From NCBI RefSeq assembly GCF_026229185.1, contig NZ_JAGGJA010000003.1, forward strand, positions 310,001-374,000: a DNA stretch of 64,000 bases. Reading direction: 5' to 3'. Made by a program: the position numbers and the translations under genes. Below the pieces are notes generated by a model. That model worked only from the letters and a program-made list of their open reading frames with translations. It did not search any database and was not told where the DNA came from. This DNA comes from Fodinibius salsisoli (GTDB lineage: Bacteria > Bacteroidota > Rhodothermia > Balneolales > Balneolaceae). Positions 1 through 64,000 of this stretch are shown here, piece after piece; the first letter of the stretch is position 1; each line of letters starts with the position of its first letter.

Positions 1-1390
1 TGGCTGGATTTATAATCACCTCCAGCGGAAAGCATTCACCATCTTTGTCCTTTCCCCACCATTCAAAATGGGGTGAGTGGCCCTTCATGGCCTCTTGGGC
101 ATATTTCTGAATTTTATCCAAATCGACTTTTTCCCCGTCAGAAAGCATGTGCGGACTTTCTCCTATCAGTTCATCACGGTGATAGCCATACATTTCCTCC
201 ACAGCCTTATTCACTTCCAAGAACTCACCTTCTTCGCCCTGGATAAAGATAGCATCGCTAATGGAATCAAAAAGATCCTGATAACTTTCCAGACTCGCTT
301 TATACTGTTTAATTATTTTATTGTTGCGGGTAATATCAACCAGTGTTCCTACAATAGCTTTCGAGCCGCCATATTCAATTACAGAACCATAGACATGAAC
401 ATGAATCGTTTCTGCATCTTTGGTAATACAACGAAATCCATATTCAACTGAATCCTGGTCCCCTTCAATTCTAATTGACAGGTTCTTTTTCACTCTATCT
501 CTATCATCCGGATGTGTTAATTCTACAGGACCAACCTTTCCTTCTATCTCCTCCTCTTTATATCCAAAAATCTCTGCAAATCGTGGATTTATGTATTTAA
601 AAATCCCATCCTGAATTAAATAGACACCAACCAATGATTCTTCTGAAAGCGCTCGAAATAAATCCTGTGATTCTTTTCGCTTTGTTATATCACTGATAAG
701 GGAATGCACCGAAATAAGATTGCCCGATGTACCATAAAGCATCGAGTTGTACGACTTTCCATAATAAACATTACCGCTTTTAGTGATAAATTGTCCTTCA
801 GCGGTATAATAGCTTTTTCCTTCATCAACAATCTTATTCAATCGTTTCTGAGCGGCACGATACTTATCCTCAGGTAGAATTCGTTGAATAATACCAGCCT
901 CCCCTAGCACTTCTTCTTCAGACCAGCCGAAAAGCTCTTCTGCTTTTTCTGACCAATGAGTGATTTCTAAGTTTTCATCAAAACCCACCTCAGCCAGGGG
1001 ATAATTTATATTGTGACTTTTTAGGCGTGGATATTTACTGCCTCTTTCTTCCCGATGTTCGATTTGCTCTGTCACATCATGAATAACCGCAAACTTGGCT
1101 GGCTTGCCCTCATAGTTAAATCGATGATGGGTAAACTGAACATACAACACCTCTCCGCTTTTTTTCTGGTGATGCCAAATGTTATCGGTCGCCCCACCAC
1201 CATTCTGACTAATCAGTTCAGCACGTTTTCTTTTGGTACCCAGATCGTGCACACTCATGTGACAAAGCTCATCATAGCAATAGCCATAAAGCTGCAACGC
1301 CTGTTCATTGGCATCTAATATTTGCAGGGATTGATCATCTAAGATAAAGATTGCCGTCTTTGACAAATATGAAGTTCCATTCTTTGCCAT
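1..1390 (-). CDS. Multi-PAS sensor protein (partial, C-terminus off the left edge)
   Basis: This gene reads on the minus strand from an ATG at 1390-1388 and stays open to the window edge, about 463 codons. Four consecutive PAS-type repeats are visible, at roughly residues 5-115, 125-235, 245-355 and 370 onward. Each shows features such as 'ILDANEQALQLYGY', 'ITHWSEKAEELFGWSEEEVL', 'KYINPRFAEIFGYKEEEIEG' and 'FLEVNKAVEEMYGYHRDELIG', followed by PAC-like ends ('VIHDVTEQIEHREE', 'SLISDITKRKESQDLF', 'GTLVDITRNNKIIK'). There is no signal peptide or membrane segment in the visible part, so it is probably cytoplasmic. The output domain is outside the window; a histidine kinase or GGDEF domain would be usual, but neither is seen. 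It diverges from thrS. Confidence 0.85.
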   Translation of the reverse strand, partial: MAKNGTSYLSKTAIFILDDQSLQILDANEQALQLYGYCYDELCHMSVHDLGTKRKRAELISQNGGGATDNIWHHQKKSGEVLYVQFTHHRFNYEGKPAKFAVIHDVTEQIEHREERGSKYPRLKSHNINYPLAEVGFDENLEITHWSEKAEELFGWSEEEVLGEAGIIQRILPEDKYRAAQKRLNKIVDEGKSYYTAEGQFITKSGNVYYGKSYNSMLYGTSGNLISVHSLISDITKRKESQDLFRALSEESLVGVYLIQDGIFKYINPRFAEIFGYKEEEIEGKVGPVELTHPDDRDRVKKNLSIRIEGDQDSVEYGFRCITKDAETIHVHVYGSVIEYGGSKAIVGTLVDITRNNKIIKQYKASLESYQDLFDSISDAIFIQGEEGEFLEVNKAVEEMYGYHRDELIGESPHMLSDGEKVDLDKIQKYAQEAMKGHSPHFEWWGKDKDGECFPLEVIINPA

Positions 1391-1552
1391 CTTGATCCTT
1401 TACTAAAATTACTGCTGTGAATTTTTATAGCCTAATATATTGCGATTGTATTAAAAATAAAGTAAAAATCGGCCTGTCTCTCTTTTCTAATTTTTTTATC
1501 TTAAGGGGCTAGAAATCAAAGCAATGAATTGAATAAGTTTAATTTTCACTGA
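1391..1552. other. Divergent intergenic region between the PAS sensor and thrS
   Basis: This AT-rich 162-base stretch must hold the promoters of two divergent genes. I see no clear Shine-Dalgarno site before the thrS ATG, which is common in this group, and no convincing promoter boxes. Confidence 0.4.
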
Positions 1553-3493
1553 ATGCCTGAACAAATTACGATTACCTTTCCCGATGGAACTGAAAAACAA
1601 TTTCCCAAAGGAGTCACCGGACGTGAAGTCGCCGAGTCCATTTCTAAAGGATTGGCACGAGAAGCACTGAGCATTACCCTTGATGAAGAAATTATGGATC
1701 TCAGCCGTCCTATTGAAAACGATGGTTCCATTACAATAAACACCTGGGATACGGATGACGGAAAGTATACGTTTTGGCATTCTTCTGCCCACTTGCTGGC
1801 CGAAGCAGTCCAGGAGCTGTACCCGGAAGCAAAATTTGGAATTGGTCCTCCTATCGAAAATGGATTCTACTATGATATCGATTTTGGTGATCAGACGATC
1901 AGCCAAAACGATTTTGAAAAGATTGAAAACAAAATTATCGAACTGGCCCGCAATAAGTCAGAGTTTGAACGGAAACCGGTCTCTAAACAAGAAGCACTGG
2001 AGTTCTACCAAGAGCGAGACAATGAGTATAAAGTTGACCTCATAGAAGAACTTGAAGACGGAAATATTACCTTCTACACACAGGGTAACTTTACGGATCT
2101 CTGTCGTGGCCCTCACATCCCGGATACCGGGCGTATCAAGGCGGTGAAGTTGACCAGCCTGGCAGGTGCCTATTGGCGCGGTGATAATGACAGCGAGCAG
2201 CTGACGCGCATTTACGGCATTACCTTCCCCAAGCAAAAGCAATTAAAACAGCATATTAAACGTGTTGAAGAAGCCAAAAAACGAGATCACAAAAAGCTTG
2301 GCAAAGAGTTAGAGCTTTATATGATCGATCCTATGGTTGGGCAAGGACTTCCCGTTTGGTTGCCCAATGGAACTATCATCCGGCGAGAGCTGGAAGCCTT
2401 TCTGCGTGAAGAACAAAAGAAACGAGGCTATGAAGAAGTAATTACGCCCCATATCGGCAACTTGGATCTATACCGTACCTCCGGGCACTTCCCCTACTAC
2501 CGGGAATCACAGTACAATCCCATCAACGTAGATGATGAGGAGTACCTGCTAAAGCCCATGAACTGTCCGCATCACCACCGCATCTACTCGAACAAGTTAC
2601 ACAGTTATCGCGACCTTCCGTTGCGATTAGCCGAATTTGGTACCGTCTACAGGTACGAACAGTCCGGCGAACTGAGTGGCCTATCCAGAGTGCGTGGTTT
2701 TACGCAAGACGATGCTCACATTTACTGCACTCACGAACAACTGAAAGATGAAATTAAAAATGTCATCGACCTGACCGAGCTCGTTTTTGGAACATTTGAC
2801 ATGCCGGTAGATATCCGACTGTCCTTCCGCGACGATAACGAAGAAAAATATGGAGGCAAGTCTGAATTCTGGGATCGGGCGGAACAAGAAATAAAAGAAG
2901 TAGCCGAAGAAGAAGGGCTCGATTATACCATTGGTCGCGGCGAGGCCAGCTTCTACGGTCCTAAAATTGACTTTATTATTCGCGATGCCATTGGCCGTAA
3001 ATGGCAGCTGGGTACCATCCAGGTGGATTATGTGATGCCTGAGCGGTTCGATCTAACCTACGTCGGTGCCGACAATGAACGTCATCGTCCGGTTATCATC
3101 CACCGTGCCCCCTTTGGATCTATGGAGCGTTTTTGCAGCATCCTCATAGAGCACTTTGCGGGAGATTTCCCGGTCTGGCTGTCACCTAAACAGGTTCAAA
3201 TTATTCCCATTTCTGATGAATTTAACGAATATGCTTACCAGTGTGCGGCTAAGCTCCAGGAAAAAAATGTCCGCGTGGATGTGGACACCCGGAGTGAACA
3301 GGTAGGCGGAAAAATTCGCGATGCTGAAACGAGCAAGATACCATATATGTTAATAGTAGGTAGTGACGAAGAAACGGATGGAACCGTTTCCATTCGTCGA
3401 CATAAAGAAGGTGACATTGGAACCTTTGATTTTTCTGAATTTATTTCTAATCTCACAGCAGAGATTAATAGTAAAGAGCTACCTAATCATTAA
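1553..3493 (+). CDS. thrS: Threonine--tRNA ligase
   Basis: ThrRS charges tRNA(Thr) with threonine in the cytoplasm. At 646 residues it has the normal full length. An N-terminal TGS domain covers about 1-63. The editing domain carries HSSAH at 76-80 plus Cys184 and His188 (TDLCRGPH). The class II catalytic core has the zinc ligands Cys338 (MNCPH), His389 (DDAH) and His517 (IHRAPFGSMERF). The C-terminal anticodon-binding domain starts near 540 and carries the usual 'VRVDVDTRSEQVGGKIRDAE' stretch. The ATG at 1553 begins directly with the TGS fold (MPEQITITFPDG), so I keep it. It leads the conserved thrS-infC-rpmI-rplT block; the next start lies only 30 bases after its stop. Confidence 0.98.
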   Translation: MPEQITITFPDGTEKQFPKGVTGREVAESISKGLAREALSITLDEEIMDLSRPIENDGSITINTWDTDDGKYTFWHSSAHLLAEAVQELYPEAKFGIGPPIENGFYYDIDFGDQTISQNDFEKIENKIIELARNKSEFERKPVSKQEALEFYQERDNEYKVDLIEELEDGNITFYTQGNFTDLCRGPHIPDTGRIKAVKLTSLAGAYWRGDNDSEQLTRIYGITFPKQKQLKQHIKRVEEAKKRDHKKLGKELELYMIDPMVGQGLPVWLPNGTIIRRELEAFLREEQKKRGYEEVITPHIGNLDLYRTSGHFPYYRESQYNPINVDDEEYLLKPMNCPHHHRIYSNKLHSYRDLPLRLAEFGTVYRYEQSGELSGLSRVRGFTQDDAHIYCTHEQLKDEIKNVIDLTELVFGTFDMPVDIRLSFRDDNEEKYGGKSEFWDRAEQEIKEVAEEEGLDYTIGRGEASFYGPKIDFIIRDAIGRKWQLGTIQVDYVMPERFDLTYVGADNERHRPVIIHRAPFGSMERFCSILIEHFAGDFPVWLSPKQVQIIPISDEFNEYAYQCAAKLQEKNVRVDVDTRSEQVGGKIRDAETSKIPYMLIVGSDEETDGTVSIRRHKEGDIGTFDFSEFISNLTAEINSKELPNH

Positions 3494-3523
3494 TTTAATT
3501 TTAATAAAACAGTAGAGGTTACT

Positions 3524-4081
3524 ATCGCAAGACGCAGAAGACGAAGACCACGGGGCAATGATGATCGCCCCCGATCTAATGAAGAAATTCGGTCATCAAA
3601 AGTACGGGTTATTCACCCTCAAGAAGCCGAAAAGGAACATGAAGTTGTTCCCATAGATCGTGCACGCGAAATCGCTGAATCTTATAACTTAGACTTGGTA
3701 GAGGTAGCGCCTAATGCTAAACCTCCCGTCTGTAAGGTTCTGGATTTTGGTAAATACATGTACAAAAAGAAGAAAAAGGAGAAAGAGGCGAAGAAGAAGC
3801 AGCATACTGTTCAGGTTAAAGAGCTTCGATTTCGTCCCAATACGGATGACCATGACTTGAACTTTAAAACTCGTCATGCGCGGGGATTCTTGGAAGATGG
3901 TGATAAAGTAAAGGCAACCGTTCAGTTCAGAGGTCGGGATATGCTCTACACTGACCGGGGAAAAGAACTTCTTTTGGATTTAGCCGAAGAACTTAGCGAT
4001 ATCAGTGAAATTGAGTCTAAACCCAATATGGAAGGCCGCCGGATGTTTATGATGCTCGCTCCCAGCGGTAAAGGGAATTAG
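3524..4081 (+). CDS. infC: Translation initiation factor IF-3 with apparent AUC start codon
   Basis: IF-3 binds the 30S subunit and checks start-codon/initiator-tRNA pairing. The frame ending at 4081 contains the whole protein only if it starts well upstream of the first ATG or GTG that gives a usable product (3695). The upstream reading is a typical IF-3 N-terminus: IARRRRRPRGNDDRP, then SSKVRVIHPQEAEKEHEVVP and RAREIAESYNLDLVEVAPNA. No ATG occurs between the thrS stop and this segment. An ATC at 3524 sits 5 bases after a purine-rich AGAGG (3514-3518), so I call an AUC start giving 185 residues, normal for the family. The C-terminal domain is complete. Non-AUG infC starts (AUU in E. coli) mediate autocontrol by IF-3; the same is inferred here. 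Confidence 0.93.
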   Translation: MARRRRRRPRGNDDRPRSNEEIRSSKVRVIHPQEAEKEHEVVPIDRAREIAESYNLDLVEVAPNAKPPVCKVLDFGKYMYKKKKKEKEAKKKQHTVQVKELRFRPNTDDHDLNFKTRHARGFLEDGDKVKATVQFRGRDMLYTDRGKELLLDLAEELSDISEIESKPNMEGRRMFMMLAPSGKGN

Positions 4082-4238
4082 CTCTTTTTATTTTCCAGGA
4101 CTTGAAATTCGGTATTTCCAGTTTACGGCTCGAATGAGCCACCGAGAATAATTTTCGGTATTGGAGTTTATTCTATAAACTTTAATCCTTATCTTTCAAG
4201 CCTTTTAATTTCAAAGAAATCTTACAGGTGTTGTTACT
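4082..4238 (+). promoter_or_regulatory. Structured leader of rpmI-rplT (possible L20 autoregulatory site)
   Basis: The infC-rpmI gap holds three hairpins in a row. GGCTC/GAGCC (4127-4131 with 4136-4140) encloses a GAAT tetraloop. ACCGAGAA/TTTTCGGT (4141-4148 with 4152-4159) has one G-U pair. AGTTTAT/ATAAACT (4165-4171 with 4175-4181) encloses a three-base loop. The last lacks a T-run, so this is not a simple terminator. L20 represses its own operon through leader RNA in other bacteria, so a comparable role is plausible, but I recognise no known leader class. Confidence 0.45.
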
Positions 4239-4436
4239 ATGCCAAAGATGAAATCCAACAGTGGGGCTAAAAAGCGCTTCAAAAAGACCGGTTCAGGTCA
4301 TTATAAGCGAAAAAAAGCTGGAAAAGCTCATATCCTCACTAAAAAACGGAGTAAAAGAAAGCGCAAGCTCGGTAAAAAGGCCATCGTCGATAAGACGCAT
4401 GAGAAAGATGTCGAGCAAATGCTTCCTTACAAATAA
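4239..4436 (+). CDS. rpmI: 50S ribosomal protein L35
   Basis: This 65-residue, strongly basic protein starts [20 protein letters not shown] and has the L35 signature of Lys/Arg-rich segments ([20 protein letters not shown]). It belongs to the large ribosomal subunit and normally pairs with rplT, which starts 32 bases downstream, so the two are surely co-transcribed. An overlapping frame from 4261 to 4449 is a shadow. Confidence 0.97.
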
Positions 4437-4468
4437 ATACAATTATTAACTTTTAAACATTAGACCAA

Positions 4469-4816
4469 ATGCCACGTTCAAGAAATAAGGTGGCTTCCCG
4501 TCGCCGTCGCCGCAAGATTTTAGATCAGGCGAAAGGTTACTGGGGCAAGCGAAAGAATGTTTATAAATTTGCGAAGAATGCGGTAGAAAAAGGGATGCTA
4601 TATCAGTATCGCGACCGCAAAGTTCGCAAACGTGAATTCCGGAAGCTCTGGATCACACGCATTAATGCTGCTGCCCGTCAGAACGACACTACTTATTCCA
4701 GGCTGATGGGAGCCCTGAAGAAGAAAGATATTGAGATCAACCGTAAGGTTTTAGCTGACCTTGCCGTCAATGATCCGGATACATTCAGTGCTATTGCCGA
4801 AGAAGCATCCAAATAA
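4469..4816 (+). CDS. rplT: 50S ribosomal protein L20
   Basis: L20 is an early 23S-rRNA-binding assembly protein and, in several bacteria, the repressor of its own operon. The 115-residue length and the motifs [51 protein letters not shown] and INAAARQ are standard. It follows rpmI by 32 bases. A strong terminator begins 18 bases after its stop and ends the infC-rpmI-rplT transcript before pheS. Confidence 0.98.
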
Positions 4817-4834
4817 TAGCACACTTATATTTTT

Positions 4835-4879
4835 AAACCGATCTCCCCATCACTATGGGTGGATCGGTTTTTTATTTTT
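4835..4879 (+). terminator. Intrinsic terminator after rplT
   Basis: AAACCGATC (4835-4843) pairs with GATCGGTTT (4862-4870). An inner stem CCCAT (4846-4850) pairs with ATGGG (4855-4859). A T-rich tail follows (4868-4879). An ATG at 4859 lies inside this hairpin, which argues against using it as the pheS start. Confidence 0.9.
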
Positions 4880-4909
4880 ATCGAATTGAGATCGACCAAC
4901 GCTATTTCT

Positions 4910-5923
4910 ATGCTCGACGATATAAAAGCCTTAAAGCAACAAATTGCCAACTACAACATCGCTGATGATGAGGATCTGGAGTCCTTCCGGTTAAAATTCC
5001 TTTCACGTAATGGCGAAGTTCCTGCCATGTTTTCGCGCATGAGTGAAGTGCCCAACGACCAAAAAGCTCAGGTCGGGAGAGCCATGAATGAAGTGAAGAA
5101 TCTGGCGAAAGATACTTTTGAAACCAATAAAAAGAAGTTAGCTCGTAAAGAAGCTCAACAAATTGGCGCTAAAGACGACCTTTCTCTTCCCGCCCCGCCC
5201 TACTCTGCCGGCTCTTATCATCCATTGACACAGACGCTGGAAGAGATGAAGAATATTTTCTATCGCCTCGGCTTTTCTATTGCTGACGGCCCGGAAGTGG
5301 AAGATGATTTTCATAACTTTACGGCACTGAACTTTCCGCCCAACCATCCGGCCCGCGATGAACAGGATACGTTCTTCATTCGAAAAGATGATGACCCCAA
5401 TATTGATGATTTGGTGCTCCGCACGCACACCTCTCCGGTGCAAATTCGGTTAATGCAGGAAAAAGAACCGCCCATCCGTACCATTATGCCGGGACGTGTG
5501 TACCGAAACGAAGCCGTATCTCCTAAATCCTATTTCCTTTTTCACCAGGTGGAAGCACTCTATATTGATACAGATGTCAGTGTGGCTGAACTCAAGGAAA
5601 CACTTATTAGCTTTGCCAAGCTCATGTTTGGTTCGGATGTAAAATATCGACTACGACCCGGATTTTTTCCCTTTACTGAACCCAGCCTCGAGATGGATAT
5701 CTGGTGGGAGCCCGCGCACGAGAAAGAGGGCAAATGGCTCGAAATATTGGGGTCTGGCATGGTCGACCCCAATGTATTAAAAGCAGTCGGTATCGATCCC
5801 GAAAAATACACTGGATTTGCCTGGGGCATGGGCGTTGAACGAATTGCGATGCGACGCCATCAGATCGATGACATCCGCACTTTTTATGAAAACGATGTTC
5901 GTTTCCTTGAACAATTTCATTAA
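4910..5923 (+). CDS. pheS: Phenylalanine--tRNA ligase alpha subunit
   Basis: PheS carries the class II catalytic core of the alpha2-beta2 PheRS, which charges tRNA(Phe). The start at 4910 (MLDDIKALKQQI) gives 337 residues and the usual N-terminal coiled coil; an in-frame ATG at 4859 would begin inside the rplT terminator. Motif 2 appears as YRNEAVSPKSYFLFHQVEAL and motif 3 as GFAWGMGVERIAMRRH. The substrate-binding stretch YSAGSYHPLTQTLEEM precedes the catalytic core, near residue 100. pheT follows after 121 bases carrying a repeat-like element. Confidence 0.97.
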   Translation: MLDDIKALKQQIANYNIADDEDLESFRLKFLSRNGEVPAMFSRMSEVPNDQKAQVGRAMNEVKNLAKDTFETNKKKLARKEAQQIGAKDDLSLPAPPYSAGSYHPLTQTLEEMKNIFYRLGFSIADGPEVEDDFHNFTALNFPPNHPARDEQDTFFIRKDDDPNIDDLVLRTHTSPVQIRLMQEKEPPIRTIMPGRVYRNEAVSPKSYFLFHQVEALYIDTDVSVAELKETLISFAKLMFGSDVKYRLRPGFFPFTEPSLEMDIWWEPAHEKEGKWLEILGSGMVDPNVLKAVGIDPEKYTGFAWGMGVERIAMRRHQIDDIRTFYENDVRFLEQFH

Positions 5924-5937
5924 GTACTTTTAAAGAA

Positions 5938-6022
5938 TAGAACGCTGATAACACGGATGCAACTGAAATACATCGATAATTATCTGCGGAAACCTGCCAA
6001 ATCCGTTTTATCCGTGTTCAAT
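5938..6022. repeat. Interspersed palindromic intergenic element between pheS and pheT
   Basis: The pheS-pheT gap holds a sequence starting at AGAACGCTGATAACACGGAT and ending at ATCCGTTTTATCCGTGTTC. AACACGGAT (5950-5958) is inverted at ATCCGTGTT (6010-6018). The middle contains TATCTGCGGAAACCTGCC and the palindrome GATAATTATC (5975-5984). From memory it resembles non-coding 'ATCCGCGTTATCAGCGTTC'-type elements scattered in many unrelated genomes. Only one copy is in this window. Confidence 0.6.
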
Positions 6023-6044
6023 TAAAATAATTATTTGTAGCTAA

Positions 6045-8456
6045 ATGAAGATTTCATATAACTGGCTCACTGAATTTATAGAACTTGATTTATCACCGGA
6101 AGAAACAGCCGAAAAGCTCACCCTCATCGGCCTGGAAGTTGACAGTATTGCTTCTTATGGCAATAAATTAGAGGGCGTTGTTGTGGGACACGTGTTGGAA
6201 GTTACTGACCATCCAAACGCCGACCGTCTCCGGATTTGCAAGGTTGATACGGGCACAGAAGAAGTTCAGATTATTTGTGGAGCCGATAATGTAGCAGCTG
6301 ATCAAAAAGTGCCGGTGGCTACTGTAGGCACTACGCTTCCTGTTGAAACGGAAAATGGTGAGCCCTTCACTATTCGTAAGGCTAAATTACGCGGAGAAGA
6401 ATCACGGGGCATGATCTGCGCTGAGGATGAACTTGGTATCGGTGATGACCTCAGTGGAATCATGGTATTGGATAACAAACTGGAGACGGGGCAGCCTTTG
6501 CAACAGGCGCTCGACCTTTACCAGGATATCATCATTGATATTGAAATAACACCCAATCGTCCCGATGCAACCTGCCACTTAGGGGTAGCGCGTGACTTAG
6601 CTGCTGCTCTTGACCTGGAGCTTAAAAAACCGTTTAAAACGGAATTTGATACAACTGAACCACTCCAGGAGATTGGAATTAGCATTGAAGCCGAAGAAAA
6701 ATGTGCTCGCTATGTCGGCAAGTTGGTCAAAGATATTACAATTGAAGAATCACCCGACTGGATTCAAAATCGGCTTAAAACAATCGGCGTGCGCCCGGTT
6801 AATAACGTAGTTGACATCACCAATTACGTGATGTTTGAGCTGGGCCAGCCTCTGCACGCTTTTGATGCAGAAACCATCCAGGGTAATCAAATTATCATCA
6901 AGGATTTTGATGAAGAAATAACGTTCGAAACGCTGGACCACATCGAAAGAGACTGTTCTCCGGGCACACTCTTTATCTGTGATGGAAAGGAACCCATTGC
7001 TATCGCAGGCGTCATGGGCGGCGTGGACTCCGAAGTGGGTGAAAAAACGACAAATGTGCTCATTGAAAGTGCCTATTTCGATCCTGCGACCATCCGGAAG
7101 ACAGCCAAAGAACAAGTTTTACAAACCGATGCCTCCTATCGATTTGAGCGGGGTATCGATCCACAACTCCAACGTATTGCTGCGGAACGAACAGCTGAAC
7201 TGATTGCCGAAGTTTGTGGCGGCACTATGGTAGAAGGCTGCACGGATGTCCATCCTGTAAAAACAGAACCACGCCAGCTGGACCTTCGTAAATCGTATGT
7301 AAACCGACTGTTGGGCACCGAATTTTCTACGGAGGAAATTGCGGACCTACTGGATGGTCTGGAGCTTAAACTGATCGAACAAGATGAGGATAAACTGAAG
7401 TATCAGATTCCAACCTTTCGGCCCGATCTCGAACGCGAAGTAGATCTGATTGAAGAAGTGGGACGTCTCTATGACTACAACAACATTCCTGCCCCGAAGC
7501 ATGGAAAGTTCACCTCCCCCGAGCCTATTACCGACTGGGAAAATCTTCTTTCCAAGGCAAGAGAAACGGCCAAAGGCCTGCGGTTTCGGGAGATTTATTC
7601 CAACTCATTGATGCCCGAAAAAGATGCACAGCTATTGGGTAAAACAGAGGAAATGACTCACACACTGAATCCTATTTCCAATGACATGACTACCCTCCGC
7701 CCTTCCCTCTTGTATGGATTTTTAAAGTCGGTAGGCTATAACTTTAACCGCAAGGTACAGCAGGTTCGGTTTTTTGAAATTGGCAATGTCTTCGAAAAAA
7801 CGTCTGCCGATGGAACCTACCATTCCGGTATCGATGAGCAGACAAATATTTTATTTGGGCTGGCAGGATTTAAGACGATTGAACACTGGAAAACTGAACC
7901 CCAGCACTACGATGCCTTCGACCTGAAAGCGGCCGTAGAAAGCTTTTTGGCCCAGTTAAATATAGGGGAACAAATTACAAGCCGTGTTGATAAAAATAAC
8001 GTTCTGAGTTATTTCATTGCCGATCAAAAGATAGGACAGCTACGCAACGTTTCACAAGAAATGCTGGCTGAATATGAAATAGAGTTACCGGCTGTGGTAG
8101 GTGAATTTTCGCTGACTAAAATATTTGAAGCCAAACAACAACTGCAGGAGCCCCGCTATGAGCCGGTGTCTAAGTTTCCTTCTTTTGAATTCGATTTTGC
8201 GGTCATTGTCGGTCAGTCTGTTAAAGCGGGTGATCTTCTGCAATCGATTAAGAAGACAGCAGGCCCTACCCTCAAAGATCTGCAGGTTTTTGATGTCTTT
8301 GAAGGCGAGTCACTGGGTGAACAGAAAAAAAGCCTCGCATTCAGACTTTCTTTCTTAGATAAAAACAAAACTTTGACTATCAACGATGTAGAACCTATAA
8401 TTAACAAAGTTGTAGATGTTCTAGAAAAACAATACTCCGCTAAACTTCGATCATAA
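6045..8456 (+). CDS. pheT: Phenylalanine--tRNA ligase beta subunit
   Basis: PheT is the tRNA-binding and editing subunit of PheRS. At 803 residues it is full length. In order: an N-terminal domain (MKISYNWLTEFIELDLSPEE), an EMAP-type tRNA-binding fold at about 40-150 (VGHVLEVTDHPNADRLRICK), the B3/B4 editing domain at about 210-385, B5 at about 405-475, a catalytic-like core, and the FDX-ACB anticodon-binding domain at about 710-803 (EPVSKFPSFEFDFAVIV). A small coiled-coil gene starts 9 bases after its stop. Confidence 0.97.
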   Translation: MKISYNWLTEFIELDLSPEETAEKLTLIGLEVDSIASYGNKLEGVVVGHVLEVTDHPNADRLRICKVDTGTEEVQIICGADNVAADQKVPVATVGTTLPVETENGEPFTIRKAKLRGEESRGMICAEDELGIGDDLSGIMVLDNKLETGQPLQQALDLYQDIIIDIEITPNRPDATCHLGVARDLAAALDLELKKPFKTEFDTTEPLQEIGISIEAEEKCARYVGKLVKDITIEESPDWIQNRLKTIGVRPVNNVVDITNYVMFELGQPLHAFDAETIQGNQIIIKDFDEEITFETLDHIERDCSPGTLFICDGKEPIAIAGVMGGVDSEVGEKTTNVLIESAYFDPATIRKTAKEQVLQTDASYRFERGIDPQLQRIAAERTAELIAEVCGGTMVEGCTDVHPVKTEPRQLDLRKSYVNRLLGTEFSTEEIADLLDGLELKLIEQDEDKLKYQIPTFRPDLEREVDLIEEVGRLYDYNNIPAPKHGKFTSPEPITDWENLLSKARETAKGLRFREIYSNSLMPEKDAQLLGKTEEMTHTLNPISNDMTTLRPSLLYGFLKSVGYNFNRKVQQVRFFEIGNVFEKTSADGTYHSGIDEQTNILFGLAGFKTIEHWKTEPQHYDAFDLKAAVESFLAQLNIGEQITSRVDKNNVLSYFIADQKIGQLRNVSQEMLAEYEIELPAVVGEFSLTKIFEAKQQLQEPRYEPVSKFPSFEFDFAVIVGQSVKAGDLLQSIKKTAGPTLKDLQVFDVFEGESLGEQKKSLAFRLSFLDKNKTLTINDVEPIINKVVDVLEKQYSAKLRS

Positions 8457-8464
8457 TTTCGAAC

Positions 8465-8722
8465 GTGCTTACAGACGATAGTCCACATACAAAAGAGTTT
8501 CGGCGATTACTCCAACGCATTCGTAAAGAGGTCCAATCTCTTAAAAGTCAGATTGCAGATTTGGAGAAAGAGAATAGTCAGCTTAGGACAGAACTTCGTA
8601 AAATAGAAAAAGGGCAAACAGATATCTTTTCGGAAGTATCTGAGTCTGAGCGACTGGCCATACGTCACCAGGTATTAGGATTGATTTCTAAAATTGATAA
8701 TCATCTTGAGGACAACGAATGA
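8465..8722 (+). CDS. Small coiled-coil protein upstream of zapA
   Basis: This 85-residue acidic/basic heptad-rich protein starts at a GTG (8465) right after pheT. A predicted coiled coil runs from about residue 8 to 50 (FRRLLQRIRKEVQSLKSQIA, then LEKENSQLRTELRKIEKGQ). A short helical tail follows (SESERLAIRHQVLGLISKID). Its stop overlaps the zapA start (ATGA, 8719-8722), so the two are translationally coupled. It has no signal or membrane segment. I do not recognise the family by name. The coupling to zapA suggests a role at the division ring, like the coiled-coil ZapB, but that is inference. Confidence 0.8.
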   Translation: MLTDDSPHTKEFRRLLQRIRKEVQSLKSQIADLEKENSQLRTELRKIEKGQTDIFSEVSESERLAIRHQVLGLISKIDNHLEDNE

Positions 8723-9015
8723 AATCCGTAAAAATAACCATCTTAGGAAAACAGTTTCCCCTTAAAGTTGAGGATTCGGAAGAGCAAACCATCAAACGCA
8801 TTGCTCATTATGTTGATGATAAATTCCGTCAATATAAAAAAGAACTCAACAAGCAGCCAGACACCACCGTTATGTCCTTAGCTGCTTTGGCGATAGCAGA
8901 AGAACTGTTTGAAGAACGGCAACACAATAAAGAACTGGAACAACAGGATGGAAAAATAATGAACGAGGTGAATGAATCACTTGAAGAGTTCATTGGTGAA
9001 ATTTCATCCGAATAA
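8719..9015 (+). CDS. zapA: Cell division protein ZapA
   Basis: ZapA bundles FtsZ filaments at the division ring. The 98-residue protein has the family pattern: an N-terminal beta-alpha domain (MKSVKITILGKQFPLKVE, then EQTIKRIAHYVDDKFRQYKK), a central TTVMSLAALAIAEELFE segment, and a C-terminal coiled-coil helix. It overlaps the preceding coiled-coil gene by four bases. In many relatives this gene lies after pheT and before rny; here rny is absent and a ymdB-type gene follows. Confidence 0.9.
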   Translation: MKSVKITILGKQFPLKVEDSEEQTIKRIAHYVDDKFRQYKKELNKQPDTTVMSLAALAIAEELFEERQHNKELEQQDGKIMNEVNESLEEFIGEISSE

Positions 9016-9097
9016 AATCTGATTCTGAGAAAGGCGTTATATTCCTTACCTTTAGGCTTTTAATATAGCAAGCTATCGGCTATTAAGATATAGCAGT

Positions 9098-9919
9098 ATG
9101 TCAAAATCATTAGTCAACATCCTTTTTGTGGGGGATATTGTCGGTGAACCCGGCCTTAGCCTTTTGGAAACCATACTCCCCAGCCTCATTAAAAAACATG
9201 AGGCCGATTTTGTGATCGCTAATGGAGAAAATTCGCATAAAGGAAAGGGAATCAATCGCTCTATCATTAAACGTCTTTATGATTTGGGGGTCCATGTTAT
9301 TACCGGCGGAAACCATTCTTTTGCCAAATGGAAAGTCTTCGACTATATGAAAGAGGATGGGAATATCCTCCGCCCTATGAATTATCCCAGGGGTAATCCC
9401 GGCTATGGTTTTGGCGTCTATGAAATTCCTGATTTTGACCAAAAGATTGGGGTTCTGAACCTACAGGGCCGTACCTTTATGCAGGCGATCGATGATCCCT
9501 TTTCTACGGCCGACTGGGTTATCGAACGCATGAAAGAAGAAACCGATATCATTTTCATAGACTTTCATGCAGAGGCCACGGCTGAAAAACTGGCGCTTGC
9601 CTGGCACCTGGACGGTGAGATATCCATCTTTGTAGGAACGCATACTCACATCCCAACCCACGATGCCCGTATCTTTCCTAAAGGAACCGGTTACATCAGC
9701 GATGTAGGGATGACGGGCTCTTTCGATTCGGTATTAGGCATGGATAAACATACTTCCATGAAGCGTTTTAAACTTGGAACCCCGCACCGCTATAAATTGG
9801 CAAATGGCAACAACCATCTTTGTGCTATCGTAGCTAAGGTAGACACCTCATCGGGCCTATGCGAACATATTGAGCCGATCATTTACCCGGATTTTCATTC
9901 GAGCAATTTAGAAAAATAA
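9098..9919 (+). CDS. YmdB-type (TIGR00282) metallophosphoesterase
   Basis: This 273-residue cytoplasmic protein has the calcineurin-like metal sites of the YmdB family: FVGDIVGEPG (10-19), NGENSHKGKG (42-51), TGGNHSF (69-75), DFHAEATAEK and VGTHTHIPTHDA. B. subtilis YmdB is a 2',3'-cNMP phosphodiesterase that influences RNase Y and biofilm genes, and its gene sits next to rny. Here it follows zapA after 82 bases with no rny between. Length matches the family. The exact substrate is not shown by sequence. Confidence 0.9.
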   Translation: MSKSLVNILFVGDIVGEPGLSLLETILPSLIKKHEADFVIANGENSHKGKGINRSIIKRLYDLGVHVITGGNHSFAKWKVFDYMKEDGNILRPMNYPRGNPGYGFGVYEIPDFDQKIGVLNLQGRTFMQAIDDPFSTADWVIERMKEETDIIFIDFHAEATAEKLALAWHLDGEISIFVGTHTHIPTHDARIFPKGTGYISDVGMTGSFDSVLGMDKHTSMKRFKLGTPHRYKLANGNNHLCAIVAKVDTSSGLCEHIEPIIYPDFHSSNLEK

Positions 9920-9924
9920 CTTTG

Positions 9925-10602
9925 ATGTCCATTTTGGAAGCGCAACATATCAAGAAAACTTTCCATGATGATGGACAGCCCCCCTTAACGATATTGGATG
10001 GGACAAGCATCAGTATTGCACAGGGATCTATAGTAACTGTTGTGGGGGCCAGCGGTTGCGGTAAAAGCACCTTGCTGCATATTTTAGGCGGCTTAGACAA
10101 GCCCGATGAAGGAATCGTCTCTTGGAATGGCGAGGCTATTTATGAGATGGATCGTGAAGCCATTGCTGATTTCAGAAATCAAAAGTTAGGCTTCGTCTTC
10201 CAATTTCATCATCTGCTGCCGGAGTTTACCGCCCTTGAAAATATTATGATGCCGGCTCTTATCAGCGGAACTGATCCCAACGAGGCCAAAGAAAAGGCGC
10301 AATCATTATTGGATGGCTTTGGCATTCTTGAACGTGCCGAGCACCGTCCGTCACAGCTTTCAGGCGGAGAACAGCAGCGCGTAGCCATGGGACGAGCGCT
10401 GATAAACGATCCGGATCTCATATTAGCTGACGAACCCACTGGTAATCTCGATGAACGGAATACGGATATGCTGCTCGATCTGTTATTTAATCTTCGGGAG
10501 GCACGAGAGGTCAGTATATTGCTCATTACGCACGAGAAAAATATTGCCCAGCGGTCGGATATTATATATGAACTTTCGCATGGCAAATTACACGAACTTT
10601 AG
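9925..10602 (+). CDS. LolD-like ABC transporter ATP-binding protein
   Basis: This is a 225-residue ATPase of the LolD/MacB/FtsE group. Walker A is GASGCGKST (41-49), the signature is LSGGEQQRV (145-153), Walker B is DLILADEPTG (164-173), and the switch His is in LLITHEKN. A TTG three bases upstream (9922) is an alternative start; I prefer the ATG at 9925. Its stop-to-start gap from the phosphoesterase is 5 bases, so they share a transcript. LolD drives release of lipoproteins from the inner membrane with LolC/E partners, none of which lie nearby; a different permease partner cannot be excluded. Confidence 0.88.
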   Translation: MSILEAQHIKKTFHDDGQPPLTILDGTSISIAQGSIVTVVGASGCGKSTLLHILGGLDKPDEGIVSWNGEAIYEMDREAIADFRNQKLGFVFQFHHLLPEFTALENIMMPALISGTDPNEAKEKAQSLLDGFGILERAEHRPSQLSGGEQQRVAMGRALINDPDLILADEPTGNLDERNTDMLLDLLFNLREAREVSILLITHEKNIAQRSDIIYELSHGKLHEL

Positions 10603-10668
10603 ATTTTGCTATCAGCTAAAACAATGATATTTTCACCTACTAAAAATTAAGATCAACACGTTTTTATC

Positions 10669-11361
10669 ATGTCTAAGAAAAATGTCCGAGAAGAATTAGA
10701 ACGAGATCCACTATTGGAGACCGTTTCTAAAGCACAAAATATTTACGATAACCATAAGACAACGGTCATTGGCGGCTTTTTAGCCATTGTTTTGGTTGTT
10801 GGCGGAGCTATCGGCTACTACTATTATTCCGTTTCACAGGAAAATAAGGCACAGCAGCTTATGGCCGATGCTACGACTGCTTATATGAATTCTGACTATG
10901 AAAAGGCCCTTAAAGGATCAGAAGCTGATTTTACGGTTGGATTTGAACAGATCATTAACAACTATTCTGGAACCGATGCCGCAAACCTTGCTCAATACTA
11001 TGCCGCTGTTTCGGAGTATAATTTAGGTAACATACAGGAAGCCATTTCCTACATCCAGGAGTATGATATTCCGGAAGGTATTTTAGGAGTTGGTCCTATT
11101 TCTTTTCAGGCTGTTTTAATGACGGAATCGGGTGAGCATGCCAAAGCTGCCGAACTGTATATTAAAGCTGCCGAGTGGGATGATAATTCTTCTACAACGC
11201 CCTACAACTATCTGGAGGCTGCCAACGCCTACCAGGATGCCGGTGATCAGGCAAATGCCGAAAAGTATGCTCAGCTCGTTATTGATAATTATCCCAATAG
11301 CTCACAAGTGGCCGAAGCCGAAAAGCTATTAGGCCGTCTGATGGCCGTTAACGGAGAATAA
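10669..11361 (+). CDS. Membrane-anchored tetratricopeptide-repeat protein (YfgM-like)
   Basis: This 230-residue protein has a cytoplasmic N-tail (MSKKNVREELERDPLLE), one transmembrane helix at about 33-54 (VIGGFLAIVLVVGGAIGYYY) and a periplasmic TPR domain rich in Ala/Tyr helices (AQYYAAVSEYNLGNIQEAIS, KAAELYIKAAEWD, YLEAANAYQDAGDQANAEKY). The architecture matches YfgM-type ancillary proteins of the Sec translocon or coordinator TPR proteins; the specific partner is unknown. It starts 66 bases after the ATPase and is followed by a strong terminator. Confidence 0.85.
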   Translation: MSKKNVREELERDPLLETVSKAQNIYDNHKTTVIGGFLAIVLVVGGAIGYYYYSVSQENKAQQLMADATTAYMNSDYEKALKGSEADFTVGFEQIINNYSGTDAANLAQYYAAVSEYNLGNIQEAISYIQEYDIPEGILGVGPISFQAVLMTESGEHAKAAELYIKAAEWDDNSSTTPYNYLEAANAYQDAGDQANAEKYAQLVIDNYPNSSQVAEAEKLLGRLMAVNGE

Positions 11362-11384
11362 CCTTTCTTACTGTATCAGAAATT

Positions 11385-11425
11385 AAGAAACCCTGTTGGA
11401 TAAACACAGCAGGGTTTCTTTTTTA
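11385..11425 (+). terminator. Intrinsic terminator closing the housekeeping block
   Basis: AAGAAACCCTG (11385-11395) pairs with CAGGGTTTCTT (11410-11420), and a run of T follows. It ends the plus-strand operon before the convergent minus-strand glucan locus. Confidence 0.9.
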
Positions 11426-11512
11426 ATCTGGTTATTTTCTTGGCCTCTCATCCCCGAATGATCAGTTCTTTGTTTTAAGATCCGTATCAGCGAGTGTCTC
11501 TTGCTACATCAA

Positions 11513-11874
11513 TCACGGTAAAATGGTACGAAATCCATATACTACATCGTATCCAAAAAGCAGTGGAATACCCAACTTTGTTTCTTCGGTTGCCATTCGT
11601 TGAAGCTTTCTGGTATAACCTGTTCCATAGGCATTGAACAGAGCCCCGACCTTCCCTTCTTTGATGAGTTTCACGTAGTCATCCCAGATAGTGGGACCGG
11701 TCGTGGCCAAGTCACTGGTGAAAAGCGTCATCAGGTTTAACACTGAATCTACTTTTGACTCTATGGCTTCTTCTGTAGTAAGGAGCTGGGCATTGCCTGT
11801 ATCCACTTTTATTAGTAGAGGACAAACAGACCCAGCAATAAGATGGTAAGCCTGTCGATAGTCTCTTTCATCAT
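11513..11874 (-). pseudogene. Decayed GH3 beta-glucosidase (BglX-type) remnant
   Basis: Only the first ~100 residues of a secreted GH3 enzyme remain. A signal-peptide-like start (MMKETIDRLTILLLGLFVLY) begins at 11874 and stops at 11812. The reading continues in another frame (GTG at 11806) with ESKVDSVLNLMTL, TGPTIWDDYVKLIKEGKVGA, LFNAYGTGYTRKLQRMA and ETKLGIPLLFGYDVVYGFRT, which I recognise as the conserved BglX N-terminus ending in the substrate-site loop 'LFGYDVIHGxRT'. The usual EEKIGQM after MTL is missing, suggesting a small in-frame deletion. A TGA at 11513 cuts the protein before the catalytic domains, and nothing GH3-like follows. So there is a frameshift, an internal loss and a large 3' deletion. 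Confidence 0.8.
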
Positions 11875-11907
11875 GGTGGATAAGAATTTAGATTTCGAAA
11901 TTTATAA

Positions 11908-13290
11908 TTAGTTGAGCTGTGGACTTTGGAAGCCGAGCTTTTTTAGACCTTGCTGAACTTCAGGAGCTGACATGAACAGATCCCAGAGCAAACCGGTTCG
12001 GTGATTCTCAATCATCACAACGATGGGCCCCTGGTCGATGGCTAAATATTTCTTGGGATACCATTGGGCCTCAACACTAAAAGCATCAAAAAAGCCGTAG
12101 GGACCGAATGTTTTATCTCCATAGGTGTAATAAAGATTCTTTAACACATCCATAGAATACTCCGGCGTGTATGGAAATGAGGAAAGGGCTGCCGTGGGAG
12201 AGATAACGCCTTTATCTTCTGTCGGCCGATGAGCTGCATAGCCACTTACCGAATAGCTTGCCGTCAGGCCCCAGAGATCTTCGCCATAACCTTCATATTC
12301 TTCAGGATTTTCGATACACCATTGACGATTAATAAGCGTGTGGTTTTTATTCTCTTCCCAGTAGTTCGCGTAACGGTCTTCTAAGCCCCGCGGATCTAAG
12401 CCCAGATACGAATAATGAGCCCAAAAAAGAGGACCGCCATATTCCTGCGCTCCATTATGAGAAAGAGACAGATTGTAACTGTAGGTATTCACATTCGTTT
12501 TTATGGTGCCATTACGTGCCCACCCTTCATGGTAAGCTTCGGCCGGAATGCTGTGCGTCGGAGAAGAAGCAGCCATTACGTAGGTGATGAGTGTCTCATT
12601 ATAACCTTCGAGAGGAAAATCCATCTCCCACTCATACTCCGGAGACCAGTGCCAATAGAGTACATCTTCCTTCCCATCTTTGGTGTACCAATTCCATTCG
12701 ATGCCTCTCCATAAGGTATCAATTTGAGCAGCTAAAAAAGCTTCCTCTTCTCCCCCATCCTGCCTCAGATATTGCCTTGCGGTAATCAGGCCCTGGGCCA
12801 GAAAGGATGTTTCCACCAGATCTCCCCCATTGTCTTTGGTGCCAAATGGCTTTACTTCCCCGGTCTCCCCATTGAGCCAGTGTGGCCATGCCCCATGAAA
12901 TTGGTCTGCCTCTTTTAGAAACTTCACGATCTTTTCCAATCGGTCTACCCCCTGCTGATCCGTAATAAAATTTCGCTCCATCCCAACAACAAGGGCCATA
13001 AGTCCGAATCCAGACCCACCGGTGGTAACAACATGTTTATCATTTTGTGGATACACGTTATTCACATGGAACCGTTCACGAGCCATACCCGAGTTAGGCT
13101 CGGCTCCATCCCAGAAATATTGAAACGTACGCTCTTGGGTAAGCGTAAGCAGGGAATCCTCCGATATCTTTGCAATATTCTCTTCTGTCGGGGAATCCTC
13201 ACTGCGAGTTACTGTTTCTTGATTATAACATCCTGTGATAGCGATGCTGGTGAAGAAAATGAACGCTAAAAGTGACCTTATTTTTTTCAT
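11908..13290 (-). CDS. PF10091 glycoamylase-like lipoprotein (GH144-type, probable beta-1,2-glucanase)
   Basis: This is a 460-residue lipoprotein with a signal ending in SIAITGC (Cys21). The body is an (alpha/alpha)6-type domain with the PF10091 landmarks RTFQYFWDGAEPNSGMARER, VVTTGGSGFGLMALVVG, GDLVETSFLAQGLITARQYL, NWYTKDGKEDVLYWHWSPEY, YNETLITYVMAASSPTH and WGLTASYSVSGYAAH. Family members in Bacteroidota include GH144 endo-beta-1,2-glucanases, usually next to SusC/SusD and a GH3 beta-glucosidase. The same company here (SusC, SusD, GH3 remnant) supports that substrate, but it is inference. It lies 236 bases downstream of susD on the same strand. Confidence 0.82.
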   Translation of the reverse strand: MKKIRSLLAFIFFTSIAITGCYNQETVTRSEDSPTEENIAKISEDSLLTLTQERTFQYFWDGAEPNSGMARERFHVNNVYPQNDKHVVTTGGSGFGLMALVVGMERNFITDQQGVDRLEKIVKFLKEADQFHGAWPHWLNGETGEVKPFGTKDNGGDLVETSFLAQGLITARQYLRQDGGEEEAFLAAQIDTLWRGIEWNWYTKDGKEDVLYWHWSPEYEWEMDFPLEGYNETLITYVMAASSPTHSIPAEAYHEGWARNGTIKTNVNTYSYNLSLSHNGAQEYGGPLFWAHYSYLGLDPRGLEDRYANYWEENKNHTLINRQWCIENPEEYEGYGEDLWGLTASYSVSGYAAHRPTEDKGVISPTAALSSFPYTPEYSMDVLKNLYYTYGDKTFGPYGFFDAFSVEAQWYPKKYLAIDQGPIVVMIENHRTGLLWDLFMSAPEVQQGLKKLGFQSPQLN

Positions 13291-13526
13291 AATTGTAATA
13301 TTGGGCTTATAGCTAAATAGTTAGGAAAATAATTAAAACTACAGAGAACTGATTTTCAGTCGTCTTCAAGCTTACTTACCATTTAGCACAGTATGTGAAA
13401 TTTGACTGAATTTATTTCAAAGAAAAATAATATGGCACATGTAAAAACAGGACGAAATTTTCCATCCGCCCTGCTTCCAATTTCTCCTAACGGGATTAAG
13501 AAGGAGAATGACTGATAAAACCCTTG

Positions 13527-14951
13527 TTAGTAATTCGGATTCTGTTCCATTTGCGGGGTCTTACGGAGTTGCTCTTCAGGTATTGGAAACAACTCATGCT
13601 TGCCTTCAACAAAATTCTTGCCGTGCCCCTGCATAACTTCTGCCGCCTGGCCAGTACGCAACAGATCGAACCAACGATCGTGCTCAAAGGCCAGCTCCAG
13701 GCGTCGTTCTTTCCAGATAGCCTCTCGTAATTCATTCTGATCGCCCGTCGTTACCCGATCCAGATCAACTCGATCGCGTACCTGGTTTAAGGCCGATTGT
13801 GCCTCCCCGGTCTGTCCCAATTCGTTGGCGGCTTCTGCTTTAATCAGCAAGACTTCGGCATATCGCATGATGCGCATATTTTTATCTCCATCACCTGCTC
13901 CTGCATTGGCACTTGAGTAAGCTTTTTCATTATAGCGTGGATTTTCTATACTCGGGCTTACTTCACGACCATCCCATAGGGTTTCACCGGCAAAAATGAT
14001 CGTCGCATCTTTACGAATTTCATCGCCTTCCGAATCATAGGCATCGACTAAATCCTGGGTGGGCGTATTGAATCCCCATCCCCATCCGCTGGGTCCACGA
14101 GCCCCCTGTGTTGTTGAATACTGCTGGATACCGTGAGCAGTCGATTCCCCACGAGCCTGGATTTCAAAAATAGAACCGGGACCGTTTTCCCCCTCTTCCC
14201 GCCAAATAACTTCATAGTTATCAGCTAATGAATATTGGCCAGATTCAATCACCTGGTTGGCATAATCGAGAGCCTGTTGCCAATTTTCACGTTGTAGATA
14301 CACTTTAGAAAGTATACTGAGGGCGGCTCCGCGCGTAGCACGTCCAAGGTCTTCTTCAGCATATACCCCTTTTTCAGGAAGGACTTCTGCGGCACTTTCA
14401 AGGTCAGCAATGATATACTGATAAACCTCTTCCTGGGGGGCTCGCTGGGTTAAATCCTGCTCCTGGATTGGAACATCGCCAAAATATCGCACCAGGTAGA
14501 AGTAGCAAACGGCTCGCAGAAATTTGGCCTCACCGATAAGCCTGCTTCGCAGCTGTTCATCAGACATCTCAAAGTTTTCGGTATACTCAATGGCATACGT
14601 TGCCCGGCCAATGGTCTTATACCATTTGGTCCACACGCTTTCTATGGATGGCGTGGTGCTGCTGAACTCCAGATTATCAAGCAGGTGTTTATCTGTACCG
14701 GTATCGGAAGGCGAACTCCCCTTATCTGCATTATCCGAAATAATTTCGGTTACTCCCAGCCAGGAAAAGGCATAGGTGAAATCCGTGAAGCTTCCATATA
14801 CCCCAATCACAAACTCATCAGGAGTATAATTTTCGCTGCTATCCTCAGCTTCTATCTCCTCTCTGGATGCTACATTAAGAAAATCATCGCTGCAGCCTAC
14901 AAAGAGCAGTATTAGAAAAAGGACAAATGATATTTTCTTTAACTTATACAT
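13527..14951 (-). CDS. SusD/RagB-family outer-membrane glycan-binding lipoprotein
   Basis: This is a 474-residue surface lipoprotein with lipobox LLFVGC (Cys20) and SusD hallmarks: TPDEFVIGVYGSFTDF, RLIGEAKFLRAVCYFYLVRY, FGDVPI, AALSILSKVYLQRENWQQAL, MRYAEVLLIKAEAANELG, WKERRLELAFEHDRWFDLLR and a C-terminal PIPEEQL...QNPNY. It forms the lid over its SusC partner, whose stop is 21 bases upstream. Its protein is predicted to feed oligosaccharides, probably glucans, to the TonB pore. Confidence 0.95.
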   Translation of the reverse strand: MYKLKKISFVLFLILLFVGCSDDFLNVASREEIEAEDSSENYTPDEFVIGVYGSFTDFTYAFSWLGVTEIISDNADKGSSPSDTGTDKHLLDNLEFSSTTPSIESVWTKWYKTIGRATYAIEYTENFEMSDEQLRSRLIGEAKFLRAVCYFYLVRYFGDVPIQEQDLTQRAPQEEVYQYIIADLESAAEVLPEKGVYAEEDLGRATRGAALSILSKVYLQRENWQQALDYANQVIESGQYSLADNYEVIWREEGENGPGSIFEIQARGESTAHGIQQYSTTQGARGPSGWGWGFNTPTQDLVDAYDSEGDEIRKDATIIFAGETLWDGREVSPSIENPRYNEKAYSSANAGAGDGDKNMRIMRYAEVLLIKAEAANELGQTGEAQSALNQVRDRVDLDRVTTGDQNELREAIWKERRLELAFEHDRWFDLLRTGQAAEVMQGHGKNFVEGKHELFPIPEEQLRKTPQMEQNPNY

Positions 14952-14972
14952 AAGTGGATACCTTCTTATTTA

Positions 14973-17900
14973 TTATTGAAAATCAATATTGACGCCCAGC
15001 AGCAAACTGCGGGTATTTGGATAGGCATTAAGTTCAATGCCTGCGGTCCCATAGGGGCTTCCATTTCCTACTAATTCTGGAGTGAAGCCCGGATAATCGG
15101 TAATCATAAATGGATTTTGAGCACTGATATAAAAACGAACCCGGTTTAGGTGATTAACTATATTCTGCAGACTATAGCCCAGTGTGATGTTATTAATTCT
15201 CAGATAAGAGCCATCTTTCAGATAATAGTCTGAAGCAATCGCATCACGATTGGCACCGGGATGTTCACTTGTTGAGTTAGGACCCGTCCAGCGATTGGTA
15301 AAAGTCTCTTCTCGTATATTTTCACCACCGAAGCGTGTATTACTGAGTCCGTCATATACTTTATTACCGGCAACTCCAAATGCATCGAGGCTAACATCAA
15401 ACTGTTTGTAATTAGCTCCGATGTTAATACCGTAGTTATAATTGGGAACGTAAGAGCCAAAGAATTTTTTATCCCGCTCATCAATTACGCCATCCTCATT
15501 CACATCATTATAACGCAAATGTCCCGGCAAAGCACCGCCGATTGAAGGATTATTAGCAATCTCCATTTCGTCTTGCCAAACTCCAACGGCCTCATACATC
15601 CACCATGCGCCGAGGGGTTGTCCCTCCTCCAGTCGCTTAGTAATTTGCCCGTTACCCAGGCTTCCACCTGTGAGTCCTTCAAATCCAGTCTCTACCTCAG
15701 TTATCTCGTTTTTATTGTAAGAAAAGCTGGTTCCTACGTTATAAGAGAAATCTTCAGATACATTATCGCTCCAGTTGAGAGAAAGCTCCAGGCCCTGATT
15801 TACGACTTCCGCCCCCTGATCGAAATAGTCACCTTCGAACTGGGAGTTTGGCAGTGGATTAACCAACAGGATGAGATTCTTAGTCGTCTTTTGATAGACA
15901 TCAATGGTCGAAGTAAGGCGGCTATCCACAAATTCTATGTCCGCTCCGAGGTTCCACTCCTCAACAATTTCCCAAGAAATATCCCGTGCTGGGGAACCCA
16001 CACTTGCTCCAAATCGGAGAGCTTGTGCAGGACCGAAAACATAGTTCTGAGAAGCACTGCCCGGATCAGTGCTTACCACTGTTGAATTAAAGGGTACATT
16101 TTGATTCCCCAACCGACCCCAGCTGGCGCGTAGCTTTAAGAAACTGATGGCCTCATTCTCGCCCATGAATTCTTCGTTGGAAATCGTCCAGCCGAGACCT
16201 ACAGAAGGAAAAAGCTCCCAGTAGTCTTCGGTGTTTGCAAACTGACTCGATCCATCACGGCGCAGCGTACCGGAAATATAGTACCGACGATCATAATTGT
16301 ATTGTACTCGACCAAAATAGGAAAGCAGTGTATTGGGTGTAAAGTTCGTATGCTCCACAATTTTATCATATTGGTCGGTCGCTAAATCCAAGTTCCAGTA
16401 CTGTTCTTGCTCCGGAATATCATAAGCTCTTCCTCTAAACCGTTTGCCGACTCCCGTCTTCTCACTTGATATACCGGCCGTGATGTCTACATTATGATCA
16501 TCAAATGATTTAGAAAAATTAAGATAGTTATCCCAGTTCCAGCGGAATGTTTCGGTATCGGTTACAAAGAGTGTATTATCGGCCCAATCCGTAACACCGG
16601 GATTTGCTTCCTTATTAGCCTGGTATTGGGCTACAGTTCTCGTTGGGTCACCGGATATCCATTGCTGGCGAAGAGGGCTAAATGCTCGTGTATCCCCATA
16701 GAAGCGTGTGGCTCCCAACCGAGTGGTAAATGTTAAATAGTCGGTCAGGTTAAAATCAGCTGCTAAATTTCCCTGCAACGTTATCGCATTGCTTTCTTCA
16801 TTGTTAAAGTCAATGGCTGTTAGCGGATTTCCATGCGTATTCAAGCGTCCGATGGTTTCATCTGCTGCCCCTTCATACGTGACCTCCCCGGTTGTCTCAT
16901 TAACAAAAGGCTGGCCATATCTTCCATTTGGATAAAAGGTGGGAACTAAAGGTGACTGTCGGTAAGCCGTGTTAAAAGCTCCAAAAGGCATTGGATTTTC
17001 TCGGGAAAAGGAAATACTTAAATTTTGATCCAGCGTCAGAAAACCATCAAAAAGACGGTAGTTGTTGTTATTACGCAAGGTTTGGCGCCAGAATTTCTGG
17101 TTATCCAATAACCCTTCTTCTGCATTCAGGTTATAGCTGAAGAAATAATTAATATTTTCACTTCCTCCGGAAACTGAAAGTTTACTATTGATGAAGCGTC
17201 CCTGGTTTAAAAGTTCATCAAACCAGTCGGTGTCATACTGCTGGTTTTGATTTAACTGGAAGCCGTCTACAGCTGCATTTTCTTCATTGAAATAGGTTAC
17301 ATACTCTGGGCCATCAGCCATATTGACCTTGTTTAAAACTGAGTTATAGCCTACATAAGTATCAGCTTCAAATTGAGCAGCTCCCTCTGTACCCTGCTTT
17401 GTGGTAACGATAATTACACCATTTGCTGCACGCAGACCATAAATTGAAGCGGAGGCAGCATCCTTTAAAAAATCAATGCTTTCTATATCTGAGGGTGCAA
17501 TATTATTTATATCATCAACGGGCACTCCATCTACAATATATAAAGGATTCCTCCCCCCTAAAGCAGTACCTAAGCCTCTCATAATAACAGTGGGAGTTCC
17601 GCCAGGCGCATCATTTTTGATAATATTCACGCCACTTACCTTACCCTGTAAGGCTTCAGTAGCGGTTAATGCAGGCTGTTTATTTAATTCCTCTGACTGT
17701 ACTCGCTTAATTGACCCCGTCAAATCAACTTGTTCCTGGGTACCATACCCTACTACCACCAATTCTTCTCCAGCTTCTATAGCCTGGGGAGTCATAGTGA
17801 TGTTTATTTCCTGGCGCCCCTGAATAGGAACTTCCTGCCTTTGGAACCCAATAAAGGAAAAGATAAGCGTGTCGCTCTCACTTTCTACTGTTAATGAATA

Positions 17901-18089
17901 AGCTCCCTGGGCATTTGTTGAGGTTCCCTGGGTAGTCCCTTTAACCTGGATATTAACTCCCGGTAATGGCTCCCCAGCCTGATCATTAACGACCCCCTTT
18001 ACAGAATGCTGCCCGTATGCTGCGGTCACTAAAAAAAGAGACAAACAAAGAGCCAGCAATCCTTTTGCAAATATATCCTTCGCTATCAT
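14973..18089 (-). CDS. SusC/RagA-family TonB-dependent transporter (no STN domain)
   Basis: I start at 18089 (MIAKDIFAKGLLALCLSLFL), 24 codons inside the longest frame, because this places a clean signal peptide at the N-terminus (1038 residues). A carboxypeptidase-D-like domain (KGVVNDQAGEPLPGVNIQVK) is followed by a TonB-box-like EELVVVGYGTQE, the plug (LQGKVSGVNIIKND, GLGTALGGRNPLYIVDGVPV) and a 22-strand barrel ending in FQ. Unlike the other three SusC proteins here it lacks an N-terminal STN domain and has no sigma/FecR pair. Instead a LacI regulator is divergent. Confidence 0.95.
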   Translation of the reverse strand: MIAKDIFAKGLLALCLSLFLVTAAYGQHSVKGVVNDQAGEPLPGVNIQVKGTTQGTSTNAQGAYSLTVESESDTLIFSFIGFQRQEVPIQGRQEINITMTPQAIEAGEELVVVGYGTQEQVDLTGSIKRVQSEELNKQPALTATEALQGKVSGVNIIKNDAPGGTPTVIMRGLGTALGGRNPLYIVDGVPVDDINNIAPSDIESIDFLKDAASASIYGLRAANGVIIVTTKQGTEGAAQFEADTYVGYNSVLNKVNMADGPEYVTYFNEENAAVDGFQLNQNQQYDTDWFDELLNQGRFINSKLSVSGGSENINYFFSYNLNAEEGLLDNQKFWRQTLRNNNNYRLFDGFLTLDQNLSISFSRENPMPFGAFNTAYRQSPLVPTFYPNGRYGQPFVNETTGEVTYEGAADETIGRLNTHGNPLTAIDFNNEESNAITLQGNLAADFNLTDYLTFTTRLGATRFYGDTRAFSPLRQQWISGDPTRTVAQYQANKEANPGVTDWADNTLFVTDTETFRWNWDNYLNFSKSFDDHNVDITAGISSEKTGVGKRFRGRAYDIPEQEQYWNLDLATDQYDKIVEHTNFTPNTLLSYFGRVQYNYDRRYYISGTLRRDGSSQFANTEDYWELFPSVGLGWTISNEEFMGENEAISFLKLRASWGRLGNQNVPFNSTVVSTDPGSASQNYVFGPAQALRFGASVGSPARDISWEIVEEWNLGADIEFVDSRLTSTIDVYQKTTKNLILLVNPLPNSQFEGDYFDQGAEVVNQGLELSLNWSDNVSEDFSYNVGTSFSYNKNEITEVETGFEGLTGGSLGNGQITKRLEEGQPLGAWWMYEAVGVWQDEMEIANNPSIGGALPGHLRYNDVNEDGVIDERDKKFFGSYVPNYNYGINIGANYKQFDVSLDAFGVAGNKVYDGLSNTRFGGENIREETFTNRWTGPNSTSEHPGANRDAIASDYYLKDGSYLRINNITLGYSLQNIVNHLNRVRFYISAQNPFMITDYPGFTPELVGNGSPYGTAGIELNAYPNTRSLLLGVNIDFQ

Positions 18090-18420
18090 AATAGTTATAT
18101 TCAAAAGGTTAATAATTGTTGAGATAAATATTTCTAAAAAGTTACTACTAACCTTAAGCACTTAATGCAAATAAATCAACATTTTGTGCAAATTTATTAT
18201 TTTATTGCATAAAATTATTATTAAACTTGCATTAATTGAGCAAGTTTGACTAATTACTATAGGTGAATTAGCGCCAAATGGCCTTTGAAATAATGCTTGA
18301 CAAGTTATTTAATAAAGCATTCCTTAATGACTAGTTTATCTTGCATAAAGTTCCATAGCGGCCTAAGGGTTATGAGAGAATTGGTTTCCTTCGGATAGTT
18401 CAAATTGATACAAACAAATA
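18090..18420. promoter_or_regulatory. susC/lacI divergent control region with two palindromes
   Basis: This AT-rich spacer holds candidate LacI operators. ATTTTAT/ATAAAAT (18199-18205 with 18209-18215) is a perfect palindrome around TGC. AAACTTGC/GCAAGTTT (18223-18230 with 18240-18247) is a perfect inverted repeat with nine bases between. AATGCTT/AAGCATT (18292-18298 with 18315-18321) is a third, looser pair. On the minus strand TAAATTTG (18196-18189) fits the Bacteroidota -7 consensus TAnnTTTG for susC, with the first palindrome just upstream; no clear -33 TTTG is visible. Confidence 0.55.
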
Positions 18421-19422
18421 ATGAAAGTTACGCTTAAGGATATAGCAGAAGATACAGGGTACTCTGTTTCTACGGTTTCCAGAGTTATGAATGGTTCTAA
18501 TAAAATTAGTGCTAAAACCCGCGATGAAATTTTAGAGAGTGCAAAAAAACATAAATACCGTTCCCCTAAGGTCAAAAATGCTCATTCCTCTACCCAGCTA
18601 CTTAATATCGCCCTCATTGGTACGGGTTTTCATGAAGGTGAGTTCTATGTGTCGTTTTTCAATGGTCTAAATCGGGCTGCCCGCAAGCATAACATTCAAC
18701 TATTTCTGACTGGCGTACCGGATTGTGAAGATGATATTCTTAAAGTGATAAAAGAAGTTTCCTTTAACTATTATGATGGGGCTATTCTCTATATTCCCGA
18801 GTTTAAGCGGCAGAATTATGAAAAAATTCGTACGATTATTCCGGATAAATTCCCCATTATCTCTAACGCCTTAATTGAAAATCCTGCTTTTCCAACCATT
18901 ACATTCGATAGCTATAGTGGCGGCCATTTAGCAGCAGTCCACTTCGAGCAAAAAAACCACCGTAAGGTTGGGATCATCAAAGGACCTTCGGAACGGGCGG
19001 AATCAAGGTTTCGATATAATGGATTTACAGATTATATAGCACATCATGATCAGATGGAACTTAACTGGTCGTACCAAGGAGACTTTACTTTCGAGTCTGG
19101 CCATGATGCTTTTGAGGCTTTTGATAAACTGGCCGATAAACCAAGTGCTATCTTTGCATCCAACGACGATATGTGCAATGGTTTTATGGAAGCAGCCATT
19201 GACAAACAATATTCTTTCCCAAATGATATCGCAATCATGGGATATGATAACCTTCCTGTTTGCCGGCACAACAGACCGACGATGTCTTCAATCAATACAG
19301 ATTTTGAACAGCTTGGACTGACGACCATGAAACTGCTCCGGGAAAAACTATCCAATCCCGAACCTAAAACCGGAATACTTAGTTTTGTACCCGTATCGGT
19401 CAGTCAACGTCAATCAACTTAG
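18421..19422 (+). CDS. LacI-family transcriptional regulator
   Basis: This is a 333-residue sugar-responsive repressor. The N-terminal helix-turn-helix and hinge are clear (MKVTLKDIAEDTGYSVSTVS, RVMNGSNKISAKTRDEIL). A periplasmic-binding-protein-like effector domain follows (NIALIGTGFHEGEFYVSFFN, KVGIIKGPSERAESRFRYNG, DKPSAIFASNDDMCNGFMEA, IAIMGYDNLPVCRHNRPTMS). It is divergent from susC and upstream of the symporter gene, so it most likely controls the glucan locus on both sides through the palindromes in between. The effector is not predictable from sequence. Confidence 0.95.
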   Translation: MKVTLKDIAEDTGYSVSTVSRVMNGSNKISAKTRDEILESAKKHKYRSPKVKNAHSSTQLLNIALIGTGFHEGEFYVSFFNGLNRAARKHNIQLFLTGVPDCEDDILKVIKEVSFNYYDGAILYIPEFKRQNYEKIRTIIPDKFPIISNALIENPAFPTITFDSYSGGHLAAVHFEQKNHRKVGIIKGPSERAESRFRYNGFTDYIAHHDQMELNWSYQGDFTFESGHDAFEAFDKLADKPSAIFASNDDMCNGFMEAAIDKQYSFPNDIAIMGYDNLPVCRHNRPTMSSINTDFEQLGLTTMKLLREKLSNPEPKTGILSFVPVSVSQRQST

Positions 19423-19533
19423 TTTTTCACTTTTGCTTGCCACTCCCCTGTTCACGAAGCGAGTGCCAACGTTTTTTTCAACAATCGACTTTTCTTACCT
19501 TGGGACAAATTTAACCCCTTAATGATGCTGTAA

Positions 19534-21087
19534 TTGACCATCTTAGATGTTGCCATAATTGCCATCTATTTGCTCTTCATTAGCTGGAGAGGACTTCGGG
19601 AAGCACAAAGCCATCAAAACACTGATGACTTTTTCCTTGCCGGACGTTCTTTAAGCTGGCCTCTTATCGGTTTATCGCTTTTCGCTACCAACATCTCAAT
19701 TACCAGTATAATTGGTTTAGCAAGTAGTGGCTATAAGACGGGTATTTCCGTATTTAACTATGAGTGGGTGGGATCAGTCATGCTGGTTATTTTTGCCATC
19801 TTCATTGCCCCATTTTATCTGAAGTACCGGCTCACCACCATGCCCGAATACCTTGAACGGCGCTATGATCACCGGTCCAGATTATTTTTCTCTGTCATTG
19901 CCATCACTGTTAATATTTTTATTGATATTGCCGGGGCTCTCTACGCAAGTAGCCTTTTCCTGAGTGGCATCTTTCCCAGTTTAGACTTGCATATCCTTGT
20001 GTTTATCATGGCGCTCATTACCGGGCTTTATACCGTCTTGGGTGGCTTACGAGCAGTAATTGTAACGGATTCTATTCAAGCTGTTCTACTTACGGCCGGT
20101 TCCATCATTATTGCCTTTGTCGTCTATCAAAAAACGGGCTGGCAGGAAATTCATGCTTCCATCGATGCCAACCTCTTAAGCCTTATTCGTCCGGTCGATG
20201 ATACCTTAATTCCCTGGCCTACATTAATCATCAGCCTACCCATTCTCGCCTTTTATTTTATGTGCACCAACCAGCATATGGTTCAGCGTATTCTGGGAGC
20301 CCGGTCGGTAGATGATGGCAGGAAGGGTGCTATATTTGCGGCTTTCCTAAAGCTGCCTCTTTTATTTATGCTCATTCTTCCAGGAACTGCCGCCCGACTT
20401 ATTTATCCAGAACTTGAAAATACCAACCTCGTTTATCCATTCTTGATGTATGATTTTTTGCCAGCAGGTATACTTGGCATCGTACTAACTGGTTTCATAG
20501 CCGCCTTGATGTCTAGTATAGACTCTGCATTAACGGCTGCCTCCAGTATTGCTACCATGGATATCTATAGAAAATTCAGACCTCAAAGCAGTCAGCGCCA
20601 TCTCATAAACATGGGAAAAGTATTTATCATGGTTGCTGTTTTCATTGCTTCGCTTTGGGCACCATTTATTGAGCAGTTCCCCACCCTCTGGGAATACCTG
20701 CAGGCCTTGCTTTCTTATTTAAGTCCACCCGTAGTAACCTGCTTCATTTTTGGATTGTTTTGGCGAAAAGCCACATCTCAGGCAGCTTTCACCTCACTCT
20801 GGATGGGAAGTCTCGTTGGCCTAATGCTATTAGTCAATAATCATTTTTGGGATATTCTGCCCACCATCCATTATCTCTATTCTGCAACGATCATATTCCT
20901 TTTTAGCTCAAGCATTTTAGTCATTAGCAGCTATCTGGATACGTCTAAAACAGAATCCACCCTCCCTGAGGTAGATAAGAAAGAGATCTTTGCGCAGCCC
21001 TTATCACTCCCATGGTATAAAGGATACCCGGTCTTTGCCTGGATCGTCTGTATATGTACTACTATTATCGTGTTACTCTTTTGGTGA
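19534..21087 (+). CDS. Sodium/solute symporter (SSS family)
   Basis: This 517-residue inner-membrane protein has about 13 hydrophobic helices. SSS features include the N-terminal DDFFLAGRSLSWPLIGLSLF, NISITSIIGLASSGYKTG, TMPEYLERRYDHRSR, GLYTVLGGLRAVIVTDSIQA and AALMSSIDSALTAASSIATM. It probably imports a sugar or oligosaccharide with Na+. The start is TTG at 19534: the nearest in-frame ATG (19522) is followed by a stop (ATG ATG CTG TAA) immediately before the TTG. It lies 111 bases downstream of lacI on the same strand, which points to the same glucan locus. Confidence 0.9.
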   Translation: MTILDVAIIAIYLLFISWRGLREAQSHQNTDDFFLAGRSLSWPLIGLSLFATNISITSIIGLASSGYKTGISVFNYEWVGSVMLVIFAIFIAPFYLKYRLTTMPEYLERRYDHRSRLFFSVIAITVNIFIDIAGALYASSLFLSGIFPSLDLHILVFIMALITGLYTVLGGLRAVIVTDSIQAVLLTAGSIIIAFVVYQKTGWQEIHASIDANLLSLIRPVDDTLIPWPTLIISLPILAFYFMCTNQHMVQRILGARSVDDGRKGAIFAAFLKLPLLFMLILPGTAARLIYPELENTNLVYPFLMYDFLPAGILGIVLTGFIAALMSSIDSALTAASSIATMDIYRKFRPQSSQRHLINMGKVFIMVAVFIASLWAPFIEQFPTLWEYLQALLSYLSPPVVTCFIFGLFWRKATSQAAFTSLWMGSLVGLMLLVNNHFWDILPTIHYLYSATIIFLFSSSILVISSYLDTSKTESTLPEVDKKEIFAQPLSLPWYKGYPVFAWIVCICTTIIVLLFW

Positions 21088-21094
21088 TGGGCCA

Positions 21095-21129
21095 AAAGAA
21101 AACCCCGACATTTATTTAAAATATCGGGG
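21095..21129 (-). terminator. Intrinsic terminator after the Gfo/Idh/MocA gene
   Basis: CCCCGA (21103-21108) pairs with TCGGGG (21124-21129). Read on the minus strand, the hairpin is followed by TTTTCTTTT, so it terminates the oxidoreductase transcript. It may also serve the converging symporter transcript. Confidence 0.8.
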
Positions 21130-21182
21130 CTATAATCAACAAAATTCTTACAGAACTAAGTCCTTATTCTCCAAGAAACCTC

Positions 21183-22346
21183 TTATCCATCGGTTGGATC
21201 GTATTCCATATCCACCCACTTGCGATTCTTTCCGCTTTCAATAGCTTTGTTGATAAAATGCACCCCATGCGCACCATCATAAACAGTAGGAAAATCATGC
21301 GCCAGTGCATTAGCCTCCTCACCCGATAGACGAGCTGTAATAACATCAGCCACATTAGAATAGATATTTGCAAAAGCTTCAATAAAGCCTTCCGGATGGC
21401 CCTGGGGAATACGATTTCCAAACTGGGCAGCATCAGACAAATACGTATTGCCACGCTTATACACTTCTTCTGGAGCATCTTCATACTTTATTCGCAAGTA
21501 GTTGGGATTCTCCTGGTGCCATTCAAGCGAAGCTTCATCCCCATAGAGACGAATATTCAAATCGTTCTCCTCTCCCACCGACACCTGAGAGCAATATAAG
21601 ATTCCTCGTAGCCCTCCATCGTAGTGAACCAGCATATTGGCATCATCTTCAAGCTCATAGCCTTTCCCAAAGCTGTGAATATCAGCATAGAGTTCTGTTA
21701 GTTTTTGACCGGTTATATATTCCACCAGGTTTTCAGCGTGGCTGCCGATGTCGCCTACAGCTGAGGAGATCCCCGCTCTGTCAGGATCAAGTCTCCATAT
21801 ATTGTCATCTTCTCCCACTTGGGCCAGCCATCCCTGCGGATATTCGACCACAACTTTTCGAAGTGTTCCCAGCTTACCGTCAGCCACCAGTTTTCGGGCT
21901 TCTTTAACCATTGGATAGCCCGTATAGTTGTGGGTCAATGCAAAAATCACATCATGCTCTTCAACCAATCGGCAAAGCTCTTCGGCCTCCTCGATTGTGT
22001 GGGTCATTGGCTTGTCACAAACAACATGAATGCCTTGCTCTATAAAAGCCTTGGCTACCGGAAAATGGAGATGGTTCGGAGTAGTGATACTTACAAAGTC
22101 AATGCGTTCATCTGCTGGCAGAGCAGCCTCTTCTTCAGCCATCTCTTCATAGGATGTATAAACGCGATCTTCCGAAAGATGCAATTTGTTACCCATTTTT
22201 CGTGATTTCTCGGGCTTTGACGAAAAAGAACCAGCCACTAATTCTATCTTTCCATCTAATGCTGCAGCCATACGATGGACTTCTCCAATAAATGCTCCAG
22301 GACCGCCACCGACCATACCGTAACGAATTTTTCTATCTATTTCCAT
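21183..22346 (-). CDS. Gfo/Idh/MocA-family NAD(P)-dependent oxidoreductase
   Basis: This is a 387-residue protein with an N-terminal Rossmann fold (YGMVGGGPGAFIGEVH, 9-24), the family Lys in VCDKP (K112) and the pair Asp199/His203 in GDIGSHAENL. It has no signal peptide, so it is cytoplasmic. Members oxidise or reduce sugar hydroxyls, including 3-keto-sugar steps and inositols. It is divergent from a GMC flavoprotein/small subunit pair, which together fit a sugar-oxidation set. The exact substrate is not predictable. Confidence 0.92.
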   Translation of the reverse strand: MEIDRKIRYGMVGGGPGAFIGEVHRMAAALDGKIELVAGSFSSKPEKSRKMGNKLHLSEDRVYTSYEEMAEEEAALPADERIDFVSITTPNHLHFPVAKAFIEQGIHVVCDKPMTHTIEEAEELCRLVEEHDVIFALTHNYTGYPMVKEARKLVADGKLGTLRKVVVEYPQGWLAQVGEDDNIWRLDPDRAGISSAVGDIGSHAENLVEYITGQKLTELYADIHSFGKGYELEDDANMLVHYDGGLRGILYCSQVSVGEENDLNIRLYGDEASLEWHQENPNYLRIKYEDAPEEVYKRGNTYLSDAAQFGNRIPQGHPEGFIEAFANIYSNVADVITARLSGEEANALAHDFPTVYDGAHGVHFINKAIESGKNRKWVDMEYDPTDG

Positions 22347-22528
22347 TAGCTTAATAGTGTTAAATTATCTGTTTAGAATGATGTATCTAAATAAGAGATT
22401 TTAAAAGTTAAATTGCAAAAAATTAGCGGTCAGAAAATGAGCTAAAAGAAAAATATTGCAAATTTCTTGCAACTATCATTTTCCACATCTATGTTGCTTG
22501 GCAAGAGATTACTAATACAAGGAAAATT
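22347..22528. promoter_or_regulatory. Divergent control region with three TTGCAA sites
   Basis: The self-complementary hexamer TTGCAA occurs three times, at 22413-22418, 22456-22461 and 22467-22472. The last two start 11 bases apart, close to one helical turn. They sit between the oxidoreductase and GMC starts and could be regulator sites. The spacer is AT-rich, so chance is not excluded. Confidence 0.4.
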
Positions 22529-24250
22529 ATGGAAAATAAGATAAAGGAATACAATATCTCTCAATCCCCGGAACAGTATGATGCTATCGTGGTTGGCTCT
22601 GGCATTTCCGGAGGTTGGGCGGCAAAAGAACTGACTGAAAACGGACTTAAAACGTTGCTTCTTGAACGCGGTCGGGATGTGAAGCATGGAGAAGATTATA
22701 AGACTGAGCATATGCCTCCCTGGGAAGCTGAATTTCGTGGAAGAGGTGACCGCAAGCTGTTTGAAGAAGAGTATCCAATGCAGCTTCGATCTGATGTGAT
22801 CAATGAATATAACTATCACTTCTTTGTTAATGATAAGGAACATCCCTATCAAACGGATGAAGAAGATCCTTTCCTCTGGGTTCGCGGCTATCATGTGGGA
22901 GGGCGTTCGCTTACCTGGGGCCGCCAAACGTATCGGTGGAGCGACCTGGACTTTGAGGCCAACCTAAATGATGATATTGCCGTTGACTGGCCTATCCGAT
23001 ACGAAGATATTGAGCCTTGGTACGACTATGTCGAAAACTTTATCGGCGTAAGCGGTCAGGAAGAAGGCTTAGACCATCTCCCTGACGGGCAGTTTCTCCC
23101 TCCCATGGATATGAATTGCGTAGAGAAAGATGTGCGGGAGAAAATCAAAAATAACTTTGAATACCGGACCATGACCATTGGTCGTTGTGCTGTATTAACC
23201 GAGCCCCATAAAGGGCGGGGTTCTTGCCACTACTGTGGACCTTGTTCCCGAGGATGCAGCGTAGGCGCCTACTTTTCCAGCCAGAGTAGTACCCTGCCAG
23301 CTGCACGAAAAACCGGAAACCTTACGCTCCGGCCCAACAGTATCGTCCATAGTATTATTTACGATAAGGAAACAAATAGAGCTACGGGCGTACGCGTAAT
23401 TGACCGCCTTACCAAAGAAACGAAAGAGTTTTATGCAAATGTAATATTCTTGAATGCCTCCGCCCTTGGCAGCACCCAAATCATGCTCAATTCTACTTCG
23501 GAAGCCTTTCCGAACGGTATCGCCAATTCCAGTGGAGTGTTGGGACACTACCTGATGGATCACCACTTCCGCGTAGGTGCCTCCGGTTCATTTGAAGGGT
23601 ATACAGACCGCTACTACCACGGCAACCGGCCGAACGGTATTTACATACCCCGATTCCGAAATATCAATGAACAGACCATCCAGGATAGCTTTATCCGAGG
23701 TTACGGATTTCAGGGCGGGGCCTCTCGCTCCGGCTGGGGACGTGGAACCAATATGAAAGGTTTCGGTGAAGAATTTAAAAATAAGCTGCGGGATCCCGGG
23801 CAGTGGAATTTCTGGCTGACCGCCTTTGGCGAGATTCTACCCTACGAAGATAATTATGCCGAACTATCAGATAAAACCGATGACTGGGGAATTCCACAGC
23901 TTGAAATTCACGGTTCGATCAAGGATAATGAACACAGTATGCGTAAAGATATGGCAGCCACAGCTGCTGAAATGCTTGAAGCTGCCGGTGCTAAAAACGT
24001 TAGTACCAATGAAAATGAGTATCTGCTGGGTGAGGGCATTCATGAAATGGGTACTGCCCGTATGGGGCGTGATCCTAAAACATCAGTCTTAAATGCTCAT
24101 AACCAAGCTCATGACGTTCCCAATTTATTTGTGACCGACGGTGCCTGCATGACATCCGCAGCCTGTCAAAACCCATCAATTACCTATATGGCGCTGACTG
24201 CCCGGGCTGTTGATTTTGCAGTAGAGGAAATGAAAAAAGGAAATATTTAA
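22529..24250 (+). CDS. GMC-type FAD sugar dehydrogenase with Cys cluster (copy 1)
   Basis: This 573-residue flavoprotein has the FAD-binding GSGISGG (23-29), GGRSLTWG (124-131) and the C-terminal GMC signature HEMGTARMG, ending with ACQNPSITYMAL. A cysteine set CHYCGPCSRGC (Cys233, 236, 239, 243) contains the spacing C-x5-C-x3-C known for the [3Fe-4S] site of FAD-dependent glucose dehydrogenases of the glucoside 3-dehydrogenase group. It has no signal peptide. The next gene encodes the small subunit with a Tat-like signal, so folded co-export is likely. Expected role: periplasmic oxidation of a sugar or glycoside. A cytochrome subunit is not in this window. Confidence 0.9.
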   Translation: MENKIKEYNISQSPEQYDAIVVGSGISGGWAAKELTENGLKTLLLERGRDVKHGEDYKTEHMPPWEAEFRGRGDRKLFEEEYPMQLRSDVINEYNYHFFVNDKEHPYQTDEEDPFLWVRGYHVGGRSLTWGRQTYRWSDLDFEANLNDDIAVDWPIRYEDIEPWYDYVENFIGVSGQEEGLDHLPDGQFLPPMDMNCVEKDVREKIKNNFEYRTMTIGRCAVLTEPHKGRGSCHYCGPCSRGCSVGAYFSSQSSTLPAARKTGNLTLRPNSIVHSIIYDKETNRATGVRVIDRLTKETKEFYANVIFLNASALGSTQIMLNSTSEAFPNGIANSSGVLGHYLMDHHFRVGASGSFEGYTDRYYHGNRPNGIYIPRFRNINEQTIQDSFIRGYGFQGGASRSGWGRGTNMKGFGEEFKNKLRDPGQWNFWLTAFGEILPYEDNYAELSDKTDDWGIPQLEIHGSIKDNEHSMRKDMAATAAEMLEAAGAKNVSTNENEYLLGEGIHEMGTARMGRDPKTSVLNAHNQAHDVPNLFVTDGACMTSAACQNPSITYMALTARAVDFAVEEMKKGNI

Positions 24251-24255
24251 TGATA

Positions 24256-24342
24256 CTCGTGAGTAATGAGTCTTGAGTACTGAGAGCTCTTTATACATAT
24301 CCTACTCAAAAACTCATAACTCACTACTCACTACTCAAAACC
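24256..24342 (+). repeat. Palindromic ACTCA-rich intergenic element (copy 1)
   Basis: Between the GMC gene and its small-subunit gene, GTGAGTAATGAGTCTTGAGTA (24260-24280) can pair with TACTCAAAAACTCATAACTCAC (24303-24324; one bulge and one mismatch). CACTACTCACTACTCAAAACC then runs to 10 bases before the next ATG. A homologous element occupies the same place in the second GMC module (51651-51718). Confidence 0.8.
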
Positions 24343-24351
24343 TATAAAACT

Positions 24352-24930
24352 ATGGATAGACGAGAAGCAATAAAACAACTGGCATTTTTAAGTGGAGGAG
24401 CTCTTTCACTGACAACCGTAGCCGGTATTATGGGAGGCTGCTCAGCCGAAAGTGGAAGTAGTGGGTTTACTCCACAGACGTTATCTGCTGCGCAAAACAA
24501 ATTAGTAACCGTTTTTTCTGAACGAATTATTCCGGCCACTGATACACCGGGAGCAAAAGCAGCCAAGGTCAATGAGTTTATTGACCATATGCTTACCAAT
24601 TGGAATACCGATCAGGAAAAGGAACACTTTCTGAAAGGTCTTAATCATGTAGAGGAATTTAGTAACAGTGAATTTGGGAGTAATTTTGTAGAGCTTTCGA
24701 AAGATGATCAAATCTCATTGATGGAACAGCTGGAACAAGAAGCAATTGATAATCCCAATCCAGTACCAGGCTCCGACTTAAAACCTTTCTTCTCGATGAT
24801 GAAGGAGTTTACCGTTGTTGGTTATTATACCTCCGAGATTGGAGCTTCTGAAGAGCTCAAGTCAAATCTGGTTCCCGGATACTATGACGCTTGTATGCCC
24901 TATTCGGAGGTTGGGAGGGCTTGGTCGTAA
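24352..24930 (+). CDS. Gluconate 2-dehydrogenase subunit 3 family small subunit (copy 1)
   Basis: This is a 192-residue partner of the preceding GMC flavoprotein. The N-terminus MDRREAIKQLAFLSGGALSL carries a twin-arginine (RR at 3-4) and reaches a lipobox-like MGGC (Cys30), so it is probably a Tat-exported, perhaps lipid-anchored, protein. The rest fits the family: a Leu/Phe-rich helical body with RIIPATDTPGAKAAKVNEFI and EIGASEELKSNLVPGYYDAC. In FAD-glucose and glucoside 3-dehydrogenases this subunit is needed for export and maturation of the signal-less catalytic subunit. It lies 101 bases after the GMC stop. Confidence 0.88.
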   Translation: MDRREAIKQLAFLSGGALSLTTVAGIMGGCSAESGSSGFTPQTLSAAQNKLVTVFSERIIPATDTPGAKAAKVNEFIDHMLTNWNTDQEKEHFLKGLNHVEEFSNSEFGSNFVELSKDDQISLMEQLEQEAIDNPNPVPGSDLKPFFSMMKEFTVVGYYTSEIGASEELKSNLVPGYYDACMPYSEVGRAWS

Positions 24931-25494
24931 ACCTCAACAACTAATTAGAACGGCTAAGCTGAAAATTACAGCCAACATTATACACCTCAAATTTTCAGTT
25001 TAGCTGCTTATTTTATTAGCCTATCTACTTCAAATAAAATTACAATTATTTCTTTGCAAAGATAAAGGAAAAGCGATATTCTAAAACTAATTAATTAAAG
25101 AGTGCGTCTTAGACGCGAGTCTCCGAGTACTCTTCGGATTCCTTTTAAGGTTTTGCCCTCTTTATTTAGCTAAACTGCAATTTAAGAAATTAACAGCCTC
25201 TAGCTATGTTTTACAAAACCTTTACATCTTTACTTGACTGCATATCTTGCGACATTAGAAAGTATATTTCCTATATAGAGAGATTATTTCTAAATTTTTC
25301 CAACCTAGTATTAGTGAATTACACGTCTTGCTCTTTATCTGTACAAGATATGGAGCGTCAAACTGCTTATTTAGCGGGTTAAGAAGTCGTTATTCTATCG
25401 GATTTTCAATGTTATTACAACAATGTTGATAGGTAAGCTACTAACCCGATATTCATTTTAGAATACTGACCTCTAAAAAATGGAGGTGTCAGCT
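24931..25494. other. Structured non-coding gap downstream of the GMC module
   Basis: No credible gene lies in these bases. GCTAAGCTGAAAATT (24953-24967) pairs with AATTTTCAGTTTAGC (24990-25004; one mismatch) and is followed by a T-rich stretch, so it probably ends the GMC transcript. The palindrome GCGTCT/AGACGC (25104-25109 with 25111-25116) and CCGA/TCGG nearby form a second structured block. From 25200 on the DNA is AT-rich. Just before the next gene CTGACCTC (25465-25472) can pair with GAGGTGTCAG (25483-25492), which would cover its strong Shine-Dalgarno site. Confidence 0.5.
24953..25015 (+). terminator. Long-stem terminator-like hairpin after small subunit copy 1
   Basis: A 15-bp stem with one mismatch (arms 24953-24967 and 24990-25004) is followed by GCTTATTTTATT. 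The loop is 22 bases. The T-run is interrupted, so efficiency is uncertain. Confidence 0.55.
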
Positions 25495-25737
25495 ATGATT
25501 TTTAAGAACAAAAATATCCAGAGAATATTCATCAGAATACTTATTGCCTTTGCAATTGTTGCCTTGGTTGAATATTTAGTTATCACCTTTTTGAGCTCTA
25601 AACCCGTTATAATGCTTAAAGTGCAAGGTATAATTGGTGTTACAATTATTGCCTTCCTTATTCACAGCTGCTATAAAATATGGGTTATATATAACTTGGA
25701 TCATCCGCTATCTGAAAATGGTGACTCGGACCATTAA
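25495..25737 (+). CDS. Small two-helix membrane protein
   Basis: This 80-residue protein starts at the ATG at 25495, which has a rare strong GGAGG (25482-25486) 8 bases upstream; an ATG at 25480 overlaps that site and is less likely. Two transmembrane helices are visible, at about 12-31 (FIRILIAFAIVALVEYLVIT) and 39-60 (KVQGIIGVTIIAFLIHSCYK). A short acidic tail follows (SENGDSDH). I do not recognise the family. It lies 49 bases before the permease gene and could be co-transcribed with it. Confidence 0.7.
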   Translation: MIFKNKNIQRIFIRILIAFAIVALVEYLVITFLSSKPVIMLKVQGIIGVTIIAFLIHSCYKIWVIYNLDHPLSENGDSDH

Positions 25738-25786
25738 TAAGTAGTCTTTAAAATTTTTCAACGTTTAATCTATTAGTGTCAAGATA

Positions 25787-27898
25787 ATGAAGCATAAAAA
25801 TTTAAAAAAAGAACTGGGTCTTTGGGATGTTTATGCCATTGCCACAGGAGCGATGTTTAGTTCAGGTTTCTTTCTTTTACCGGGACTCGCTGCTGCACAA
25901 ACCGGCCCATCCGTTTTCATAGCCTACTTTGTTTCGGGCCTTATTGTCTTACCTACGATGTTTAGTATGGCTGAGCTGGCAACAGCTCTCCCCAAAGCAG
26001 GAGGAACATACTATATCATCGACCGAAGTTTAGGTCCCATTTGGGGAACCATTGGAGGATACGGCTCATGGCTTGCGTTGGTACTTAAAAGTGCTTTTGC
26101 CCTTATCGGTATGGGAGCCTATATATCCATCTTCATAGAGCTTCCTATTACAGCCGTAGCAATTGTGTTGACAATTGTTTTCGGTCTTCTCAATGTCGTC
26201 GGAGCCAAAGAGACTACCGCCCTTCAAAAAATTCTGGTGGCTGCTCTTATCTCTATTATGACCTTCTATATTCTACAAGGTCTTTTTGCGGTTTTCTCCG
26301 TTGACTTTTTTGAAGTGACTCAAAGACAGTTTACCCCCCTCTTTACCGATGGCGTTACCGGATTTGTGGCCACTGTGGGTATGGTCTTTGTCTCCTATGC
26401 CGGCCTCACAAAAGTGGCCAGCATTGCAGAGGAAGTAAAACAACCCGATAAAAATATCCCTCTTGGAATGTTTTTATCGATTTTTTCAGCTATCCTCATT
26501 TACGTGGTTGGAGTATTTATTATGGTATCCTTGTTAGATCCTACTGAATTAAGGCAAGATCTAACTCCCGTGGCTACTGCCGGAGAAGTTTTTATGAACT
26601 GGTTACCTGGTGAGACCGGTATTATACTCATTGTAATTGCGGCTGTAGCAGCCTTTGCTTCTACCGGAAATGCCGGAATTATGTCGGCCTCACGGTATCC
26701 CTTGGCTATGGCGCGAGATAAGTTATTTAATCCCAAATTTTCTCAGCTTAGCTCTATGGGGACTCCCCTCTATGCCATCATGGGAACGGTTGGATTAATG
26801 ATTTTCTTCCTTCTTGTCTTTGATGTAACACAGGTAGCTAAATTAGCCAGTGCCTTTCAGCTACTTTTGTTTGCATTGCTTAACCTGGCGGTAATAGTGA
26901 TGAGGGAAAGTAGAATTGAAGAATATGATCCGGGCTTTAATTCTCCCTGGTACCCCTGGATGCAGATTGCAGGTATGCTCTTATCAGCTATTCTGATCCT
27001 TGAAATGGGCCTCCTCTCTATTCTCTTTACCGTTGTGGTTTGTACCTTTGGAGTTGCCTGGTATTACTATTACGCCCACGGAAAAGTAGATCGGCAAGGA
27101 GCCATATTCCATGTTCATGCTCGATTAGGTAAGCGCAAAGACTACGGCCTGGAAAGAGAAATGAGAACGATCCTCCGTGAAAAGGGGCTTCGTGAAGAAG
27201 ACCCCTATGAGAAAGTAATTGCACGATCTATTGTTATCGATGAATGGGACAAAAATATAAGTTACAAGCAAATTGTTGATAGAGCCTCAAAGCTTCTTGC
27301 TGAACGTATGGGGCTGAACGAAGATGAGCTTGCCAAAAATTTCTATGAAGCTCATGGCATGGGTACTATCCCCATTGGCAATGGTGTAGCTATTAATCAC
27401 ACCCGCCTTGACAAAGATATTTCACCCGAAATGGTGTTAGTTCGTATTTCTGATGAAATTGTTGTCTCAACCGAAGGCTTTGATATTTTAAATGAGCAAC
27501 AGACCGGCGAGACAGAAAAACTCAGGACGTTGTTCTTTTTAGTAAGCTCATCTGAACAATCAGGGCAGCACTTGCGTATTCTTGCCCACCTGGCTGAGAT
27601 GATCGATAACAAGCATTTCATCCAGCGCTGGAAGACGGCCCGGGATGAATCAGAGTTGCGAGAAGTTCTGCTCCGGGATGAGCGGTTTATTAACCTCAGG
27701 GTTCGAACAGGCACACCATTGGAAAACATGGCCGGCAAGCAGATCAGAGAAGTTGAACTGCCCGGAGAAAGCCTGATTGCTATCATTAAAAGAGATGGTG
27801 CCATTAAAATACCACATGGAAACACCGTCATCGAAGAAAATGATGAGCTCTCTATCATTGGTCAAAAAGAAGATATCCAACAACTTAAAGAGCTTTAG
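25787..27898 (+). CDS. APC-family amino-acid permease fused to EIIA-like and TrkA_C domains
   Basis: This is a 703-residue protein in three parts. Residues ~12-430 are an APC permease with about 12 helices (GLWDVYAIATGAMFSSGFFL, ATALPKAGGTYYIIDR, FASTGNAGIMSASRYPLAMA). Residues ~488-632 resemble a PTS EIIA (mannitol/PtsN-type) domain: ISYKQIVDRASKLLAERMG, then IPIGNGVAINHTR with a His (538) at the usual phosphorylation position, and LAEMIDNKHF. Residues ~637-703 are a TrkA_C ligand-binding domain (RTGTPLENMAGKQIREVELP, VIEENDELSIIGQKEDI). Permeases with universal-stress or TrkA tails are known; the EIIA-like part suggests control by phosphorylation or a nucleotide, which is inference. Confidence 0.88.
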   Translation: MKHKNLKKELGLWDVYAIATGAMFSSGFFLLPGLAAAQTGPSVFIAYFVSGLIVLPTMFSMAELATALPKAGGTYYIIDRSLGPIWGTIGGYGSWLALVLKSAFALIGMGAYISIFIELPITAVAIVLTIVFGLLNVVGAKETTALQKILVAALISIMTFYILQGLFAVFSVDFFEVTQRQFTPLFTDGVTGFVATVGMVFVSYAGLTKVASIAEEVKQPDKNIPLGMFLSIFSAILIYVVGVFIMVSLLDPTELRQDLTPVATAGEVFMNWLPGETGIILIVIAAVAAFASTGNAGIMSASRYPLAMARDKLFNPKFSQLSSMGTPLYAIMGTVGLMIFFLLVFDVTQVAKLASAFQLLLFALLNLAVIVMRESRIEEYDPGFNSPWYPWMQIAGMLLSAILILEMGLLSILFTVVVCTFGVAWYYYYAHGKVDRQGAIFHVHARLGKRKDYGLEREMRTILREKGLREEDPYEKVIARSIVIDEWDKNISYKQIVDRASKLLAERMGLNEDELAKNFYEAHGMGTIPIGNGVAINHTRLDKDISPEMVLVRISDEIVVSTEGFDILNEQQTGETEKLRTLFFLVSSSEQSGQHLRILAHLAEMIDNKHFIQRWKTARDESELREVLLRDERFINLRVRTGTPLENMAGKQIREVELPGESLIAIIKRDGAIKIPHGNTVIEENDELSIIGQKEDIQQLKEL

Positions 27899-27910
27899 GA
27901 GGTAACGACC

Positions 27911-27997
27911 GCTCCCTCGAAGGAGCTATCCAGTTTTCACCCAAGGCTACCCTTGTTGCTCAAACAATAAAAAGTAACAGGGGTAGCTTTTATTTTT
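27911..27997. terminator. Terminator region between convergent genes
   Basis: GCTACCCTTGTTGCT (27946-27960) pairs with AGTAACAGGGGTAGC (27973-27987) with one G-T wobble and one mismatch, and TTTTATTTTT follows on the plus strand. A smaller GCTCC/GGAGC hairpin (27911-27915 with 27922-27926) precedes it. It ends the permease gene and probably the opposing hydrolase gene. Confidence 0.75.
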
Positions 27998-28002
27998 GAT
28001 TA

Positions 28003-29718
28003 CTATTTATAGTTGGGATTTTCGATTAGATAGTGCACACTTTCATTGCCTAATTTATCCACTACAGAAATAGCTGCGCCAACAAATGAACCATGCCTGT
28101 TAGCCTGTGATAAAACAATACTCTGCTTCCATCCAGGATGTACATCCACCGACCAGTGGGAGCCGTACTTCTTTTTCACAATCCAAAGCCAGGGCTCAAA
28201 CCCTTGTTTTGTATGCAGCATCAGCGAAAACTTTGAGCCTAACTGCTGTAAAGTAGCGCTGGGTTCAGGTGGCTTTTCTGCTTTAATCCAACTTGTTGCA
28301 GGTACAAGCGCCTCATCCTGATAAACATCCGTAAGCAAATGACCTGAAAGCTTATCCGGATTTTGCATTAAAGCCTTCATACTGAAATGAATGGTTCCCG
28401 TAGCATCCGGATTAGCCTGCGTGATTCGGATCTGTCGTTCAATTTCACTGGTTGGCCATTTTTCTTGTACAGATCTAAGTTTACTGGTGTACAGTCCGGG
28501 CCAAATATGCCGTTCCCTGATATTTTGCTGGCTCCACCAATCCAGAAGTACAGGAAAGCTTTGCGGTTTCTGCTCAATTGGCCAGTACAGCTGCGGTGCA
28601 AGATAGTCAACCCAACCTTCATGCAGCCATTTTCGTGCATCGGCATAAAGCCTGTCAAAAGCATCAAAACCTTTAATTTGCTCTGGATGGCCCGGCCGCC
28701 ATATTCCAAAGGGCGAAATACCAAACCGTACTTGGGGATCGATCAGTTTAATTTCCTGACTCAAACGTTCTATAAATTGATTCACATTCTGTCTTCTCCA
28801 GTCTCCACGCTTAACGGATCCATTTTCTCTCATATACTTTTTATATGAGGCTAAATCCGGAAAGGGAGTATCTTTTCCATCTGTACCTGTAACTGGATAT
28901 GGGTAGAAATAGTCATCCAGATGTACCCCGTCGATGTCATACCGGCGCACTACATCTGCGATAACATCAATAGAATATTGACGCACACGAGGTTGGCCCG
29001 GATCCAGCCAGAGATATCTTCCATACTTCACTACCATATCCGGGTGTCTGTTTTTAATATGTCCCGGTGCAAAATCCCCCTCTGCTGCCGGATGGTAAGC
29101 CCTGAAAGGATTAAACCACGCATGTAATTCAAGTCCGCGCCGGTGGGCTTCTTCTACGGCAAACTTCAGTGGATCGTAATAGGGTTCCGGCGCTTTGCCT
29201 TGCTGCCCCGTCAAATACTCTGACCAAGGCTCATAAGGCGAATCATAAAGAGCATCGGCCGAGGGTCTCACCTGGAAAACAATAGCATTCATATTCAACA
29301 GCTGGGCTCGATCCATCATTGCCCTGAGCTCTGCCTTTTGTTGGGCCACAGAAAGGCCGGGTTTAGATGGCCAATCAATATTATCTACTGTTGCAATCCA
29401 TGCTCCACGGAATTCGCGCGGTGTCTCGGGTAATTCGCTGTAGCTAATCAGTTCAACCTTATCTTCCGGTTCCGGTTTTGGCTGTTCTTCTGGAATCGGC
29501 TCCTCAATCTCAGGTTCCGGTGGATCAACCTGTTCGGGGGCTTCGTCTTCCCTATCCTCTTCTTTTACCACTGTCTGTGAAGTTGAACACCCCAGCATTA
29601 AAAGAATGGTAACAATCAACAGCAGGCAAGAACCTTTTTTGAAATAACAGAAACGATGAATTGAGGAAAATACTTTTTTCTTAAATCTGAATAACACAGA
29701 TGGAGTAAAGTTAATCAT
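28003..29718 (-). CDS. GHL10-family (DUF187/YngK-like) glycoside hydrolase lipoprotein
   Basis: I start at 29718 (MINFTPSVLF), where the ATG overlaps the stop of the upstream gene (ATGATTAA), giving 571 residues. After a 30-residue basic N-tail comes a hydrophobic stretch and lipobox LMLGC (Cys44), then a Pro/Glu-rich linker (~50-95). The TIM-barrel domain shows PREFRGAWIATVDNIDWPSK, MNAIVFQVRPSADALYDS, HRRGLELHAWFNPFRA, YDIDGVHLDDYFYPYPV and WVDYLAPQLYWPIEQ. GHL10 proteins act on envelope or exopolysaccharides; the substrate is open. Coupling to a NamZ-type gene suggests peptidoglycan-derived material. Confidence 0.87.
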   Translation of the reverse strand: MINFTPSVLFRFKKKVFSSIHRFCYFKKGSCLLLIVTILLMLGCSTSQTVVKEEDREDEAPEQVDPPEPEIEEPIPEEQPKPEPEDKVELISYSELPETPREFRGAWIATVDNIDWPSKPGLSVAQQKAELRAMMDRAQLLNMNAIVFQVRPSADALYDSPYEPWSEYLTGQQGKAPEPYYDPLKFAVEEAHRRGLELHAWFNPFRAYHPAAEGDFAPGHIKNRHPDMVVKYGRYLWLDPGQPRVRQYSIDVIADVVRRYDIDGVHLDDYFYPYPVTGTDGKDTPFPDLASYKKYMRENGSVKRGDWRRQNVNQFIERLSQEIKLIDPQVRFGISPFGIWRPGHPEQIKGFDAFDRLYADARKWLHEGWVDYLAPQLYWPIEQKPQSFPVLLDWWSQQNIRERHIWPGLYTSKLRSVQEKWPTSEIERQIRITQANPDATGTIHFSMKALMQNPDKLSGHLLTDVYQDEALVPATSWIKAEKPPEPSATLQQLGSKFSLMLHTKQGFEPWLWIVKKKYGSHWSVDVHPGWKQSIVLSQANRHGSFVGAAISVVDKLGNESVHYLIENPNYK

Positions 29719-30979
29719 ACAGCAAATATTGTTTTCGCTTTTCTTTAAAGACATCAGCTTCCTCTTGCGATTCGTTAACAATTGCTTGAGCTGATTGTCC
29801 CGCCGTTATCCAGTCATGAAACTGGCCAGAACCTGCAAGCGTATTCAGGCGGGAGGGACGGAAAAAATTGACTTTTGCAGAATCAGGGGCAGACCTATAA
29901 AAAGCCGAAAGCACGTGAATTCCAGCAGCAAATGGATTGACAGAGTCGGCTTGTGTTATATGGTATCTGATTCCTTTTAGCTTCTTGCCTTCTAATTTTG
30001 GCTTTGTAGACATACCTTCAATACTTCTTGGAGTAAACGTAGCAGCAGAAAACCTTAATCCTGGTAACTGCTTTCTATTTAATCTCTTTGCCAGTGAGTC
30101 TCCATCAGCCCAGGGCGCTCCCAAGATGATAAATGGTTCCTCGGTTCCGCGCCCCTCACTCATCCAGGTAGCTTCAAATAAACAGGCCCCGGGATAAATC
30201 AGGGCCGTTTTAAAATCCGGTATATTAGGGCTTGGTGCTTTCCAGGGCAATCCGGTCTCTGGCCACAACATATTCCGGTTCCAGCCCTTCATTTCTACCA
30301 CCTTTAGGTTGAGATTGCTTAAACCACCGATAAACGATTCGTCTTTTACCATTTTAGCAAATTCTCCAACCGTCATACCATGGGTTACGGGAATCGGATA
30401 TAACCCTTTAAATGATTTATAATCCTGTGGAGGTGTAAATCCTTCTACTTTAGCGCCTCCAAGAGGGTTCGGACGGTCCAGCACCACATAAGGAATGCCT
30501 TGCTCGGCCGCGGCCTGCATGGTATATCCCATCGTGGCAATATACGTATAAAAACGAGCCCCAACATCCTGTATATCAAAAACTAATACGTCTATACCCT
30601 CAAGCATTTCAGGGGTTGGCTTTCGGGTATTTCCATACAGACTATATATTGGAAGTCCCGTTTCCTGATCAGTGCTATTTTTGATATGGGCGCCGGCATC
30701 CGCTTGGCCCCGGATACCATGCTCGGGACTAAACAGTGCCTTAAGTTCAACATTCTCGGCATGATGCAAAAGATCAATTAACAGGGAGTCTCCCACTATG
30801 GCACTATGATTAGTTACTAACCCCACATTTTTCCCTTCAAGGATGTCGAAGTTATTATTTACAAGATGCTGGGCACCCGTCACGACTTTTGCACTGGAAT
30901 CAGAAGTCTTTTTCTCGGGAGATTGTTGACAGGAGATGAAAAATAACCCAAGTAGAATAACTATTTTTTTGATATTCAT
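29711..30979 (-). CDS. DUF1343/NamZ-type exo-beta-N-acetylmuramidase lipoprotein (GH171)
   Basis: The start at 30979 (MNIKKIVILLGLFFISC) gives a lipoprotein signal with Cys17 and 422 residues; six more codons upstream are possible. Family landmarks are clear: GKNVGLVTNHSAIVGDSLLI, LKALFSPEHGIRGQADAG, VLVFDIQDVGARFYTYIATM, VVLDRPNPLGGAKVEG and PIPVTHGMTVGEFAKM. NamZ enzymes release terminal MurNAc from peptidoglycan fragments. The downstream GHL10 gene overlaps its stop. It lies 178 bases (from the longer start) downstream of a SusD gene, so it may belong to that sigma-controlled uptake unit. Confidence 0.92.
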   Translation of the reverse strand: MNIKKIVILLGLFFISCQQSPEKKTSDSSAKVVTGAQHLVNNNFDILEGKNVGLVTNHSAIVGDSLLIDLLHHAENVELKALFSPEHGIRGQADAGAHIKNSTDQETGLPIYSLYGNTRKPTPEMLEGIDVLVFDIQDVGARFYTYIATMGYTMQAAAEQGIPYVVLDRPNPLGGAKVEGFTPPQDYKSFKGLYPIPVTHGMTVGEFAKMVKDESFIGGLSNLNLKVVEMKGWNRNMLWPETGLPWKAPSPNIPDFKTALIYPGACLFEATWMSEGRGTEEPFIILGAPWADGDSLAKRLNRKQLPGLRFSAATFTPRSIEGMSTKPKLEGKKLKGIRYHITQADSVNPFAAGIHVLSAFYRSAPDSAKVNFFRPSRLNTLAGSGQFHDWITAGQSAQAIVNESQEEADVFKEKRKQYLLYD

Positions 30980-31175
30980 TATACGCCCTATTACCATTGT
31001 AATAATTATTTCCCTGTAGTATTCCTTTTAAAAAATAGCTCAAAGAAGTGAGAACTGCTATACCCAATGGCTTCTCGTAATTCTTAGATTTACCTTGCTC
31101 CCATCCCTTGCTGGAAGCAGTAAAAGATAAGACTGACCCCTGACGTTTATCCAGAGATCAGTCATTATAGTTATT

Positions 31176-32882
31176 CTATGGGGATTCCCAGCCGGGATTC
31201 TGCTCTAAAGTAACACCATTGTTTTCGTATAACGTTATTTGATCTAATGGTATGGGAAAAAGATAAACACGGGGATCGTCGAATCGCCGCTGTGATTGGG
31301 TTTCAAATGCAGGCACGATATACCCCTCTTCTGCCCCGCCTTCGATTCGAACATCTCCTTCTGTAGCCGGATACTCAGACCTTGCAATCCATGCTCCTCG
31401 GTTGATGTCTTTATTTTCGATCGTGTCTACATATTCTAATTTTTTCCAGCGTTTTAAGTCATCCAGGCGAAAACCTTCCATCATGAGTTCTACTCTGCGT
31501 TCTCGACGGATTTCCCAGACCATCGACGGGACGGATGGATCGCGCTGAGGATCATCATAGACTTCCCCATTTACAGCGGGTTGCCCCCCTATTACCTGGA
31601 GATCTGGCATATTAATTCCATCTCTGTTACGTAGCTTATTAATAGACTTATCCAGATCCTGCTGGGTCAAATTACCCAACTCGGCGCTGGCTTCGGCATA
31701 ATTCATTAATACCTCACCATACCGAATAACCGGTGCATCCGTAGTATTATCATTCGAATTACCTTCTGGCAAATCTGCGATGGACTCATTAAGAAATTTA
31801 TGCTGGGCATATCCAGAAGTAGAATAATTTCCATCTATACCGTTTAATCGAAGCTCCTGCACAAAGGTTTCCGTGATACGCGGATCACGATTGGCCATCA
31901 CATTTTCTATCGTTTTGTCGCCCTGGTAGTTTGGTGAAAGTGCGATTGGCAGGCCATCAGTGGCCAGGTAAGCTTCAATGGCGTCTTTAGAGGCACCGGT
32001 TTGTGGTTCTTTATTAGAATAGCTGTTTAAACTATGTGTAATGCTACCCGTTTGGTACTTCCGATAAAGTATTATTTCGGGATTACCTCCCAAATCAAGC
32101 GAATTAAACAGCTCTCTATAGTCGGCTGCTACCGAATACCGACCAGAATTGATTACTTGCTCGGCTGCGTCTTTGGCCACCTGTAAGTATTCTGATGCCT
32201 TTTGCTCATCAATGCCATGATATTTTAGATAGGTACCATGATACAAAAATACACGTGACATAAATGAAAGTACTACATATTTGTTAATGGTAAGTCCCTC
32301 GGTCCCGTCATTTGCTCTTACATTTTCGACTGCATACTGAAAATCAGCCAATATATTATCCATCACCGCAACATGCGAATCACGCTTTTTATACAGTTTA
32401 TCTTGTTCATCTTCTTTTAGTACCTCGCTGTACCATGGTACTGCACCAAACCTCTTAACAAGATCGTTATACTCCAATGCTCGAAAGAAGCGTCCAATAC
32501 CCGTCCAATGGTTAATAGCTTCCTGATCCATGGGGACCTGCTGCACCCGATCTATAAAAAGATTCACCTTCCGTACCCACCCAAAGTACCATCCGCCGCC
32601 TGAGGTAGGCACATTTCGAACAAAATTAGGTGGACTTGAAGGTGCAAAATCATCGTTCAATGACTGCCCGGAAAAGTAATCACCCCAGCCGAAGCTTTGT
32701 CCGTATCCCTGAAAATAGGCTTCATAAAATCCCCAGGAAAAAGTACGCACATTGCTTTCGCTGGTCCAATAGGTATCATCGGTAAACTCATCTTGGGGTG
32801 GTTGTGTCAAAAAATCATCCTGACAGCCTGTTGCCACTACGCACAGGAGTACAAAAATCGATATGTAAAATGAATATTTCAT
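31176..32882 (-). CDS. SusD/RagB-family lipoprotein (unit c)
   Basis: This is a 568-residue SusD protein with lipobox VVATGC (Cys20). Landmarks: TYWTSESNVRTFSWGFYEAY, GIGRFFRALEYNDLVKRFGA, VPWYSEVL, YVVLSFMSRVFLYHGTYLKY, PVIRYGEVLMNYAEASAELG and WEIRRERRVELMMEGFRLDD. It starts 18 bases after its SusC partner. It binds substrate at the cell surface, and the downstream NamZ and GHL10 genes hint at amino-sugar glycans. Confidence 0.95.
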   Translation of the reverse strand: MKYSFYISIFVLLCVVATGCQDDFLTQPPQDEFTDDTYWTSESNVRTFSWGFYEAYFQGYGQSFGWGDYFSGQSLNDDFAPSSPPNFVRNVPTSGGGWYFGWVRKVNLFIDRVQQVPMDQEAINHWTGIGRFFRALEYNDLVKRFGAVPWYSEVLKEDEQDKLYKKRDSHVAVMDNILADFQYAVENVRANDGTEGLTINKYVVLSFMSRVFLYHGTYLKYHGIDEQKASEYLQVAKDAAEQVINSGRYSVAADYRELFNSLDLGGNPEIILYRKYQTGSITHSLNSYSNKEPQTGASKDAIEAYLATDGLPIALSPNYQGDKTIENVMANRDPRITETFVQELRLNGIDGNYSTSGYAQHKFLNESIADLPEGNSNDNTTDAPVIRYGEVLMNYAEASAELGNLTQQDLDKSINKLRNRDGINMPDLQVIGGQPAVNGEVYDDPQRDPSVPSMVWEIRRERRVELMMEGFRLDDLKRWKKLEYVDTIENKDINRGAWIARSEYPATEGDVRIEGGAEEGYIVPAFETQSQRRFDDPRVYLFPIPLDQITLYENNGVTLEQNPGWESP

Positions 32883-32900
32883 AACGAGGTTTTAAAAGGT

Positions 32901-35900
32901 TTAGAATTTCATGTTTAAGCCGGCAGAGATAACTCTCTGAAATGGATAAACGCGACCGAATGAACCGGCTCGACCTGTATCTGTGTAGTTTGTCTCCGGA
33001 TCAAGGGGAACGTTTACATTGTCAAATTCAAACAGGTTTTCGCCACTTACATAAACGCGGAGACTTCCAATTTTGACTTTAGAAGTAATTGACTTCGGCA
33101 AAGTATATCCAATAGTTATGTTTTTCATCCTAAAGTATGACATATCGAGAATGTAGCGTGTTTGAGGCCGGAAATTACGGGTATAGCTTGACTGTAATTG
33201 ATTTGTTGGTCGAGGATAAAAGGCATCCTTATTTTCCGGTGTCCAATAGTCGAGCTGGTTTTCGAACCATCCTTCCCACGGACGATAACCTGGCACAAAT
33301 ACCGGTCCATTGGCCCAAAATTCACGCTTACCAACCCCTTGCAGAAATACACTCAGATCAAACCCTTTCCATCCACCACCAATACGCAGTCCGTATTGAA
33401 ACTTAGGCGTAGAATTACCAATCACTTTTTGATCACCGGGATCGTCAACCGTATTTGAGCCATATGTTATTTTGCCATCTCCATTGAGATCCTTGAATTT
33501 GACGTCACCTGGTCCGAAGGAAAAAGAACCATCTTCCAGCAGCGATTGATCCGGGATACCCTCTTTTAAAAGATATTCCCCATCTTCGTCAGTCAGCAGA
33601 TTACCACTGGCATCTTGTTGAAAGTCGTCCCGGGTAAACAAGCGGTCCGTTTCATAACCCCATATTTCCCCTAAAATACGACCAGTACGATAGCTGCCAA
33701 TTCCCTGTGTGGTATTGGCATATTTGGTAATTTCTTCTGTAAAGTTAGACAGTGTTCCTGTAAGATTGAGATACCCCTCATTTTCAAATGAGTGATTCCA
33801 ACCTATCTCAAGCTCCCAGCCTCTTGTTTGTAATTCGCCATAATTCCTGCGGGGTGAGCCTGTACCAAATGTGGAGGGCAGTGTTATTCCGGCGGAAAGC
33901 ATATCGCTGGTGGTTCTATCATACCAATCAAAGGTAAGGTTTAACTGGTCTTCAAAGAACCGGGCATCAAAGCCAAAATCGAGAGTTGTAACGGTCTCCC
34001 AGGTAAGGGAAGTTGAAACCGCTCCCGGTGTTCCAAAGGTAACTTCATCTTCACTGCCACTGATTAACCAGTCTGAACCATAAGAACCCATTGTAGCAAT
34101 GTAAGGATAGGCCCCCACGGCATTATTTCCTACCGAACCATAAGAAGCTCTTAATTTTAAGAACGTAAGCGCAGGTTTTGAAAAATCCATAAAGGATTCC
34201 TCACTAATTTTATAACCCGCTGATACTGATGGAAAGAAACCCCACCGTTGATTTGAAGGGAACCGAGAAGATCCGTCATACCTGGCATTAAGCTGCAACA
34301 AATAAGTATCTTCAAAAGAATAGTTGATACGGCCAAAAAACCCTACAGTAGACCAATTTGTCCGGGCACCATTGACAAACTGATCGCCATTGGCCAGGTC
34401 AATTTCCCCTTTACTGGGATCAAGCAGCCCCTGGCGCTCCGAATATTGGGAGGTAAAATCAAACTGCTCAGCTTCCCCACCAGCCAGTATTTTAACCGAA
34501 TGCTCATCGAGATCATTTTCATAGGTTGCTACTGCTCGTAAATTGCTGCGTCGGGTCCAGTCAGAGGTATAATTAACATTGTTAAAGGTGGGACTGGAAT
34601 ACGTGCCATAGTTAAGGTTGCCTCCACCGGCCCAGAAATTGTACCCCTGAATATTGCCTCCCGTTTGGTCAAGATGGTCTTCCTTACGATTGTAAGTAAA
34701 GTCCGTATCGATTGTTAACCCTTCTGTCAAGGTTGCCGTACCTCCAACGGTAATGCGAGATAACGAAGAAGTATATAGCGATTCACTGGCTTGTTTTATG
34801 CCGGTAACTGCACTCCGAAATGGTCTGCCTTCATAAGTGCCATAAGGATAGGTGCGTGGCCAACGATACAGATAATACCAGCTATCATAAATAGCACCAT
34901 AATTAGTGTAGGGGCGGGTTCGCTCCGTTTGTGCAAACATAAATTTTCCGCGCGCATCCAGCCAGTTATTTACATCTGCCTGCAGCCCAATATCTACATT
35001 ATATCGCTGCCATTTGTCATTACTGATATCAAGCACACCCTCTTGGCCAAGATAACCCAATCCTATGTTGTAGGTTGTTGCTTCCGTTCCGCCGGAAACA
35101 CCTAAATTATGTTTCTGCATCGGAGTCCACTCTTTCATGAACTTATCCCCTGCATCCCATGGGCGATAAAAGAATAACCGCCCGTCACGGATCTCAAAAT
35201 CGCGCCCCATAACCATTTCGTCACTTAGATTTTGATCACCATACTGCTCTTCCCATTCCCTCATTTTTTGGATGGCTGTTTCATCGAAATACATGCCGAC
35301 TACTCCAAAAACGTTGGTAGAGGGATTAGATCGTTGCAAAGCATTGAATGCCATTTCTGTTCCTTCTGCGGCCGGAGCTAAATTCAAATCATTAGTAGGC
35401 GTCGCAAAAGAAAAGCTATTCGAATAGTTAATTTGTGGGACACTATTTTTATCCCCAAGCTTGGTTTTAATTAGTACCGCTCCCCAAGCCGCACGGCTTC
35501 CGTAAATGGCTGTGGATGCAGCATCTTTCAATACAGAAATAGATTCAATATTCTCTGGGTTAATTTGATTGAGGCTCTCTACTTCAACCCCATCAACCAA
35601 AATAAGCGGTGAAGCTCCACCTGGTGAATTGAGTGATCCCTGCAAGCCACGGAGTGTAATGCTTGAATTTGTTCCTATTTCTCCCGTGGCATTTGTCACG
35701 GTGAGGCCTGCTACCGACCCCTGTAAGCCGCGTGCCAAATCAGTTATAGGCCGTGATTCAAGAGTTTTTTCGACATCCACAGTAGATATACTGCTTGTCA
35801 GGTCGGCCCTTTCTTGGGTTCCATATCCTACAACCACGACCTCATCCCCTGTTACAGCTTGAGCCTGCAGGTCTACCTCGAGACTATTTCGACCGGCAAT

Positions 35901-36446
35901 TGGCACTTCTCGAGTCTGAAAACCTACAAAAGAAAAGACCAACGTATCCTGTAATGTTGGAACCATGAGATTGAACTCACCATTGCTGCCTGTGGTAGTC
36001 CCTTTTGTAGTCCCCTTCACCATTATATTTACACCGGGCAACGTTTCACCGTTGCTTGCGTCAGTAACTATTCCACTAATTTCTTCATCCAGTTGAGGCT
36101 CTGGTTTTTCAGCTGGCAGAATGATGAAGTTCTTATTGCCAATCTGCTCAAATTTTAAATACAGAGGGTCAAGCAGATTACGAAGTACTGTTGCGAGCTT
36201 TTTATCTCTGGGTTTTTGTCGTTTTACAAATTTTTGCTCTACCAAGTGACTTTTATAGATAAAAGTCGTTTGATATTCTTTCTCAATTAAGTCTAGTTGC
36301 TCTTTTAATGGTATTACCTCTTGTAGGTTCACATTATTTCGCTGAAGTGTTAAAACTTCTCCTAAATCTTGTGCCTTTGTTGGCATTTGTCCCACAATGC
36401 CACATAATATGAAAAATAGTATCAGTCTCTTCATTATCATATCCAT
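32901..36446 (-). CDS. SusC/RagA-family TonB-dependent transporter with STN domain (unit c)
   Basis: This 1181-residue outer-membrane importer has a signal peptide (MKRLILFFILCGIVGQ), then an STN signalling domain at about 30-112 (VIPLKEQLDLIEKEYQTTFI, LLDPLYLKFEQIGNKNFIIL). A carboxypeptidase-D-like domain (ISGIVTDASNGETLPGVNIM), TonB-box-like DEVVVVGYGTQE, plug (LQGSVAGLTVTNA, DVEVESLNQ-type loops) and barrel follow. STN domains pass substrate occupancy to FecR, and the FecR gene is 44 bases upstream. So this pore probably induces its own operon. Confidence 0.95.
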   Translation of the reverse strand: MDMIMKRLILFFILCGIVGQMPTKAQDLGEVLTLQRNNVNLQEVIPLKEQLDLIEKEYQTTFIYKSHLVEQKFVKRQKPRDKKLATVLRNLLDPLYLKFEQIGNKNFIILPAEKPEPQLDEEISGIVTDASNGETLPGVNIMVKGTTKGTTTGSNGEFNLMVPTLQDTLVFSFVGFQTREVPIAGRNSLEVDLQAQAVTGDEVVVVGYGTQERADLTSSISTVDVEKTLESRPITDLARGLQGSVAGLTVTNATGEIGTNSSITLRGLQGSLNSPGGASPLILVDGVEVESLNQINPENIESISVLKDAASTAIYGSRAAWGAVLIKTKLGDKNSVPQINYSNSFSFATPTNDLNLAPAAEGTEMAFNALQRSNPSTNVFGVVGMYFDETAIQKMREWEEQYGDQNLSDEMVMGRDFEIRDGRLFFYRPWDAGDKFMKEWTPMQKHNLGVSGGTEATTYNIGLGYLGQEGVLDISNDKWQRYNVDIGLQADVNNWLDARGKFMFAQTERTRPYTNYGAIYDSWYYLYRWPRTYPYGTYEGRPFRSAVTGIKQASESLYTSSLSRITVGGTATLTEGLTIDTDFTYNRKEDHLDQTGGNIQGYNFWAGGGNLNYGTYSSPTFNNVNYTSDWTRRSNLRAVATYENDLDEHSVKILAGGEAEQFDFTSQYSERQGLLDPSKGEIDLANGDQFVNGARTNWSTVGFFGRINYSFEDTYLLQLNARYDGSSRFPSNQRWGFFPSVSAGYKISEESFMDFSKPALTFLKLRASYGSVGNNAVGAYPYIATMGSYGSDWLISGSEDEVTFGTPGAVSTSLTWETVTTLDFGFDARFFEDQLNLTFDWYDRTTSDMLSAGITLPSTFGTGSPRRNYGELQTRGWELEIGWNHSFENEGYLNLTGTLSNFTEEITKYANTTQGIGSYRTGRILGEIWGYETDRLFTRDDFQQDASGNLLTDEDGEYLLKEGIPDQSLLEDGSFSFGPGDVKFKDLNGDGKITYGSNTVDDPGDQKVIGNSTPKFQYGLRIGGGWKGFDLSVFLQGVGKREFWANGPVFVPGYRPWEGWFENQLDYWTPENKDAFYPRPTNQLQSSYTRNFRPQTRYILDMSYFRMKNITIGYTLPKSITSKVKIGSLRVYVSGENLFEFDNVNVPLDPETNYTDTGRAGSFGRVYPFQRVISAGLNMKF

Positions 36447-36490
36447 CGAAGTTTTGGTTAGTATTTAGACATTTTATTAATCCATATGCG

Positions 36491-37546
36491 CTATTTGCCA
36501 GGTGAACCTATTTGTATTACACCTTTCTTTCTTGTTATAGGTTGTTGCAGAATCTTCTCGAGCGCTTGCAAGAAAATAGGAAGGTTATCATTTGGAATAG
36601 ATCCAGAGATTTCAGTTTCCCCGATTTCATGATCCATCATTACCAATTCTACCCCATAAATATGCTCTATGCGCTCTGCGACATCAACAATTGGCGTATG
36701 ATCAAAAATCAGTTTGTCGTCTGTCCATGAGGTATACAGCTCAGGATTAACCTGCGTAATGAGTATTTCTTCATGCTCAGCAGTAAATTGACTCAATTCC
36801 CCGGGTTTCATTGTCCGATTTGCTCTATAATGCCCCGTCTTATCAATTACGCCTACCCTTACTTTACCTTCTTTCAATACAACCTCAGTACCTTTATTAA
36901 AGGTATTTACATTAAATTTGGTGCCCAGTACCTGTACATTACCATCCGGAGTATGGACAGTTACCGTCCGTTTTTGAGCACCTTTTTTATGTACGATATT
37001 GAAATAAGCTTCCCCTTTAAGCCAAAGCTGTAAATCTCCGGCAGGAGATTCCGGTAACTTTAAGGTAGAATTGGCATTCAATTGTACCGTAGACCCATCG
37101 CTAAGAGTCAACAGTCTCTTTTCACCGAATGCTGTAGATCTTGTCAGAAATGTTGGTCCCTCCTTTTGGACAGGCTCCTCAGGATCATACGAAAAATATA
37201 GGCTACCTAATACCACCATGAGTAACAAACCAACCGCTGCAACGAGTGGATAATATGATCTGTTCCGAGCTTGCCTGGTAATCGTATGCTTTTGCGCCCC
37301 TTCAAACTTATCCACTGATTGGTTGAGCTTTGATAACTCAAATTCCATATCAGCACGCTTGTTTTCCTTAAACCGGAAGTTATTGTGTATTTGAATTGCC
37401 TCTTCCTTTACCTTCTCACGGGCGGGATCTTCCTTGAGCCAGGCTTCCCACCCTGCCCTTTCCATCTCTGAGGCATTTCCTTCAATCCAACGTACAAAAG
37501 ATTCATTCGCTAAAAGTACTTCTATTTTGTTGCTATAATCTTCCAC
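36491..37546 (-). CDS. FecR-type anti-sigma factor (unit c)
   Basis: This 351-residue protein has a cytoplasmic N-terminal anti-sigma region (1-98), one transmembrane helix (~99-119, PLVAAVGLLLMVVLGSLYFS), a periplasmic FecR domain (GEKRLLTLSDGSTVQLNANS, GEAYFNIVHKKG, VQVLGTKFNVNTFN) and a C-terminal DUF4974 domain that docks the STN domain (LIFDHTPIVDVAERIEHIYG). It sits between the sigma factor gene and susC, the classic order for a trans-envelope signalling relay. Confidence 0.95.
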   Translation of the reverse strand: MEDYSNKIEVLLANESFVRWIEGNASEMERAGWEAWLKEDPAREKVKEEAIQIHNNFRFKENKRADMEFELSKLNQSVDKFEGAQKHTITRQARNRSYYPLVAAVGLLLMVVLGSLYFSYDPEEPVQKEGPTFLTRSTAFGEKRLLTLSDGSTVQLNANSTLKLPESPAGDLQLWLKGEAYFNIVHKKGAQKRTVTVHTPDGNVQVLGTKFNVNTFNKGTEVVLKEGKVRVGVIDKTGHYRANRTMKPGELSQFTAEHEEILITQVNPELYTSWTDDKLIFDHTPIVDVAERIEHIYGVELVMMDHEIGETEISGSIPNDNLPIFLQALEKILQQPITRKKGVIQIGSPGK

Positions 37547-37716
37547 AGTCTATCTATTATGTCGAAATAAAATGAAATGCTTATAACCAGCCTAACCAAA
37601 GAATGTGGGCTAGCTTACAGCATCATTCACCCTATAAGACACAACCAAAGATATAGCGTACTCAAATTTCTCGAATCTTTTTTAAGCTACCGGCATTAAA
37701 ATGTCGAATAGCCTTT

Positions 37717-38331
37717 CTAATCAATCCATGGCATACCATACAGGAGGGTTCTCAAACTTTTGAGTGCTCGAGAAAGGTGATTGCGAACACTTTGCCGATT
37801 GATATCCATGACGTGGGCTATTTCACCATTTGATAATCCATGATAATATCTCAGAAAAAGTGCCTCTTTTTGTCGACCATTGAGAGCATTAATAGCTTCA
37901 AGTAACTTCTCTTTCTTTTCGCGCTCTAACTCCTTTTCAATAACAATCTCCTCTGTAGAAAAGGACCTGCTAAAGGTTTTATCCAGATAATGCTTATTTC
38001 GTTTAATACGGGTTTTGTGACTCTTCTTTATTCGCAACAAGATGCGCCGTAACGAAAACAATAAATAAGCCTTAACCGATTGGGCTTGGCTAAGCGCTTC
38101 ACGACGTTTCCACAAACGCAAGAAAAGTTTCTGAATTCCATCCTTAACAACCTCTGGATCAGAAACCAATTTAATACCGTAATCATATAACGGTTCATAG
38201 AACAACCGAAAAAGCTGATTTAAGGCCTTCCGATTACCCTCACATAAAGATTCCCAAAGTTCTTCACTGCTTTGCCCCTTATCTAATTCTTTACGTTCGT
38301 TATGCGGAATCATGTTTTTATATGAGACCAA
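37717..38331 (-). CDS. FecI-type ECF sigma factor (unit c)
   Basis: This 204-residue sigma-70 family protein has region 2 (LNQLFRLFYEPLYDYGIKLV, then FLRLWKRREALSQAQSVKAY) and region 4 with a helix-turn-helix (ALNGRQKEALFLRYYHGLSN, GEIAHVMDINRQSVRNHLSR). An internal ATG at 38313 is an equally good start. It is more divergent than the other two sigma factors here, with VKDGIQKLFLRLW where they have EELVQ. The FecR gene follows 170 bases downstream. It should direct transcription of its SusC/SusD operon when released. Confidence 0.92.
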   Translation of the reverse strand: MVSYKNMIPHNERKELDKGQSSEELWESLCEGNRKALNQLFRLFYEPLYDYGIKLVSDPEVVKDGIQKLFLRLWKRREALSQAQSVKAYLLFSLRRILLRIKKSHKTRIKRNKHYLDKTFSRSFSTEEIVIEKELEREKKEKLLEAINALNGRQKEALFLRYYHGLSNGEIAHVMDINRQSVRNHLSRALKSLRTLLYGMPWID

Positions 38332-38668
38332 TCCCTAAAGTAATCTTCAAATTTTAGCCGTAAAAAATTAAATAGCGATTTTGAATGCCTTTATCAATAG
38401 GGATCCATTTTTGTTAAAAGCATTTTACATCTAACAAAACAGAAGGGTTTGGTATCATAACTCTCTCTTATCAAGAAACTGGTCAAAAGGACCCAATTCT
38501 TGAAAATCAATACACAGGAAAGCTAAAAAAAGAGGTACTATATCAGGATTTCCAGCTCATTTAGGTGTTAAAAATGAAATAAAATGTCCTCAACTCTGGA
38601 TATGATACTACTCGTCATCAAATAATAAACTAAGAGTTTCTTATATAGGTTTTAACTTTTCATGCTGA
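38332..38668. other. Intergenic gap between GH76 and the unit-c sigma gene
   Basis: I find no gene here. It must hold the 3' end of the GH76 transcript and the promoter of the sigma gene. It is AT-rich, and I see no strong hairpin with a T-run and no clear TAnnTTTG promoter box. Confidence 0.4.
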
Positions 38669-39787
38669 CTATGGTGAGATAAGTTGCATAAATCCTACAG
38701 CGCTGCTGGCCTCGTACGACTGAATTTTACCTGTTGGAGCGGGCACATCGTAATCCCGGTACATCAGCGTACGGGCTTCATCTCGGTTTCGCCAAGCGGT
38801 ATTCACATTGTTTTGTAGCCATGGCAAGTACTGCTCCTGTCCTGCATCCTCGACAAGCATATCCATATATCGCGCGAAAATTGCCTTCAAGACGCCCTGT
38901 TCATTCCAATCCCCTTCTGCGGGCAGAATTCCATCCTCGTTGGACATCTCCTCTTTCGTATAATTCGCGGCAAGGATAGCATCATCCAGATATTGCTGCT
39001 TTCCTGTTTCCTCATAAAGCATTACGGCCGCCCCAATGGCGGTACCTTGGTTATAAGTATAGTCTTCAAATCCCGGCGGATCCTCGCCCACTTTATGGTC
39101 GGCCACGCGGCCTGAAGCTTCCTGAAACAGGTTTCTTCTTGACCATCTATAAATGTTCTTTGCTTTTTTGAGATACTCGGATTCGTCCGTAATATGATAT
39201 AATCGCATTGCTGCAATGACCGTCGGATAGTTGATGCACGCATTCTTTCCACTGTGGTCAAAGTTCCAATACATACCGCCATCCTCAGGGTCATAGGAAT
39301 CTCTCCACACACGGTCAAATCCTGTCTTAGAAAGCTTCAGATAGTTCTCATTCCCGGTAATAGTATGAGCCCGGGCCAACGATATGACCCACCACATGAT
39401 GTCATCATAGATAAACCACTCTTCTTTGTTTTCCCAGTTGTAGCCGGCATATTCTCGGTATCCTCCGTCGTAGATATCATGGATCATCTGCTCATATCGG
39501 GCATCGCCCGTACGCTCATAGGCATCCATAATGATATCCCAGAAAATGGCTTGCGTCCATATGGAACCCAATTCCTTCTGTTCCGTTGTTTCGTAATAGA
39601 GGTTTGCTTTTTTTGAATAAAAGTGCTCATTAAACGCTTCGAGGGCGGTTGTGGCTTCAGCTTCGGTATATGCTACTTTAGATTCCGACGCTGATGTTGA
39701 CTTTGCGGATTTATCTTTGACATCTGAGCTACATCCCCAAAAAAGAAATACCACTGTCAGGAGAAATATAGTATGAGTTAACTTCAT
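38669..39787 (-). CDS. GH76-family alpha-1,6-mannanase-like lipoprotein
   Basis: This is a 372-residue surface lipoprotein with lipobox VFLFWGC (Cys19). The (alpha/alpha)6 domain carries the paired catalytic aspartates in FIYDDIMWW (Asp128, Asp129), plus IWTQAIFWDIIMDAYERTGD, YNQGTAIGAAVMLYEETGKQ and a C-terminal YEASSAVGFMQL. GH76 enzymes cut the alpha-1,6-mannan backbone of fungal mannan and related glycans. With the GH92 gene of the same unit it indicates an alpha-mannan utilisation locus. It follows the discoidin-like gene after 186 bases. Confidence 0.93.
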   Translation of the reverse strand: MKLTHTIFLLTVVFLFWGCSSDVKDKSAKSTSASESKVAYTEAEATTALEAFNEHFYSKKANLYYETTEQKELGSIWTQAIFWDIIMDAYERTGDARYEQMIHDIYDGGYREYAGYNWENKEEWFIYDDIMWWVISLARAHTITGNENYLKLSKTGFDRVWRDSYDPEDGGMYWNFDHSGKNACINYPTVIAAMRLYHITDESEYLKKAKNIYRWSRRNLFQEASGRVADHKVGEDPPGFEDYTYNQGTAIGAAVMLYEETGKQQYLDDAILAANYTKEEMSNEDGILPAEGDWNEQGVLKAIFARYMDMLVEDAGQEQYLPWLQNNVNTAWRNRDEARTLMYRDYDVPAPTGKIQSYEASSAVGFMQLISP

Positions 39788-39973
39788 AGCAATATTAGAA
39801 GACTTATTTAAAATGAATCAGGATACGTACATTGCTTACTACTACAAATTTTGATGGTCTCTCCCTTTAAACGACCGAAAATATTCTTATGATTCTCGAA
39901 TCTATTCATAACCAAGAATTCTTGGGGTAAACTTTTGGATAAAAGGAACCTCCTGATAAAGGATTGATGGTGC

Positions 39974-40525
39974 TTAACCCTCAATGTTTAGCAATCGCCA
40001 TTCGCTTATTTGAAGTAGACTACTACCCGCATTCGCTGTTATTGACAGCCGATACTGCTGATATGTAACTTCCGAATCAAGCTCATATATCGCTGTCTTA
40101 TTTCTTAATGAGAAAGTAGCATCACTGATTTCTTCTATCACTTCCCAGTCCTCCCCATTATCGGAACCCTCAAAAGTCCAACTTTGAGGGTCTCTTGGAG
40201 GCGCATCATTTCCGGAGGTTAACGTATAGGCATTGACAGTAACACCTTCATCAAATGACTGCTCCATCCAGAAGTCAGAAGTATAGCCAAAGATTAAAAA
40301 CTTTGAATTTTTATCTCCGTCAGTAAGCTTTAAAGATCCTTCATTGGCCGTAGCACCTCCCGGATTTTCTTGGCTTACCGCCACTGTAGCATCAACACTA
40401 AGATCGTTGATACTTCTTTCTTCGATTCCAGATAAGGGACTTAGGTCATCATTACAGGTGCTTACCGTTATCCCAATGATTACCAGCATCAACAATGATT
40501 TACAAAAGTGGCTAATTCTAAACAT
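39974..40525 (-). CDS. Discoidin-like (F5/8 type C) surface lipoprotein
   Basis: This 183-residue lipoprotein has a signal ending in GITVSTC (Cys24). A beta-rich domain with F5/8-type features follows: GSLKLTDGDKNSKFLIFGYT, VNAYTLTSGNDAPPRDPQSW, TFEGSDNGEDWEVIEEI, YRLSITANAGSSLLQISEWR. Such domains bind glycans. Placed after SusD and before GH76, it probably acts as an accessory surface glycan-binding protein, as SusE/SusF do, although it is unrelated to them by sequence. Confidence 0.8.
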   Translation of the reverse strand: MFRISHFCKSLLMLVIIGITVSTCNDDLSPLSGIEERSINDLSVDATVAVSQENPGGATANEGSLKLTDGDKNSKFLIFGYTSDFWMEQSFDEGVTVNAYTLTSGNDAPPRDPQSWTFEGSDNGEDWEVIEEISDATFSLRNKTAIYELDSEVTYQQYRLSITANAGSSLLQISEWRLLNIEG

Positions 40526-40620
40526 AGTATAAAAAATTTTCTTACTTGTATATTGTAATAGCTGCCGTTCTTAGCTATTGTTGTCAGTCAGCTTTTCTCC
40601 GGCAGCTATGATTTAAAAGA

Positions 40621-42426
40621 TTACCAACCGGGATTTTGAACCAGGTTTGCATCAATATTTACCTCATCCTGAGGAATAGGATACAGGTAATGCTTTTGCT
40701 CAAAAATCCTTTCCTCAAATGCCACCTCATTATAGAACTCAGACTCGGGCGTGGCATTAATATCCATTCCGTACTTAGGCCCACCGGCGGTCTCCTCAGC
40801 TATTTTCCAACGTCGGGTATCGAAGTATCGTTTATCTTCGAAGGCCAGCTCCACCTGACGTTCATGACGGATGGCCTCCCGCATTAGTTCCTGGGATGAA
40901 GGAGCCGGCAGGTTTTCTGATCCATACTCCGGGATACCTGCCCGGTTGCGAATGCGATTTAAATACTCCAGGATATCCGGGTTGCCAGGGTCATACTCAT
41001 TGAGTGCCTCCACATAGTTCAGGTAGATTTCTGCTAACCGCATCATGGGAATTGTGGTATTACCGCTTCCAACTCCTACATTCTTACGTACTATATAGCC
41101 GGTAGGCGTATAATCATTTCCTCCAATGCGCTTGCCTGAATTCCCTTCGTACCAGGTCTTAGTAATGATGGGCTGTGGATCTGTATTCAGCCACTGGCTG
41201 CCATTGTAGGTAATACCTACATAGAAGCGGGGCTCACGATTAGTCCATGGATTGTAAGTTCTACGCGCTTCGCTATCATAAGGCGCCTGGTAGTCCGAAA
41301 AGCCAGACTCTTGATATCCTGATTGGGGATCATCAATTGGACGACCATTCTCCATAAAATAAGCATCCACAATGGTTTGTGTAGCTCCAAGCCCTCCGGC
41401 TCCCCGATTTTCAGAAGCCGAACCGGAGTGGTATGGAGTTTTAGCATATTGGTCGACCCCCGCACCGGGACGCGCCATAATGATTTCGCTATTCCAGTCT
41501 TCTAACACCACGTCCCGAGTAGATAGGTAGGGAGAAAACTGACCATCGGGACCATTTTTACGATATAATGAGAAGGTTCCGGGCACATACTCATCAATAA
41601 ATTCTTTAGCTGCATTGGCTGCTCGCTCCCATTTGCTCTCATCATACTGCTGACTGATAAGCTGAGTACCATCGGGGTTTTGCAAGGAAGCGTAATCGGT
41701 GTTCCCATTATAAAGCGGACTCGCTGCCAACAGCAACAGGTTAGACTTAATACCCTGCAGGTAGGGCTTGGTCATTCTACCGTAATAGGCATTATTGGGA
41801 GGTGTTGCTGGTAAATCAATGGAGGCGGAATCCAGCTGGTTCACCACAAAATCAACGCCTTCGTCATAAGGAGTCCGTTTCTTTTGCACCTGATCAAGGG
41901 AAGCGTCCGGTGGAAGGAGTTCATTGCCGAACATGACTACCGGCCCGTAGATTTTCATCAAGTTATAATAGAATATTGCTCGTAAAGCCCGGGCTTCTGC
42001 CTTATATCGAATGATCCGTCCCTGATCACAGGCTCTACACTGATCTACGTTCTGCATGAAATAAGTGGCTGAACGTATTCCCTGGTAATAATTAGACCAC
42101 ATCTCGCTTACGTGACCTGTTGTTGCATCCCAAGCCCCAATATTCACCGAGTTTTGGAAATAATAAGACCAGACGAACTCAGCTTCATCCGATGCCCCCG
42201 TCCATGGGCCATTGTTTCCACCTGTCCACCACCGTTGGTTATCATTGGGCAGGCGTGAATAAATATCGGCCAAAAAATCTTCGACCGTATTTTCTTCCGA
42301 AAAGGTTTGATCGAGTGTCAAGCGGTCATCGGGTACCTGGCCTAAGAAATCAGAGCAAGACCCTACGATGAGCGCAAGCAACAGTACCGTGCCTAAATGT
42401 TTTAAACTATCCATTATGCTATTCAT
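40621..42426 (-). CDS. SusD/RagB-family lipoprotein (unit b)
   Basis: I start at 42426 (MNSIMDSLKHLGTVLLLALI), which begins just after the SusC stop and yields lipobox LIVGSC (Cys24) and 601 residues; the longer frame runs back into susC. SusD hallmarks include RYKAEARALRAIFYYNLMKI, YGPVVMFGNELLPP, YGRMTKPYLQGIKSNLLLLA, MMRLAEIYLNYVEALNEYDP, IRHERQVELAFEDKRYFDTR and a terminal QNPGW. It is predicted to bind alpha-mannan oligosaccharides, judged from neighbouring GH76 and GH92 genes. Confidence 0.95.
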   Translation of the reverse strand: MNSIMDSLKHLGTVLLLALIVGSCSDFLGQVPDDRLTLDQTFSEENTVEDFLADIYSRLPNDNQRWWTGGNNGPWTGASDEAEFVWSYYFQNSVNIGAWDATTGHVSEMWSNYYQGIRSATYFMQNVDQCRACDQGRIIRYKAEARALRAIFYYNLMKIYGPVVMFGNELLPPDASLDQVQKKRTPYDEGVDFVVNQLDSASIDLPATPPNNAYYGRMTKPYLQGIKSNLLLLAASPLYNGNTDYASLQNPDGTQLISQQYDESKWERAANAAKEFIDEYVPGTFSLYRKNGPDGQFSPYLSTRDVVLEDWNSEIIMARPGAGVDQYAKTPYHSGSASENRGAGGLGATQTIVDAYFMENGRPIDDPQSGYQESGFSDYQAPYDSEARRTYNPWTNREPRFYVGITYNGSQWLNTDPQPIITKTWYEGNSGKRIGGNDYTPTGYIVRKNVGVGSGNTTIPMMRLAEIYLNYVEALNEYDPGNPDILEYLNRIRNRAGIPEYGSENLPAPSSQELMREAIRHERQVELAFEDKRYFDTRRWKIAEETAGGPKYGMDINATPESEFYNEVAFEERIFEQKHYLYPIPQDEVNIDANLVQNPGW

Positions 42427-42431
42427 CTGTT

Positions 42432-45400
42432 TTAAAATTGTATGTCCAATCCTATAGCGTATACTTTCGTATTGGGGTATGCTGATCCATTCGTCGTATT
42501 TAACTCTGGATCCCACAGGTCAAATTCACTGAAGGTGAGCAGATTCCGTCCCCGGAAATAAATACGTGCTGACTTCAGGGCTGTCCCTGTAGTCATAGAA
42601 ACTGGCAAGGTATAGCCAAACTCAACCTCTTTCATCCTGATAAAATCAAACTTCCGAGTCCAATATGAACTGGTTTGAAAGTTGTTGTTATTTTGTGCTT
42701 CTCCATAAGCCAGTCTTGGATAAAAAGCATTCGGATCAGGGTTCTCCTCCGTCCATCGATCGGTAGCGATGGCATAAATATTACCACGCCCGCCCCCTCC
42801 CTGGAAGGGATGAATGCCGTAACCGTTAATTTGATCTTCGGACCCGAACTGTGCCTGGAAAAAGGCTTGTAGATCAAAAGCTTTATAACCTAATGTTATA
42901 CCTGAACCGAGAGTGAGATATGGAACATCTCCCCTTGCAATTTTCTTTCGGTCAAACGCATTGATAACCCCATCTCCATTCAGATCTTTATATTTGATAT
43001 CGCCGGGCAGCACTTGACCAAACTGTTGTGCATGATCATCAATCTCTTCCTGGCTTTCAAACAGCCCCACGGCCTCGTATCCATAAATAGCCAGCAGGTT
43101 ATTGCCCCTGCGGTCCATCCACGGATAAGGCTGGGGCGGCTGGTCATTCTCAACAATTGTATCTTTGTTGTAGGTAAATTGTGCCTGGATGCCAAGATTG
43201 AAATCCTGGCTCAACCGGCCGTTGAACTTCAGTTGTCCATCGAACCCTTTGTTCTCAATGACTCCTAAGTTTCCATATGGGTCGGATGTTAAGCCCACAA
43301 AGTTCGGAATGGAAGTACGCCGCAGAAAGATGCCTTCTCTTCGCTCTTTAAAGAAGTCAACGGTAAGCGATAACTGATCCTGGAGAGTCCGTATTTCTAT
43401 CCCTAAATCCTGCTTTCGTGATTCGGACCAACGCACGTCTACCCCATATTCGGACACGTTAATACCGTTACGTCCACTTCTGTTCAGCCCATAGTAATAG
43501 GCATTGCCATAGCTCTCTAACAGAGTAAGATAGGCAAAACGCCGGCCATCGGTACCGCTGGCACCTACAAAACCATCTGAGTATCGAATTTTAAAGAAAT
43601 CAATGGCCCCACTTAAAGGTTCAAAAAACTCTTCATTGGAGATCACCCAGCCCACACCGGCAGAAGGGAAAAAGCCGTAGCGGTTTTCACGTGCGAAGTT
43701 CTCTGATCCGCTATATCCAAAGTTCGCTTCAAAGAAGTATCGGTCGTCGTACGAATAGGTTCCACGAAGCGCCAGGGACTGTTCTCGGTGAGGAATCGAG
43801 GCTGTAAAATCACCCGCAAATGCGTTCTGTTCATCCAGCTGGCTATAGACTAACACCCCCGAAACCTGGTGGCGTGATCCAAAGTCATTCTGGTAGTTCA
43901 ACGAACCCTGCAGATAGTACTCACGACCGCCGCTGTTTCTCCGATCATATCCTAACGTATTATTCCCTTCATATGTCAAATTATAATAATAGCTCCCATC
44001 CACATCATAAGGATCACTGGGGTTGATATAATAGGTGTTGGGTCGTTTACCTCTGATAACTCGGTTCAAACTATTGGTATCAAAACCAAATACCCCCTTT
44101 AGAGACAATCCTTGAATCAGTGTACCCAAGTCTTGGGTAAGCTCGAGGTTCGAAAATAACTGGCTGTTGAACTGATCCGTATAACCTCGGTTCGTTGCAT
44201 CTGCATAGGGATTTCGCTCACCTCCGTTGGGATTACGACCGGGCACCAATCCCCCCGGATACATAATGGGATAAGCCACAGGTGAGACTTCCAAAGCCTG
44301 GTTAAAGACCCTCCCCACACCATCAATTGGATTATCAGGGTCACCTGCAGGATATTGCCGGTCTTCTAAATATCCGCCGATGCCTAACTTTGCTTTGGTG
44401 GTAGGTGTTACATCAAGAGTTACGTTTGACTGTAAATTGTATTTTTTATAATTGCTATTCGTATTGTAGTCGGATGAGTCACTGTTTACGAGCAACCCAT
44501 TTTCATCATAATAACTCAGAGAGAGATAATATTGTGTACTTTCAGAGCCTCCACTCACATTGGCATTAAATTGTCGGTTTTGACCATAATCGTTAAATAC
44601 GGTTCCCATCCAATCCACATTTGGGTACAATAAGGAATTTGTTCCATCGATCGTGTTCTGGATATCTTCATCTGTATAAATAGGGTTTCCACCGCGCGTG
44701 GTGTTGGCTTCGTTCGCCAGCCGCATGTAGGTTGGACCATCGGCCAACTCCGGAACCCTGGTCAGCTCCGTGACTCCCTGGTAGTAATCCACATTAATCG
44801 AGGGTTTACCATCCATACCTTCCTTGGTTTCAATGAGGATAACCCCATTTGCTCCCCTGGTACCATAGACCGCAGTAGCCGAGGCATCTTTTAAAATCGT
44901 AAGACTCTGGATGTCTTCCGGATTTAGGCTGTTCATGGGCCGCTCTACGCCATCAACCATGACAAGAGGACTACTGTCTCCAAAGGTAGAGATACCCCGA
45001 ATCCAAATATCGGAGGCATCCGAACCAGGCAAGCCCGAACGTTGCACCCCTACAACTCCGGATAATCGTCCGGCTAATGAATTTGTTAAACTTCCTGACG
45101 ACTGTTTCAACTCGCCAACCTGTTCATTGGCGAGGGAAGATTGGGAGCCAATCAAACTAATTTCTCTTTGTTCACCGTATCCCACTACTACAAGCTCATC
45201 GCCGGTAATGGTGCCTGGCAGTAAAGAAATTTCCAGTTCTGTTCGTCCATCTATAGGAACTTCTTGGGTTTGATAACCAATAAAAGAAACAATCAGCGTA
45301 TCGGTAAGTGCCGGAGCATCTAAGGTAAACTCTCCGGTGGCATTGGTAGATGCACCGATGGATGTTCCCTTTACTAAAATGTTTACTCCGGGAATTGTTT

Positions 45401-45863
45401 CACCGGATTGGGCATCAGTCACTACACCCGAAATGGTAACAGCTATCTTTTCTTCTGCCGTTTGTAGTTTCTGATGGATAACCAAGTACCCTTTCCTGGA
45501 AAGCTTGTAATCCAGTGGGGTATCTTTCAAAACATATTCCAAAGCATCGGTAACAGGCATATTCTTTTTTTGTAGAAATACCCGACCTTCCTGCAGAATA
45601 TCCCCCCGATAACTGAGCTTTAAGCCAGACTTTCTGGCTATTTGTCGCAAGGCCTGTTCTATAGATATTTCCGAAAAATTGATATCAATTTTCAGGTCAA
45701 GCTCTGCTTTATAGAATTCATCAGAAATAGATGGTACTTCTTGTACATTTGCCAAGGTACTTTTGTTGGGCTGATCCTGTGCCATCGCCCTGCCGAGGGT
45801 CATAGTCATTAACAAAAGAACTATCACTCCCAGCAATCCCGCCTTTTTATCCGTTAGTATCAT
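42432..45863 (-). CDS. SusC/RagA-family TonB-dependent transporter with STN domain (unit b)
   Basis: This 1143-residue outer-membrane importer has a signal peptide (LLGVIVLLLMTMTLGRAMAQ), an STN domain at about 52-125 (FSEISIEQALRQIARKSGLK, YVLKDTPLDYKLSRKGYLVI), a carboxypeptidase-D-like domain (ISGVVTDAQSGETIPGVNIL), TonB-box-like DELVVVGYGEQ, plug (LAGRLSGVVGVQRSGLPGSD, PLVMVDGVERPM) and barrel. The FecR gene lies 119 bases upstream, so self-induction through STN-FecR-sigma is expected. The cargo is probably mannan fragments. Confidence 0.95.
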   Translation of the reverse strand: MILTDKKAGLLGVIVLLLMTMTLGRAMAQDQPNKSTLANVQEVPSISDEFYKAELDLKIDINFSEISIEQALRQIARKSGLKLSYRGDILQEGRVFLQKKNMPVTDALEYVLKDTPLDYKLSRKGYLVIHQKLQTAEEKIAVTISGVVTDAQSGETIPGVNILVKGTSIGASTNATGEFTLDAPALTDTLIVSFIGYQTQEVPIDGRTELEISLLPGTITGDELVVVGYGEQREISLIGSQSSLANEQVGELKQSSGSLTNSLAGRLSGVVGVQRSGLPGSDASDIWIRGISTFGDSSPLVMVDGVERPMNSLNPEDIQSLTILKDASATAVYGTRGANGVILIETKEGMDGKPSINVDYYQGVTELTRVPELADGPTYMRLANEANTTRGGNPIYTDEDIQNTIDGTNSLLYPNVDWMGTVFNDYGQNRQFNANVSGGSESTQYYLSLSYYDENGLLVNSDSSDYNTNSNYKKYNLQSNVTLDVTPTTKAKLGIGGYLEDRQYPAGDPDNPIDGVGRVFNQALEVSPVAYPIMYPGGLVPGRNPNGGERNPYADATNRGYTDQFNSQLFSNLELTQDLGTLIQGLSLKGVFGFDTNSLNRVIRGKRPNTYYINPSDPYDVDGSYYYNLTYEGNNTLGYDRRNSGGREYYLQGSLNYQNDFGSRHQVSGVLVYSQLDEQNAFAGDFTASIPHREQSLALRGTYSYDDRYFFEANFGYSGSENFARENRYGFFPSAGVGWVISNEEFFEPLSGAIDFFKIRYSDGFVGASGTDGRRFAYLTLLESYGNAYYYGLNRSGRNGINVSEYGVDVRWSESRKQDLGIEIRTLQDQLSLTVDFFKERREGIFLRRTSIPNFVGLTSDPYGNLGVIENKGFDGQLKFNGRLSQDFNLGIQAQFTYNKDTIVENDQPPQPYPWMDRRGNNLLAIYGYEAVGLFESQEEIDDHAQQFGQVLPGDIKYKDLNGDGVINAFDRKKIARGDVPYLTLGSGITLGYKAFDLQAFFQAQFGSEDQINGYGIHPFQGGGGRGNIYAIATDRWTEENPDPNAFYPRLAYGEAQNNNNFQTSSYWTRKFDFIRMKEVEFGYTLPVSMTTGTALKSARIYFRGRNLLTFSEFDLWDPELNTTNGSAYPNTKVYAIGLDIQF

Positions 45864-45982
45864 ATTAATTTTGTTTTATGTAGCCTTATCATATTAAGGT
45901 TAAGTTGATTATTGGTTGAGATACTTATTTATCGTTAACATTCAATTTGATAGGATTGGTTGTTGGACTTTGGTCGGTGGAG

Positions 45983-47002
45983 TTAGAATGTTACCAATGT
46001 GTCAGAGCGCCTGTAATCCACTCCCATAGATGCCGATATTACATCCAACACTTCGCCGAGTTCCGCTTTCTGAAATGTTCCGGTAAATGGAACCGTGCGC
46101 AGCTCTTGATCAGTAATCTTGATATGAACATTAAAATTACGTTCAAGTCTTTTCACCACATCCGAAAATGGTTCGTTATCAAAATGCATCCCCCCGGTAA
46201 GCCATAGCATTTCCTTCTCCACATCCACAGCCTGCACTTCCGAAAGACCTTTATTTTCTATTACACTGGCATATTCTCCTTTGGTAAGCAATACTCTTTC
46301 TTTCGTATTAAGATCAGTGCTTTGTGCATTAACAGCGACTTTCCCTTCTCGTACTCCAACACCGACCATACTCCAGGCCCTGACATTAAATTTGGTTCCC
46401 AACACTTCTACTTCAGCCATGCCGGCATCTACGATAAATGGTCGATCTTTATTGGGAGCAACTTCAAAATAAGCCTCACCTCTGAGTTTCACCTTCCGTT
46501 GTGTTTCTCTAAAAGCCTTGGGATACTCGAGGGTACTTCCTGAGTTTAAGGTGACCACCGTACCATCCGAAAAGGTCAGTTGAGCGCGTTCTCCATTACC
46601 CGTCTCTAAAGTTTGCATGACGGTTGAGATTGAGGCCACTTTTTCGGCACCCTGATCAATACTCTGCCACGAAAACCATCCGACAAAAGCTGCCAATAAG
46701 ATGGCTGCGGCAGCCCTGAATACCGGCAACATTTTTTGTCTTACACCGGCTCCTTTCCTGCTATTTTTAATGGCATTGGCCTCACCTTTTATTTCACGGT
46801 CTCTAAAGGTTGTCCAGGCTGTTTGAACATTAACATCAAATTCTTCCTCTGAAGATAATTCCCAAATATTATTAACCTCATCAACTAATTCTCGGTTGGC
46901 CGGATCTTCATCCATCCATTTTTCAACTTTCATTTGTTCTTCTTTGGGACAGCTTCCCGTTATGTACCGCTGTATTAAAGTCCACATGTGGGGTGTAGGC
47001 AT
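45983..47002 (-). CDS. FecR-type anti-sigma factor (unit b)
   Basis: This 339-residue protein has an N-terminal anti-sigma region (WTLIQRYITGSCPKEEQMKV), one transmembrane helix (~94-111, VFRAAAAILLAAFVGWF), a FecR domain (GERAQLTFSDGTVVTLNSGS, KVKLRGEAYFEVAPNKDRPF, VEVLGTKFNVRAW) and a C-terminal DUF4974-like part (MHFDNEPFSDVVKRLERNFN). Its sigma partner is probably the gene at 49478-50059, from which it is separated by a GH92 gene and a terminator. That is an unusual arrangement. Confidence 0.93.
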   Translation of the reverse strand: MPTPHMWTLIQRYITGSCPKEEQMKVEKWMDEDPANRELVDEVNNIWELSSEEEFDVNVQTAWTTFRDREIKGEANAIKNSRKGAGVRQKMLPVFRAAAAILLAAFVGWFSWQSIDQGAEKVASISTVMQTLETGNGERAQLTFSDGTVVTLNSGSTLEYPKAFRETQRKVKLRGEAYFEVAPNKDRPFIVDAGMAEVEVLGTKFNVRAWSMVGVGVREGKVAVNAQSTDLNTKERVLLTKGEYASVIENKGLSEVQAVDVEKEMLWLTGGMHFDNEPFSDVVKRLERNFNVHIKITDQELRTVPFTGTFQKAELGEVLDVISASMGVDYRRSDTLVTF

Positions 47003-47137
47003 CGATATCAGTACTTTTTACCGTTGTCTTTATTATTAAGACGAGCGAGAATGGAGGCACCCTGCAATTTTTTCCACATTAATTTGGGTTTACTCAAAAA
47101 ATAGTTGTGAGATATCGAGTATGTCTCCAAAATAATT

Positions 47138-47169
47138 CCAATAGGGCTACCCATCGGTAACCCTATTGG
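47138..47169 (-). terminator. Intrinsic terminator after the GH92 gene
   Basis: CCAATAGGGCTACC (47138-47151) pairs with GGTAACCCTATTGG (47156-47169) with one mismatch and a CATC loop. Read on the minus strand the hairpin is followed by AATTATTTT. It separates the sigma-GH92 transcript from the FecR-SusC-SusD genes. Confidence 0.8.
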
Positions 47170-47278
47170 ATACTAATAGCAAGGACCATCACCTGAAATT
47201 TCAGATAGGTATGAAGCAAAGAATTACGGACAAAAGAATAGTTGAATACGCATAGTTCGAGCCAACAAACAGCATCTA

Positions 47279-49465
47279 TTAATTCACAGCTATTTCCAGC
47301 TTTCCACCGGCTTGCAAGGCCTGATGAGGTAAAGAAAATTTTTCAAGGGTATCCTCATTCAGTTTTAAATTATTGATCTTTATTCCCTCTCTCCTTTTCT
47401 CTATCAGAAATTCATTGTTCTCAACTTTAATTTTAACGCTATCAAATAGAGGGATACTTATAAGGTATTCTTCATCCGCTGGGGAGAATGGATAAAGGCC
47501 GATAGCATTAAAAACATACCAAGCCGACATCTCCCCGGCATCATCCATGCCGCTCAGTGCCAAGCCATGTTCACCAACACCGTAAAATTTATGCATAATC
47601 GTATTCAGGATTTTCTGCGTCTTCGGTTGCTTGTCAACGAAGTAATAGAGGTAGGGATAATTGTGGTCAGGTTGATTGCCCTGGGAATACTGACCCAGAA
47701 AACAGCAGACATTGCGAGCAACATAGCTGGAATTCCAGGGTATGGAGAATAGCGAATCCATCTTAGCTTCAAATGCTTCCTCTGAGCCATGCAGATCAAT
47801 CAGCCCCTCCATATCATGCGGAGCGAAGAAGGAAGACTGCCATGCATTAGCCTCGCGATACATATATTCATAATATGGATATTCGGGATTAAAACTTTGC
47901 ACCCAATCCCCGTTTTCTAACTTACCCCGCATGAAACCTGTGGAGCTATCAAATAAATTTTTATAATTGCTTGAACGTTGCATAAATTTTTTCTCTGCAA
48001 CCGTATCTCCCACTGCTGCCGCCAAAAGTGCAACAGAATAATCATCGTAGGCGTACTCCAACGTCTTTGTCACAGCAGCTTTAGCCTTGGTCTCTACATG
48101 GGCTCTGTTAACTTCTGGCGTCGTTATATACCCTCTATCCATATATTCTTTGATATAAGGTCGTGGTCCCCCTTCTCGGGTGGCATTCTGAATCAACAGT
48201 TTGAGAGCTTTTTCTACATCGAAGTCTTTGATTCCTCTCAAGTAGGATCCGGCAATAAAGGGTGCCGCATGGTCGCCATGAAAGAAGGTAGGGATGAATC
48301 CCATCTTATCACCTGTAGCAATTAACGATTGGATCACATCTGAGGTTACGTTGGGAGAAAGCATCCCCATGAGCACTAATTTGTTGCGATACGTATCCCA
48401 TAAGGCCGGGCGGGTGTAATAGTTAAAACCAGCAGTCGTAACATTACCCTCAACATCACGATATTCCCCATTGTAATCGCTTCGTAAGGCCGGCCATAAG
48501 AATGATCGGTATAGGGAAGTATAAAACAGTTCTTTCTCTTTTAGGGTACCTCCTGTTACTTTTATCCCCTCTAATAACTGTTCCCATTCTTTGCTTGCAG
48601 ATTGTTTTACTTCTTCGAAGCCTTGATTTCCAATTTCAGCCTCCAGGTTTTCTTTAGCATTTTCCTGGCTAACAAATGATAAGCCAATCTGAAGCTCAAC
48701 CTTGCTTGAGCCTTCATCGGCCAAATAGACCATCGAAAGCGGGTCTTCCTTGTTTCCTTCTTTTAATCGTTCAACATTCTGATTGAAACGCGCATAGAAA
48801 TACACTTTGTAGCCGGTATCCTGGTAGCCTGCCACTGCCCTTTCCCCCACCTGTTTGACCTTCCACCCGTGTACCCCTTCATTGGATCTGCTTAAATCAA
48901 AAGCCACTTTTTTGCTACTATCCTCAGGAAAATGATATCGATGAAATCCACTTCTCTTTATTGTCGTCAGTTCTGCATCAACTCCGTAATACTCGAGTAA
49001 CACACGGTAATAGCCCGGTGAAGCCGTTTCCGAATCATGGCTAAAGGCTGATCCCAAATTATCGCCCGATACTTCTCCCGTAACGGGCAGCACTGGAATG
49101 TGCCCCAAGTTCCAGTGCCCTTTGTTGGTATGGGTAAACCCTTTTATTACACTATCTTCATATTGATAGCCAGTGCCTGTACCATACTCCGTAACAGGAC
49201 TTAGCTGAACCATTGCATTTGGACGGGCAGCCCCGGGATAGGTCAGACCTGCCCATACCCGCCATCCCTTGGGTGGGGTATATCCAATTAAAGTGGTGTC
49301 TGTTAGGGGTTCGGTGCCAATAAACGGATTAACATGAGAGGTTAATTTTTGAGAATCATTGGTTTTATTATCACATGAAAACGCAACAATAAGCAGAATC
49401 AGTAAGGGTAGGTAACAGGTACTTAAAATGGGAAAAGCTTTGTTCATCATATATGAATTTAGCAA
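47279..49465 (-). CDS. GH92-family alpha-mannosidase lipoprotein
   Basis: This is a 728-residue exo-mannosidase with lipobox LIVAFSC (Cys31); an internal ATG at 49450 is an alternative start. GH92 landmarks are HVNPFIGTE, RPNAMVQLSPVTEYGTGTGY, TSLYRSFLWP, RPALWDTYRN (354-361), the catalytic-acid region EANAWQSSFFAPHD (Glu538, by position) and the base region MDDAGEMSAWYVFNAIGLYP (Asp641, Asp642). GH92 enzymes are Ca2+-dependent inverting alpha-mannosidases. Two stretches differ from the forms I know: FFHGDH (394-399) and GNQPDH (596-601) where GNEPxH is common. It lies between the sigma gene (13 bases upstream) and FecR. Confidence 0.92.
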   Translation of the reverse strand: MLNSYMMNKAFPILSTCYLPLLILLIVAFSCDNKTNDSQKLTSHVNPFIGTEPLTDTTLIGYTPPKGWRVWAGLTYPGAARPNAMVQLSPVTEYGTGTGYQYEDSVIKGFTHTNKGHWNLGHIPVLPVTGEVSGDNLGSAFSHDSETASPGYYRVLLEYYGVDAELTTIKRSGFHRYHFPEDSSKKVAFDLSRSNEGVHGWKVKQVGERAVAGYQDTGYKVYFYARFNQNVERLKEGNKEDPLSMVYLADEGSSKVELQIGLSFVSQENAKENLEAEIGNQGFEEVKQSASKEWEQLLEGIKVTGGTLKEKELFYTSLYRSFLWPALRSDYNGEYRDVEGNVTTAGFNYYTRPALWDTYRNKLVLMGMLSPNVTSDVIQSLIATGDKMGFIPTFFHGDHAAPFIAGSYLRGIKDFDVEKALKLLIQNATREGGPRPYIKEYMDRGYITTPEVNRAHVETKAKAAVTKTLEYAYDDYSVALLAAAVGDTVAEKKFMQRSSNYKNLFDSSTGFMRGKLENGDWVQSFNPEYPYYEYMYREANAWQSSFFAPHDMEGLIDLHGSEEAFEAKMDSLFSIPWNSSYVARNVCCFLGQYSQGNQPDHNYPYLYYFVDKQPKTQKILNTIMHKFYGVGEHGLALSGMDDAGEMSAWYVFNAIGLYPFSPADEEYLISIPLFDSVKIKVENNEFLIEKRREGIKINNLKLNEDTLEKFSLPHQALQAGGKLEIAVN

Positions 49466-49477
49466 TAGTTTCTTTAG

Positions 49478-50059
49478 TTACATGGTTAATGTAGCAACCA
49501 GGATAAAGGGTAAAAGGTAAGCAAGACGTTCTCTAAGCCGCTTAAGAGTTCGCGTCATCTGAGACTCTACGGTTTTTACAGATACATCCATCACCTGGGC
49601 AATTTCTTTATAGGTAAGTCCATCGTAGCGGTGTAACTTATACGTCATTTTACTTCTGGAGGGCAAGGCTTCTATCTCTTTTTTTATCGCTTTTCGCAGT
49701 TGTTTTCTACGAAACTGATCCTCAAAATCTATGGTTGGGTGCTCTTTGTTATCCATCCATTTGGGATCGTACTCCTGCCGCACTTCTTCATGCTTAAGAT
49801 GGTCTAACGCCCGATGTTTTACAGCTTGGTACAGATAAGCCTTAATAGGTCCAGCTGGCGACCAGGTGCTTCTGTTTTCCCATATATTGGCAAAGACCTC
49901 TTGTACTAACTCCTCAGCAATTGCTTTTGATTTCACATACCGCCAGGCAAAACGGGTAAGATGCAAATAATACTCCTTAAATAAGCATTCAAAAGTATGC
50001 TCGTCCCCTTTTTGGATTTTATAAATCCTATTTTTTTTAGCCGTTTCCTCTACACCCAT
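49478..50059 (-). CDS. FecI-type ECF sigma factor with hydrophobic C-tail (unit b)
   Basis: This 193-residue sigma factor has region 2 (FECLFKEYYLHLTRFAWRYV, then ELVQEVFANIWENRSTWSPA) and region 4 (LPSRSKMTYKLHRYDGLTYK, then EIAQVMDVSVKTVESQMTRT). After the helix-turn-helix the protein ends in a hydrophobic tail, LAYLLPFILVATLTM. The GH92 gene starts 13 bases downstream, and the likely FecR partner comes after that. It resembles the unit-a sigma factor more than the unit-c one. Confidence 0.93.
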   Translation of the reverse strand: MGVEETAKKNRIYKIQKGDEHTFECLFKEYYLHLTRFAWRYVKSKAIAEELVQEVFANIWENRSTWSPAGPIKAYLYQAVKHRALDHLKHEEVRQEYDPKWMDNKEHPTIDFEDQFRRKQLRKAIKKEIEALPSRSKMTYKLHRYDGLTYKEIAQVMDVSVKTVESQMTRTLKRLRERLAYLLPFILVATLTM

Positions 50060-50187
50060 TCACTTTTTTAGACATAATGAAAATGATGCTTTCTTAAATA
50101 GCATCTTTTTTCAAAAAAGTAAATTAAATATTCTTACGTATTGTTAATGAAATACTATAAAATTAACTAAGCATATAGCTTAAATAA

Positions 50188-50222
50188 ATCACTCCCGCTT
50201 TAACCAAGCTAGCGGGAGTGAT
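50188..50222 (-). terminator. Terminator after the 3-keto-disaccharide hydrolase-type gene
   Basis: ATCACTCCCGCT (50188-50199) pairs perfectly with AGCGGGAGTGAT (50211-50222). On the minus strand it is followed by TTATTTAAG. It ends the SusC-SusD-GMC transcript and insulates the next sigma gene. Confidence 0.85.
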
Positions 50223-50279
50223 TTAACTTTAGAAAGGTTATTCCACCTCTCGAAGGCAACAATAATATTCAAAATAGCT

Positions 50280-50996
50280 TTATAGCTCTTTAATCTTAAT
50301 GTTACGGAAGCTTACACGGTTGCCGTGATCCTGGATGCCAATATATCCTTCTCGTGCATCTCCGAATTCAGGATGGCTTTGGAATTTACTATTACGAAGC
50401 ATTTCGTACCACTCATTGGTCCAAAGCTCATACTCGACTACCTTTTCTCCATTTTGCCAATGTTCAATAGAAGCACCGTCTGCTACAATCTTAATAGAAT
50501 TCCACTCCCCATAGGGATTGGCATTCTGAGGCTTAACAGGAATCAAATCATAAAGTGATCCCGACTTACGGTTTCCATCCTTCCCTCTTTCGGCATCAGG
50601 ATGGTTTTCATTATCCAACACCTGTACTTCGGGTGCTGACCAGTAGATCGCCTGGGTCGGCTGCTCCATAGCCCGGAAGAAGATTCCGCCATTAGCTCCT
50701 TTCGTAACTTTCCACTCAAGCTTTAGTATAAAGTCTCCATATTTTTTGTCGGTGATGATATCGCCCCCTCCACCATCAGCAAGGACAACAAGGTTTCCAT
50801 CTTCTACCGCCCATCCTTTGTCAGGAAAAGCGTCCTTATTGTAGCCCCGCCAATGATCGGTCGTTTCTCCATCAAAGAGCAGCGCCCAGCCATCATCTTT
50901 TTCTTCTTGTGTAAGCATATTATTCTGTGCTTTAGTTGAACAACTACAGATTGTTAACACTAACATTGTGGAAAATAATATCGATAAGAACTTCAT
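50280..50996 (-). CDS. 3-keto-disaccharide hydrolase family (DUF1080) lipoprotein
   Basis: This is a 238-residue lipoprotein (signal MKFLSILFSTMLVLTICSC, Cys17 or 19) with one concanavalin-like beta-sandwich of the PF06439 type: GWALLFDGETTDHWRGYNKD, WAVEDGNLVVLADGGGGDII, YGDFILKLEWKVTKGANGGI, FFRAMEQPTQAIYWSAPEVQ, LDNENHPDAERGKDGNRKSG, YDLIPV and GEWNSIKIVADGASIEHWQN. Characterised members hydrolyse glycosidic bonds of 3-keto-sugars. It is the last gene of the sigma-controlled unit and lies 35 bases after the dehydrogenase small subunit, which matches an oxidise-then-cleave route. Confidence 0.92.
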   Translation of the reverse strand: MKFLSILFSTMLVLTICSCSTKAQNNMLTQEEKDDGWALLFDGETTDHWRGYNKDAFPDKGWAVEDGNLVVLADGGGGDIITDKKYGDFILKLEWKVTKGANGGIFFRAMEQPTQAIYWSAPEVQVLDNENHPDAERGKDGNRKSGSLYDLIPVKPQNANPYGEWNSIKIVADGASIEHWQNGEKVVEYELWTNEWYEMLRNSKFQSHPEFGDAREGYIGIQDHGNRVSFRNIKIKEL

Positions 50997-51031
50997 GTAT
51001 AAGTATTTAAATAGTAAGAGTTAAAATTATG

Positions 51032-51649
51032 TTAAGCAGAATTTTTTGCCTTGTCTGCCAGTCCAATATGTTCGAGCGCCTCGTGAGAGCAACCTTGCCA
51101 GTCATATGGCTGATTACCCATATAACCAATATCTTCAATACCGATTTGACTGGACCAGAACCCAGAAGCTACTAAATCCCGAAAACTATTAAAAAAAGTA
51201 ACTCCGGGTTGCATTTCGGGTTCAGCTATTTTAGGATACGCAATCTGGTCAAGCATATTCTTTTGCTCCTCTTCGGAGCAGTCAATAAACTTTTTGTCAA
51301 ACTGCTTCTGGCATTGAACATCCAGCCAACTAAGTCCACCACGCATCGGGGTCTGATTTTCCGGTCGATCCAGCATCATAAAATCGATAAACTCTGGAAC
51401 CCCGGCATCTTCGGCATTACCGGAGCGTTCATCAGCCGGAATAATTAAATTAGCCAACTGGCGGACCGTTTCGAACTCGTGATCAGTAAAAAACTGGGTT
51501 TCCCATTTTTCGATATCTTCCTGGGAAACATGTTTCCAGAAGTTGTGCTCCTTCGTTGCTTCTTTCGGGGCCTGCTGACAACCCGTCATCACAAAGCTCG
51601 TTGCCAGTGTACTCAAAGACAGGGTTTTTATCGCTTCTCTTCTATCCAT
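51032..51649 (-). CDS. Gluconate 2-dehydrogenase subunit 3 family small subunit (copy 2)
   Basis: This is a 205-residue partner of the upstream GMC flavoprotein. It begins MDRREAIKTLSLSTLATSFV with twin arginine at 3-4 and lipobox VMTGC (Cys24), so it is probably Tat-exported. The body has LANLIIPADERSGNAEDAGV, PEFIDFMMLD, EEQKNMLDQIAYPKIAEPEM, TFFNSFRDLVASGFWSSQIG and a terminal YDWQGCSHE. It starts 2 bases after a repeat element homologous to the one before copy 1, which encodes an almost identical first eight residues. Confidence 0.9.
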   Translation of the reverse strand: MDRREAIKTLSLSTLATSFVMTGCQQAPKEATKEHNFWKHVSQEDIEKWETQFFTDHEFETVRQLANLIIPADERSGNAEDAGVPEFIDFMMLDRPENQTPMRGGLSWLDVQCQKQFDKKFIDCSEEEQKNMLDQIAYPKIAEPEMQPGVTFFNSFRDLVASGFWSSQIGIEDIGYMGNQPYDWQGCSHEALEHIGLADKAKNSA

Positions 51650-51650
51650 A

Positions 51651-51718
51651 GTGGTTTGAGTCTTGAGTTATGAGTCTTGAGTAATGAAATGATAATAAAG
51701 AACCTCTCATCACTCACG
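51651..51718 (-). repeat. Palindromic ACTCA-rich intergenic element (copy 2)
   Basis: On the minus strand this begins CGTGAGTGATGAG (51718-51706), continues through a CTTTAT segment, and ends in TTACTCAAGACTCATAACTC and AAGACTCAAACC next to the small-subunit ATG. Order, orientation and position match the copy at 24256-24342. Confidence 0.8.
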
Positions 51719-51725
51719 ACTATAA

Positions 51726-53438
51726 TTATAGATTTCCTTTATTCATTTGATCCGTGATATATTCGGAAGTTCGCATCGAGAGTGCCAAAATAGTCCACGT
51801 AATATTTTTGTGAGCCATCGATACAAACGGACCTCCATCAGCAACAAACAAGTTGGGCACATCATGAGCCTGGCAGTGTTTATTCAATACCGACGTGCTG
51901 GGATCGTTCCCCATCCGGGTTGTGCCGCACTCATGGATAATCTCACCCGGATTGGTAATACCGTATCCTTCCTCTTTAGAGGGCATATCCCACATTGCCT
52001 TCCCTCCCATTTCTTCAATAATTCCACGGAAGGTTTCCTGCATGTGCTTAACCTGGTTATACTCTTGGTCGCTCCATTCATAATTAAAGCGTAACACCGG
52101 AATCCCCCATTCATCTACCGTATTGGGATCTATTTCGCAATAATTATCTTCGTACGAAATAGCCTCCCCGCGGCCAGAGAATCCGACCATGGATCCGTAG
52201 TAGCGACGGTAATCTTCTTTTAGCTGTTTGCCATAACCACCGCCTCCTTCAGGACGTTTTTCAAAGACATCGGTATAATTCTGGATGCCGCCCATAAAGC
52301 CATAGCTGGGCATCCCGCGTCCGCCCCAAAGCTCCACATGATAGCCCCGGGCAAAGTCAAGGTCACTATTGTCGCCCCACCAGGGAATATATAGGTGCAT
52401 GCCACCGGTACCGTCCTCATTGTGGGCGGGCATATCCATCATATCGGGTATCAGGCCCATCACGGATGTTCCGGTAGAATCGTTGAGGTACTTCCCGACC
52501 ATGCCGCTGGAGTTCGCCAATCCATTGGGGAAATCCTTCGATTTAGAGTTCAGCAGCAAGCGTGCCGATTCACAGGCACTGGCTGCTAAAATAACGACCC
52601 TGGCTTTTACCTTATATTCCTGTTTGTCTTTTTTGTGGACGTAAGAAACACCAGTTGCCTTACCATCCTCATAAGTAACTTCACGGACCATTGCTCCGGT
52701 TTTAATCTCTAAGTTACCAGTCTCAAGGGCTGGCGGAAGCAATACGGAAGGTGATGAGAAGTTAGAATGTGTAGAGCAACTTCGGTTACACTGCCCGCAG
52801 TAGTGACAAGCGGCACGGTCGTTATGCGGCTCTGTTATAATCGATAACCGGGAAGGGATACACGGAATATCCATATCATCACAAGCATCTTTAATCAAGT
52901 GCTCGTAGCATCGGGGCTCCGGTGGATCCATATAGATGCCCCCTGGTGCATTGGGAATGCCTTCGTTGGTACCAAACAGGCCAATCAGTCGGTCGATGCG
53001 ATCATAATAAGGCTTCACATCCTCGTAATTTATAGGCCAGTCATCGCCATGTCCATCAATACTTTTTCCGTTAAAATCATCCGGACCGAAACGAAGTGAA
53101 ATACGTCCCCAGTGATTGGTCCTTCCTCCCAACATGCGGGCCCGAAACCAATCAAAGTTGCTATCATTTTTCTGGGTATACGGCTCACCTTCAATATCCC
53201 AGCCTCCGAAGCAAGCGTCAAAAGATCCAAATGGCTGAAGGCGAGTCGAAGCTCCCCGTCGTGGCGATTCGTAGGGCCAGGTGAACATGGCAAAATCTTC
53301 AGAATCAAACCAACCACCTGCTTCCAGCATAATTACATCAGCTCCAGCTTTCGTAAGTTCGTGGGCAGCCATTCCGCCACCTGCTCCCGAGCCGACGATA
53401 CAAACATCATATTCTTTAGGACTTTCCTTTATCTGCAT
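51726..53438 (-). CDS. GMC-type FAD sugar dehydrogenase with Cys cluster (copy 2)
   Basis: This 570-residue flavoprotein has the FAD-binding GSGAGGG (16-22), ARMLGGRTNHWGRIS, and the C-terminal HECGTTRMGNDPSTSV, ending with AHKNITWTILAL. The cysteine set CHYCGQCNRSC (Cys211, 214, 217, 221) has the same spacing as copy 1 and fits a [3Fe-4S] site of the glucoside 3-dehydrogenase type. No signal peptide is present; export is expected with the RR-bearing small subunit downstream. It lies directly after a SusC/SusD pair and before a 3-keto-disaccharide hydrolase-family gene. It is only moderately similar to copy 1, so the duplication is old or independent. Confidence 0.92.
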   Translation of the reverse strand: MQIKESPKEYDVCIVGSGAGGGMAAHELTKAGADVIMLEAGGWFDSEDFAMFTWPYESPRRGASTRLQPFGSFDACFGGWDIEGEPYTQKNDSNFDWFRARMLGGRTNHWGRISLRFGPDDFNGKSIDGHGDDWPINYEDVKPYYDRIDRLIGLFGTNEGIPNAPGGIYMDPPEPRCYEHLIKDACDDMDIPCIPSRLSIITEPHNDRAACHYCGQCNRSCSTHSNFSSPSVLLPPALETGNLEIKTGAMVREVTYEDGKATGVSYVHKKDKQEYKVKARVVILAASACESARLLLNSKSKDFPNGLANSSGMVGKYLNDSTGTSVMGLIPDMMDMPAHNEDGTGGMHLYIPWWGDNSDLDFARGYHVELWGGRGMPSYGFMGGIQNYTDVFEKRPEGGGGYGKQLKEDYRRYYGSMVGFSGRGEAISYEDNYCEIDPNTVDEWGIPVLRFNYEWSDQEYNQVKHMQETFRGIIEEMGGKAMWDMPSKEEGYGITNPGEIIHECGTTRMGNDPSTSVLNKHCQAHDVPNLFVADGGPFVSMAHKNITWTILALSMRTSEYITDQMNKGNL

Positions 53439-53753
53439 AAGAAGAGTTGAAACCTATTTTATTGAATATTATAGATGAGCTTTTGAATAAAATAGAATCA
53501 AAAGTATTTACTATCTGTTGACTTTTAATCTTATTCAAAAGCTCAATTTCATTTTACTTTAAATTAAGGCAAAATACAACCTGCCTTGTTTAGGGGTCGT
53601 GGTATTTAACAATTTATAATCTTTAATGATCACAATAGTTGTCTAAAACATATTGAATATAGAGACTCTGCCTTTTACGCTCTTAGCCAGTAAGAAACGG
53701 GTTTTAGGCGGAGCCTCTATATTTCAATTTTATGCTTTTTCCTGGTTAACTAA
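53439..53753. other. SusD-GMC gap with two long inverted repeats
   Basis: There is no gene here. AATATAGAGACTCTGCCT (53656-53673) pairs with AGGCGGAGCCTCTATATT (53706-53723) with one mismatch and one wobble; this lies just after susD on the minus strand. GAGCTTTTGAATAA (53477-53490) is perfectly inverted at TTATTCAAAAGCTC (53531-53544), close to the GMC start. Neither has a strong T-run on the minus strand, so they may be stabilising or attenuating structures. Confidence 0.65.
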
Positions 53754-55331
53754 TTAATTATATCCCGGGTTTTGCTCCAAGGCAGGATTTGTCTGTATTT
53801 CATCATCTGGGATAGGATACAGCAAGTGATATTCTTCATAGGTCTGGCCCCAGTTATTGGAATGACCTATAACATCCTCAAAAATAATTTCGCCTTTGTT
53901 ATCCTCATCCGTCACAGGATATTGCCGGGTTCGTTGAATGTCAGACCATACTTTAAAGTTTAGGGCCAATTCACGAAGTCGCTCCTTCCATACTTCTTCC
54001 ACAAACTCTTGCTCAGAAAGACCATTTAATTCTGCAACAATGGCACTGCGATCTGTTTGCCAATACGCACGGTCCCTTACATCCGCAAGGTATGTAATAG
54101 CTTCCTGTGTTACACCCTCAGAGCGAGCGATAGCTTCGGCTGCAATGAGTAATACTTCAGCATAACGATAAACCCGGATATCTCTTCCTCCCAATCCGGT
54201 TTCAAAAATCGCCTCTTCTTCAAACCAAAGGTAGGGTGCCCACTCTCCGAATTCAAAGGTTTGGCCTTCCCGTTCAATAGAGTTATGGAACAGCTGTTTG
54301 TTTTGAACTCTGAGGTCTACATCCGGATCATATGCCCAGATATACTCCTGGATGGGTCGATAGGCATTTAAGGTACGACCATAATTAATCCCCGGAGGAC
54401 GTATGACCCCTGGAATGGTAATACGAGGGTTATCATTAGATGCTATTTCCGGATTATATTCGATTCCATACACAAACTCAGGATCTACATCCGAGGTACG
54501 AAGTTTATTGTAGGCACTCTCTTCCACCGTTTCACCATGCTCCACAAGAGCGTGCTGTCCGGCTTGGATTACCGATCGGGCAGCATCAGCTGCATCCGCA
54601 TAATGCTCACTTGCCTGCAGTGGATAGCCCGCCATCTGCAAATGCACATCAGCTAACAATGTTCGGGCAGCGCCCTGGGTAATACGATAATTATTCATTG
54701 GAAATGGCTGAGCTCCTAAATTACCCTCATTGATTGCCCAATTAAGATCATTAATGATCTGGGAATAAACCGCATCCGAGCCGGTCCGGGCAACCTCAAT
54801 GTTAGTGAGTCCTTCAATAGGTTCGGTAATAAGAGGAACATCACCAAAAAACTTGACCAGTGAAAAGTAGTTCAGTGCCCGGAAAAACCGTGCTTCTGCC
54901 AGCAGACGCTGCCTCTCATCTTCCGAGAATCCATTCATATCCGGGATGTATTTGATAGCTGTATTGGCACGAGCTATCACGTCATAATGGCCGGACCACC
55001 AGCCATCAAAAAACTGGTTTAATATTTCCGGATCAACCTGTAAGTCTTGAGCTACCTGGCCCTGGATACGCTCTCCCTTGCCTTCGTTATCAAAGAATCC
55101 AGACATGTAGCCTCCCATCATTACATCCGCGCCGCCAAAGCCACCGGAATTGTAAAATCCGGCCCCCTGGCCATCACGATAAAGTCCATTAACCAGTCCA
55201 CTGGCGGCATCCGGGGAACCCAGAAGCTGATCCGTAGATATTTGATCTTTGGGAGATTCCGTTAAAAAATCTTGACACGATGATAACGCAAAGCATCCCA
55301 ATACAACAACAATCAATGCTAATTTTTTCAT
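53754..55331 (-). CDS. SusD/RagB-family lipoprotein (unit a)
   Basis: I start at 55331 (MKKLALIVVVLGCFALSSC), giving 525 residues and lipobox Cys19; four more codons upstream are open. Landmarks are GSPDAASGLVNGLYRDGQGA, AEARFFRALNYFSLVKFFGD, VPLITEPIEGL, AARTLLADVHLQMAGYPLQA, VYRYAEVLLIAAEAIARSEG, WKERLRELALNFKVWSDIQR and QNPGYN. It is the surface binding partner of the preceding SusC. The downstream oxidative genes suggest that its ligand is a disaccharide or glycoside that is oxidised after import. Confidence 0.95.
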   Translation of the reverse strand: MKKLALIVVVLGCFALSSCQDFLTESPKDQISTDQLLGSPDAASGLVNGLYRDGQGAGFYNSGGFGGADVMMGGYMSGFFDNEGKGERIQGQVAQDLQVDPEILNQFFDGWWSGHYDVIARANTAIKYIPDMNGFSEDERQRLLAEARFFRALNYFSLVKFFGDVPLITEPIEGLTNIEVARTGSDAVYSQIINDLNWAINEGNLGAQPFPMNNYRITQGAARTLLADVHLQMAGYPLQASEHYADAADAARSVIQAGQHALVEHGETVEESAYNKLRTSDVDPEFVYGIEYNPEIASNDNPRITIPGVIRPPGINYGRTLNAYRPIQEYIWAYDPDVDLRVQNKQLFHNSIEREGQTFEFGEWAPYLWFEEEAIFETGLGGRDIRVYRYAEVLLIAAEAIARSEGVTQEAITYLADVRDRAYWQTDRSAIVAELNGLSEQEFVEEVWKERLRELALNFKVWSDIQRTRQYPVTDEDNKGEIIFEDVIGHSNNWGQTYEEYHLLYPIPDDEIQTNPALEQNPGYN

Positions 55332-55361
55332 AGTAAAAGTCATTATGGTTTAAATATTCGT

Positions 55362-58300
55362 TTAGAATCGGAGGTTAACACCCAGCGTAAATGTCCGTGG
55401 CTTGGGATATTGGTAGAAGAAAATATTCTGTGAGTTAGGATTCCCGCCCCACGAGGTACCTTCAGGATCATGGCCTTTGAAATCGGGATGGTGAATGACA
55501 AAAGCATTTTCCAGGCTGGCTGTGATTCTTAAGCGCTGCAGTCCCCAGTTCGTAAGAGCCTGCTGGTTGAAGTTATATCCTATTGAAAACAGATTGCCCC
55601 GTATATAGGAGCCATCAACAATCCAGTGGGTATCGGCCTGCGTATTTTGCCCTGAAAGTGGCTGGTGGCGAATACGCTGGATGGGGGTATTTTGGTTATC
55701 CTCTGTCCAGGCCTCATAAAGCTGGGTTGCTATACCGTTGGTTAATGCCTGGCGATCTTCGGCAGTATGTAAGAACTCTTGCATGATTTCACTGCCATAG
55801 ACGAACTGGATATCTGCAGTAAAGTCAAAGTTCTTGAAGTTGAATTTATTAATAAAACTGCCGGTCCATTCTGGCATACCGTAGCCAATAATTTGTCGGT
55901 CAGAAGATCGTTTGGCTTCTCCGGGAATTCGTCCTGCATCAGCAGCCTCTGCGGCTTCATCGGTATTCCAGGTACCCATCCGCTTAAATCCATAGAACGT
56001 ACCGATAGGTTCACCTACGCGGAGGATTGTCTGACTACCAGATACCCAGTTTGGACCTGGAAAAATATCTTCATCTTCTTTACCCAAACTTTCAACTCTG
56101 TTTTTATTATAGTTGAAATTAAGTGTTGAAGACCAGAAGAAGTCGGGCGTTTGGACATTTCGAGTCGTCATGATAAAGTCAACTCCCTGGTTTGATACCG
56201 AGCCAACGTTATCCAGTACAACATCGAAGCCAGTGGTGGAAGGAATTGGACGATCTAACAGTAAGTCATCTGTCTTTTTATAGTAGTAATCAGCCTCAAA
56301 TGACACCACCTGGTTAAAGAGGTCTAACTCCATACCAATATTATACTGTGTGGTCTTTTCCCATTCCAGGTCGGGATTGGCCAATCGCTGAGGAGCGCTT
56401 GAATTTTGGCGCCCTCCACCGAGTAATACCGTACCCGAACCAATAGTAGACAACGACTGATAAACGCCTATTTCGGTATTTCCAGTTCTCCCAACGGAGC
56501 CTCTTACTTTAAGATGATCAATCGCATCTATGTTGGATATAAAGCCTTCGTTTGATGCCGTCCAGCCCACTCCGACAGAAGGGAAAAAGCCATACTTGTT
56601 ATTTTTACCAAATCGGGAAGATCCATCCATTCGGCTGGTCAATGTTACACTATACGTATCATCAAAAGTATAACTACCTCGGGCAAAGAAGGAATTCATG
56701 GTCCAGTCCCAAGAGCCCGATGCCGGAAAACCATCGACTTCGGTAGCTGCATCTATGCTGTTCGTTCGGTAGAAGTCGTTAGGGAAGTTCCGCACGCCTA
56801 CAGCGTTATCTCTATACATTCTCTGCTGCCAACTGGCTCCCAACACAGCATTAATACGATGAGACCCTGTATCTTGTAGGTAGGTCAAGTAGTTTTCGTT
56901 CTGCCAGTAGGTCGTTTCGCTATTCTCAACATAAGCACTCCCTACCGAAGTGGCTGGAGACTCCAGATCAGTTGGCTGATAATTTCGCAATTCATAATTG
57001 GTATTATCAACACCAAACTGTGTTCTGAACTCCAGATTAGGTGTGATTTGCAAGGCAAGGTATGCGTTACCAAAGAGCTGCAGCCGATCGCGTAATCGAT
57101 CTTCTTCGAGTGCTCTTTGAACCGGATTAGGTTGGCCTTCGAGTGTCAAACTTTTAACATCATTGAAATGGCTGTAATCCCCACTCGGCATTCGGACAGG
57201 CAGTATGGGAGCAAATTCTACCATGGTCCTCCGAACTTCCTGGCCGCCTCCACCTTCTTCAATATTGTTTTCCCAGGTTCTGTTGACCCGTAAATTGGTT
57301 CCCAGTGACAGCCATTCTTTGGGGCTGGCATCATAAACAATTTTAGCGCTTGCCCGTCTCATCCATGAATTTAAAATAACGCCTTCGTTATTCGTATAGT
57401 TAAGAAACCCACCAAATGATGATTTCTCCCCTCCGGACTGTACGCCGATCTGATGGTCGTGAGAGAGTGCCGTACGCGATACCTCCTCTTGCCAGTCGGT
57501 ATCATAGAGCGGGTTCCCTGCATCGTCAAAGAGGGTTCCCATATCCGGTGTAATGTCGAGCTGAGGCTCTTCGCCCGGGGCATAGTCATCAAAAAGCGGG
57601 GCATTCTCATAACCGATACGTTGCACTTCCATAAACTCTTCGGCATTCATCGCATCCATCTTGCTGGCCATTTGGCCGACACTGAAAGAACCGTCATAGG
57701 TAACACTCACATCACCAGAAGCGGTATCGCCTCGTTTCGTGGTCACCAAGATGACTCCATTGGCTCCGCGAGAACCATAAATTGCCGTAGCAGAAGCATC
57801 TTTCAAGACCTCCATGCTCTCAATATTATTGGGATTCATATACTCAATACCATCCTGCATCACAACTCCATCCACAACATAGAGTGGCTGGGTGCCTGCA
57901 TTAATAGATCCGGATCCGCGGATGACGACCCGGTTGCTTCCTGTTGGCGAGCCTGAGTTGGTAAAAATATTAACTCCTGCAACTTTGCCTCTCAAGCTTT
58001 TCAACGCATTAAAGGAAGGCTGTTCTTGCAACTCTTCCGCTGAAACCATACCGATAGAACCGGTAACATCTGATTTCTTTTGCACCCCATATCCTGTAAC
58101 TACCAGCTCATCTCCGGAAACGGTTTGGAGCTGCATGGATACATCAATTTGAGAACGACCCTGTATCGGAACTTCCTGCGTTTGGTAACCAATAAATGAG
58201 AATACCAGCGTATCTTGTAATGAAGGAGCATTGAGCTCATACTCACCACTTGCATCCGTGGACGTTCCTGTCGAAGTACCTTTAACAAGTATATTAACGC

Positions 58301-58808
58301 CCGGCAAGGTCTCTCCGGAGCTGGCATCCGTGACAGTTCCGCTAACAGATTCTAACTTCACTTCCTTTTTAGGCATCATCCTCTCCATGAATACCAAATG
58401 ATTGTTGGGAGAAACCGCAAAACGAAGTCCCGTTCCTTCCAATATCTTCCATAGCACCTTATTAACCGTCACATTCTCCAGGCTTAAGCTTATTCGCTTT
58501 TCCATGGGTACCTTCTGATCAATATAAGAAAGCTTAAAACCAGCCTTTTGAGCTACATCCTGTAGCGCATATCGGAGAGTATGGTTATGATAATTGACCG
58601 TCACGACCTGCTTAAGTGTTTCGGAGACGGTGTTTGTTGTTCTGATATCGCTATCATTGAAGACCGATGCTTGTGATATAAAACTTTTTTGCTCTTGTTT
58701 ACTATCAGCTTGAGCATATACAGCACTCACTGCTATAAAAAACATCCAGATATAACAGATAAGGTGCTTCCCTATTCCAAAGATCCTACGTCGTTTCCCT
58801 TTTGTCAT
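55362..58808 (-). CDS. SusC/RagA-family TonB-dependent transporter with STN domain (unit a)
   Basis: This 1148-residue importer has a signal peptide (CYIWMFFIAVSAVYAQ), an STN domain at about 68-142 (TLRYALQDVAQKAGFKLSYI, LEGTGLRFAVSPNNHLVFME), a carboxypeptidase-D-like domain (VSGTVTDASSGETLPGVNIL), TonB-box-like DELVVTGYGVQKK, plug (LRGKVAGVNIFTNSGSPTGS, QPLYVVDGVVMQDG) and barrel ending in RF. The FecR gene is 18 bases upstream. It should import the substrate handled by the GMC dehydrogenase and hydrolase genes downstream. Confidence 0.95.
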   Translation of the reverse strand: MTKGKRRRIFGIGKHLICYIWMFFIAVSAVYAQADSKQEQKSFISQASVFNDSDIRTTNTVSETLKQVVTVNYHNHTLRYALQDVAQKAGFKLSYIDQKVPMEKRISLSLENVTVNKVLWKILEGTGLRFAVSPNNHLVFMERMMPKKEVKLESVSGTVTDASSGETLPGVNILVKGTSTGTSTDASGEYELNAPSLQDTLVFSFIGYQTQEVPIQGRSQIDVSMQLQTVSGDELVVTGYGVQKKSDVTGSIGMVSAEELQEQPSFNALKSLRGKVAGVNIFTNSGSPTGSNRVVIRGSGSINAGTQPLYVVDGVVMQDGIEYMNPNNIESMEVLKDASATAIYGSRGANGVILVTTKRGDTASGDVSVTYDGSFSVGQMASKMDAMNAEEFMEVQRIGYENAPLFDDYAPGEEPQLDITPDMGTLFDDAGNPLYDTDWQEEVSRTALSHDHQIGVQSGGEKSSFGGFLNYTNNEGVILNSWMRRASAKIVYDASPKEWLSLGTNLRVNRTWENNIEEGGGGQEVRRTMVEFAPILPVRMPSGDYSHFNDVKSLTLEGQPNPVQRALEEDRLRDRLQLFGNAYLALQITPNLEFRTQFGVDNTNYELRNYQPTDLESPATSVGSAYVENSETTYWQNENYLTYLQDTGSHRINAVLGASWQQRMYRDNAVGVRNFPNDFYRTNSIDAATEVDGFPASGSWDWTMNSFFARGSYTFDDTYSVTLTSRMDGSSRFGKNNKYGFFPSVGVGWTASNEGFISNIDAIDHLKVRGSVGRTGNTEIGVYQSLSTIGSGTVLLGGGRQNSSAPQRLANPDLEWEKTTQYNIGMELDLFNQVVSFEADYYYKKTDDLLLDRPIPSTTGFDVVLDNVGSVSNQGVDFIMTTRNVQTPDFFWSSTLNFNYNKNRVESLGKEDEDIFPGPNWVSGSQTILRVGEPIGTFYGFKRMGTWNTDEAAEAADAGRIPGEAKRSSDRQIIGYGMPEWTGSFINKFNFKNFDFTADIQFVYGSEIMQEFLHTAEDRQALTNGIATQLYEAWTEDNQNTPIQRIRHQPLSGQNTQADTHWIVDGSYIRGNLFSIGYNFNQQALTNWGLQRLRITASLENAFVIHHPDFKGHDPEGTSWGGNPNSQNIFFYQYPKPRTFTLGVNLRF

Positions 58809-58826
58809 AAGTATTTTGGTTTATGG

Positions 58827-59891
58827 TTAAGTTTGCTTTTTGATTAAGATTATTTTGCGACCTTTTTGTTTGTACTCAGCGTTTAATGAAGCAGCTAATA
58901 TGTTGAGAACTTCCATCATAGGTTCATCATGAAAAGAAGCGGTCATTGTTTGGTCTCTTATTGATACCTCCCCCACAGCAATATCTATATTATACCACCT
59001 TTCTAATCTGCGAATAACCTCTTCAACGGGAGTAGAATTAAAGACTAATCGTCCGTCCTTCCATCCTAAAAATTGTGCAAGTTCTGATATCTCAATTTGC
59101 TTCGCCTCTCCCGACTTAGATAGAAAACCCAATCTATTTTTTGTGATTCTCATACTTTTTTCGCTTGGCATCCTGGACCTCTCCAGAGCCACTTTTCCTT
59201 CTTCCACAACAACTTGTATAGAGGAGTCATCAGGATAGGCCTTGACCCCAAATTTCGTCCCCAACACCTTGGTATAAGAGTCTCCTGAATGTACAATAAA
59301 GGGCTTTTCCTGATCATGAATTACATCGAAATAGGCCTCTCCCTCCAGGTTTATGCGACGCAGAGAGTCTCCAAAAGAGGCTGGTATTTCAACTTTACTG
59401 GCGGCATTTAAATGTATCCTCGTGCCATCAGGAAGCTTGAATAAAGTACGTTGGCCTCGTTCGGTAACAACTACATGTGGTTGTTTATTCTTAGTAAGGC
59501 TTGAGTTCTTGTTTGAAGAATTTTGGGACCCCAAAAAATTATACATGAACAAACCTGTCAAAAGAATTGCTACAGCCACCGCTGTACCTGACAGCCAAGA
59601 GTTACTTTTTCTCTTGCTGTAAGGCTGGGCAACTAACTTAGTAACACCAGAAATAGCGTTCTTATCTTTCGCAGGAGGCTCCTTTTCTGATGAAATTTTA
59701 TCCTGAAAGGAATTCCAGGCTGACTGTGAATCAACATGCATTTCATCTTTAGGAGATATCTCCCAAATTTTTGATAAAGAGTCCAGCAGATACTGGTGTT
59801 CCCTGTCTTCCTGAAGCCATGCATCTACCCGATTTTTTTCCTCGGAAGTGCATTCCCCAGACAAATATTTATGTAATAATTCCCAATCCAT
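58827..59891 (-). CDS. FecR-type anti-sigma factor (unit a)
   Basis: This 354-residue protein begins MDWELLHKYLSGECTSEEKN and has a transmembrane helix at about 99-120 (TAVAVAILLTGLFMYNFLGS). The periplasmic FecR domain (LFKLPDGTRIHLNAASKVEI, LEGEAYFDVIHDQEKPFIVH, TKVLGTKFGVKAY) is followed by a DUF4974-like end (LVFNSTPVEEVIRRLERWYN). It lies between its sigma gene (199 bases) and susC (18 bases). Confidence 0.95.
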   Translation of the reverse strand: MDWELLHKYLSGECTSEEKNRVDAWLQEDREHQYLLDSLSKIWEISPKDEMHVDSQSAWNSFQDKISSEKEPPAKDKNAISGVTKLVAQPYSKRKSNSWLSGTAVAVAILLTGLFMYNFLGSQNSSNKNSSLTKNKQPHVVVTERGQRTLFKLPDGTRIHLNAASKVEIPASFGDSLRRINLEGEAYFDVIHDQEKPFIVHSGDSYTKVLGTKFGVKAYPDDSSIQVVVEEGKVALERSRMPSEKSMRITKNRLGFLSKSGEAKQIEISELAQFLGWKDGRLVFNSTPVEEVIRRLERWYNIDIAVGEVSIRDQTMTASFHDEPMMEVLNILAASLNAEYKQKGRKIILIKKQT

Positions 59892-60090
59892 GGGTCTTGG
59901 ATTATTAAGACTTTTCTACTTCTTTCTATTTGTTATACAACTGAAAAAAGAGGTACCCGGGAATTTTTTTTATTTTTCTTACTATTTGATGAAAGTAAAT
60001 TACAGTAATACCGCAACTCTGTATAACTACATAGTCATCCAGGACCTGAGAAATTGGAATAAATAAATTAGAAAGGAATCGTAAAAAAGA

Positions 60091-60660
60091 TTACGATGCG
60101 GTATGAAGGTCGAAATATTGCGCCAAACGTTCTCTCAGTATTTTAAGTGAGCGACTTATTTGAGACTCAACCGTTCGTTTTGAAATATCAAGGATATCTG
60201 CAATTTCCTGATACGTAAGCCCATCTTTTCTGCTTAACTTATATACATGACGTGCCTTTTCAGGAAGATTGTCAATTTCTTTCTGAACTGCTTTTACAAA
60301 TTTTGAGTCCTCATTATTGAAATCATGTATCTGTGATATGGACGTAGAATTAAGCCAATCTATTTGTTGATTATAGTCTTCTGCTAAATTTTTATGCTTC
60401 AGGTGGTTTAACGCTTTATTCTTGACAGCCTTATAAAGGTATGATTTAATACTTTTTTCAGGGTCTAACGATTCCCTGGATTCCCAAACAGTTAAAAATA
60501 CATCCTGTACTAATTCCTCTGATATATGGGCAGAACGCAAGTATCGCCATGCGAACTTACAAAGAGGGTCGTAAAACCGAAGAAAAAGTTTCTCAAAAGC
60601 CTCTCGATCCCCTTCTCGGATTTTAGATATCCATAATTTAATATCATCCCCCATTGTCAA
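60091..60660 (-). CDS. FecI-type ECF sigma factor (unit a)
   Basis: This 189-residue sigma factor (alternative start two codons later) has region 2 (FEKLFLRFYDPLCKFAWRYL, ELVQDVFLTVWESRESLDPE) and region 4 (LPEKARHVYKLSRKDGLTYQ, EIADILDISKRTVESQISRS). It ends without a hydrophobic tail. It heads the FecR-SusC-SusD-GMC-hydrolase series and is expected to activate it when its SusC senses substrate. Confidence 0.95.
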   Translation of the reverse strand: MTMGDDIKLWISKIREGDREAFEKLFLRFYDPLCKFAWRYLRSAHISEELVQDVFLTVWESRESLDPEKSIKSYLYKAVKNKALNHLKHKNLAEDYNQQIDWLNSTSISQIHDFNNEDSKFVKAVQKEIDNLPEKARHVYKLSRKDGLTYQEIADILDISKRTVESQISRSLKILRERLAQYFDLHTAS

Positions 60661-60882
60661 TATAAAATTTTAAAAGGCTTAAACTTGTATCATTGTTTCA
60701 GACAAAAACTTACAATCATAGCTCATTAAATCTCAAAAGCAGACGGAGCAGAATTTTATATCCAATACCGAATATAGAATCACCTGTCCGTCTACCCTTG
60801 AAAAAATACTTAACACCTTCACTTAATTAATCAATATGAAGGTTGGCTCTTACTTAAATAACTATAACCGCTATAATTATTT

Positions 60883-61818
60883 CTAAGAGACCTGCTGCCC
60901 TACTTTTTCCAGCAGAGACTTGGTTGCCTTTATGCCTTCGAACTCGCTGAGTTCGCTACCTTCATATTCAATGCCGATATGACCGGTATAGCCAGCATCT
61001 TTAACGGTCTGCAGTATTTGAGAATAATCGATCGTTGTTTCCAACCCTTCTTCATTAAAGCCATAGGTCTTAGCACTGACTCCCTTTGCATAGGGCATCA
61101 TCTCTTCAACCCCTTTATAGCGATCATATTCTTCTGCACAACCATTTTCACTTCGCTCAATGCAAAAATTTCCAAAATCTGGCAATGTACCGCAATTTTC
61201 CATATCCACTTGTTGCATAACACCGGCAAGCCAAGAACCATTAGAAGAATATCCACCGTGGTTTTCAACGATTATATTGATTCCATAATCTTTGGCAAAG
61301 GTCGCGAGACTACCTAATCCATCAACAGCGGCCGTTTTTTGATCTTCGGGCGAACCGTCTCCACGAGCATTGACCCGAATAGAGTGACAACCTAAATGTT
61401 CGGCAGCTTCAACCCATTTGTAATGATTCTCGACCGATGTTTTACGTTCCTCCTCATCAGAAGCAGCCAGGGCCCCTTCTCCGTCAATCATAATCAGAAC
61501 CTGTTGTACGCCTAAATCATCGCATCGGGTATTCAGTTCATCCAGATAGCCTTTATCGTTAGCCTTATCTTTAAAAAACTGATTTACATACTCTACGGCC
61601 GTGATTCCAAATTCATTTTTAGCTGTTGCCGGAAATTCTAAATTGCTGAACTGGCCATCAAAAAGGGATTTGTGCAAACTCCATTCGGCCAGAGAAATAT
61701 CAAAGAAAAGCTCGCTGCCGGTATCCGCTTTTGAACTGCATGCCGTTATTAAACCGGGTACCGCTGCTGATGCTACGGCTATCCCCCCCATTTGTAGAAA
61801 CTGTTTTCTATCCATCAC
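60883..61818 (-). CDS. Sugar phosphate isomerase/epimerase-like TIM-barrel lipoprotein
   Basis: This 311-residue protein has an N-terminal signal (MMDRKQFLQMGGIAVASAAV, then GLITAC with Cys27). It has Arg-Lys rather than Arg-Arg, so Tat export is less certain than for the dehydrogenase subunits. The xylose-isomerase-like barrel shows FFDISLAEWSLHKSLFDGQF, GITAVEYVNQFF, HLGCHSIRVNARGDG, INIIVENHGGYSSNGSWLAG and GYTGHIGIEYEGSELSEFEG, with the metal-ligand Glu/His positions retained. Such periplasmic members are common with 3-keto-sugar enzymes. It lies 222 bases upstream of the unit-a sigma gene on the same strand. Confidence 0.88.
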   Translation of the reverse strand: MMDRKQFLQMGGIAVASAAVPGLITACSSKADTGSELFFDISLAEWSLHKSLFDGQFSNLEFPATAKNEFGITAVEYVNQFFKDKANDKGYLDELNTRCDDLGVQQVLIMIDGEGALAASDEEERKTSVENHYKWVEAAEHLGCHSIRVNARGDGSPEDQKTAAVDGLGSLATFAKDYGINIIVENHGGYSSNGSWLAGVMQQVDMENCGTLPDFGNFCIERSENGCAEEYDRYKGVEEMMPYAKGVSAKTYGFNEEGLETTIDYSQILQTVKDAGYTGHIGIEYEGSELSEFEGIKATKSLLEKVGQQVS

Positions 61819-62104
61819 GATAAGTATTTGATTAAAATGAATGTAGTAGTTGATTTACCTACCTGAGTCAGGAAACATCCTAAACTTGAGTAGTAGATCA
61901 ACCACTACTTTTCTTATAAGGAATTAAATTAGGTGTAATGTAATAAAAGATCTGAGGGATTCAATTAATTCGTTGGTATTTTTTGTAATATGAGTGCAAA
62001 TATTTTTACAATAATTAGCTTGATAATTTTACATCATTAATTAGGTTTAATATTAAAATTTTAAAAGCGGCACATTGTATTTCAAATAATTAAAAGTATA
62101 TCTA
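61819..62104. other. Divergent intergenic region before the MFS transporter
   Basis: This AT-rich 286-base spacer between divergent genes must carry both promoters. I see no strong palindrome or consensus promoter box. Confidence 0.35.
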
Positions 62105-63358
62105 ATGAACAGATTACTACAGACGAAATTAAGCCTCATGATGTTCCTGGAATTTTTCATCTGGGGGGCATGGTATTCAACAGTTGCGGTTTATATGACG
62201 GCCAACGGCATGGAAAACCTAACCCACTGGCCTTTTATGGTAAACCCTATTGCGGCTATAGTAGCTCCTTTTTTCGTCGGCCTTATAGCTGATCGTTATT
62301 TCCCAACGGAGAAAGTGTTAGGCACCCTTCATCTTTTAGGGGCTTTATTTATGGTTTTAACTCCCATGGCCGTTAGCTCACCCGTTGTCTTTATTCTCCT
62401 TCTGCTGGCCTATAATCTCTGCTATATGCCAACTATGAGCCTGGCTAATACTCTTTCATTTCACCACATTAATGATCAGGAAAAAGACTTTCCTGTCATC
62501 CGTGTATTTGGAACTATTGGATGGATTGTTGCCGGACTTATCATCAGTTTTGTGCTTGGCTATTTTGTTAGCAGCAGTATTAAGCCCGAAGAAACGGCTC
62601 TTCCTTTATATCTGACAGCAGCAGCCAGCCTTCTGCTTGGGCTTTACAGTTTTACGCTGCCCCATACCCCTCCCCCTGCAGCTGGAGAAAAAGTTTCGTT
62701 TCGCAGCATAGCTGGTATCGATGCTCTTAAACAACTTGGCAGTAAGTCCTTTTACGTATTTTTATTTAGCTCCTTTTTAATCTGTATTCCCCTGGCGGCT
62801 TACTATAATTTTACCCAAATCTTCTTAAACAACGCTAATTTTGATAACATCGCCGCTACCCTCACGATCGGACAAATGTCGGAGGCCCTTTTTATGGTCC
62901 TCATTCCTCTCATGTTTGTACGCTTAGGGGTAAAATGGATGTTAGCAGCAGGTATGCTTGCGTGGATTCTACGGTATGTTTTCTTTGCATTTGGTGCCCC
63001 TGAACCTACTACCTGGATGATCATTACAGGGATTGCCCTGCACGGTATCTGCTATGACTTTTTCTTCGTTACCGGTCAAATTTATGTAGATAAAAAAGCC
63101 CCCGCTAATATTCGAGGGCAAGCACAAGGACTGATTGTTCTTATAACTTATGGCGTTGGGATGTTTATTGGAGCCCGTGTCGCAGGTCGGGTATTTAATA
63201 GTTTCTTAGGTGACGCCGCTGCTCTTAACTTATCTCAGTGGCAAGATTTCTGGTGGATACCAGCCATCTTCGCAGCCTGTGTACTGCTCTTTTTTATCTT
63301 ATTCTTTAATGATCAGGTTATCGATAAAGATGCAACAGCTGAAGACATCTCTGTTTAA
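62105..63358 (+). CDS. MFS nucleoside:H+ symporter-like permease
   Basis: This 417-residue inner-membrane protein has about 12 helices. It matches the nucleoside permease (NupG/XapB-like) branch by its start (KLSLMMFLEFFIWGAWYSTV, AVYMTANGM), PIAAIVAPFFVGLIADRYFP, YMPTMSLANTLSFHHI, FPVIRVFGTIGWIVAGLIIS and HGICYDFFFVTGQIYVDKKA. In Bacteroidota such genes often sit among Gfo/Idh, isomerase and DUF1080 genes and may carry keto-sugars rather than nucleosides; that is inference. It is followed by a terminator. Confidence 0.92.
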   Translation: MNRLLQTKLSLMMFLEFFIWGAWYSTVAVYMTANGMENLTHWPFMVNPIAAIVAPFFVGLIADRYFPTEKVLGTLHLLGALFMVLTPMAVSSPVVFILLLLAYNLCYMPTMSLANTLSFHHINDQEKDFPVIRVFGTIGWIVAGLIISFVLGYFVSSSIKPEETALPLYLTAAASLLLGLYSFTLPHTPPPAAGEKVSFRSIAGIDALKQLGSKSFYVFLFSSFLICIPLAAYYNFTQIFLNNANFDNIAATLTIGQMSEALFMVLIPLMFVRLGVKWMLAAGMLAWILRYVFFAFGAPEPTTWMIITGIALHGICYDFFFVTGQIYVDKKAPANIRGQAQGLIVLITYGVGMFIGARVAGRVFNSFLGDAAALNLSQWQDFWWIPAIFAACVLLFFILFFNDQVIDKDATAEDISV

Positions 63359-63379
63359 GTCTATGTAGGGATCTATGTC

Positions 63380-63418
63380 AAGTCGGTTAGGCGAATAACA
63401 TGCCTGGCCGACTTTTCT
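63380..63418 (+). terminator. Intrinsic terminator after the MFS gene
   Basis: AAGTCGGTTAGGC (63380-63392) pairs with GCCTGGCCGACTT (63402-63414) with two G-T wobbles, followed by TTTTCTATTTC. Confidence 0.85.
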
Positions 63419-63534
63419 ATTTCATTGGTATGTCTCAAACTTTATAAAAATAATACTTGCTTAAGAGCGTAGGGTAAGTTTTTTTACCTCCCTCTGCTTT
63501 TTCGATATCAGCTTATCAGAAAATAACTGTCTTA

Positions 63535-64000
63535 ATGTTTTTCCGCATAAATCGTTTTTTCCCTTCCCTTGTTAAGGATACCACATTGACCTTCTCATTT
63601 ATTTTTTCTTTTTGTCTTATCATGGTTGGATGCAATCCCCATCCTGAACCTGAAGTTATCTCGCTCTCGGAAAAAGAATCCTCTGAAAATGCTATACAGA
63701 TCCAAAATGAAACTTCTGTTCAACTTGCCGAAGGGTTGGATATCAACCTCTGGGCCTCAGAAAAGCTACTGGCCGACCCTATTGGTCTGGATATAACTAA
63801 TCAAGGCGAAGCGTATGTGTCCGTCACAAATAGGCGTAGTAGTTCTAAACCCGATATTCGCTCGCATCCCAATTGGGAACATGAATCCATAAGCTGGAAG
63901 AATGTAGAAGATCGAGTATCTTTTTTAGAGAAGGAATTAGCACCCGAACACAGCAATAAAAATAGCTCTTGGTTGCAAGACCTTAACGCCGATAGCTCAT
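63535..64000 (+). CDS. Membrane-bound dehydrogenase/heme-domain-type lipoprotein (partial, C-terminus off the right edge)
   Basis: An ATG at 63535 opens a frame running off the window, 155 codons. It has a signal peptide with lipobox LIMVGC (Cys33). VQLAEGLDINLWASEKLLAD and PIGLDITNQGEAYVSVTNRR follow, which match the start of the beta-propeller of PVC-type secreted dehydrogenases (TIGR02604-like), whose later parts often contain a HEAT region and a c-type heme site. Those parts are beyond the edge. If heme is present, this protein could accept electrons from the GMC enzymes, but that is speculation. Confidence 0.8.
   Translation, partial: MFFRINRFFPSLVKDTTLTFSFIFSFCLIMVGCNPHPEPEVISLSEKESSENAIQIQNETSVQLAEGLDINLWASEKLLADPIGLDITNQGEAYVSVTNRRSSSKPDIRSHPNWEHESISWKNVEDRVSFLEKELAPEHSNKNSSWLQDLNADSS

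Follow-up and report, generated by a model that had tools for sequence, protein, structure and literature searches.

Oxidation-first cleavage of glycosides is a recognised, under-explored route. In Caulobacter, the published account describes LacABC as required for lactose use and a nearby PF06439 protein as important; it also describes LacABC-type gene neighbourhoods in Indibacter, Algoriphagus and Halomonas, and a dehydrogenase in Pedobacter that had a phenotype on lactose, where none of ten DUF1080 genes had one (PMC9007349). In Bacteroides, three reports assign periplasmic C3 oxidation of disaccharides to BT2158, within the cluster BT2156-BT2160, in which BT2157 is a PF06439 protein (PMC11300592, PMC11501099, PMC9007349).

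The window analysed here, a 64,000-nucleotide stretch of the Fodinibius salsisoli genome, combines such a protein with an uptake cassette. Eight minus-strand genes occupy 50280-61818, with the coordinates given by the initial annotation, and Pfam and NCBIfam matches bore out the gene content and order that it had described. Read along the minus strand, the first gene encodes a xylose-isomerase-like TIM-barrel protein (60883..61818; PF01261, 3e-25) with a Tat-like RK start and a lipobox. A 222-bp spacer (60661..60882) separates it from the genes for an ECF sigma factor (60091..60660; Pfam sigma-70 r2/r4, NCBIfam TIGR02985 Sig70_bacteroi1), a FecR-type anti-sigma factor (58827..59891; Pfam FecR and FecR_C), a SusC/RagA TonB-dependent receptor (55362..58808; Pfam TonB barrel, plug and CarbopepD_reg_2) and a SusD-family lipoprotein (53754..55343; Pfam SusD_RagB and SusD-like_3). 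Beyond a second spacer of 315 bp (53439..53753) lie the genes for a GMC flavoprotein with no evident signal peptide (51726..53438; Pfam GMC_oxred_N/C), a PF13618 small subunit with a twin-Arg start and lipobox (51032..51649; Gluconate_2-dh3, 1.3e-32) and a PF06439 (3-keto-disaccharide hydrolase/DUF1080) lipoprotein (50280..50996; Pfam 3keto-disac_hyd, 6.6e-53); the lipoprotein and export signals of this set were assessed by eye. As initially annotated, Pfam finds no classical glycosidase among the eight genes, GH92 belonging to the next unit, a sigma and GH92 pair on the same strand that starts 220 bp downstream. GH92 and GH76 units are adjacent within the window.

On the plus strand, divergent from the eight genes, are a nucleoside-H+-symporter-type MFS gene (62105..63358), which several relatives of the same genus and family also have next to the module, and the start of a gene for a PVC-type haem (CxxCH) lipoprotein of 1143 aa (63535..64000, continuing beyond the window; L009:3536-6967), which is followed by a second PF06439 gene. 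An outlying part of the same island comprises a Gfo/Idh/MocA oxidoreductase gene (21183..22346, minus strand), a second GMC dehydrogenase gene (22529..24250, plus strand) and that of its PF13618 small-subunit partner (24352..24930, plus strand).

The GMC protein had been noted for a Cys cluster, and C211, C217 and C221 indeed stand in register with Cys residues of the Burkholderia cepacia glucose dehydrogenase (BcGDH, 6a2u), its 3Fe-4S cluster ligands. All three are invariant in 37/37 aligned rows, H502 and N545 are likewise invariant in the alignment, and the protein combines the three Cys with the GxGxxG motif, as do the 3Fe-4S sugar dehydrogenases BcGDH and fructose dehydrogenase (FDH). Its fold matches both enzymes (TM 0.77-0.85); for the C-terminal part alone, 7qf8 was narrowly the best match (42.1 bits, versus 40.6 for FDH and 33.9 for BcGDH). 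The window GMC thus belongs with the sugar dehydrogenases of 3Fe-4S type, and its closest solved relatives oxidise C1 of glucose (BcGDH) or C5 of fructose (FDH). Its gene adjoins that of the PF13618 small subunit, the pairing that characterises LacABC-type enzymes, LacA and LacC being members of the GMC large-subunit and PF13618-type small-subunit families. A small subunit was also found at 78/80 named loci of related GMC proteins, and the earlier description of it as Tat-type is borne out by a twin Arg in 29/29 aligned rows. Its fold was predicted with a pLDDT of 79.5; searches against the PDB gave no match at E <= 0.001 by sequence (best 0.031) or, for the model, by Foldseek, and VIA-align returned only Z <= 3.9, so we make no structural claim for it.

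The window GMC falls in clade A, outside clade B, to which it is about 30-38% identical. Clade B appears to be the clade of LacA-like proteins. We did not adopt the window GMC as the LacA orthologue; the clade B GMC at 22529-24250 is the better LacA-like candidate. The eight-gene unit encodes no small LacB-like c-type cytochrome, and the nearest haem protein is the PVC-type one, in the divergent operon.

The PF06439 lipoprotein matches its Pfam model over positions 1-187 of 187 with 180 bits (cut-off 26.8). Its solved relatives include 8rr2 (202 bits), named '3-keto-disaccharide hydrolase domain-containing protein', which is a name and not a functional test. Endo-xanthanase activity is reported for one PF06439 protein (PMC10881899; PMC9007349). 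The closest solved chain to the TIM-barrel protein is 4ovx, and a weak match (E 8.5e-07) was obtained to 9m3b, a 3-keto-glycoside lyase of the DgpC/CarC type. When aligned to DgpC-type lyases it keeps a Glu, an Asp and a Glu and has Ser at one His position; these Glu/Asp/Glu and His positions are metal ligands in the lyases.

The enzyme genes recur together in relatives. Among 12 same-genus genomes searched, two do not carry this GMC; the ten that do all show linkage of the TIM-barrel, GMC, PF13618 and PF06439 genes, and Gfo/Idh/MocA and MFS genes are frequent neighbours. The four-gene module is also present in L052, L053, L054 and L065 of the same family, with TIM barrel-GMC gaps of 11 bp in L052 and 4 bp in L053 and one shared base in L065. 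Farther afield, two Flavobacteriaceae and Pseudoalteromonas have adjacent GMC, PF13618 and PF06439 genes. In the former, Flaviramulus (L122) and Seonamhaeicola (L128), the genes for a TIM barrel, MFS, Gfo/Idh, a second TIM barrel, GMC, PF13618 and PF06439 share one strand. The first TIM barrel, of the window type (57% identical in L122, 52% in L128), lies about 3.5 kb upstream of GMC, and the second one, next to GMC, is 67% identical to a Pseudoalteromonas query. The Pseudoalteromonas order (L067) is Gfo/Idh, isomerase, MFS, PF06439, GMC, PF13618, isomerase; its Gfo/Idh is 48% identical to the window's; for its isomerases and MFS, the corresponding window proteins gave no match at E 1e-6. Across 80 named clade A loci, 36 of which have cut flanks, PF06439 lies in the fetched flanks of eight (directly adjacent and on the same strand in four) and a TIM-barrel homologue, by any of four queries, at 18 (adjacent in 12), the window's own TIM barrel matching at only two. 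In 19 clade A loci that were read, PF06439 was present in nine and absent from ten. The initial annotation had proposed an import unit coupled to oxidation-first cleavage. Its enzyme half is supported, from sequence and gene linkage, as a conserved module of the 3-keto-glycoside type; the dedication and wiring of the importer did not hold up in the same way.

The receptor of the uptake half is SusC/RagA by NCBIfam (3e-244), as proposed, but the STN domain ascribed to it, visible in the sequence, scores 20.7 bits and stays under the Pfam cut-off of 28.4. The SusC and SusD homologues, by Pfam and NCBIfam, are adjacent (gap 18 bp), as in polysaccharide utilisation loci (PULs), and the ECF sigma and FecR genes, for a putative substrate-inducible regulation, both lie beside them. 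Strong hairpins mark both borders of the sigma-FecR-SusC-SusD cassette, in the TIM-barrel-sigma spacer (folding z = -4.86) and, as two hairpins, in the SusD-GMC spacer (z = -8.45); the equivalent folds are weaker in L049 (both spacers) and L048 (SusD-GMC spacer). Because hairpins flank the cassette, a single co-transcribed unit is doubtful, and we did not adopt a single eight-gene operon in view of these hairpins and the 315-bp SusD-GMC gap; the hairpins also leave unsupported the earlier view that uptake is wired to, and co-induced with, the enzyme set. A terminator had been placed after the PF06439 gene. The hairpin there is strong (50185..50225, minus strand; 15-bp stem, 11-base loop, z = -4.4), but its T-run is weak and the consensus scan, which covers loops of 3-8 only, does not list it; that scan counted 9 terminator-like sites in the region against 10.7 expected, which is no excess. 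A sigma-70 promoter scan was uninformative (35 found, 29.1 expected).

We consider it an even call that, in one branch of the genus, a sigma/FecR/SusC/SusD cassette entered a conserved 3-keto-glycoside module of the envelope and feeds it. The conserved linkage, the aligned cluster Cys and fold of the GMC, the related SusCD pairs beside PF06439 or GMC genes and the Caulobacter precedent speak for this. Against it stand the border hairpins, the presence of the cassette in 3/10 same-genus modules, the small number of named loci with PF06439 or the window's TIM barrel, the lack of a LacB-like cytochrome in the unit, the C1 or C5 activity of the nearest solved dehydrogenases, the Ser in place of a His in the TIM barrel and the Pedobacter DUF1080 genes. 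On this model, SusD and SusC would bind the glycoside and the STN region would signal through FecR to the ECF sigma factor, which would raise expression of the receptor and perhaps of the enzymes. The glycoside would enter the periplasm, where the GMC protein, exported by its twin-arginine small subunit, would oxidise the sugar ring at C3, with FAD and a 3Fe-4S cluster as cofactors; we infer this periplasmic 3-oxidation from protein family and context. Electrons would pass to a haem protein, for which the adjacent PVC-type lipoprotein is a candidate. Cleavage of the 3-keto-glycoside bond by elimination and hydration would fall to the PF06439 lipoprotein, perhaps aided by the TIM-barrel protein, and the keto-sugar would be imported by the MFS protein and reduced by a Gfo/Idh/MocA enzyme. 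More tentatively, and with somewhat less than an even chance, the locus may exemplify an 'oxidative PUL', a self-regulated SusCD uptake system that delivers its cargo to oxidative and not hydrolytic breakdown; one SusCD type, which recurs beside PF06439 and GMC genes across Bacteroidota, would then be dedicated to periplasmically 3-oxidised glycosides.

The cassette lies inside the module in 3/10 same-genus genomes with this GMC, and related SusCD pairs adjoin GH92 (L130, L192) and GH38/UxuA (L191), which leaves the proposed 'dedicated' role of the importer unsupported. These observations, with the border hairpins and the neighbouring GH92 and GH76 units, would also fit an independent transporter, with a different glycan such as an alpha-mannoside as its substrate, that came to lie in the 3-keto module and has no functional link to it. 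We think this less likely: of ten further genomes whose SusD is related (40-79% identity), a PF06439 protein is encoded directly downstream of SusCD in three (G006, G038 and G069), a GMC of the window's clade stands beside related SusCD in one and additionally in Anditalea L130 (the adjoining loci being L192 and L130), and the window's eight genes hold no GH of their own.

A different oxidation is still less probable in our estimation. The GMC pair would then be an aldose or alcohol dehydrogenase, acting at C1 or elsewhere to supply energy through respiration, and PF06439 would stand for an ordinary endo-glucanase-like hydrolase. The glucose and fructose dehydrogenases as closest solved relatives, the 72/80 named clade A loci with no PF06439 in their fetched flanks, the GMC pairs that adjoin ribosomal protein genes in three Pedobacter species and the endo-xanthanase report all point that way, but PF06439 adjacency is kept in the window's branch, the two Flavobacteriaceae and Pseudoalteromonas, and 8rr2 bears, if only in name, the 3-keto-disaccharide hydrolase designation.

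Returning to the proposed entry of the cassette into the 3-keto-glycoside module, the chemistry is already known and the genetic arrangement is new; a search of titles and abstract openings, with many journals outside its coverage, listed no paper on GMC/PF13618/PF06439 combined with sigma and SusCD genes. Enzyme sets of this kind are known, and the uptake genes may serve this one. If SusCD and the ECF sigma factor are functionally tied to oxidation, searches for classical glycosidases would miss such loci, and the transporter ligand would reveal the natural substrates of the pathway. Presence and absence within one genus further provide a natural experiment, in which one enzyme module occurs both alone and together with an importer of its own.

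Compared with a PUL, the locus has the SusC/SusD pair with sigma and FecR, but none of its eight genes encodes a classical-family glycoside hydrolase or lyase. With Bacteroides BT2156-BT2160 it shares a PF06439 protein and, by prediction, periplasmic C3 oxidation; BT2158 is of Gfo/Idh type, where the window has a GMC, and the Bacteroides cluster is not known to include SusCD. The GMC fold and Cys positions are common to B. cepacia FAD glucose dehydrogenase gamma-alpha (6a2u) and Gluconobacter FDH (8jej), enzymes whose small partner subunit leads export, whereas the window small subunit is PF13618, with no PDB counterpart at the E-value threshold above. LacABC is matched in the GMC with its PF13618-type small subunit, the PF06439 protein, the predicted periplasmic location and epimerase-, reductase- and transporter-like neighbour genes; the window unit differs in having no small cytochrome c (LacB), a clade A GMC and the inserted ECF sigma/FecR/SusCD. 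A parallel is offered by a Hymenobacter volaticus plasmid (NZ_CP095062, L151), on which SusC-SusD lies near GMC-PF13618-nucleoside permease-Gfo/Idh-isomerases-cytochrome c-PF06439. There the sequence starts inside SusC, which places sigma/FecR outside the comparison, the GMC is of clade B, GH65 and thioredoxin-family genes intervene and SusD is distant (26% identity over 190 residues), and the MFS and Gfo/Idh proteins are 46% and 50% identical to those of the window.

The eight genes between 50280 and 61818 all lie on the minus strand and belong to the families given in the initial annotation: a PF01261 TIM barrel (60883..61818), sigma, FecR, SusC, SusD, a GMC dehydrogenase, its PF13618 small subunit and a PF06439 (3-keto-disaccharide hydrolase/DUF1080) lipoprotein. 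The proposed role of this set as one unit for uptake and oxidation-first breakdown holds only in part. Successive intergenic gaps measure 222 (TIM barrel-sigma), 199, 18, 18, 315 (SusD-GMC), 76 and 35 bp, and both of the long outer spacers fold strongly (z -4.86 for TIM barrel-sigma, z -8.45 for SusD-GMC), so that hairpins flank the sigma-to-SusD block (hereafter the cassette) on both sides, and transcription of all eight genes as one unit is doubtful. The matching spacers of relatives fold more weakly (z -2.93, -2.65 and -2.60; both spacers at locus L049, SusD-GMC only at L048). As for the terminator proposed after the PF06439 gene, a hairpin stretch there beats 200 of 200 shuffles (z -4.44) but its T-tract is not clear; since the hairpins lack a clear T-tract, they are terminator-like at best.

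The window GMC (51726..53438) aligns with the alpha subunit of the B. cepacia glucose dehydrogenase (BcGDH; 6a2u, 2.9e-47), and its C211, C217 and C221 are in register with three cysteines of 6a2u that serve as 3Fe-4S cluster ligands. All 37 aligned rows keep these cysteines, as well as H502 and N545, unchanged. The best structural matches of the predicted model (pLDDT 82.6, pTM 0.88) are fructose dehydrogenase and BcGDH (TM 0.77-0.85), followed by the glycoside 3-oxidase/pyranose oxidase group. For the C-terminal part alone, 7qf8 ranks top at 42.1 bits, with fructose dehydrogenase close behind (40.6) and BcGDH at 33.9. This entry, labelled a GMC oxidoreductase in one listing and a Pseudoarthrobacter pyranose 2-oxidase in the other, is presumably PsG3Ox, whose catalytic residues are H440 and N484 (PMC10646112). 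The narrow lead of 7qf8 is at most a hint of C3 oxidation. By eye the GMC has no signal peptide, and we therefore infer hitch-hiker export with the small subunit, whose twin arginine (residues 3 and 4) is present in every one of 29 rows.

Ten of the 12 same-genus genomes searched (the window's own included) contain a match to the window GMC, every one at 82% or more, and in all ten the PF06439, TIM-barrel and small-subunit genes lie inside ~10 kb (for the TIM barrel of genome G011 the evidence is from locus L196). Elsewhere in the family, TIM barrel and GMC are separated by 11 bp (L052) or 4 bp (L053), or share one base (L065). Genome G006 gathers a 15.7-kb island of Gfo/Idh, a second GMC dehydrogenase with PF13618, a GHL10 relative (60% to the window's GHL10 gene), PF06439-PF13618-GMC-TIM barrel, and a divergent MFS-PVC haem protein-PF06439 group, adjoining ABC and TPR genes that share 73% and 66% identity with the window's at 9922-11361. 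The window counterpart is scattered over 21-68 kb, ending past the window, and the elements that spread it are other uptake units and the cassette. A 1143-aa protein starting at window position 63535 (L009:3536-6967, L009 being a stretch of the same contig that extends past the window) has DUF7133 and HEAT repeats and ends in a PVC-type haem domain. It adjoins the module here, as its counterparts do in G001, G006 and G011, and is a possible electron acceptor of the GMC pair.

Within the window, 28003-38331 (minus strand) encodes GHL10, a NamZ exo-beta-N-acetylmuramidase, SusD, SusC, FecR and sigma, likely a MurNAc/peptidoglycan uptake unit, and 38669-50059 encodes GH76, an F5/8-type-C domain protein, SusD, SusC, FecR, GH92 and sigma, likely an alpha-mannan unit; in the latter the open frames of SusC and SusD, as listed, have 85 bases in common (42432-42516). 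Further along the contig, L009:9636-17059 holds two similar, very long (~1130 aa) lipoprotein-like proteins with, by eye, the look of FG-GAP/VCBS repeats, a short lipoprotein-like gene between them, and adjoining SusD- and SusC-like genes.

The cassette stands between TIM barrel and GMC in three of ten same-genus genomes (the window's, G011 and G001), with two extra genes separating sigma from the TIM barrel in G011. These three cluster in the GMC tree (support 87), a grouping consistent with gain of the cassette by one insertion. A SusD search of 345 genomes, its rows exclusive of G001 and G011, returned relatives at 40% identity or more in 10 other genomes, for each of which 7.9 to 20 kb was fetched. 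A PF06439 protein lies directly downstream of the related SusCD on the same strand in three (G006 and G069, where it also carries PA14, and G038, whose stretch ends with the contig); in G029 a PF06439 gene lies ~5 kb away. In G400, as in Anditalea (L130), the related SusD is near GH92 and a GMC of tree clade A with its small subunit; in G051 it is near GH38 and a UxuA-type protein, and in G329 near glucoamylase-like PF10091 genes. Only sigma, FecR, SusC and SusD, among the query families, appeared in the scanned portion of genes of G046, G332 and G397. The transporter type therefore recurs beside oxidation-type genes, but beside alpha-mannosidases too. At L186:5420-9275 and L190:4704-8759, PF06439 (with PA14) and then a haem or plastocyanin-like protein lie directly downstream of related SusCD, perhaps a second oxidative uptake arrangement.

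In a wider survey of genome contigs, we counted neighbours at the best 80 GMC loci among the matches listed, 44 of them with full flanks. The small subunit was present at 78, SusC at 14, either of two MFS queries at six, and a match to at least one of four TIM-barrel queries at 18 (12 adjacent, same strand). PF06439 occurred at eight, four of them adjacent and on the same strand (L073, L122, L128, L134), against a crude chance expectation for adjacency of 0.5 of 80 (14 copies per ~4200 genes, an assumed gene number, and two slots), related loci not being independent; in a further set of clade A loci from relatives it was found in 9 of 19. Judged by these counts, the link between clade A and PF06439 is real in some branches, Pseudoalteromonas among them, yet not general. 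The window's own TIM barrel found counterparts at two of the 80, L122 (57%) and L128 (52%), where one strand carries in series a window-type TIM barrel, MFS, Gfo/Idh, another TIM barrel, GMC, PF13618 and PF06439; the window's own sequences did not hit the Pseudoalteromonas isomerases and MFS at E 1e-6. The TIM-barrel link is thus weaker outside the genus and family, which leaves the odds of the best explanation unchanged because that explanation rests on GMC, PF13618 and PF06439.

The genome holds three GMC/PF13618 pairs and 14 PF06439 stretches. In a quick-method tree of 125 GMC rows (support 100; rooted at the midpoint just for display), clade A has 111, including the window GMC, and clade B 14, including both paralogues. 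Relatives of the second GMC (22529..24250) at 50-60% identity occur in Proteobacteria and Hymenobacter, and a Halomonas plasmid locus gathers a clade B-like GMC (its reading frame broken in the record and kept as found), PF13618, PF06439, MFS, TIM barrels and Gfo/Idh, in agreement with the LacA/DUF1080 neighbourhoods reported by Price et al. (PMC9007349). Relatives and neighbourhood together make 22529-24250 the window's better LacA candidate. Three Pedobacter species carry ~60% identical relatives, of clade A, next to ribosomal genes, with no CxxCH protein near these pairs within the displayed range; at L117, L123 and L147 (Pedobacter), a lone clade A GMC/PF13618 pair sits, by eye, beside ribosomal protein- and rpoA-like genes.

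The window's enzyme module is of the same kind as LacABC with DUF1080 (PMC9007349), although LacABC includes a cytochrome subunit that the window's unit lacks; the window GMC lies outside clade B, the putative LacA clade. The module's mode of action would resemble that of Bacteroides BT2156-BT2160 (PMC11300592, PMC11501099). Deletions of BT2157 or BT2158 grew on raffinose-family sugars without defect (PMC11501099), and none of ten Pedobacter DUF1080 genes had a lactose phenotype, perhaps owing to redundancy (PMC9007349). We found no published account of a sigma/FecR/SusCD cassette within such a module in the literature searched, which left many journals uncovered. SusCD next to a keto-sugar module is not unique to the window: Hymenobacter volaticus has the same juxtaposition, with a SusD distantly related to the window's. 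The kind of enzyme module is already known; what is new is the ECF sigma/FecR/SusCD cassette inside it.
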